Source: Dromaius novaehollandiae
Lineage: Eukaryota; Chordata; Aves; Casuariiformes; Dromaiidae
DNA length: 64,000 bases
Assembly: GCF_036370855.1 (NCBI RefSeq)
Contig: NC_088106.1
Coordinates: 30,394,501-30,458,500, forward strand
Direction of reading: 5' to 3'
Positions 1 to 64,000 of the stretch are shown here, piece after piece. A model generated the notes under the pieces. That model had not been told where the DNA came from. It saw only the letters and a program-made list of their open reading frames with translations, and did no database searches. The position numbers and the translations under genes are program-made. The first letter of the stretch is position 1. Every line of letters begins with the position of its first letter.

Positions 1-10370
<10,370 letters not shown>

Positions 10371-11220
10371 TTTGGAAAAACTGGACTTAAATGAAAAGTC
10401 GGATTTGTCTGAAGTCTATTCTCCTGCCCATTGTAGAATGAAAAAGAGGGAGGGTGGGGCAATTGTTGAGGTATATATAACTTTTTTTTGTAAACGGTGA
10501 AAGTGCTCAGACGAGTTAGAAAATTTTACCCTTTTCAGGACACAACTGGTGCTGCCTATAGTGTTCAATGTCCTGGAACAATGAAAAGACTCCTTGAGCA
10601 GAAAAAAGTGGGGAAAGGAGTTTTAAATTCCATGCAGATTGGAATTTCCGGTTTTTAAATATATTTTGATGTGACTTTTCTTGACCATCTCAACATATTT
10701 TCATAGCTTCTCCTGCTTTTTGTCCTTTGTGTCAGTCCCTAAGTTTCTCTTTTTATCCAAGTCCTTTCTTCCTGTCCCCTCCAAGTCCAGAGTGTGATAT
10801 TGTTTCAGAGCGCATTTCTGGGGCCAGAGTATAGGTGCTGTTGGGAGTGGACTGTAGGAAGGGCTTTATATGCTATGTTAGGGCTCCACATGTGGTTGAG
10901 AAAGTGGTAAAGAGAAGTCTCTCAAGCCTTCTCTGGACTCTTAACTGCCAAGAAGTCCTCTCGTCCTGAAAGTTAACACTTGGTCTTGATTTTTGAAGTC
11001 ACAACTTCTTTCTGGCTTAGCAAAGACACCTCAGACCTTCTTCATACCGTGGAATTTTGGAAAATAATGGAAATGACTCCTTGTGGTCTTGGTTCTTCCT
11101 ACTTGCCCCCAACTGTAACTGACAGCTTGGCTGGAAAAGTTCACTTACCTCCTGCACTCTGTCCTCTATGAGGACAGGTGAAGCTAACAGCACAGAAATA
11201 AAGATATTTGAGTTGGAATG
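10371..11220 (+). other. DNAJB11: DNAJB11 3' untranslated region
   Basis: Non-coding sequence between the TAG stop and the first canonical poly(A) hexamer. It is moderately AT-rich with T-runs, as is usual for a vertebrate 3' UTR. The cleavage site is inferred to lie 10-25 bases beyond the AATAAA. Confidence 0.65.
11197..11202 (+). promoter_or_regulatory. Poly(A) signal AATAAA, probable end of DNAJB11
   Basis: This canonical hexamer lies about 830 bases after the stop codon and is followed by a T/G-containing stretch. It is the first AATAAA I found after the coding end, so it is the best candidate for the transcript end. Confidence 0.65.
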
Positions 11221-14200
11221 GCAAACTACCTGGTTATGTATTTAAGCAGAACTGATGCTGGTATAGCTGCAAGTTACTGGACTAATGTAGAAGGGTTCCT
11301 ACTGTGATATAAGCATTCAGCTGCTTTAAGTGGTGAAAATACTGTAGCTACTAGTACCAGCTAAAGCTGTGTAGCTGCTTTCTTTGGACTGAGGGCCTGG
11401 TACATCAGCTGGGAAATACCTGTGCTGCTGTGATACATGTCATGAAGGCCCTGCTCCCTTAGGCATCCCTGTCAAAAATATTCATCTCTGCGTGTTCTTT
11501 GCTAGCGCTTTGGGAGCAGTAGCTAAAAAAGGGGCTTCAAAGGTGCCTATGTAAGTCAGCCTTCTGGCTCATTGCAACGTGAATGTAAGCAGCAAAATTG
11601 TGTGATACAGCAGTTTGCACCTTCCATGCTTTTAGGGGCTATAAAGTGGGGGATCCTTGCAGCAGCTGCTTGATACCTCATCCCCTGCCTCCCTCACCTG
11701 GGAAATGGATGCTAGGGACATGTTTCCACACAAAAATGCTTATTGGGAAGCAGCAGCAGGCGATCCAAGGTTGTCTTGTTTTGTTTGTTTTAACTTACGC
11801 AAAATACCTCTGAACTGTGGTTCAGAGGAGCTGTGGACCACCCCGCCCGCTGCCAGCCAGCGTTCTAGCAGTGTCCTACCGAAGCCCTGAATTCTCGCAG
11901 AGCAGCAGGAGCTGACATGTTGGAAACACAGTGCAGGGAAGGTTTCCTGTTGGATCCTTTACGCGTTTGCCTTGGCAGAGCGAGGTGGGGGCTTCGGGAA
12001 TAGCTGAGAAAAATGGGTGCGCCGAAGCCTGGCTGCCAGACAGCTAGTTTCAATGCTAGTCTTCCTCAAAATCGTCTCCTGGCTGAGGTTGCTACCTTGA
12101 ATGTCAGCCCTTTTGATGACCAGCTTCTTCCAGGCCCATAGCCAGCTGCCTCCCCCTGGCTTAGCTTTGTCTGATTTCAAAGGAATACACCTTCCCATAT
12201 CCCTGTGCGTGCAGCTGGTTCCAGTTATATCAGCCCCATGAGAGTCCACTTACTGATGGCTCCTCTCAGCCAAGTGGCCTTGCCTGTCTTCCTATTCTTC
12301 TGCCAGTGTGAGCCCATACTGCTAAAGTTAGCTCTTTCGAAGCTGCTCACATTGTCTCAGAAGCAGCCCGGATTCAGCAGAAGCTGGTAAGAATTGTCTG
12401 CCTGAAGCTATGACTCTAGTTTTCCTCTTGTCCTGGTTTTGCCTGGGGCTTGTGCCTCCCCTTCGCTTTATAGCGCAGCCCGAAGTGACACTGCAGTTTG
12501 TGCCTGTGCCTTTTCTCTGGTGGTCACCAGGTGCTTTTGTTCGGTAGGGACACAGAGGTGTAATAGCTGAGCGCATCCTGCCCCAGGGAGGAAGGGGGGC
12601 AGGTTTGGGGTTTCCTGAGGGTGCTCATGTCGTGGTAAGGGCAGGGGTGCTATTGTCCTCTCAGCTGAGCCCGCAAGGGCAGCGTGGCAATGTTGGCTAC
12701 AACAGGAACTGCAGGAACCAGAACTACCGGTGCCAGAGACCTGTGTTTCCCATTAAGCTGCACATGCTTGTTGCTTTTGAACTGATGCAGCAGGCAGCCT
12801 AGGCTGAACTACCCTGCTGCATGACCTGAGAGGCCATTCCTGTAGTCGGGGTCTGCAGAAAAGAGGTAGCAATAGGCCATTTCCCTTTTGGTGCTTTTAA
12901 AGGCAGCGCTGGCCAAACCAACATACTTTTCTTGCAGCCCAATAGGTGCTTTTATCCAAATAACATTGCCTGCTTCATCACACGTACAGCCTGTTGTGAC
13001 AAAACCAAAAAGCTGTGACCTTACACCAAGATCTTGGCTTCTGTGTGATTTTTTTGTGGCTATGGCACAACCTTTCCTATCCCCCACCCCTAGCAGCAGG
13101 CAGCGTATTCATTTCAAGCGCACATACTTGTTCCTGCCGCTGCTTTTCCTTTCCCTGATAATTCTTTTTCTTCCTGTAAATGTTTTCTTAAGCCATGGAT
13201 TTGTACTGCTTCGGGAAGCCATCGCTAAATTGAACAGCAACAATAGTAGCTGCCGAAGCAGCGGTTTTTGCCAGGGCGAGACTGAATGGCAAGTCAGCAG
13301 GCTCGCTCCCTCGTTTGTGATACAGGTAATTCAGAGAAACATGAGCCAGGAAGAAAAACAGGAAGGAGAGAACTGCAAACTCCAAAATCCTACCAAATGA
13401 TCCTGGTTGCTTCTGTCTCCTTTTTTCCCCCCGCTGTTCCCCCGCTACTACATTGCATGTCTGCAACAGCTGGAGTTCTTGGTTTTTCCTGCCTTCAAAC
13501 ACAGCTTCCAGTGTTCCTGTGCTTCCTTCCTCTCCAGGCAGTAGCGTACACTGGTGCTTCCTGGGATCCAGTTACCTGTTTCCACTCATTTGGTCTTGGG
13601 CCACTTGCCCGATGGAAGCTTTATATCTTCTAGGATAACTGCAGGTCCTAGAAACATGTTTCAGAAGTGGCTCACAAGTTCTTGCCATTTTGAGAAGGGG
13701 GTATTTAAATAAGCCTATGGCCACTACTTGGCTAAAATGGGATCTTGTTTTCTCAAGTGAACCTTTTTGATCACTTCCAAAAGTTCTGTATGTTCCTCTA
13801 GGTCCTAACACAGGTTCTCTTAGCTCTGCTTCAAGATAATACTGCCCTCATCAACTCTTTGTTGGCACCCTTCAGCTGAATCACTGCCATCCCTGGAAAG
13901 CAAAAGGAACGGATGTGATAAGGACTCCACAGCCACACTGGGGCAAAGACGCGGCTGTCCTGGACAACACCGGGAGCAGATGTTCTAGCAGATGGGCCAA
14001 GGCCAGGTAACTCTCGCAGCCCTTCCAGGCATCTGCTAGGCAAGTGAGCAGGTGCCTCCGGCTTAGCATTTTGCATGAAATAACTTTGGACAAAGGAAGG
14101 CTGTCAGCTTTCTGATTTCAATCCTTTAAAATCTTTATGTAAAAAGAGAAAAGCAATAGAAAAAGCCTGACCTGGAGCCTTTTTGCTCAGGGTACTGGGT

Positions 14201-17200
14201 GATGGATACCCTGTAAGGCTTGGCTTTATCACTGAGTCCTTTCTGCTATGGGAAAAACATGGAGCACAAGAGAATGCTGGAGCTTAGCTGTCAGCCACAG
14301 TTTTTCATTTTCTGAAGTGGGGACCTTGCACTCCTCATTCAGGGTATTGGCAAATATTCCCTTCATTTCTTTTGGTGGGAGAAAGATCCCTTACAGAGCA
14401 TTTGCTCAGAGGAGGTGAGGAGTCTTATACTGGGGATCTGATTTCACTGTAAATGTTTGTCCTGTGACCTGTAAGGAGGGAATAAGTAGTTCAGAGAGAA
14501 AGCCTCCTGCTTGGAGAAGTCTATCCCTGATCACTTCAAGTATTTGGAAAAGACCACCTGTTTTTCAACTGGTTTGCTGAGCAGCTTCCCTTAGTAGCAC
14601 AGCTTTGCAAAGCTAGACCTTGGGCTTAAAAGTAGGATTCAATATTGCTTTTCCAGAGGGCATCTTGGCAACCAATCTTTTCTCAGGAGAGGGAAGCAAA
14701 GGCAGCTAGCTGCCTTAGTCTTGTCTGGTTCTGTCATTGCCTGGTCTGGGCTTGCTGCACGTGAAGGTGTGCTGCCCATCCCAGACTAGATGTTAAAGCT
14801 CTCGACCCCACAGTTTGAGCAGTCCCTGAACTCTACAAACAGTCATAAACTGTTTTGGGGCTGCACAGAGAAGCTTCAGAGTGGGGTACCTGAGTCCTGA
14901 GGAGTCGTCTGGCCCCGTGGCGCTTTGTTCCCCCGGGGCGCAGCCAGGCAGAGCCGCTGCCATCCTGCTTCTCGCCACAGCAGGTTAAACTGCTCGCAAA
15001 GAGCATCCCCTCCTCTTGCCCTTCTCCCAGGGAGTGAAAGTGTTCACAAACAGCCCAGTTCCTCTTCCATGGAAACTTTTCTGTAAGAACAGTGCAGACT
15101 GGTTTGTTTTTTCCTAAGACCTTGTTATTTTAAAGCACTTATCTATATTTAAACTTTTCTACTTGTAAAAGACAGACAGCGGAGATAGGAGGGGAGAAGC
15201 GGCTGATGCCAGGAGAAAATTGCTCTTTCTGAAGGCACTTAAATTTGCAATGCTTGTTCCCAGAGTGCAGCTGCCTAAATGCATGTCTGGAAACCTTGGT
15301 GGCATGGTCCCAACTGGGAAGGGAAGATGAATGGCTCTGAAATGAGGATTCCTCTCTGGAGTATTTTATGTGGCTTTTTAAGTAGCGAACAACATCTCTG
15401 CTCCCATGCCATTGCTGTCGGGCTGAGCAGTGCCGCAGTCTGCAGGAGCAGCAGCAATGCTGTTTGCTCACTGTCTCGCAAGGGGTCCGTTTGCTCAGAC
15501 CAAAGTTGTCCTTGCCATGCAGGTACTGAGGGGACAGCCTGGCTGTGGCAGGAAGGGTGGCACTGAGGGCTTTTTGCAGTGGACAGTCGATGCAGCGTGT
15601 TCCAGCTGCATGGTGGTATCCTGTTGCCCAAAAGCCTCCTTTCGTACAGATTGCTAAGTAGCCAGGCTCAGTATTGACTCTGGCCAGAAGCCAGCTTTCT
15701 CCTCCTGTTTCCTCTGGCTGGGTCAGGCACAGTGACCTGGGAGTTGAAAGGAAAAGGAAGAGGGCAGTGATGGTTCCTGGGCACCCATACGCCCTACAGG
15801 GAAGGACTCAACATAGTCAGCACAGCCCCTTCCTCTGCCGTTAAATATTTCAGGGGATCTGCCTGCTCTCGTGTGGGAGCAGGGTGCTGATGAAAAACAG
15901 GTACTGAATCAGCCCCAGCAGCCTCTGCCCTCCCACATAACTCCTCACCAACACTCTTCCCATGGTCTTGCAGGAACAAAGAGGATTTGATGGATAAGGA
16001 CACTGCCACAGGCAGAAGGACTGTTGAACCTGAGGCGGAGAATGTAAAAGCCAGATGGGAGCCTGAGGTCATCTGCTGTGCAAGTAACTGTCCCCTTCTC
16101 AGTTTTTACAGCACTCTCTCCAGTCTTATTTGCCTCATGTGAAGTCAGTTATTGCATGTCTAAAGCAGGCGGCAAATGCACAAATAAAAAAGGCCTAACT
16201 GGATAGGGACAATGTGGCAGAAGATCTTTGTGCTTCTAAGAATCCCAGATTCAACGCAGCTCAAAAATATGTTGCCAAAAAAGGCAACTCTTGCTCTAGG
16301 AGAACAAGCTAGTATTGTCTTGAGATTGCACACGTAACAAATCCACTCACCCTGGCGTCAATGAAGGTTACAGCTGTATTAAGAAAGATGGGCTAAAACT
16401 GGAAATTCCAGAAGTAAAAACATCTGAGGCTTCGAAAATGTGGCCTTTGAGGAAAGCTTGAACGAACAGAGCTTGTTTAGTCCAGAAAAGAGATGATGTC
16501 ATTCCAGGCACCAAATGCGGAGTGTTTATGAAAATAAGCTGCTCTTCCTGTCCCAATGACGAGGAAAGATGTAACAGCTTAATTTTCAGTAAAGGAGACT
16601 TCTACTTGGTGACAGAAAGAAAGTCTGGTGTGACTGGTACTCTTTGGGGGTAATGCAGGGATGTTGCCCAGAGACAGTCCTCGCCCCTGGGAGAATGTGA
16701 GTGGTGCTGTGGGGGGTGATCCTGCCCCACAGCAGGGAGAGCTGCCAAAGGCAGTCCACTGCTTTCGTTCCAGCCCAGCATGCCCATTTTCACAAGAAGT
16801 GCTCGTAGCCTGATTTTCCCCTGATCGCCTGTCCCATGTCATGCTTATCAGCCCAGCTGCCGGAGCAGGACTACAGGCTTGTGTGCACTAGGCTCGAGCA
16901 AGCTGGGCTGCGTACCTCTCAGGTGTTCTCTAGTTGATGCACCAAGTATGTCTGTGGCCAAGAGCTTCTTTCCTGATGATAACTCGCATTTTGCTGTTAG
17001 CTCCCAGGCTAAAGCCAGGCTCTCTCAGCTCTTGGCATTCTCCGAAGGCCCCAGCTGCTGCCTTCTCCATCCCTGCCCCAGTAGTAGCTAGAGTTCACAC
17101 TGACTGCAGCAGCTCCTGAAGACGTGGCCCTGGGGAAGGAGAGAGGCACGGCGTGGTGTCCACCAGCCAAGGCTGGGGCTTGGAGCCAAGGCCACTTTGT

Positions 17201-20200
17201 GAGCAGATGGATGGGCCGGAGGCTTGTGAAGGACGTGCCCAGAGGAGGCTGACCTTGCACTGAGCTGCGGAAGCTGATGCGCAAAAGGCTTTTCCCCAGC
17301 GGGAGATGGAGAGGGAAACAAGGGGGGACCGTGTGTTCCTGCGAGACTCCGTTGGTGAGACGAGAACATGCTGACTGCATTTCAAGCACCCAGGATATGT
17401 AACCCACAAATTAGCAGTCTCCCTTCCCTGTAGCTCAAGCTTTGTGTGCCCCAGTAGGAGACTGGCGTTCAGCCATACTATCTTCATCTCTGCGTCAGGG
17501 CCTAAGGAAAAGAGTTTGATCTCTGAGCAAGTGCTCTTAATAACAACACATGTTGTCCATGTGCCACCCAGTGAAAGGAGTTTGAAAGGAATTATTCATT
17601 CCTGTTACGTTGGTTCTGAATTAAGCAGAGCCGTGGAGGGAAACCCTCAGCCATGGCAAGCTCTATGAAACACCAGCACGTGGGAGTGCTTTGGTTAAAC
17701 TCCCCATGGGACATGTATGGAGGGGAAGAGGAGATTCAGTTAATAGTATGCTGGCATCATCTTACTCACTGGAACAACATACTGTCTTCAATGCTGGGCA
17801 TCTTATCTCAACAGTTATCCAAAATAAAGATAGCAGAGCTGAATGATGGAAACTATTTGGCATGTGGAAGAAAAACCTCATATGGCATTTGATATATAAA
17901 AGATTGAGATTGTTTGCTTCACGGAGATGTTGCACATGGGGCTTGATAAAGCATTCCAAAGGAATGCGTGTGGTTGGTTTGCCCTTTTGCACAAAGGAAA
18001 AACCAAAGAGCAAATTGAAAACAACTCCTGTTTGACAGGATACGCAGTCAAGCATTGGCATTTGTCCCAAGACATAATTGAGGGCGGAAGCATGGCCAAA
18101 TTTGGAAAAGGACAGGCCATGGATGTGGATACCAGCTGCCAAAGAGATGGTAAATATTTAGGTAGAGCTTTGGAAGAAATCCAGGTCGCAGCTGCAGCCA
18201 GTGATTCCCCCTTGGGCATCAGGCAGCTGTGCCACGCGGCTACAGCACGCTGCCATGCTGCCCTGCAGCAAATGTTGGGGGCTCAGCGAAGAGGGAGTCT
18301 GCAGCATGGTGGGGAGGAAAGGTGCCAGGGGGTTGAAGGGAAGGGCATGTTATTGCAATAATCCTTCCTTTTGCTCTCTGTTGTTGTACCTCTCTCTGGT
18401 GCAGGTGCTACCCACCATCAGGGAGGAGACCCTGGGATGCAGGGCTGGCTGTTTAGGGCTGGGTTTTCCATGGTCATGGTTCTGGACAGGGATGTTGTAG
18501 AAAGTTTGGACAAAGTTTGTCACAGCTTTTGCTGCCTTTTCCCACCCTTTTGGTCTTCTTAAGGTCCAAATGTTGCTGCATATCAAGCAGCGCTGCAGAT
18601 TGCATTTTGCAGGTGTGTGGAATCCTGTGCCCAGGCGGTGGGGAGCCGGTGGGCGATGGTTTGGGGTGGGGGACAGATCCCAGCAAATGGTGCTGGGCAG
18701 AGACCAGATCTGGAATAGCCAGTGTTGATTGCGATCACTCTCAAAGGCTCAAGAAGGCAGCAGCAAAGTCAGCTCATCTTCTAAAGTATGGCAGTGCAGC
18801 CGCTTCTCTGGAGCACTTTCCCTCTGCTCTGGCCAGTCAAGCCCAGGGGCCCGACAGACAGGAAAAAGGCTTTCCCAGAGCTGTTTAAAGTAGAGATTTC
18901 CTAATCTGGCCAAAAGATGACGCATTTCAAAAGTAAGAAGCAAAACAAGCCCTGTTGTTCCAGACGCTCCAGTTTCTCCTGCCTTGAGAGCATGCCACAC
19001 AGCAGCTCTGCTGAAAGTGCATGTCAAACAGGTGCTCCTGCCCGGAGCCTACTGTGTGTGTCCCACCTCCTGGTCAGCTGATTTTGGGGACCGGGAAGCA
19101 GGGCAGGGTATGGAGCAGGTCTTCTGCCCTGCTTGTGACAAAGCCCCTCGGATCCTGCAGGTGAGTCACCCAGCTGCAATCCAAAGCTATTGGTCTGCTG
19201 AGAGGTTTGGTTGAATCCACTTCAACTCTGGCAGATCCCAGCTGGGACTGACCTCCTACAGAGGTAGAGCCGGCTCCTGTCTGCACTGCGACAGCAAGGA
19301 GGAATCCTGCCCTGGCTCTGTCCTTACTTCAAGGTGTGGAATTGCATTGCAAAGCCTCAGTGCGTTGCCCCTGTTTGCTGTTGCTCTCCCACAGGAGCGA
19401 TGCTCTGCTGCCCAAACAGGAGCAAGGAGAGGCAGCACCCGGAGGCCTCTGCAGGAGAATTGCTCTGGTAAAACGTGCAAATTTCAGGACTGCAGCATGA
19501 AATCTCTTCTGGCACGAGCGCAGGGGGAGCACGTGCTCTGGAACTGGGCTGGCCCATCTTTTGGGCTTTTGGGAGCCCAAGGGCCAGAGAAATCTCCGAG
19601 GCTGCCAGCCCCGCAGCTTTGTTTGCACACGCCAGCAATGGCCCTGCGTCGGAAAGACGAAAGCGGAGGCCTACAGGGACGTGAATGCAGCAACCTCTCC
19701 CTGCTGCAAGCTGGTAACAAATATTTTGGGGAGATGTAGGGACTGCAAGGCTAAGTTTGACCTTCAGAGCAAGCACCCCATCTCCCGATGTCCGCAGCGG
19801 GGACCCAACAGCCTCGCAGGGCTTGGCACATAGCAGAGCTATCGAGAAGGCTGCTTGTTGAGAGGCTGAGCAATGACATTCATATGTTTTATTGTCACTG
19901 TTTTGATTCCTCTTAAATCTTGGCTGTCATTTCTGTTTTGCAAATGAATCCACTAAAGGGTGGGGAGAAATGTGGCTCCATCACTGATGGACCTGGCTAG
20001 GGGAGAGTGAACGCATTGCTCTAGTGGAGGAGCCGGGTGGCTCCAGAGATGGACTCCGGCCAGGGTGACCTGGCAGCTCGAGCAGATGAAATGTGGTCTT
20101 TTGAGATCTCTCCCCAGCTCCCCTGTTGCAGGCACCGCTATGTCATCTTCCCATCCCATTTCAGTCATGTTTCTTTCCCCGGCCCACCCTTTCTTTTTGT

Positions 20201-20709
20201 TGGTTGCTTTGGCCAGGAGGAAAGGGTATTTAGAAATAAAGGAGCCGGAAATTAAAGCAGGAGAGCTCCTTGCAACTTGCGCTGTGGGCCCTGTGGCCTC
20301 CCCGCGTTTGGTGCCCAGAGCTACGTGGTCCTCTGCACGCAAAGCGAGCTGCAGCCAGGCAGTGCTGGTGCTTCCAGCCCTCATGTTGGCAGAGAAAAGC
20401 ATGATGCAGTGTTATGCTCAAAATTTCGTAATGGGCAAAAGGGAGAAAATGGCCAAAAGTTTCTTATTAGCGTAATCCGAACAGTCTAATCAAAGACTCA
20501 CTATTAGTTCAGATCTAGGTATTACAGAAAAGGAAAAAAAAGAGAAATGAAACAAAGTCTATTATACAGAAGAAGTAGTTTCCAGCCTTGGGATTTCCAG
20601 TGCCAGCCTGTGCCCCGGTGCTCGTCACCCCGTGCCGTCACTGCTCTGCACCATGTCTGGTGTCCCCCCTTCTCGAGGCCTGTGTTGCTCTAGGCCAGCT
20701 CTTATAGGA
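11221..20709. other. Gene-free intergenic region
   Basis: About 9.5 kb between the end of DNAJB11 and the repeat downstream of the PROCR-like gene. I scanned for fetuin/cystatin, kininogen and HRG exons, which follow DNAJB11 in human, and found none. The open frames here are short, overlap on both strands and show no recognisable domain. The stretch around 17,600-18,100 is more AT-rich than its surroundings but could not be assigned. Confidence 0.6.
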
Positions 20710-20966
20710 GAGACGAAAATCGCTCATTCTGTGCAGAAAAACTATCTGGTTCCTGCTATCTCTGTTCAACTTTGGTTGTGTCAAGCAAAGATAAGGAAAA
20801 GTAAAACAAATTAAGCATTGCCACCTGGTCATTAGAAAAAACGCTGCAGCTAAGCCAAGCGAAAACAAAGCCGTGAGGCAGGCCAAAACAAATTCAGACA
20901 GCACAAGCCTGACAAGCATCCATCCTGAGGCCTTGCGAACTCAGTACGTAGCTTGTGGCCTGAGGC
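20710..20966 (+). repeat. Unclassified interspersed repeat, copy A
   Basis: This stretch of about 257 bases aligns in reverse complement with 22730-22995. Shared blocks include AACTCAGTACGTAGC, TGCAGCTAA and GCTCGTTCT-like segments, with scattered mismatches and small gaps. I do not recognise the family and see no clear ends or target-site duplication. Confidence 0.75.
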
Positions 20967-21224
20967 ACCGAGCGCGCCGCAAGCCCTCCCCACCTGCCAA
21001 GGCTGCTGCTCGGCTCGGCCCGACGGTGGGCGCAAAGCCCGTGCTGGGGAGCCGGTGCCGGCAGAGACGTGCCAGGCTCCTCCGGGAGGGCTGCAGCTCC
21101 TCCTCCTCCTCCTCCCCGCCCCGGGGCCTGGCAGCTCCCAGCCTGCTGTCAGCATGGTTCGGGCACATGGTTAATCAGCATAACGAAACAAAACGCACTG
21201 CAAGAGCTTGTGGAAAGGGAGGAT

Positions 21225-22069
21225 TTTATTACAGCAAATCTCAAGGCGAGGTTGTTTTCCATGTATGCGTGCTCTCACACCCAGGCACCTGCCAGCACCA
21301 TGGCGCGCGGGCACCCAGGGGGTCTGGCTGGGGCCACACATGTACAGCGCGGGTGACACGGGGTGCTGGCCATCAGGTCCGCCCTGAGTCACTTGGGACC
21401 CTCTGGATTGGCAACAGCGAGTGGATTTTTTGACAGATCTTCGGTGACGGTGTCACGCTGCTGCCTCGCCGCAGGGCTCACGGGAGAGGGGCTGGCGTAG
21501 GTGACGCACGGTCACCCGACCGCCAGTCTCCCCAGGTCACTGTGCTGGGTCTTCCCTTACTCCGTGCAGCCTCCTGGGCATAAGAAAACTCACACTCCCC
21601 CACTTGATTAATGGCCCACAGACTGCTCTTTTAACCTTTTTTTAGCTGTTTCTTCTGGTGCTTTCGCATCCCCTGCTTCCCCTCCATTTTTCATCCATGC
21701 CAAGCATGACGCATTTGCAGCCGGTCTCGGCATACGCAGATGTTGGCAGCAAACTGCCCGGCATCCTCACGGTGCTGATGTGGCGTGGGGACGGTCCCCG
21801 GGGACGGGCAGGATGGCACCCAGTGCAAAGCAGCCCTGGGCTGGTGGGTCAGAGCCGGGGCGGCGCGGGGAACCCGCCGGACAAGTTCAGCAGCAAAGTC
21901 CGCAGTGGTGGGAGGGCTGCAGCCGGCACGGTGGTGGCGGAAAGGCCAGGGAGAGGGCGTCCCCCGCCGAGCGCGGCACCGGTCCCCTGCCGCCGTGGGG
22001 TCTGTCCCCTGTCGCCCCAGGGCAACGCTGGATCCGTCCCCTGCCACCGCGGGACGGCTGCGCCAGCAG
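21225..22069 (-). other. PROCR-like 3' UTR with poly(A) signal at 21225-21230
   Basis: On the minus strand, AATAAA (plus-strand TTTATT) lies about 840 bases beyond the stop codon and is the first canonical hexamer found there. The intervening sequence is GC-rich and contains no further exon. The exact cleavage point is inferred. Confidence 0.55.
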
Positions 22070-24704
22070 CTAGCAGCGCCCGCCGGTGCACAAGAAGATG
22101 CCCACGGCCATGCCCACCAGGGAGAAGGCCCCCAGGGTCAGGCCCAGCACCAGGGGGGTGTGCGACCGGCTGCTCTGTTTTCCTGCTAGAGAGAGGAAAC
22201 CCGCTGGAGGTGAGGCCTGGGGCTGGGAAGGCCCCGATGTCCCTCCTGCCCCCCCTGCTCTCAGCGTGCACGGGCCAAGCGCCGGGAGCCGGAGGGGCAG
22301 TGCCGGCCATCCCATGCCCGGTGTTGCACAAACCTGTCCTGGCAGTCTGAGCCCTCAGGACGTCCACACAGGAGACGTTAAGGAAGTGCTGGAGGTCATA
22401 GGTGGTCTGGGGGTACTTCATGAGCTCCCTGTGGGCGAAGATGGCCACCATGTCCTGCCGGGGCCAGCGCCGCTGCCAGGTGGCAGTGGGCACGTGGAAG
22501 CTGAGGAAGGCCGTGCCATTGAGGGTCACCTCGTAGAAGCTGTGGGCCGTGCCGTTGGGGAAGAGGCGGCAGCCCAGGTGGCAGCACAGGCTCTGGGTGT
22601 CTGGGGCAGGCGGAGAGAGAAGGCAGGTCAGGCACGGCCGGGAAGCGCCAGCCGGGCTGGAGAAGAGCGCTCCCTCCCTCCGCTGCCTGCCCTCAGTAGC
22701 CCTGGAGCCCATTAAACCCAGATTGCCATTGCCAGCATCAGGCCACAGGCTACGTACTGAGTTTGCAAGGCCTCAAGACGGAGGCTTGTCAGGCTTGCGC
22801 TGTCTGAACTCATTTTGAGCTGCCTTGCAGCATTGTTTTCACCTGGGTTAGCTGCAGCACTTTTTTTAATGACCGGGCGGCGATGCTTAGTTTGTTTTAG
22901 TTGTCTGTATCTTTGCATAGCACAACCTTAATTTTATACAGATAGAAGGCAGAGGCAGTTTTTCAACCCAGAACGAGCTATTTATCACCCTCATGCAAGG
23001 ATACAGTGTGGATGAATACAGGCTGGTACAGAAGTGGGGCTACTGGACAACCCCAGGGCTAGAAACTGCTCCCCAATGGCCAGTTAAAAGCGGGGCAGAG
23101 CTGCTGTGGGGTAACAAAGAGCAGCTAGGACAAGCATCCGACCCACATAAAGCACCCCACGCACAGTAACTGCACAGGTGACACACACTTGCAAGCCAGT
23201 GCAGAAAGAGCAAAGTGCAAAAATACGTTAGCAAGCGCATAGGAATGACCCCAAACAGAGCTGAGAGGCAGGAACAAGAAACCGCTGCCTTCAGCATCCC
23301 GCTCCTCCCAGGGAAGGATGCAGGATGCAGGCGACTTGTGCACCCCCCTGGCCTGCAGCCAAGGTCCCTAGTGCCCCAAGGGACAGCAGAGGGTGAGCAC
23401 AACCCCCGGAAAAGAGGCAGACACTAGCAAGTGTGTGCATAGCCGTTTCAGCTGCATCACTGGCCCTGGGGCTTTTTCTATAGAGTAGTATTCATTTTTC
23501 TTTCTTTCTTATCTGTAATAACTAGAGCTGAAATTGCAGTGGTTCTGTGATTAAACTGTTCAGGCTTCAGTTATACCACTAAGAAATCCTTGTCTCTATA
23601 TACGGGGTGTGTTTCCTTTCTGGAACTGGGTGCCCGTGTCCGCACCCGCTCCCCTTGCTCGGGAAAGGGGCACCCTGCCACTCGCCTGTCCCTGGACCGC
23701 CGGCCCTGCGCCCCTGCAGCACTGCCCAGCAGGGAGGGCTCCCCTTCCCCAGCGTCCCCATCCCCATGGTGTCCAGCGTCCCCATCCCCATGGTGTCCAG
23801 CATCCCCATCCCCGCAGGGTCCAGCGCCTCCATCCCCACAGGGTCCAGCGTCCCCATCCCCATGGTGTCCAGCGCCTCCATCCCCGCAGGGTCCAGCGTC
23901 CCCATCCCCATGGTGTCCAGCGCCTCCATCCCCACAGGGTCCAGCGTCCCCATCCCCATGGTGTCCAGCGTCCCCATCCCCTCAGGGTCCAGCGTCCCCA
24001 TCCCCATGGTGTCCAGCGTCCCCATCCCCGCAGGGTCCAACATCCCCATCTCCATGGTGTCCAGCATCCCCATCCCCATGGTGTCCAGCGCCTCCATCCC
24101 CGCAGGGTCCAGCGTCCCCATCCCCATGGTGTCCAGCGTCCCCATCCCCGCAGGGCCCAGCATCCCCATCCCTGCGCCCCTCCAGGGTCTCGCGTCCCCG
24201 TGCCAGCGGGACTGGCGAAGCCTCGCCGTCCCCGGCCGTCACTCACAGTTGATGGGCCTCTCCATGTTGATGAGCTTGACCACGTTGGCGAAGTAGTCCA
24301 AGTAGGTGGCCACGTCCTCCTTCCTCCTGGCCCAGGCGGCCGGCGGCTCCAGCGGCAGCACCTGGCTGAGGTTGAGCCCCTCCAGGCGATGGCTCAGCTG
24401 GCCGTCGAGCGTGGCGTTGCCCCAGAAGTCAGAGTGGCCGTCGGAGACGCGGGTCAGCTGCAGCATGGTGAAGGCCAGCGGGGCTGTGCAAGAGACGAGC
24501 TGTCACCCGGTGCTGCTCCCCTCCCCGTCGCCTGCCCCAGCCCCGAAACCTGCTGGGTGGCCCGAGGCCAGGAGCCAGGGCCCCACAGCCCGGCCGGTGC
24601 TCCCCATGCAGCCCCACGGCGCCAGGGCCCCCCTTACCCGCCCGGTCGGCCCCACAGGCCAAAGCGCCGCAGAGGAGCAGGAGGCAGAGCATCGCGCGTG
24701 GCAA
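22070..24704 (-). CDS. PROCR: Endothelial protein C receptor-like, MHC class I-fold membrane protein
   Basis: EPCR is a CD1-like surface receptor that presents protein C to thrombin-thrombomodulin on endothelium. Four exons on the minus strand, 24638-24704, 24247-24483, 22334-22600 and 22070-22182, join in phase to give 227 residues (human 238). A signal peptide (MLCLLLLCGALA) is followed by alpha1- and alpha2-like domains with no Ig-like alpha3. Potential N-glycosylation sites include NAT, NLS, NYT, NGT and NVS. The alpha2 part holds LGCRLFPNG and NVSCVDVL, matching human LGCELPPEG and the EDTCV region. A membrane span (about 200-222) ends in FLCTGGRC, almost the human FLCTGGRRC tail. Translation could start at M1 or M5. 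The gene is head to head with PFKL; human PROCR is on chromosome 20, away from both DNAJB11 and PFKL. It is PROCR or a very close relative; orthology needs a tree. Confidence 0.88.
22730..22995 (-). repeat. Unclassified interspersed repeat, copy B (inverted relative to copy A)
   Basis: Reverse complement of the repeat at 20710-20966. It sits inside the second intron of the PROCR-like gene. The best block, around the shared AACTCAGTACGTAGC, differs at about 2 of 37 bases by eye; other parts are more diverged. Confidence 0.75.
23749..24172. repeat. 24-bp minisatellite, about 17-18 copies
   Basis: The tandem unit is roughly CCAGCGTCCCCATCCCCAT followed by GGTGT, 24 bases long, with variants in which GCAGGG, ACAGGG or TCAGGG replaces ATGGTG and CGCCTC replaces CGTCCC. 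Because the period is a multiple of three, it creates long spurious open frames on both strands. It lies in intron 2 of the PROCR-like gene, ending about 75 bases from the exon 2 donor. Confidence 0.95.
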
Positions 24705-25229
24705 GGGGCCTGGCCCGCGACGGGACGGGGACAGCAGTGGCAGCCCGGCGGGCTGGCGGGGACTTAAGCGCGCCGCGCCGGAGGTGGGGCCCCGGGAGGC
24801 GGAGGGTGGGAGTCCGGCCAGGTCTCTCCCATTTCCTCAGCCGGAGCCACCCGCACCCCTTCCCTGCCGGACGGGCCGGGGGGCGGCGGCAGAGCCCGGC
24901 CCTGTCCCCGAGGCCGGGGCCACGGCCTGCCCGGGACATCCGGCAGCGCGAGCGGGGCGAAGCAGCCGGATGAGAGGCCGAACGCGCTCCGGGCCGGCGG
25001 GAGGGACTGGCGGCAGCGGAGGGACCGGCTGCGGGCGCCGGCCTCAGTTTCCCCTGCCGGGCACCGCTCCGCGGGGAACCGGGGGGCGGGGCCTGTGCGC
25101 GGGACCAGGAGGGGGCGTGGCGACGCCGGTGGGCGGGGCCTTGGGGCAAGGGGGCGGGGCCGGGGAGGGGGGCGGGGCCGGGGGGGGGGCGGGGCCTGCG
25201 GCGGCGGCCGGTGCCGGGGAAGCGCAGCG
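24705..25229. promoter_or_regulatory. CpG-island bidirectional promoter of the PROCR-like gene and PFKL
   Basis: The two start codons face away from each other only 525 bases apart. The interval is extremely GC- and CpG-rich and contains a run of Sp1-type GC boxes (GGGCGGGGCC-like) at about 25083-25092, 25131-25140, 25151-25160, 25167-25179 and 25184-25196, all close to the PFKL start. No TATA box is evident. CpG richness continues through PFKL exon 1 into its first intron. Confidence 0.8.
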
Positions 25230-39696
<14,467 letters not shown>

Positions 39697-42600
39697 TCCT
39701 GCCAGCCTGAGCTGTAGCTCCCCGCTCCCTCTCCCTCCCATCTAACACCTCCGGAGGGCCACATGGCCCAGGACCACGTGCTCACTCGGAGCACCACAGC
39801 AGTAAGTGGGCTGCAGACCTGTGGGATATCTCAGCCATCCCTGAGCGTGCACCCCCTTCCCCAGGTGCTGCTCAGGGAGCACTAGGACCCATGTTTTCAA
39901 CAGCCAGTACTTTTGCTCCAGACCCTTTAAAGCAGGCAGAGCCTGGCCTTGGTTCCTAAAACAACACAATCATGCCTGGAAATGCTGGCCCAGGGTCTGG
40001 TCCCTCAGCAGCTGGGGGAAGAAATGGTATTCCTAGAGCCCAGCTGCACAGCCCAGACCCTTAACCTTCCCCTTTTAGTTTATTCTTACTATTTAACGGT
40101 TAAGGATCCAGATTCCTTACTTAGCGGCTTGACCGCATGAGCCAATTGCTGCTTTTAGTTCCCTGCCCTCCAAATTGGGAGGAAAGCTGAGGAGGAGAAC
40201 TGAGGAAGACGCTGTACTGTTCCAGAGCAGGTGGGGGCCAACCCTGGGGGCTCGCTGCTGCCACACGGGTCCCCACTAAAGCTCCTTCAGTTTTTCATGG
40301 CCTTGCTGTGTGTGTCGTCTGCGCGTTGCCCACTGGCTCCATCCACCTCGGGTGTTTGCCTAGTGGGATATCTTGAGAGCCTAGCACAGAGCACTGGTCC
40401 TGGCAAGCCCTGCTCCCCAGCCATCTTGCATGACGCTTGGCTCTGACCGCTGCTACGTGGCATTTGGTGCTGGTGCCTTTCTGGCCCCAGAGGCGTGCCC
40501 TTTTGTGCCAGGTACTCTTGCCATGAGCAGGGCTGTGCCCATCATGACACCGTTGCTCTGTGAATCTCATGTCTTGTACCGTTCATGGCGCTGCTTGTGT
40601 CTTCTAGAGATAAAACCTGCTGGAGCCAAATCTGTGTCTCTGGAAACTGGTCATTGCGTGCCAAGTCCCACTAGGGAGGAGAGGGCCTGTGTTTCCTGGG
40701 GGTGTGCGAATACATCGAGGTCCTGCTCCTCTGCTGATGCCAAGTGAACCGGAGTAGTCCCCATCCCACAACCCCAGGGCTGTGCAGGGCTGTGCCGTTG
40801 CCAGGAGTGTTAGGATGAGAGAACAGTCCCGTGCTGGGCTGGGACGGTTAGCACAGCCTCGCCAGGAGTGCTGATTTCTGGGGAGCAGTTGTGGGAAAGC
40901 AGGAGCCGTCCACAGTGAGCAAATCCAGGAGGCATTAAGACATGCTTGCTGAAGCATGAGGCTTTCTCTGGAGCTGAATTAATGCAAAGCCAGGAGCTTC
41001 CCCAGGAGCATGGCTGTGTCTCCAAGCCCAGGCGCTGCTCACATCTCCCTCATCCGCTCTGCTCTGCTCGGGTCTGGAGAGCAGGCCCGCCAGGGGCCTC
41101 TCCCAGGCACGAGTTCACACTGTGCCTTGGCTGGCGACCAGTGGGTGCAAAGTCAGCATCCCTCTGTGGGGAGACACTGCAACCCCGGACAGAAATTGTT
41201 TCTCCCATGTTTTGTTTCCCACCTTCAAAGAAAGTTCAAAACTGATTTATCAACATGACATGTTTGTTTATAACAGAATTTCTCAGGGTGGCTGCCAAGC
41301 ACTTAAGCTCCCACTTGCAGTGCTCAGGCCTGGCTCTGAGCTCAGAGGCCTTGGCCAATGCCAGATATCTGAGCGTAGCTGATTTCCCAGGGCTTCCGCG
41401 CCAGCCTCTCCTCCTGGGGCCTGCAGCCTCTGGTCTGTGGGACGTCGCCAGCACGAGGACATATCACAGTCCTTTGGTTTGGACATGCTGTAATTCTCCC
41501 CACTGCTCCACATGGAGTCTCCCCCTGTGACAAGTCCCCCTTGATTTCAGGGGCAGCAGTGTGGCCCAGAGCACTGCCATGTTACTTGTTCTGGGCTTTG
41601 GACAGAGGTTATATCCTTGGGAAGGTGGTAGGTAGGAAGCACCCTCCGGAGCACTGATTTATGGCCCTGCTGAGCTGCCCTATGGACAGACTGCCTCTGA
41701 GCTGCTGCACCCCATCCTGCTCCTCAGCATCAGCAGGGCCTTCGTCAAGCCACCGGAACACAGGCCACGGTCAGAGTCAGCTCCTGCACCGCCTCACTCC
41801 GATCGCTGCGCAGTGGTGGTCCCACACCTCTGACTCACCACGCTGGAAAGATGGCTTTCCGCCCGGGCCAGAAGCCTCCGAAGGTCCCTGAGGAGCCTTT
41901 AAACACAAGTTGTGCTGGATCAGCTTCCACAGGCAGCCAGCTGCTGACAAGAAACTACTGGGAAATGTTTGTCCTCGCTGCTCAATCACCCCAGCTGAGG
42001 CAGGTCAGGGCACAGGCAAATCCTGCTGCAAAGCTACATCATCATGCCAAGTGCCAGGTGGAGCCTAGTGCCCAGGTGCAGCCAGCGAGCCCCACATATT
42101 CAGCTCCTCTCCAGCACTCCTGTTCTCTGCAGCCTTGCTCCCCTGGCAGCAGGCAGGGCCCTGGAGGGGGCTGGGTCAGTACAGCAGCAAGTCACTGTAC
42201 TCCAGTGCCCAGCTTTAGCTCAGGCAGGGATGGATGCAGGTTCCCTGGAGGCCATGTCATCCCTGATTCATGGTGTGAAGGGGAGGAGATGTCCCCAAGC
42301 ACCCTGACAAACTGCACAGCTGGAAGCACTTGAGGACAGGGACACTTTGGCCCTAACCCCAAGTTCCCCAAAACAGCCTGGAGTGCCAGATTCCTGGTGG
42401 GAGGTCAGTAGGTGCAGTCCCTTGCATCTGCATCCCGTTCAAAACCAGCAGTGCATGGAGAGTGAACACAGCTACCGCGAGTCCCTATAGGATGAAGCGA
42501 GGCCCTGTGTGCCCAGGACCTCATGCATATACCACAGCCCTGGCTTCACATTAGCCCAACTTACAACACAAAAACATCAGACCAGCAGCTGGGCCTTCAC

Positions 42601-44451
42601 ATCCTGCCCCTTGCGACCTTGAGGGCACAAATAGACCCTGACCAGGCTCACCTGGGACCCACAACCCTGCCCACAGGCCCTGGGCCTTCAGTCCCCACCT
42701 GAGATACACTGTGGGCCCTTGCCTGTGGCATATCATCGCGCTTGGCTCCCAGCTCCCTGTCTGTAAGGGAGCAGCTGCCCTCACTCCTCCCTGACACCAC
42801 CTAGTGCAAAAGCTGGGCCTGCCGGTGAGCAAAGCCAGCCCAGAGCATTCCAGCCAAACACATGTGCTGGATGCCACCTCCCCTGCATGCTGACAGAGCC
42901 CTGGGGTTGCCAGAGTACCTCAAACAGCAGGGCCTGCAAAATACATCATCTGGCAGCTTTACCCTTCTTCCCACCCACCCCCCTCACCCCCACCCAAAAG
43001 GAGCCTGTGCAAGGTGGGGAACCAGGGAGAGCTTCTCTCCAGCAGGAAGCAACCGCTGGCAGCAGATGAGTTGTCCCCTGCAGAGAGTCCCTCCTGTTAA
43101 CCAGTCTCCCCTGCTCCTGTTCTAGCGGTGCTGTCAGAGCACAGCCACGCGCCTCTGACAGCCAAAGGAAGGCTGCCAGGTTTCCAGAGTGAAAAGGGAC
43201 AAGCCTAAGGGTCAAGCCTACTCCCTGGGCTGTTTGGAGAGCAAGTGGGAGGCTGCAGGGGTCGTCCCTGCAGCAGGAGGAAGGAGTGGTCAAGATCAGC
43301 CAGGGCAGATTGCCTGGCAGCAGGAGCACCAGCATCAGCCAAGTATGACGAGCACGGCACGTAGGCGAAGAACTCTGCTTGGGGACAGCTAGGCTGAAGG
43401 GGAGCAACAGCCCAATTTCTCAAGCTGAGGGCGCAGAGGAACTGTGCCAGAGCAGCCTCAGGCCTCAGCAGCTGCCAAATGAGACACCAAGCTCCCTTCA
43501 TGAAGAAAAGCCCCAGACTGTGCTTACTTTGTTCACATTCCTCCCAATAAACCTGGAGTCTCTGGGCCACGGGGGCATCTAACTGTGCACAAACTGCAGC
43601 TCCTGAATTCCTCCCATGTGAAAAGGCATGACTTCTGCTGCCTGGCAGGCTCTCAGGATGGCCTGGGAGAAGACATGCCCTCATCACAAGGGCAAGATGC
43701 AAACAAGGCGATGGGGAAGTCTCTCTGGCCTTGGCTGTCAAGAGAAGTCCAGTATATTATAAATCACACTGACTATTTAAGTGCAATTGGTTTTAACACA
43801 GAATTCAAGAACTAAGCAGCAAGGGACAACTTCTGCCCTCTCATGACAAAGCCAGCTAAGCAGGCTTGCATGCACAGGGCTGTCAAAATCTAAGCGCTCT
43901 TTCCCATCAGCACTAGCGAGTGTGCAGAGGTTTGCATGCCTGCACCACCACAGGAGAGTGGAGCCACAAAGGCCAGGCTGCCCTGCACAGCTTGTGCTCT
44001 AGGGACTGCAGCTGTGTGGCACCGCGGGCCCACGGTCTCACCTCATACGTCCCAGAGCCCATCACACTAGCCTGTGGCAGACTTTGCACCTTGGCAAAAG
44101 AAAACACGTTGAGCCCCACTCAAAATCTCTTTCGTCTCCTTGTATTTGGATGGACTTCTATCGGCGGAAGGTTCTCAAATAGCAAAGTTGGTGTCTTTCT
44201 TTGAAAAGCAGCTCAGCACTGGAAAGGTGCAATAGTTATTCTGGTTATCAAATAGCAGCACAGCAGAGGAAGCCATTTAAAGGGTCTAGTAAAGCAGAAG
44301 AGAACAAAGGCTAACAACCCTCCTCCCACTTTACAGGAGCTAACAATGCAAGCTGAGACCCACACTTAATGCAGTAATGCCCACAGTCAGCAATTCTCAC
44401 CATGTTTGTTGACTCCAGCCACAGTGTACACATGCTAGAGAGAAAATTATT
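39697..44451. other. PFKL 3' UTR and PFKL-CFAP410 intergenic region
   Basis: No exon is recognisable here. I find no canonical AATAAA soon after the PFKL stop; the nearest weak variant is GATAAA at about 40609-40614, and the first canonical plus-strand AATAAA is at 43546. The PFKL transcript end is therefore not fixed by the sequence. The rest is GC-rich single-copy-looking DNA. Confidence 0.55.
43546..43551 (+). promoter_or_regulatory. Isolated plus-strand AATAAA
   Basis: A canonical poly(A) hexamer about 3.85 kb past the PFKL stop and about 0.9 kb before the convergent CFAP410 transcript end. It could end a long PFKL 3' UTR or a non-coding transcript, or be chance. Confidence 0.3.
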
Positions 44452-45437
44452 TTTATTTGGCATATATGTTACAATGTTTAATTTAGTATTTAACAACTCT
44501 GTACAGTTTTAGTAAATTCAGCTTCTTCAGCTGAAGAGAAATCCTGCTCTTGATACCTGTGCAAACTGGCCAGGAACGCTTGTCTTGTTTTCTCCTCAAC
44601 TGCAAAATGCACACGTGGTTTTTAATCCAAACTTAAGTTTCCTTCAGCTGCTCTAAACCCTGCAGGGCATGTGGGGGATAAAGCAGACCTGAGCATTCAG
44701 CACATGGGAGAGAGAAAGTTCTGTTTCAGCTAAGTTGCACCAAGCTTTTCTTTAGGCCATCTCATCACCAAGTCAGATGCTGCATATGCTAACAAGGACC
44801 AAAAGGAGTTAAGAGTTTAAGATAAACTAAGAATTTGACACTGAGCTTCACAAACTGCCCCAAAGACAGTTCTCAGTCATTATTTGAGGCAGTCTCCCTT
44901 TTGACAAGTTTCATAAAACCAAGTCTTTGTGGTAGGAGCTGCCTTCAAAGTCTTCACAAAAAGAGGCTGGTACCATGTCAGGCCCAGCTTAAGTTCAACA
45001 GAGAACAAGCAGTGAGTGACCTTTCTCGCCATCAGCAGGCTTTGCTATCCCCCTTTGCTAGCACAGCAGCAGGCACTAGCACCTCTCACTGCACCCCTCC
45101 TAGTTTTTGCGTGCTGATTCCCCTGCAGCTCTGATCAAATGACCCCAGCCACGAGAGATACAAATGTAAGGAGCCTGCTGTGCATGCAGGAAAGCTCTCA
45201 TGAGTCAGATCAGGTGCTGCCAGCCCCACCATGGTATGTACAGCCAAGCGCAACGGCAGGAGCTAAAGGTGCAACTGCTTTCACAGCATCCTGTCACAGC
45301 CTGCCCGCAGGGAAAGCACAGCAGGACACGCTGAGGTTTTGGCTGTAGCCTGAAATGTGTGGGCAGAATGGTGCTGCTGGTCAGGAGCTGGTTCCCCAGC
45401 CCGCAAAGTGCTCTGGGGAGATTTGTAATGAGCACTA
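44452..45437 (-). other. CFAP410: CFAP410 3' UTR with poly(A) signal at 44452-44457
   Basis: On the minus strand, AATAAA (plus-strand TTTATT) lies about 980 bases after the TGA stop in an AT-rich pocket, a plausible transcript end. No coding sequence is seen between stop and signal. Confidence 0.6.
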
Positions 45438-48400
45438 TCACTCCTCCTGCAGCTCCTTCTTCCGAAAGGCCTGGAGCCTCCTCCCCGCTGTTTCCTGGAC
45501 GATCTCCAGCCCCTCGGAGTCCAGTTCCTTCATGAGAAGCAGGATGGCATTCAGGACGTTATTCTGTCAGAACGAGACGGAGATTGCTTTATACAAGCAT
45601 GTTAGTGCCAGCCTTGGGAAGAACAGGGTACTCGGTTTTCAAAGAACTGCTTCTTCTAGGGACTCCTAAAACCTCAGCAGCAGTCTGCAACAGACACCTG
45701 CAGCTACAGGGACAAATCCAACCAAGCCCTTGGGACTGACAGGGCAGAGCCTGCATCTGACGAGTCTAACTGGAATGCAGGACAAACTTGTACGCCCAGT
45801 CCCGCATGGACAGCCCAAAGGCCTCTGGCTTCTCGCCACCCATTGAACTGACTTCTGCAAGGAAAAGCATATTTGGCTGAGCAGTCACCCTCTCTCTCCA
45901 CTGTTGACCGTGTGTAGCATGGGAAACGACAGGGACCCTCTGATCTGAAGAAGAGGAAAAGCTGGTAGAATCGCAAAAGCGCTAGTTGGAAGGCATCTCT
46001 GGAGGTCCCCAGCCCAACGTCCCATCAAAGCAGGACTACTGCCAACACAAGACCAATGGCTTTGTCAAGCCAAGACCTGAAAAACTCGAGAAAGAGATTC
46101 CACAGCCTCTCTAGATAACTACACTCCTAGTGAACAGCTCTTTCCTCATGTCCAACCTGAGCCTCCCAAGCTGCAATCTGTGGCCATTTCCCCTTGTTGT
46201 ATGTTCTCTTTTCCTGAAGGCCAGAGCCTGCAGGAGTACTCAAGATACTGCAAAGGAATACACTCAAGTAAGCTTAAAACATGAATGAATGAGAGATTGC
46301 AGGTGACTAGCATGAAGCAGAACGTGGTCTAGATCTCACTCTGGCCTTCCAAAACCCATCAAAGTGATGGCACTGAGCCCAGCATACAGCAGCTCCCAGC
46401 TGGACTCAGCTTAACAGCTGACAGGTTCATCTCAGGCTGCATCACGGAGGTGTCAGAGGAGCCACCTAAACTCAGCAGCCTCTAGCCCACTAGGCCAACA
46501 GCTTGCCAACTGTATTTCAGCTACTGCCCAGCCACCTTAGCGCAACCCCAGTGTAAGGGACATGCACATGCTTGTGTGCAGCCAGATCAAGAGTACAAAC
46601 CCCATCAGGCTTTCTCCCCATTCGGAGGAAAAACATCACACGATGTCTTAAAGATGAAAAGCAATTTGGTCTTTAAAGACACTCACTCTCTTCTTTCTGC
46701 TGCAGTCCGTCTCTCGTGGTGAAAAGGAGGAAAATTTATCCCTGGGAACAGGCTTCATACCGAGCTGCTCTCGAATTTTGCTAAAGAAGGGAGGAAGAGC
46801 AAGCGTTATATGACCAGAAGTGAGCACCTGTGTCCACCAAGACAATCCCTTACAATCACAGGCAACCATGCAAGAGGTATCTAGCTGAAGGGTTCAAAGC
46901 GCATCTACCTCACACAACACCACTGCCTACAGAACACAACATCCCAAGCAAACCTCCCCTACGCAGTAAAAGCCTCACAGTCATAAAATGTAAATGAGCA
47001 CAATGCCATAAGGAGTCTGCCCCAGTCCTACCAGGAATGACAGATTCCCATGCCCAGTGCTAGCTGGGACTGCAGACTGACCACATAACACTACACTGCA
47101 ACAACATGTACCACAGCACTAATGTGTGCCAAAGCGTGTAGCGGAAGAGCTAAGCAGGAATGGACTGGAGCTCACAGTTCAGTGAAGATCCCTCTCTGTC
47201 CACACATGCAGCTGACACACTTCAGAGCAAGTACCCACCTATGGAAGAGCCTGTTTTGCAGATACAGAACCAGACCCACAAGTGCTACTAAACCAGCACA
47301 GCTCCACCACGGTAACTGGAACAACAGGAATTTGCACCAGTTGCAGGTCTGGCTCACATAATACTGGGGCTGGCTGGCAGGGTCCTTTCATGCTACACAT
47401 GAGTTCAGCCCCGAAATCCTAACAGCTCACGAGCAAGCCCTCACTTTGTCTCCTCCAGACTGAAGTTCAGCAGCTCACTCTCAGTCTCTGTTGTGGATTC
47501 AGCAGCACTGGATTCACTGGACTCGGGGCAGCCGTTCTCCACGTTCTTCCTGGCTGGCGGGGTCGTTATCTCTTCACCATCAACCAGGGCCTGGGACAGT
47601 TCTTCCTCTGTCACAGCTGCAAAAGTCAAAAGAAAAGCCTACAGGAACCTGCCACAATGCAGGAACTACAGCAGCTCAGGAAGACACCATCCACAACTAG
47701 GAATGTACTGTTGCTGCAGAGCTATGCTGCAACAGTTTCGCCCAACAATTGCACTCTGTACTGGCCTTTTGCTTCCATTCTCCTTCCGCAGTAAAACCCA
47801 CACAGGAAAGCACTGGCAGCTGTCACCAATCTTGCAAAACCGAGAAAGATATTAAGGAGAGATGTAAAGATAACCTACTGTTTCTTGTCTCAGGTTTTGC
47901 AGGCTCCAAAAGCCTGCAAATTCCTGCTACCAGGTGGAAAAGCTGCCCTATTTTTATGACAGCAGATCCAGTTACAGAATCTTTGTTTTGCCAAAGCAGA
48001 GAGCTCTAAAAACATTCATCAGCAGTACAGTCTCAGCTATAATGAGTCCCTCTGGTGTCAACTCTGGTGTCGCAGAGAACAGAAGGGAGAAAGCAGCTTG
48101 GACAGGATGGATCTCTCAGGGAGGCCACTCAATCGTGAACGGGTCCTGCACGACTGAGGTATCACTACTCTACTGTCATGTCAAGGAGGAGTCAAAGGAC
48201 ATAATCCTAGTTAAAGGAACCAACAGATCGCTGCTTTCCAGTTGACCCAGACAAGACCCTGCCCAGGGCTTGGGGCTGTTCAGGCCCCCATTTATCTGCA
48301 AACACCCACCTTGATTATCAAGCTTCTGTAGGTGGGGTAGGTTACGCAGCACAGTCATTCTGTAACGGTGGGGGTCTGGCCCACAACAGGGATTTTCTGA

Positions 48401-50601
48401 CAGCCACAGGACCCTCAGCCGGGGCAGGTTTTTGAGATAGAAGAGCTCATTTAGGCTTGCAATGTTGTTCTTCCTCAGATAGAGTTCGCTCAGATTCTGG
48501 CACTGATTCAATGGCTCGAGGTCCGAGATGCCATTCACACTGAACAGAGATCACGAGATCAGAGACCAGGGAGCCTATCCCTCCCTCGCTGCATCATCCA
48601 GATGGGAGCAGGACCCCTGTATGACAGTAGCTCTTCAGCCCCCTTTCCTACATCGGCTTAATTTAGGAGCCTCACGCTGGCACAGCACAGCAGGGCAGGG
48701 TGCTGAGCGGCCTACGACATTGCACAGAACATAAAGATAACATTCCATCTTTTTAAGCAGAGAAAAGAATTATAAAAGCAGGCTCACCTCTCAGCTGAAC
48801 ATGAGAAACAGCCTTTGCTTCCCCCAACCATCCATCACACTTATACCCTTTTCTGTAGCAGTTCCTCAGACATACTGAAGGAGAACCCATGTCAGATTAC
48901 CAAGCTAAAAAGCTTAGATTCAAGGACAGCAGAGGCTCTGTGTGATCCCCAGAACACATGGAAGATAGGTGTGTTGCGGGGAGGCTAATGCAAATTAAAA
49001 GCCCTGTGAGATCTAAGAAGCGTTTCAACAACCACTCTGGCCCCATACCGAGGCTGACAAAATCCCATCTAAACTATGGAATACAACTTAGGGAGCAAAA
49101 ATCCAAAGAGGTTCAACCACCTCTACAAACAGTAATAATTTCCCACCCTCAACTTGAGTAGCAAAAGGAAAGGTGCAGAGGAGCTAGCAGAAAAATAAGC
49201 ATTTCTGCATTTCAGCGCATACGAAATCAGGCAAAAGAGCCAGGCAGCTCTGGCACAGAGTCACAGAAAGGCAGTAAGGAACCAAGTGCCAGGACACAGC
49301 CCTATGAGACACGCAGTTGTCCCTGCCCGCTCCATGACCAGGAGTCTGCTATTTACCTGAATGTGATCACCTCGATGTTGGGCAAATCCCGGCATATCGA
49401 TATCTAGGCAGCAAAAGACAGAAACAGCTGTACAAACAGGAAAATAACTAACTAACTAAAAACAATTTAAATCATGCACAAGCAATATAACAGCAAGAAC
49501 AGGAATTTAAGGTTACCTCAGTCTCACCCAAGCTGAACACAACCATAGGCATCTGCTGCCACACTCACTAACCCCTCCACCCTTTCCACCCAGTCCCCAA
49601 AAGCGCTGGAGCTCATTGCCAGAGGGCCAGCCCAAATCTGCCTTCCCCAGCACCCTGCCACCAGCTCCCCATCACCACTCCAGCCGCCAGCCAGGACAAG
49701 GCTTTCCCCGAGGAGCAGCACAGGCCGCGGGGTGCGGGCTGGGGCTCGAGGCAGCAGGGCGGCGCTGCCGGTCGCTCCAGATGCCCAGGGGCCCCCGAGC
49801 GCTGCCCCTCCGTCGCGGGGGAGAGCAGCGAGGCCACAGCGGTGCTTACGTCTGTGAGGCGGCTGCCCCTGCGGGACGAAAGCCGGGGGGTCGCGGCAGG
49901 GCCCAGCTTCCCCCACCATGCCGCCTGCGCCCGGGACCACCGCCTCTCCCTCCCGTCACAGCCTGGTCCCCTCACGGCCCCCCCAGTCATCCCGTTGCGC
50001 CCCCCAAGGCCTCTTTACCCCCCCCAGGATCCCCCCACAGCCTGCTTGTCCCCCACAGCCCCCCGTGGCCTGGCACACCCCCCTAGGGCCAGCTTGCCCC
50101 CCCCCATAGCCCCCCAAGGCCACCAGCACGCCCCCCAAGGTTTGCTTGTCCCTCCCATGGCCCCGTACACCCCCTGAGACCTCCTTGCCCCCTTCCCGGG
50201 GCCCCCCCACAGCCTGCTCCTCCCCCCACAGCCCTCTCCCCCCCCGAGGGCCTGCTGGGCCCCCCACGGCCCCCCGAGGCCCAGGGCACCAACCCTAGGC
50301 CTGCCTGTCCCTCCGAGGCCCCCCACGGCCCCAGTGCACCCCCTCACGGCCTGCTGGCCCCCCCCACGGCGCGCTGCGCCCCCCCCAAGGCCACCCTGCC
50401 CCGCTCCAGGCCCAGGCCGCCCCCCCAAGGCCCGCTGCCCCTCGCAAGGCCTCCTCGCCCCCCGCCCGGCCCGGCCGCCGCGTCCTGCCCCCCGGCCCCC
50501 GGCGCAGCGCCGCCCGGTGCCCACCAGCAGTTGAGGCGGCGGACGCCATCGAGGGCGGCGGCCTTGGCGCGGCCCAGCACGGCCGCCCGCGTCAGCCTCA
50601 T
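45438..50601 (-). CDS. CFAP410: CFAP410 (C21orf2), ciliary leucine-rich-repeat protein
   Basis: CFAP410 is a basal-body/ciliary and DNA-repair-associated protein that works with NEK1 and is mutated in human retinal and skeletal ciliopathy. Seven exons on the minus strand, 50525-50601, 49850-49868, 49357-49403, 48310-48539, 47445-47616, 46687-46780 and 45438-45563, are all in phase and total 765 bases, 254 residues plus TGA (human 256). The N-terminus [14 protein letters not shown] is followed by short leucine-rich repeats ([29 protein letters not shown]) and an LRR cap ([20 protein letters not shown]). After that come an acidic Ser/Glu-rich linker, a basic patch, and the conserved helical C-terminus beginning [20 protein letters not shown]. 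Exon 2 is only 19 bases, supported by phase and by the GSRLTD motif across it. PFKL and CFAP410 are also neighbours on human chromosome 21, which supports the call. The gene converges on PFKL. Confidence 0.96.
45980..46215 (-). mobile_element. CR1 LINE fragment, 3' region, old
   Basis: The plus strand reads like the complement of a CR1 3' end: GTTGGAAGGCATCTCTGGAG, then CCCAACGTCCC...AAAGCAGGACTACTGCC, AACAGCTCTTTCCTCATGTC and GGCCATTTCCCCTTGTTGT. It is diverged and truncated at both ends. It lies in intron 6 of CFAP410, in the same orientation as the gene. Confidence 0.85.
50020..50470. repeat. C-rich degenerate minisatellite in CFAP410 intron 1
   Basis: About 450 bases made of loosely repeated units such as CCCCCCAAGGCC and CCCCCACAGCC at irregular spacing. 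The minus strand, which is the transcribed sense of CFAP410, is strongly G-rich with many runs of four or more G. Open frames in it are compositional. Confidence 0.7.
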
Positions 50602-50860
50602 GGCGGCGCCGCCGAACCGCCGCCGTCACCGTCGCCAGGGCCGCGGCGGCCGCGCTCCGCCCCCGGGCCGGGCCGGGCCGGGCCGCCTGCAGCGGCGCCG
50701 AGCCGGACTCCCTCGGCTTTCCCGTCCCGCTCTCCGGCCTCAGCGCCTCCGCGGCCCCGGCGCTGCGCCGGCGCAGGGGGACGCGGGGCCTTTCTGTCCC
50801 CTCCGCGGCAGCAGCGAGGGCTGTGCCGCAAAGGGCTGGAGGCCCCACGTTGCACCGGGG
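50471..50860. promoter_or_regulatory. CpG-island promoter of CFAP410
   Basis: Dense CpG flanks the CFAP410 start codon at 50601, with GGCGGCGCC and repeated GGGCCGGGCC just upstream in the gene's orientation. No TATA element is seen. The RING cluster starts about 0.9 kb away on the opposite strand, but the two promoters look separate. Confidence 0.65.
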
Positions 50861-51480
50861 CCAGGCCGTGCCGCGCCATACCGCACCACGCAGTCCAGTG
50901 CCGGGGGCAGACGTTTGGCGGCTGTTACGCCAAGTGGTGGTTCCCGACTGCTCTCGGGTCCTTCGGCTCCCATGGCAGGGGCAGCTGGGAAGGAGCTTTC
51001 AGCGCTTGTGTCTGTCAGGGCAGAAATGTCTGAGCCTGCGGATGGCTGTGCCCGTCGCTGGGGCTCCCCGACCACCCGCGGCTCCCCAGGGCTTGGTCTC
51101 AGGGGCACCGCTGTGCTTGCTGCACAAGGCTGGCTCTGTTTGTTAGCGATCTCGGTGTGGTGCTCAGCATGCAGCTGGGTCCCCTGCTGCTGCCTTCTGG
51201 GTGCTGCCAGGCAGGTCGTTCTGGGGAGCCGCTGGCATCCTTGGCCCCTCCACGGCAGACAGCCAGGTCCCCGCCAGCGTCTGTCAGGTGGCAGTTGGCA
51301 GGGCTGCAGCCTGACCGGGGAGCTGAGGCGCCGGCGAGAGCCGTCTTGGTCGTGCCCCAGGTCTGCTCTCATTCACCCACAAACCGCTCTTCTTCTTCAG
51401 CACAGGCACCGCTGTGTGCTTGCGAGGGAGCGTGAGGCGCCCCCGGCGAGGAGCCCAGCCCGCCGATGCGGGCAGCACGG
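50861..51480. other. Spacer between CFAP410 promoter and RING cluster
   Basis: About 620 GC-rich bases without a supported gene. Some phrases resemble the sequence preceding the first exons of the later RING copies, such as the CTGGGTGGC and GCTGCTGT type blocks, but I could not define a clean homologous block. Confidence 0.45.
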
Positions 51481-51514
51481 GAGGATGCAGGCGACGGGAG
51501 GAGCTGTCGCGCAG

Positions 51515-51549
51515 GATGTTCCCCGTTGTGCACGGACTGACGTGTGCAG
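51515..51549 (+). other. Putative 5' non-coding exon end of RING copy 1
   Basis: TTGTGCACGGACTGACG followed by TGTGCAG/GTGAGC matches the same segment upstream of copies 2 and 3 and ends in a good splice donor. The matching acceptor, TTTCTAG at 51828-51834, precedes the start codon, giving an inferred intron of 285 bases. The transcription start is unknown. Confidence 0.5.
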
Positions 51550-51837
51550 GTGAGCTGTGCTGCTGCAAGGCAGGCAGGCAGTGTGGACAGCAGTGGCGGG
51601 TGTGGGCACTGCTTGGGTCTGCCTCGATGCAACGCTTCAGGGTGAGTGAGGATGGGGGAGAAGAAGAAGACACGAGGGGGACCCCTTTCCCCACGCAGAC
51701 CAGAGGCCAGGCCTCAGCTGTCGTCCCTGCCTGGTTCCTCATCACGCCCTAGCCCACCCATTCCCTCTTTCTGCTTTCTCCTCCTTTCGTTGCCAGGACA
51801 GCTCACACAAGCTCTCTGTCTCTTTCCTTTCTAGCAC

Positions 51838-52092
51838 ATGATGTCTTCAGAAGAGGACTTTCCAGAGGATGCCAGCTTTTCCTCCGGCATCAGCACCAGC
51901 CGGCTGCAGCAGGAAATGCCGCCAGATGCCTCCAAAGACCTGCGGTGCTCCATCTGCCTCAACACACTTGACGACACCGCCTACATCACCGTCTGCATGC
52001 ACCGGTTCTGCTACGGCTGCATCCGGCAGATATGCAGGCGACGGGAGGAGCTGTCGGGTGAGTGCCCCCCAGCAGCGAGGGAGCAAAGCTAA
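51838..52092 (+). pseudogene. TOPORS-like RING gene, copy 1, cut within the RING
   Basis: The 84-residue frame begins MMSSEED, like copies 2 and 4, and carries the first six zinc ligands of a C3HC4 RING (C37, C40, C53, H55, C58, C61), including the third cysteine that copies 2 and 4 lack. After CIRQ (Q64, ending at 52029) homology stops. The next bases repeat a 25-nt segment from just upstream of the gene, so the last two ligands (the CPLC of the other copies) and the whole Arg/Ser tail are missing. A GTGAGT donor follows at about 52058, so splicing to an unseen exon is possible, but no homologous 3' exon was found before the CR1 insertion. Most likely a pseudogene. Confidence 0.75.
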
Positions 52093-52450
52093 AGCCCGAG
52101 GTGGCACGGGGGGGCCTGAGCAGCCTGCTCCCAGGGCCTCGGCTGTGCCTGCGGTGTGCGCAGCAGGGGGTCCCCCAGCGGTGCCTTCCTCCTTCTGGAG
52201 GCATGGTGGCCCTGGGAGCATCTGCAAAGCCCCAGGTCCAAGGTGGTTGGAGGGGGGCTGTTTCTGGGGCTGTGCAATGGGTGCAGGTGCTGCGCTGCAG
52301 AGGCAGCAGCTGGCGCATGCTCCACCCACAGGAAAGGCCCGTGCGCTCAAAGAAGCAGGAGCACAGTTACAGCTGAGCTCCGGGGTGGGCCAGCCTCAGG
52401 GACATCCCCTCTGCTGTCCCTCTGCCCGGAAATGCTTTGGCAAACCACAG

Positions 52451-53640
52451 GATCACCGAATCACCAAAGAATGGTTGGGGTTGGAAGGGACCTCCGGAGA
52501 GCCTCTAGTCCAGCCTCCCTGCTCAAGCAGGGTCCCCTAGAGCAGCTTAGCCAGCACCCTGTCCAGGTGCCTTTGCAATAGCTCCAAGGATGGAGCCTCC
52601 ACAACGTCTCTGGGCAACCTCTTGCAGTGCTCTGGCACCCTCACACGAGGAAAGTTGTTCCTTCTGTTCAGACGCAACTTCCTGTGTTTCGCTTGGTGCC
52701 CGCTGCCTCTCGTCCTGTCCCTGGGCACCACTGAAGAGAGCCTGCCACCATCCTCTTTACACCCTCCCCTCAGTTATTTATCGGCATCGATAAGGTTCCC
52801 CCATCAGTCTTCGCTCCTCCAGGCTCCACAGGCCCAGCTCTCCCAGCCTTTCCTCACAGCAGAGATGCTCCAGTCCCTTCCTCCTCTTCGGAGCCCTTTG
52901 CTCCACTAGCTCCACATCTGTCTTGTACTGCGGAGCTCCGAACTGGACACAGTACGCCAGGGCTGGCCTCAGCAGGGTGGCTGAGGAGAGCACATCACCT
53001 GCCTGGACCTGCTGGCAAGGCTCTGCTCTTCCTAATGCAGCCCAGGATGCCATTGACTGCCCTTGCCGCAAGGGCCCATTGCTGGCTCATGGTCCACTTG
53101 TTGCCCCCCAGGACTCCCAGGTCCTGCTCGGCAGAGCTGCTTCCCAGCAGGTCGGGCCCAGCATGTCCTGCTGCCTGCGCTTAGTCCTCCCCAGGAGCAG
53201 GACTCTTCTGCGCTTCCCTTGAGTGAACTTCAGCAGGGTCCTCTCTGCCCATTTCTCCACACGGGCGAGGTCCCTCTCAATGGCAGCACAGGCCTCTGCT
53301 GCATCAGCCACTCCTCCCAGCTTTGCCCAACCAGCAAACTTGCTGAGGGTACACTCTGTCCCTTCGTCCAGGGCACTGATGAACAAGTTGAACAGCATGG
53401 CACCCAGCAGTGACCCCTGGGGTACACCGTGCGCTACAGGCCTCCAGCTAGACTTTGCGCCATGGATCCCAACCCTCTGAGCTCTGCCACTCAGCCAGTT
53501 TTCAAGCCACCTCACTGTCTTGCCTGTGAGCATGGTACAGCAGAAGTGTCAAAAGCCTTCCGGAAGTTGTCAGGAGCAACAGACACCGCTCTTGCCTCGT
53601 CGACCAGCACAGTCATTTCACCCCAGAAGGCCCTCAGGTG
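52451..53640 (-). mobile_element. CR1 LINE, 3' reverse-transcriptase part and 3' end
   Basis: Read on the minus strand, this contains typical CR1 reverse-transcriptase phrases: KAFDTS, GVPQGSLLGAMLFNLFIS, DEGTECTLSKFAG, VEKWAERTLLKF and [12 protein letters not shown]. It then runs into the CR1 3' end, whose complement on the plus strand is GGTTGGGGTTGGAAGGGACC. A short GATCACCGAATCACC-like repeat marks the 3' tip at about 52451. The 5' part of the element is missing (5' truncation is usual for LINEs), and the reading frame is interrupted in several places, for example the YADD-type motif region reads FAGWAK. It follows directly after copy 1 of the RING family. Confidence 0.93.
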
Positions 53641-54204
53641 GGAGGGGGCCAGGGCGCTTGGGGCAGGGCACCACAAAGGCCTTGGGCCAAGCATGCTTGC
53701 AAGGAGGGAGAAAAGGCAGCGTGGACAGGAAAGCCTTGGCAGGACCTGCCGAGTCCTCTGCCTTTTGCCCAGGCCTCTTCCCACGCCCAGGAGGCCAAGG
53801 TTGGTGTCAGCCGCAGAGGGGCACAGGAGCACATGGCTCCCCAGATGGGTCGGACCTGCCAGGAGGAAAACACACAGGCGCTGCCGGAGGTCTCTGTAGC
53901 GCAGCCACCGCTGGAGCAGCCCAGGGAGCCGGGAGCTTCTGGAGATGAGGCCAAGTGCCACCGGGCAGCTCTGAGCCCCCCAGCAGCCCCTGTTTCATCG
54001 TGCCCTGCCCCGTCGTTCCCAGGACATGGGCCAGGCACCTCCATCAGCAGGCTGTGCCAGGCAACGCTGCTGGAGGCCACTTGAGATCTGTCCTGCCCTC
54101 CCCATCTGCACACTTCTGACGTCCCCTAGGGAGGCTTTGGCTTTTCCCCTCTTGTGTCCAATACACCCGCAGGCACTTGCCGAGTTGTGCTTCTGCACAA
54201 CAAG
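53641..54204. other. Spacer between CR1 and first-exon block 1
   Basis: GC-rich DNA with a 148-codon plus-strand frame (53638-54084) that I cannot connect to any family. It is not repeated elsewhere in the window as far as I can see. Confidence 0.4.
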
Positions 54205-54920
54205 CAACACACCCCAACTGCTGAATGCAGAACAGGCTTTTTTATGGTGCTGGGCTGGGGGGTGGAGGAAAGAGAGGGAAGGTTGTGCTGGACTCTTGGG
54301 CAGAAAAAGCTGTCCACTTCACCACCACGACTCTGGCTGGATTTGGTCACCCTGACAGTTGGCAGCGTTTGACTTGACCTCTGCCGAAAGAGGAGAGGAC
54401 GAGAAATAACTGCACAACTCGGAGACCTGCACTAACATCCAGCCTCCGACTGCCAGTGCAGCCAAGGCAAAGCCGGGCACAGCCCCAAGCAGCAACAGCC
54501 CCACGCGGAAAGCAGAGAGTTCCTGTGACTCCCGTGACATCACCGCTTGGAGGCAGCCGCACAGTGGGGACCCCCGCACTTAGCCCCAAGCTCCACGCTG
54601 GGTGGCACGCGAGGCGTCCAGGGCCCGGCAGGGTCACGGCTTTGCGTTTGGGGCTTTGCTCTGCGGCCAGCAGCAGCTCTGCCTGGCTGACTCGGGGGCT
54701 GTGGACCCCGCGCGGCTGCTGTGCAGCGGCCGGGGGCGCCCAGAGGGTGCCAAGAGTGTTGGGGAGCCCTGAAGGCTCACGGGGTGTTCCCTGTTGTGCA
54801 CGGACTGACGTGTGCAGGTGAGCTGTGCTGCTGCAAGGCAGGCAGGCAGCGTGGGCGGCAGTGGCGGGTGCGGGCACTGCTTGGGTCTGCCTTGATGCAA
54901 CGCTTCAGGGTGAGGCTGGG
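54205..54920 (+). repeat. Promoter/first-exon block 1 (upstream of copy 2)
   Basis: Aligns with 57705-58545 over most of its length. It contains a membrane-segment-like sequence on the minus strand (about 54428-54513), a conserved GC-rich stretch, and a putative 5' non-coding exon ending GTGCAG/GTGAGC at 54817. The matching acceptor before copy 2 is TTTCTAG at 55404-55410, so the inferred 5' UTR intron is 593 bases. Compared with block 2 it lacks about 120 bases, including a perfect CRE. Promoter function is inferred from position and conservation only. Confidence 0.6.
54319..54579 (-). other. Open frame with membrane-segment-like sequence, unknown
   Basis: The minus-strand frame of 86 codons contains VGLLLLGAVPGFALAALAVG, a convincing hydrophobic span, followed by a polar tail ending near QGDQIQPESWW. 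The second block has the same frame (57821-58027), with the span identical and the tail diverged but unbroken, ending QIQPELCW. I see no start or splice site that fixes a gene. It could be a relic last exon of a membrane receptor or chance. A related segment in opposite orientation lies at about 57075-57170. Confidence 0.3.
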
Positions 54921-55413
54921 GGAGAAGAAGAAGACGCGAGGGGGCCCCTTTCCCCATGCAGACCAGAGGACAGGCCTCAGCTGCCGTCCCTGCAGAGAGC
55001 CTGGTTCCTCGGCACGCCTTAGCCCACCCGCTCCCTCTGCCCTGGGCTTCCTTGGCCTCACTGGGTGGGGAGCACCTTTCCCCTGGGACCGTCTCTGCTC
55101 AAGGGGAAGTGTTCTTGGGGGGAAACCCAGGCCTTGTTGTCTGCCTTGACTTCAGGAAGGCTGCGCTGTACCTCAGCGGTCAAGACGGGCCCCAGTCCTC
55201 TTCAACACAACCTCAGCCCTTCTGGGACTCTCTGATTGTCAGAGTCGGGGGGCCTCTCGCATGACTTGCTAATGGTGCTTGTGCTGCTTCCTCGCAGCCC
55301 TGAAGAAGACTGGGCAGCTCCTTGGCTCTTGACTCCCACAGCTTTTCTGCTTTCTCCACCCTTCGTTGCCAGGACAGCTCACACAAGCTCTCTGTCTCTT
55401 TCCTTTCTAGCAC

Positions 55414-56175
55414 ATGATGTCTTCAGAAGAGGACACCAGCTTTTCCCCTGGTGCCAGCACCAGCCGGCTGCAGCAGGAAATGCCGCCAGATGCCTCCAAA
55501 GACCTGCGGTGCTCCATCTGCCTCAACACACTTGACGACACCGCCTACGTCACTGTCTACACGCACCGGTTCTGCTACGGCTGCATCCGGCAGTGGTCAG
55601 CCACCAGAGCCCAGTGCCCGCTCTGCCAGCGGCCTTTCCGCTCCGTCCACACGGGGCCACCTGACAACAGCTCCCAGGCGGATGGCACCAGGCGCTCCTT
55701 GGCCGGCCAGCGACGAGGGAGAGTTCATTCCCGCTCTGCAGCGAGCACAGCCCGAAGCAGGTCCCCCAGGGGCAACCGCGATGGCCCTAGCAGGCTTCCG
55801 CACCAGAGGGGCTGTGACTCCCCAGCGAGGAGCAGGCGGTGGCCGAGCAGGGCTCAGGCAACCGCTCATGCTGACCGCTGGGCAAGACCCCCAGCCAGGG
55901 GCCGATTACAGCAGAGGTCCCGCAGCACCCGCAGCAGCAGACGGGAAGCACCTTCTCCAGGCTGCCACCGCAGCAGGTCCCCCAGGAGAGGCAACGACCT
56001 CCACGAGGGATTTATGCTCAGGGCGGTTCGCGAGACCCCAGCTTGCTGGGGGAGGCAGAGGAGCATGGCTCACAGTGACATGCTAGCTCCTAACGTCAAA
56101 ATGGAAGTGGTGGCCTTATTTCTTATATTCTCATGCAACGTTCTGTTATTTTTCCATTTCCACACATTCTTCTAG
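55414..56175 (+). CDS. TOPORS-like RING protein, copy 2, with hydrophobic tail
   Basis: 253 residues in one exon, start just after an inferred 5' UTR acceptor (TTTCTAG/CACATGATG). The N-terminus is a short Ser-rich, acidic stretch; the RING spans about residues 33-71 with C33, C36, H51, C54, C57, C68 and C71. Position 49, where the third cysteine belongs (VCMH in copy 1, FCMH in copy 3), is Tyr in VYTH, so one zinc site should be impaired. Residues 100-193 are Arg/Ser-rich with RSRSPRG and SRSPRRG motifs. After residue 193 the protein departs from copy 3 and ends with a hydrophobic stretch (232-247, EVVALFLIFSCNVLLFF) at the extreme C-terminus, resembling a tail anchor. TOPORS is a dual ubiquitin/SUMO E3 of about 1,045 residues, so this is only a fragment of that architecture. 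Expression and activity unknown. Confidence 0.72.
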   Translation: MMSSEEDTSFSPGASTSRLQQEMPPDASKDLRCSICLNTLDDTAYVTVYTHRFCYGCIRQWSATRAQCPLCQRPFRSVHTGPPDNSSQADGTRRSLAGQRRGRVHSRSAASTARSRSPRGNRDGPSRLPHQRGCDSPARSRRWPSRAQATAHADRWARPPARGRLQQRSRSTRSSRREAPSPGCHRSRSPRRGNDLHEGFMLRAVRETPACWGRQRSMAHSDMLAPNVKMEVVALFLIFSCNVLLFFHFHTFF

Positions 56176-56354
56176 AACCCCCCACTTCCAGCAGCTGCCT
56201 GGGGCCTCGGGGCAGATCCGGACGAGGGCAGCGGGAGCTGCAGTGCCCATCGCTGGCAAACACCAGGCTGAAACAACGCAGCAGACTCGAGCAGACAGCC
56301 TGGGTGCCTGTGAGCCTCCTGTGCCTCCTGCTGTGTTGGGCCAGGTGCTTAATT

Positions 56355-56360
56355 AATAAA
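56355..56360 (+). promoter_or_regulatory. Poly(A) signal AATAAA of copy 2
   Basis: Located 180 bases after the stop of copy 2 in TTAATTAATAAAAGG, with a matching signal after copy 4. The short distance suits a compact 3' UTR. Confidence 0.6.
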
Positions 56361-56726
56361 AGGCAGGCAGCACCCGCTGCCTGCAACCAACACCCTTGCC
56401 TCTGTGCTGACTTTGTTCAGCCCTTGGCTCACAGACGAGAGCGACCAGCCTTGAAAAAGCCCCAAGGCGGCGCTGGCAGAGAGAGCTGCCCGGGCCTCCG
56501 CACCGGCCTCCAAACTCTGCAAGGGCTGCAAGCGCTGACGAGCCAGCTTTCCGGCAGGAGCTAACATCTGTCCCGATGGACTGGGGCCGGTCCAGATTTG
56601 GCTCTGTGCAAAACAGCCACGTGCCCCAGGGACCGGGGAAGTCGGGACACACCATCTCCATTCCTCCCTGGAAATACAGATTTTATTCCGCCAAGGGCAG
56701 CTGTGCCCTGCAAAGCCTCCGGCTCC

Positions 56727-57043
56727 TGCCAGGAAGGGCTTTGTGGAGGAGTCTCCCTCAGCCTCCCCTCCACGCACACAGCCCCAGGACACACCTGGGG
56801 CCAGAGCACGGCCAGCAGTGAGAAGCCATCTCTGCTCACCCTCTGGCCCTTCCCATGCTCTGCCTCGGTGCCCTGCTGCCCTCCAGCTCCCGCCCTGCCC
56901 GCGCTCAGCCCCGGCTGGCTGCGGGCAGGCCGAGGGGCTCCAGCCCCCGCAGCCATGCCGGGCAACCCAGCTGCCACACTGCCCCCAGAACAGCTCCAGC
57001 CACGGGCCCCACCGCTAGAAGGTCCCTCCCCACAGCAGCCTGA
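56727..57043 (+). repeat. Inverted repeat arm 1
   Basis: About 315 bases that match the reverse complement of 60593-60903 with few differences, for example CAACCCAGCTGCCRCACTGC shared across the arms. The arms are separated by about 3.55 kb and enclose copy 3. A further direct copy of this arm lies in duplication unit 2 at about 62965-63281. Confidence 0.88.
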
Positions 57044-57074
57044 CAGCAGGCTCCAGCCCTCGGCACTGGCTTCA

Positions 57075-57170
57075 GCCCTTTCTCCCTGGGGCTCTTGCTG
57101 CTTGGGACTGCGCCAGGCTTCACGCTGCCTTCACTGGCAGTCGGGGGCTGATGTCTGTGCACACCTCCGA
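57075..57170 (+). other. Membrane-segment-like sequence, inverted relative
   Basis: On the plus strand, after a CTGGCTTCAG acceptor-like site, one frame reads GLLLLGTAPGFTLPSLAVGG followed immediately by a stop. It matches the minus-strand segments at 54428-54513 and 57931-58014 but in the opposite orientation, showing that this sequence has been inverted along with its surroundings. A copy exists at about 63313-63408. Confidence 0.5.
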
Positions 57171-57339
57171 CTTGCTGGGTTAAATGTGCCCCCTGTCTTG
57201 AGGAAGGGAACAAAGAGGGTGCAGGCAAGGACATGCCTGCGCCTTGTCTGCACTCCTAGGCCTCCATGGCCTGCAGCAGCCTCACCTGGGGCCTCCCCCA
57301 CACCCTGCCCACGGGCCCCGGAGCCCAGTTCAGCTTACC

Positions 57340-57699
57340 CCGGGAGCATCTCTCCTCTGAGGACAGGCTGAGGGAGCTGCCACTGTTGAGGGAGAGGCTA
57401 AAGAGGACGGGGCCAGGCTCTTTGCAGTGGCCCAGGCACAGGACGAGAGGCAGCAGGCACCAACACAAACATAGGCACTTCCGTCTGACCATGAGGAAAG
57501 CCTTTCTCACTGTGAGGGCAACTGAGCTCTGGTTGCCCACAGAGCTTGGGGAGTCTCCAGCCTTGGAGCTATTCAAATGCCACCTCGACAGCTCCCGGGG
57601 CAATGTGCTCTAGGTGACCCTGCTTGAGCACAGGGGTGGCACTCCATGACCTCCACAGGTGCCTTCCAACCTCAACCGTTCTCTGACCCCGTGACTGTG
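57340..57699 (+). mobile_element. CR1 LINE 3' end fragment
   Basis: Plus-strand CR1 3' terminal sequence: CATCTCTCCTCTGAGGACAG, GCTGAGGGAGCTG, GAGGAAAGCCTTTCTCACTG, then GGTGCCTTCCAACCTCAACC near the 3' tip. Only the last 360 bases of the element are present. It was copied along with the tandem duplication. Confidence 0.9.
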
Positions 57700-57704
57700 A
57701 AAAT

Positions 57705-58545
57705 AGTGCCCCAACTCCTCAATGCCGCACATGCGTTTTATGGCCCAGGCTTTGTGGGGGTGGGTGGAGGAAAGGCAGGGAAGGCGGTCCTGTTCTCCTG
57801 GGCAGAAAACATTGTGCGGTTCACCAACACAACTCTGGCTGAATTTGGTCACCCTGACGGTTGGCAGCATCCAGCTTGAACTCCACTGAAAGAGGAGAAG
57901 AGGAGAAATAACTCGGCAAGTCTGAGCTTTGCACTAACATCCAGCCTCCGACTGCCAGTGCAGCCAAGGCAAAGCCGGGCACAGCCCCAAGCAGCAACAG
58001 CCCCACGCGGAAAGAGCCCAAGCACACGCCGAGGGCTGAAGCCTGCTCTCCAAGGGACTGTGCAAGCCCAGGGCTGCTCCTGCAGCCTGGGCGTCTTTGG
58101 GGTGTGGCCCCGAGAGCCCTGTGACGTCACCAGAGAGTTCCTGTGACTCCCGTGACATCACTGCTTGGAGGCAGCCGCACAGTGGGGACCCCCGCACTTA
58201 GCCCCAAGCTCCGCGCTGGGTGGCACGCGAGGCGTCCAGGGCCCGGCAGGGTCACGGCTTTGCGTTTGGGGCTTTGCTCTGTGGCCAGCAGCAGCTCTGC
58301 CTGGCTGACTCGGGGGCTGTGGACCCCGCGCGGCTGCTGACCCGCAGGCGAGGGTGCCCAGAGGGTGCCAAGAGCGTTGGGGAGCCCTGAAGGCTCACGG
58401 GGTGTTCCCTGTTGTGCACGGACTGACGTCTGCAGGTGAGCGGTGCTGCTGCAAGGCAGGCAGGCAGCGTGGGCGGCAGTGGCGGGTGTGGGCACTGCTT
58501 GGGTCTGCCTTGATGCAGCGCTTCAGGGTGAGGCTGGGGGAGAAG
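57705..58545 (+). repeat. Promoter/first-exon block 2 (upstream of copy 3)
   Basis: Paralogue of block 1, sharing the minus-strand membrane-like segment (about 57931-58014), the GC-rich stretch from 58130 and the putative 5' non-coding exon ending CTGCAG/GTGAGC at 58435. The acceptor before copy 3 is TTTGTAG at 58853-58859, giving a 5' UTR intron of 424 bases. It retains about 120 bases absent from block 1. A third block begins at about 63943 and runs off the window. Confidence 0.6.
58122..58129 (+). promoter_or_regulatory. CRE palindrome TGACGTCA upstream of copy 3
   Basis: A perfect CREB/ATF consensus about 300 bases before the putative first-exon donor. CREM/CREB sites of this type are common in germ-cell and stress promoters. 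It is in the 120-base segment that block 1 lacks, so copy 2 has no equivalent. Confidence 0.5.
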
Positions 58546-58862
58546 AAGTCCCCCTCACCCCGTAGCCCGTAGCCCACCCGGTGCCTTTTCCCCAGCCTTC
58601 CTTGCCCTCGCTGGCTGGCAACGCCCTTCCCCCAGGACCTCCCCTGCTCCAGGGGAAGCATTGCTGGGCAAAGCCAGAGCCGGAGGGGAGTCTTTTAGGG
58701 GGGCCTTTACACTGCCTCGCAAATGGGGCTTCTGCTGCTTCCTTGCAGCCTTCAAGAAGCCTGGGCAGCTCTTTGGCTCTCCACCTCCACAGCTTTCCTG
58801 CTTTCTCCTCCCTTTGTCTCCAGGAAAGGTCCCGAGCTCCAGGTCTCTTTCCTTTGTAGAAC

Positions 58863-59987
58863 ATGACAGCAGAAGAAGACTTTCCAGGCGGCAGCGGCAG
58901 CGCCAGCTCTTCCTCTGGTGCCAGCACCAGCCGGCTGCCTCAGGCAACACCACCGGATGCCTCTGAAGACCTGCTGTGCACCATCTGCCTGGACACAGTG
59001 GACAACGCCGCCTACGTCGCCTTCTGCATGCACAGGTTCTGCTTTGGCTGTATCCGGCAGTGGTCAGCCACCAGAGCCCAGTGCCCGCTCTGCCAGCGGC
59101 CCTTCAGCTCCATCCTCCACACCGTGCGAGCTGACGACGACTTCCAGGAGTACCACGTGCAGCGCTCCGACAGCAGCTCGTCCCATGGCTGGCGAGGAGG
59201 GAGATCGGGTTCCCGCTCTGCGGCAAGGAGGCGGCACCGCTCGTCAGCGCCCCGGCACAGCAGCTCCTCCTCCAGCAGCTCCTCCTCCAGCAGCGATGGT
59301 GGCCACGCTGGGTCCCCCGAGAGGGCCCGAAGCAGGTCTCCAAGGCATGATCACCATGGCCACAACTGGCTTCAGCACGTAGCGAGGGGCTACGACTTCC
59401 CCAGGAGGAGCAGGCGGCGACGGAGCAGGGCTCAGGCCACTGCTCCTGCCAGCCCTTGGGAAAGATCCCGAGCCGGGGGCCGATTGCGGCGCAGGTCACG
59501 CAGCACTGGTGGCAGCAGGAGATGGGAAGCAGCTGCTGCAGGCTGGCACCAGCATGCCTCCCCGTCGTGGGGCCACCAGGTCCCCGGGCAGGAGGACGCT
59601 CCCGGGCCCTCCTACGCCAGCTCTGCTCAGGCTCCTGTGCCAACAGCTTCTCACAGGCAAACCTCCGAGAGCTCTGCCCAGGAGCCAGCCAGCTCTGCCC
59701 CCGCAGCGCACACCCTGCCCCCGGCGCAGGGCCAAGCACGGCAGGAGCAGCAAAGGGGCCGCAGCAGCAGAAGGCAGCGCAGAAGACGCGTGGAGCCTTC
59801 GCCTGCCCGGGAGAGCCACCGCAGCAGGTCCCCCAGGCGAGGCGATGAGCAGGTCCCCTCGGGGAGCACCGAGCGCCGTCAACGGGGACAAGTGCACGAG
59901 AGATGGGATTATTCCAGGGAAAGGCACGGAGCAAGGCGCTCATGCCGGCGGAGGTCCCGCAGCCGGCCCAGGCGCAGGGGCTGGTAG
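58863..59987 (+). CDS. TOPORS-like RING protein, copy 3, complete RING with Arg/Ser-rich tail
   Basis: 374 residues in a single open exon, start just after an inferred acceptor (TTTGTAG/AACATG). All eight C3HC4 zinc ligands are present (C39, C42, C55, H57, C60, C63, C74, C77), so E3 ubiquitin ligase activity is plausible. Directly after the RING, SSILHTVRADDDFQEY (residues 82-97) matches the TOPORS extension SIFHSVRAEDDFKEY, which is the basis for the family call. The rest is low complexity: a run of 12 Ser (133-144), many SRSPR repeats and a strongly basic end (RRRSRSRPRRRGW), recalling the RS-rich nuclear-speckle region of TOPORS but far shorter. No membrane segment. It lies between the two arms of an inverted repeat and has the best-preserved upstream block, so it is the likeliest functional member of the cluster. 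Confidence 0.78.
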   Translation: MTAEEDFPGGSGSASSSSGASTSRLPQATPPDASEDLLCTICLDTVDNAAYVAFCMHRFCFGCIRQWSATRAQCPLCQRPFSSILHTVRADDDFQEYHVQRSDSSSSHGWRGGRSGSRSAARRRHRSSAPRHSSSSSSSSSSSSDGGHAGSPERARSRSPRHDHHGHNWLQHVARGYDFPRRSRRRRSRAQATAPASPWERSRAGGRLRRRSRSTGGSRRWEAAAAGWHQHASPSWGHQVPGQEDAPGPSYASSAQAPVPTASHRQTSESSAQEPASSAPAAHTLPPAQGQARQEQQRGRSSRRQRRRRVEPSPARESHRSRSPRRGDEQVPSGSTERRQRGQVHERWDYSRERHGARRSCRRRSRSRPRRRGW

Positions 59988-60084
59988 CACACCGTGCAAA
60001 AGGAGCAACCCCAAAGCTTGTCCCTTGCCAGCGCACTTCAGGGCACTGCAGTGAGCCCTGGGAAAGAAAAGGATCCTTCATGCC

Positions 60085-60440
60085 CCTACCAGTAAACAGG
60101 GTTTTCCTTGAGCTTCAGAGGAATTGCTTGTGTTCCATCATGCGCCCCTTGCCTCTTGTGCTGTCCCTGGGCACCGCTGGGAAGAGTCTGGCCCCGTCTT
60201 CCTAACTCCCCAGCCCCCAGCAGGGATTTCTGCACCTGGAGAAGATCCCCCTGAGCCTCCTCTTCTCCAGCCTGGACTCTCCCAGCTCCCTCAGCCTCTT
60301 CTCGGGCAACCGAGGCTCCAGGCCCTTCATCAGCTGCGTGGCCCTTGGCTGGACTCGCTCCCGTTCGACCATGTCCCCCTTGTCCTGGGAGCCCAGAACT
60401 GCTCCTAGGACTCCTGTCATGGTCTCCCCAGTACTGTCGG
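60085..60440 (-). mobile_element. CR1 LINE 3' region fragment
   Basis: The minus strand carries CR1 phrases: the complement of CTCCTCTTCTCCAGCCTGGA, GAGGCTCCAGGCCCTTCATC and GTCCCTGGGCACCGCTG. It starts about 100 bases after the stop of copy 3 and is opposite in orientation to the CR1 at 57340. It differs clearly from that one, so the two are separate insertions. Confidence 0.88.
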
Positions 60441-60592
60441 GGCAGGTGCTGCCAGGGGGGCTCCAGCACATCAGCCCCCTCCCAAGCTGGCCCTGGGTGC
60501 CTCCCCCTACCCCGGGCCCCGGGGTTTCTTGAGCAGGGAGAGGGCAGTGGGGCCTGGTGCTGAGAGCGTGGGGGGACAACCGTGGGGAGCTG

Positions 60593-60903
60593 AGCTGCTG
60601 TGGGGTGGGGCGGGGAGGCCGTGGGGCCCGTGGCTGGAGCTGTTCCGGGGGCAGTGCGGCAGCTGGGTTGTCCAGCATGGCTGCGGGGGCTGGAGCCCCT
60701 CGGCCTGCCCGCAGCCAGCCGGGGCTGAGCGCGGGCAGGGCGGGAGCCGGAGGGCAGCAGGGCACCGAGGCAGAGCATGGGAAGGGCCAGAGGGTGAGCA
60801 GAGATGGCTTCTCACTGCTGGCCGTGCTCTGGCCCCAGGTGTGTCCCGGGGCTGCGTGCGTGGAGGGGAGGCTGAGGGAGACTCCTCCACAAAGCCTCTT
60901 ACA
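60593..60903 (-). repeat. Inverted repeat arm 2
   Basis: Reverse complement of 56727-57043, with slightly more diverged ends. Immediately beyond it (60904-61112) lies about 200 bases not repeated elsewhere in the window, then the start of duplication unit 2. Confidence 0.88.
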
Positions 60904-61651
60904 GCCTCTCCTGGGCAAAGAGCCACTGGCAGCGTTTGGGGAAAGCCCCCGGCCCTCTGCGGGCTCTGCACCCTCGCTGGGGCCACCCAGGCGGCCGCGC
61001 TGCCCCAAGGGTGCAGGGGCATTTGAGGCAGGAGCTCCCGTGTCCCTGCAGGGCACACTGGGGACGAAGCCTCGGGAAGGGTCGCTCCCCACCTCTTTCT
61101 TGTGCCCGTAGTGGGCACTGCTTGGGTCTGCCTTGATGCAACGCTTCAGGGTGAGGCTGGGGGAGAAGAAGAAGACGCGAGGGGGCCCCTTTCCCCATGC
61201 AGACCAGAGGACAGGCCTCAGCTGCCGTCCCTGCAGAGAGCCTGGTTCCTCGGCACGCCTTAGCCCACCCGCTCCCTCTGCCCTGGGCTTCCTTGGCCTC
61301 ACTGGGTGGGGAGCACCTTTCCCCTGGGACCGTCTCTGCTCAAGGGGAAGTGTTCTTGGGGGGAAACCCAGGCCTTGTTGTCTGCCTTGACTTCAGGAAG
61401 GCTGCGCTGTACCTCAGCGGTCAAGACGGGCCCCAGTCCTCTTCAACACAACCTCAGCCCTTCTGGGACTCTCTGATTGTCAGAGTCGGGGGGCCTCTCG
61501 CATGACTTGCTAATGGTGCTTGTGCTGCTTCCTCGCAGCCCTGAAGACTGGGCAGCTCCTTGGCTCTTGACTCCCACAGCTTTTCTGCTTTCTCCACCCT
61601 TCGTTGCCAGGACAGCTCACACAAGCTCTCTGTCTCTTTCCTTTCTAGCAC

Positions 61652-62413
61652 ATGATGTCTTCAGAAGAGGACACCAGCTTTTCCCCTGGTGCCAGCACCA
61701 GCCGGCTGCAGCAGGAAATGCCGCCAGATGCCTCCAAAGACCTGCGGTGCTCCATCTGCCTCAACACACTTGACGACACCGCCTACGTCACTGTCTACAC
61801 GCACCGGTTCTGCTACGGCTGCATCCGGCAGTGGTCAGCCACCAGAGCCCAGTGCCCGCTCTGCCAGCGGCCTTTCCGCTCCGTCCACACGGGGCCACCC
61901 GACAACAGCTCCCAGGCGGATGGCACCAGGCGCTCCTTGGCCGGCCAGCGACGAGGGAGAGTTCATTCCCGCTCTGCAGCGAGCACAGCCCGAAGCAGGT
62001 CCCCCAGGGGCAACCGCGATGGCCCTAGCAGGCTTCCGCGCCAGAGGGGCTGTGACTCCCCAGCGAGGAGCAGGCGGTGGCCGAGCAGGGCTCAGGCAAC
62101 CGCTCATGCTGACCGCTGGGCAAGACCCCCAGCCAGGGGCCGATTACGGCAGAGGTCCCGCAGCACCCGCGGCAGCAGACGGGAAGCACCTTCTCCAGGC
62201 TGCCACCGCAGCAGGTCCCCCAGGAGAGGCAACGACCTCCACGAGGGATTTATGCTCAGGGCGGTTCGCGAGACCCCAGCTTGCTGGGGGAGGCAGAGGA
62301 GCATGGCTCACAGTGACATGCTAGCTCCTAACGTCAAAATGGAAGTGGTGGCCTTATTTCTTATATTCTCATGCAACGTTCTGTTATTTTTCCATTTCCA
62401 CACATTCTTCTAG
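61652..62413 (+). CDS. TOPORS-like RING protein, copy 4, near-identical to copy 2
   Basis: 253 residues, differing from copy 2 only at residues 130 (Arg for His), 166 (Arg for Gln) and 174 (Gly for Ser). It shares the Tyr at the third zinc-ligand position, the SRSPRRG motifs and the hydrophobic C-terminal stretch. The splice acceptor before the start (61642-61648) is intact, but the duplication breakpoint removed the usual first exon. Transcription would need a new promoter or splicing from the first exon of copy 3, about 3.2 kb upstream. A collapsed or expanded assembly repeat cannot be excluded. Confidence 0.7.
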   Translation: MMSSEEDTSFSPGASTSRLQQEMPPDASKDLRCSICLNTLDDTAYVTVYTHRFCYGCIRQWSATRAQCPLCQRPFRSVHTGPPDNSSQADGTRRSLAGQRRGRVHSRSAASTARSRSPRGNRDGPSRLPRQRGCDSPARSRRWPSRAQATAHADRWARPPARGRLRQRSRSTRGSRREAPSPGCHRSRSPRRGNDLHEGFMLRAVRETPACWGRQRSMAHSDMLAPNVKMEVVALFLIFSCNVLLFFHFHTFF

Positions 62414-62592
62414 AACCCCCCACTTCCAGCAGCTGCCTGGGGCCTCGGGGCAGATCCGGACGAGGGCAGCGGGAGCTGCAGTGCCCATCGCTGGCAAACA
62501 CCAGGCTGAAACAACGCAGCAGACTCGAGCAGACAGCCTGGGTGCCTGTGAGCCTCCTGTGCCTCCTGCTGTGTTGGGCCAGGTGCTTAATT

Positions 62593-62598
62593 AATAAA
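62593..62598 (+). promoter_or_regulatory. Poly(A) signal AATAAA of copy 4
   Basis: Same position relative to the stop as in copy 2, within TTAATTAATAAAAGG. Confidence 0.6.
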
Positions 62599-63577
62599 AG
62601 GCAGGCAGCACCCGCTGCCTGCAACCAACACCCTTGCCTCTGTGCTGACTTTGTTCAGCCCTTGGCTCACAGACGAGAGCGATCAGCCTTGAAAAAGCCC
62701 CAAGGCGGTGCTGGCAGAAAGAGCTGCCCGGGCCTCCGCACCGGCCTCCAAACTCTGCAAGGGCTGCAAGCGCTGACGAGCCAGCTTTCCGGCAGGAGCT
62801 AACATCTGTCCCGATGGACTGGGGCCAGTCCAGATTTGGCTCTGTGCAAAACAGCCACGTGCCCCAGGGACCGGGGAAGTCGGGACACACCATCTCCATT
62901 CCTCCCTGGAAATACAGATTTTATTCCGCCAAGGGCAGCTGTGCCCTGCAAAGCCTCCGGCTCCTGCCAGGAAGGGCTTTGTGGAGGAGTCTCCCTCAGC
63001 CTCCCCTCCACGCACACAGCCCCAGGACACACCTGGGGCCAGAGCACGGCCAGCAGTGAGAAGCCATCTCTGCTCACCCTCTGGCCCTTCCCATGCTCTG
63101 CCTCGGTGCCCTGCTGCCCTCCAGCTCCCGCCCTGCCCGCGCTCAGCCCCGGCTGGCTGCGGGCAGGCCGAGGGGCTCCAGCCCCCGCAGCCATGCCGGG
63201 CAACCCAGCTGCCACACTGCCCCCGGAACAGCTCCAGCCACGGGCCCCACCGCTGGAAGGTCCCTCCCCACAGCAGCCTGACAGCAGGCTCCAGCCCTCG
63301 GCACTGGCTTCAGCCCTTTCTCCCTGGGGCTCTTGCTGCTTGGGACTGCGCCAGGCTTCACGCTGCCTTCACTGGCAGTCGGGGGCTGATGTCTGTGCAC
63401 ACCTCCGACTTGCTGGGTTAAATGTGCCCCCTGTCTTGAGGAAGGGAACAAAGAGGGTGCAGGCAAGGACATGCCTGCGCCTTGTCTGCACTCCTAGGCC
63501 TCCATGGCCTGCAGCAGCCTCACCTGGGGCCTCCCCCACACCCTGCCCACGGGCCCCGGAGCCCAGTTCAGCTTACC

Positions 63578-63937
63578 CCGGGAGCATCTCTCCTCTGAGG
63601 ACAGGCTGAGGGAGCTGCCACTGTTGAGGGAGAGGCTAAAGAGGACGGGGCCAGGCTCTTTGCAGTGGCCCAGGCACAGGACGAGAGGCAGCAGGCACCA
63701 ACACAAACATAGGCACTTCCGTCTGACCATGAGGAAAGCCTTTCTCACTGTGAGGGCAACTGAGCTCTGGTTGCCCACAGAGCTTGGGGAGTCTCCAGCC
63801 TTGGAGCTATTCAAATGCCACCTCGACAGCTTCCTGGGCAATGTGCTCTAGGTGACCCTGCTTGAGCACGGGGGTGGCACTCCATGACCTCCACAGGTGC
63901 CTTCCAACCTCAACCGTTCTCTGACCCCGTGACTGTG
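63578..63937 (+). mobile_element. CR1 LINE 3' end fragment, duplicated copy
   Basis: Counterpart of the CR1 at 57340-57699, carried by the tandem duplication; it differs by only a few bases, for example CTTCCTGGGCA against CTCCCGGGGCA. Confidence 0.9.
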
Positions 63938-64000
63938 AAAATAGTGCCCCAACTCCTCAATGCCGCACATGCGTTTTATGGCCCAGGCTTTGTGGGGGTG

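Follow-up and report, generated by a model that had tools for sequence, protein, structure and literature searches.

A gene-bearing macrosatellite of TOPORS origin next to CFAP410 in Dromaius novaehollandiae

The stretch of Dromaius novaehollandiae DNA analysed here (64,000 nucleotides, hereafter the window) carries short RING-type genes beside CFAP410, which raises the question of where these genes came from, how many of them the genome holds, and whether they may still encode a ubiquitin ligase. An earlier note, made from the letters alone, had described four such frames on the + strand. All four, designated c1 to c4, are present: a tblastn search of the window with 82 residues of c3 recovered four copies at E <= 3e-21, and the next match had an E value of 0.094. 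The count of four reflects the extent of the window, which covers the left edge of a tandem array (array 1) that continues outside it.

RING copies of the window

45441..50601, - strand: neighbour gene CFAP410; first exon 50524-50601, other matches at 48308-48544, 47525-47617 and 45441-45656
51514..51666, + strand: upstream/exon-1 block belonging to c1, with donor GT at 51550; over 153 bp, 91% identity with the block of c3
51838..52092, + strand: c1 (frame 51838-52089); half-RING, 84 aa; type found 20 times in array 1
52465..53548, - strand: LINE insertion behind c1; reverse-transcriptase piece 53087-53548
54513..54930, + strand: upstream/exon-1 block of c2; donor GT at 54818; 96.4% identical to 58131-58548
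54872..61112, + strand: array-1 unit (c2 and c3), 6241 bp
55414..56175, + strand: c2 (frame 55414-56172); 253 aa, Tyr in place of zinc ligand 3, C-terminus hydrophobic; type found 56 times in array 1
58131..58548, + strand: upstream/exon-1 block belonging to c3, with donor GT at 58436
58436..58859, + strand: c3 intron; its acceptor TTTGTAG/AACATGAC is shared by the genome's own TOPORS
58863..59987, + strand: c3 (frame 58863-59984); 374 aa, complete RING, RS-rich tail, no lysine
61113..64000, + strand: beginning of a further array unit, which continues past the window edge; 99.4% identity with 54872-57762
61652..62413, + strand: c4 (frame 61652-62410); 253 aa, second c2-type copy, without exon 1

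A complete RING was found only in c3, where all eight zinc ligands are in place (C39, C42, C55, H57, C60, C63, C74 and C77), together with Ile41, Trp67 and Pro75, which we take to be E2 contact positions. The other three copies are incomplete: c2 and c4 keep seven of the eight ligands, with Tyr (residue 49) replacing the third ligand Cys, and c1 ends after the sixth ligand with six of eight in register. The hydrophobic C-terminus of c2, which scores 2.1 on the Kyte-Doolittle scale over 19 residues, may associate with membranes. The TOPORS-specific extension after the RING, HTVRADDDFQEY, is kept in c3, as had been noted before, and among the four copies in c3 only; in its general form (HxVRAxDDFxEY) it is also present in the copies read from arrays 2 and 3 described below and absent from c1, c2 and c4.

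The description of the copies as near-identical holds for c2 and c4, which belong to a duplication (54872-57762 and 61113-64000, 99.4% identical, with an offset of 6241 and then 6238), but not for the others, c3 and c2 sharing about 79% identity in a 421-bp stretch around the RING exon. Likewise, the proposed sharing of upstream blocks applies to c1, c2 and c3, which have the exon-1 block in common, but not to c4, which lacks exon 1 because the duplicated unit holding it starts inside the intron. The limits previously given for the c3 intron were off by only one or two bases.

CFAP410 was located by tblastn with a human query sequence. The LINE behind c1, presumably CR1-like, has inverted copies at 57387-57685 and 63625-63923, and its piece at 53087-53548 matches RVT_1 with an E value of 2e-5 and 24.9 bits, under the curated cut-off of 29.6. 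No RNA families or tRNAs were found in the window at the thresholds used.

Relationship to TOPORS

Against human TOPORS, c3 scored 108.9 bits. Among 177,635 PDB sequences, its best match was a herpesvirus RING domain (49.7 bits), and NCBIfam returned weak rad18 matches far under the cut-off, as would be expected if the copies belonged to an unrelated RING family (RING1/2, RNF8, RAD18 or the viral ICP0 type) that merely resembles TOPORS. However, the TOPORS score is twice as high, and human TOPORS has the same best PDB match (56.2 bits); since no TOPORS RING occurs among the PDB matches, the herpesvirus domain is the best PDB match of TOPORS itself. In a tree of 13 rows, a check proposed in the earlier note, the copies fall into one group with TOPORS and the PWI-bearing paralogues of TOPORS, well apart from RING2 and BMI1; the fork that unites all TOPORS-like rows has a support of only 85/89 and is drawn open. 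An unrelated RING family, which we regard as having a negligible probability, was rejected on the TOPORS versus PDB and NCBIfam scores and on the tree.

The genome has one full TOPORS gene (contig C35, 16.54 Mb; a 1004-aa frame); in chicken, TOPORS is located on the Z (PMC1876622). In addition to the RING and its HTVRA-DDF-EY extension, c3 shares with TOPORS the N-terminal STSRL..PPDAS segment, a serine at position -5 from the first Cys and an intron acceptor just before the ATG, the junction being TTTTGTAG/AACATGAC in TOPORS and CTTTGTAG/AACATGAC in c3 and in arrays 2 and 3. An origin by retro-copying was rejected because the genes have retained both exon 1 and the intron, with an acceptor that agrees with the one in TOPORS. 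The C-terminal part of c3 is RS-rich like that of TOPORS (30 RS/SR dipeptides in 374 aa), but its alignment was no better than shuffles, of which 13 of 60 were as good with the genome's own TOPORS and 18 of 60 with each of the paralogues on contigs C17 and C18; homology of the whole tail being not significant, we offer only the short PGPSY motif, as suggestive.

Exon 1, the acceptor of the intron, the RING and an RS-rich tail survive in the short genes, whereas the PWI-like region and the SUMO-binding part are absent. The PWI core motif, present in the genome's own TOPORS and in the C17 and C18 paralogues, was not found in c3, and a genome search with a PWI query, for which 24 of 24 candidates were scored, found nothing in the arrays. 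The Pfam PWI model did not match even the human TOPORS used as a control and is uninformative on this region. A regular-expression scan for SUMO-interacting motifs (SIMs) with an acidic flank found none in c1 to c4 and in two array-2/3 proteins, and two in 819 residues of the genome's own TOPORS; the scan is not fully sensitive, since four SIMs are given for human TOPORS (PMC11402782). According to the same source, TOPORS ligase activity in vitro persists when the SIMs are mutated. With neither a PWI-like region nor recognisable SIMs, a SUMO role of the short forms is not supported, be it the SUMO-ligase function that the earlier note had inferred from the family or a SUMO-targeted ligase function retained by inheritance.

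The array proteins further differ from TOPORS in their length (at most 374 aa against the 1004-aa frame), in the loss of the VGYxKP segment and in their number, with hundreds in tandem where TOPORS has a single full gene. The genome also contains other PWI-bearing TOPORS-like genes, which are GC-rich (18 PWI matches in all, including some on C1 and C35; RINGs were read for C17, C18 and C35). Those on C17 and C18 have a TOPORS-type RING; unlike the array genes, the PWI-bearing genes keep the PWI-like region and VGYxKP, lie outside the arrays and show no lysine depletion.

Arrays across the genome

In the 1.468-Gb genome, three tandem arrays were identified on a single contig, C9, at 30.44-32.39 Mb. 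Their unit lengths are about 6.24, 7.33 and 4.74 kb, and arrays 1, 2 and 3 hold a minimum of 130, 42 and 35 TOPORS-like copies, respectively. The total of at least 207 is some fifty times what the earlier note could see and bears out its proposal of a lineage expansion; all counts come from one assembly, and exact numbers may be wrong. Array 1 comprises at least 54 c3, 56 c2 and 20 c1 copies, and the copies of arrays 2 and 3 are c3-type. Among the c3 spacings of array 1, 27 of 53 are 6232-6245 bp, and a further 18, which span an intervening c1-c2 stretch, measure 12.55-12.95 kb. The spacing is 7302-7332 bp in 39 of 41 cases in array 2, and 4726-4740 bp in 33 of 34 cases in array 3, whose first three copies are inverted. 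A further 33 diverged copies are located near the ends of large contigs and on small contigs; the seven that were read all have the same two stops.

The exon-1 block was found upstream of every c3-type gene read with enough flank, being 95-100% identical to that of c3 at the c3-type genes read in arrays 1-3; of 240 genome candidates for it, the best 40 were scored, and all of these lie in array 1. Most c2 copies seem to have no promoter of their own. An exact 26-base word containing the Tyr codon occurs in 50 of the 56 c2 copies.

Haplotype or collapsed-repeat errors, which do occur in vertebrate assemblies (PMC9516828), could in principle have produced the copies, given the 99.4% identity of c2 and c4 and the single assembly examined. 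However, false duplication would yield two copies rather than regular arrays of dozens, and the three arrays differ in unit length and 3' ends, with copies differing by 0-9% at the protein level, so that we consider an assembly artefact very improbable. Recent copying of the RING genes is supported, in agreement with the earlier view that the expansion looks still active. That these genes form a gene-bearing macrosatellite of TOPORS origin is, in our judgement, close to certain.

Constraint, candidate function and comparable systems

Compared with a dead copy, c3 is more conserved in the RING (166/204 positions alike) and in the promoter and exon 1 (239/301) than in the intron (241/416), with Fisher p values of 4e-9 and 1e-9, respectively. 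The dN/dS of the RING is 0.14 (0.08-0.36) against the C18 paralogue, and its upper bounds are 1.05 and 1.01 against dead copies. Whole-frame dN/dS between arrays is near neutral (0.72-0.75), and a 66-codon RING segment is identical between c3 and an array-3 copy, synonymous sites included; recent uniformity may therefore reflect copying rather than selection. Matched stretches are free of stops in 129 of 131 c3-type array rows, which are not independent copies, and in all 56 c2 rows. In neutral simulations, 61 random substitutions introduced a stop in a fraction of 0.895 of the c3 runs, which is not taken as proof of frame retention because the copies are not independent. The c3 protein has no lysine, whereas its own dinucleotides would predict 5.5 (a count this low came up in 16 of 3000 simulations), a modest depletion in a post hoc test chosen after the sequence had been seen; c2 shows none (951 of 3000). 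Structure prediction with four sequences did not yield a usable model (mean pLDDT 42.4).

These data bear on whether the arrays are a passenger macrosatellite that spread at the DNA level only, its frames being remnants that have stayed open through recency and homogenisation and that serve no protein function at present. The near-neutral ratios between arrays, the value of 0.73 for the RINGs of c2 and c3, the near-identity at all sites within arrays and the presence of 33 diverged copies, of which the seven read share stops, are in line with this possibility, as is the fact that c2 and c1, which by sequence have lost RING function, are kept as well as c3. Conservation of the RING and promoter above the intron across the older split, the confinement of lysine depletion to the coding frame and, with the reservation made above, the open c3-type frames argue against it, and we consider it possible but rather unlikely.

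The explanation that we prefer, with middling confidence, is a macrosatellite derived from a TOPORS-family gene whose c3 units encode a predicted stripped-down nuclear RING ubiquitin ligase, c2 and c1 being inactive or decoy forms. A genomic copy of such a gene grew into the arrays, their uniformity probably being upheld by unequal crossing-over and gene conversion. The product of the c3 units, which may be transcribed from their own promoter, would be a nuclear RING protein, rich in RS and almost free of lysine. Together with an E2, it would serve as a ubiquitin ligase whose targets are not poly-SUMO chains, in a dose set by copy number. The c2 copies (Cys replaced by Tyr, mostly without their own promoter) and the half-RING c1 copies could be inactive passengers or competitors of c3.

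It is also conceivable that copy number has been driven by a meiotic or germline arms race between active and decoy forms, as proposed for some ampliconic families. The very high copy number and the near-equal numbers of complete-RING and ligand-lost forms fit such a conflict as a pattern only; dN/dS did not exceed 1 in any comparison made, ratios of single changes aside, and the apparent lack of promoters in most c2 copies also speaks against it, making this scenario improbable. We regard as improbable, too, a self-contained dosage system in array 1 in which the ratio of active c3 to decoys (near 1:1 for c2, plus c1), shifted by unequal crossing-over, would tune nuclear ubiquitin activity, perhaps in the germline.

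A transcript described as chicken 'E3 ubiquitin-protein ligase Topors-like' is listed in PMC7563548, indicating that individual models of such genes already exist in annotations. In the open-licence literature, outside which most subscription journals lie, we found no paper describing TOPORS genes of birds as multi-copy or as arranged in arrays. Several Topors-like models are present in bird gene sets, and an annotation of this type, like the expression value assigned to it, may lump many copies together.

Lysine-desert proteins are known in the ubiquitin system (PMC10169902), and c3 resembles them as a predicted E3 with a long low-complexity lysine-free stretch, although its depletion is modest, was tested post hoc and was read in one genome.

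Protein-coding macrosatellites of dozens of copies are unusual. The human RS447 megasatellite reportedly has its promoter within the unit, to judge from the title of a cited paper. With a unit of 4746 bp in 20-103 copies encoding the deubiquitinase USP17 (PMC2874809), RS447 is the closest analogue of the arrays, which likewise consist of several-kb units in dozens of copies with a ubiquitin-system open frame in each. It differs in that the arrays carry a gene that is ligase-type by sequence rather than a deubiquitinase gene, are unrelated in sequence, and occur as three arrays on one chromosome with ligand-lost and truncated forms interspersed. The arrays make it testable why ubiquitin-pathway genes end up in macrosatellites, how uniformity of promoter and RING is preserved although tails and decoys drift apart, and what role is left to a TOPORS RING that is no longer tied to recognising SUMO. 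RS447/USP17, the ubiquitin-pathway case cited, is mammalian, and the TOPORS arrays, with about 200 copies, offer a mirror case, with a ligase-type gene in place of a deubiquitinase gene.

Gene copies in the window and their relation to TOPORS

The four TOPORS-like RING copies (c1 to c4) described in the earlier note were recovered at the same positions by reading and by a search of the window. The cluster does adjoin CFAP410, starting about 1 kb past its first exon. c3, the sole complete copy among the four, encodes 374 aa with all eight zinc ligands, followed by the TOPORS-type extension HTVRADDDFQEY, retained as had been claimed, and by an arginine/serine-rich tail. c2 and c4 represent a single gene type, in which the third zinc ligand is Tyr, the extension is gone and the C-terminus has a hydrophobic stretch (Kyte-Doolittle 2.1 over 19 residues); both are contained in a duplication of 2891 bp (99.4% identical) that continues past the window end. 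c1 ends after the sixth zinc ligand. Its coding exon contains, shortly 5' of the stop, a splice-donor-like word, CGGGTGAGT (window 52059-52066), where the half RING might be spliced onto another exon. Within the array unit, a 307-bp segment (window 60594-60900) has inverted copies at 56734-57039 and 62972-63277 (94-95% identical; 97% over 280 bp).

c3 scored 108.9 bits against human TOPORS and 49.7 bits against the best of 177,635 PDB sequences; a PWI core, a VGYxKP segment and an acid-flanked SIM core were not found in c3. A single complete TOPORS gene is present in the genome, on contig C35 (frame of 1004 aa, 81% identical to the human query for the PWI region), along with 17 more PWI matches on C1 (12), C35 (3), C17 and C18. 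These 18 matches, ranging from the full C35 gene to weak ones (those on C1 lie at 17-22 Mb and 111-138 Mb), form a wider PWI-bearing TOPORS-like family, some members of which have stops. The proposed kinship with TOPORS was upheld by a RING tree, where the array and diverged sequences stand beside a group made up of TOPORS, C17 and C18 (support 97/98), while the long branches of RING2 and BMI1 fall outside; support is 85/89 at the fork uniting all TOPORS-like rows, which is left open in the drawing. The intron acceptor is likewise common to TOPORS and c3, as are the three bases preceding the ATG. Scores, tree and common acceptor show that the arrays arose from a TOPORS-family gene, by way of a genomic copy from which the middle part was lost.

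Tandem arrays on C9 and diverged copies elsewhere

The window (C9:30394501-30458500 of a 1.468-Gb genome) holds the beginning of the first of three tandem arrays. They were delimited with c3 residues 1-100 as query (150 of 422 candidates scored, all 150 matching).

Features of the C9 neighbourhood (genes in the window located by tblastn with human proteins)
window ~25.2-39.7 kb, + strand: PFKL
window 50.6-45.4 kb, - strand: CFAP410
C9 30.453-30.905 Mb: array 1, at least 54 c3 rows
C9 31.59 Mb: UBE2G2
C9 31.63 Mb: LRRC3
C9 31.659 Mb: inverted single copy with a stop (c3-residue search)
C9 31.68-31.99 Mb: array 2, at least 42 c3-type rows
C9 32.218-32.379 Mb: array 3, at least 35 c3-type rows, the first three on the opposite strand

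The order over C9:30.44-32.38 Mb is thus CFAP410 - array 1 - UBE2G2 - LRRC3 - array 2 - array 3. Because it differs from the human order, CFAP410 - TRPM2 - LRRC3 - TSPEAR - UBE2G2, the arrays may border an inverted block. A 24-bp minisatellite of 17.7 copies (window 23749-24172) lies 5' of the first PFKL match.

Spacing of c3-type genes is 7302-7332 bp in 39 of 41 intervals of array 2, 4726-4740 bp in 33 of 34 of array 3, and either 6232-6245 bp (27 of 53) or 12.55-12.95 kb (18 of 53) in array 1. The c1 query found 20 copies (96-100%), all in array 1 with an identical 85-codon frame; 18 of them sit between successive c3 copies and explain the 18 long spacings, and c2 follows 3.45-3.69 kb after all 20. 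At least 56 full-length c2 copies were found among 150 scored of 557 candidates, all in array 1 and stop-free, and a perfect match to the 26-base word containing the Tyr codon occurs at 50 places. Stops interrupt the matched stretch in only 2 of 131 array rows of the c3-type search, both in array 2, and a single array-3 frame is short (201 codons). Every array-2 unit read has a second, incomplete RING piece (5486-5775 of locus L013), adjoining a LINE insertion that resembles the one behind c1. In total, the arrays hold at least 130 + 42 + 35 = 207 copies, and at least 241 copies are counted with 33 diverged copies and the inverted one. It is unlikely that these arrays are an artefact of assembly; the exact copy number is nonetheless uncertain.

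Among the c3-type genes read in arrays 1-3, the upstream 418-bp block with exon 1 (58131-58548 at c3) is 95-100% identical (one match partial). A DNA search with this block placed all 40 scored of 240 candidates in array 1, which is not a genome-wide count. c2 has the block where c1 precedes (window c2; L012, partly read) and lacks it where no c1 precedes (window c4; L009); extrapolated from these four cases, a promoter of its own would be present at about 20 of the 56 copies of c2.

Outside the arrays, 18 of the 150 rows scored in the c3-residue search are diverged copies with TGA and TAG. A search with a stop-free stretch of this class (150 of 320 candidates scored) gave 33 copies at 96-100% identity, followed by a drop to 70% (C5, 3; C6, 4; C8, 3; C9, 4; C10, 2; C33, 4; C48, 3; C86, 5; C182, 3; C215, 2). 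Every diverged row listed has one TGA and one TAG, common to the three loci translated (L022, L024, L026), and the upstream block is present at 80-82% in all seven read (L022-L028). Copies of C5, C9 and C10 lie on the - strand less than 0.35 Mb from the contig end, and those of C6, C8 and C33 on the + strand less than 0.4 Mb from the contig start. With copies tens of kb apart and orientation to the contig end fixed on these six large contigs, the class is part of a long subtelomeric repeat.

Constraint, homogenisation and lysine content

Compared with the dead diverged copy L024, c3 is identical at 166 of 204 sites in the RING and extension, 239 of 301 in promoter/exon 1, 459 of 642 in the tail and 241 of 416 in the intron (Fisher p ~4e-9 between RING and intron and 1e-9 between promoter and intron); figures for a second dead copy, L026, are close. 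RING dN/dS is 0.14 (0.08-0.36) between c3 and C18, and 0.43 and 0.45 against the dead copies (upper bounds 1.05 and 1.01). Together, these values show that the family was constrained during part of its history.

Between arrays, whole-frame dN/dS is ~0.72-0.75, and identity is 0.975-0.985 in the RING, 0.954-0.964 in the promoter, 0.93 in the tail, and 0.971 in the 3' half versus 0.89-0.90 in the 5' half of the intron. Over a 66-codon RING segment, c3 equals an array-3 copy, synonymous sites included. This mixed pattern and the synonymous identity mean that copying or conversion dominates the recent history, which carries little information on present constraint. Since recent dN/dS is near 0.7, a macrosatellite whose genes are purely passengers stays a serious rival, albeit a less probable one.

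Lysine is absent from the 12 array-1 c3 sequences read (11 distinct copies; L002 and L011 overlap) and occurs once, at residue 7, in each of the 11 array-2 and array-3 frames. In a post hoc test, a first-order model of c3's own DNA gave an expectation of 5.5, with zero in 16 of 3000 simulations; the other two forward frames contain 10 and 9 lysine codons. Counts as low as those of the array-2 and array-3 copies came up in 107 and 153 of 3000 simulations, and the same test gave no depletion in TOPORS, C17, C18 or c2. All six lysines of the matched TOPORS RING segment are replaced in c3 and likewise in the dead copies, so the loss predates the arrays. As a pointer from a post hoc test, the low content of c3 is in line with the lysine deserts that PMC10169902 describes in proteins of the ubiquitin pathway.

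Interpretation and known systems

The best-supported reading is a gene-bearing macrosatellite whose c3 units encode a predicted stripped-down ubiquitin ligase. According to PMC11402782, human TOPORS without SIM function keeps its in vitro ligase activity and loses poly-SUMO binding; by analogy, c3 would act as a ligase on targets other than poly-SUMO chains. The same kind of arrangement is known from human RS447, a 4746-bp unit encoding USP17 in an estimated 20-103 copies (PMC2874809). Unlike RS447, the present arrays carry a ligase-type gene, belong to a different vertebrate lineage and have ligand-lost and truncated variants interspersed.
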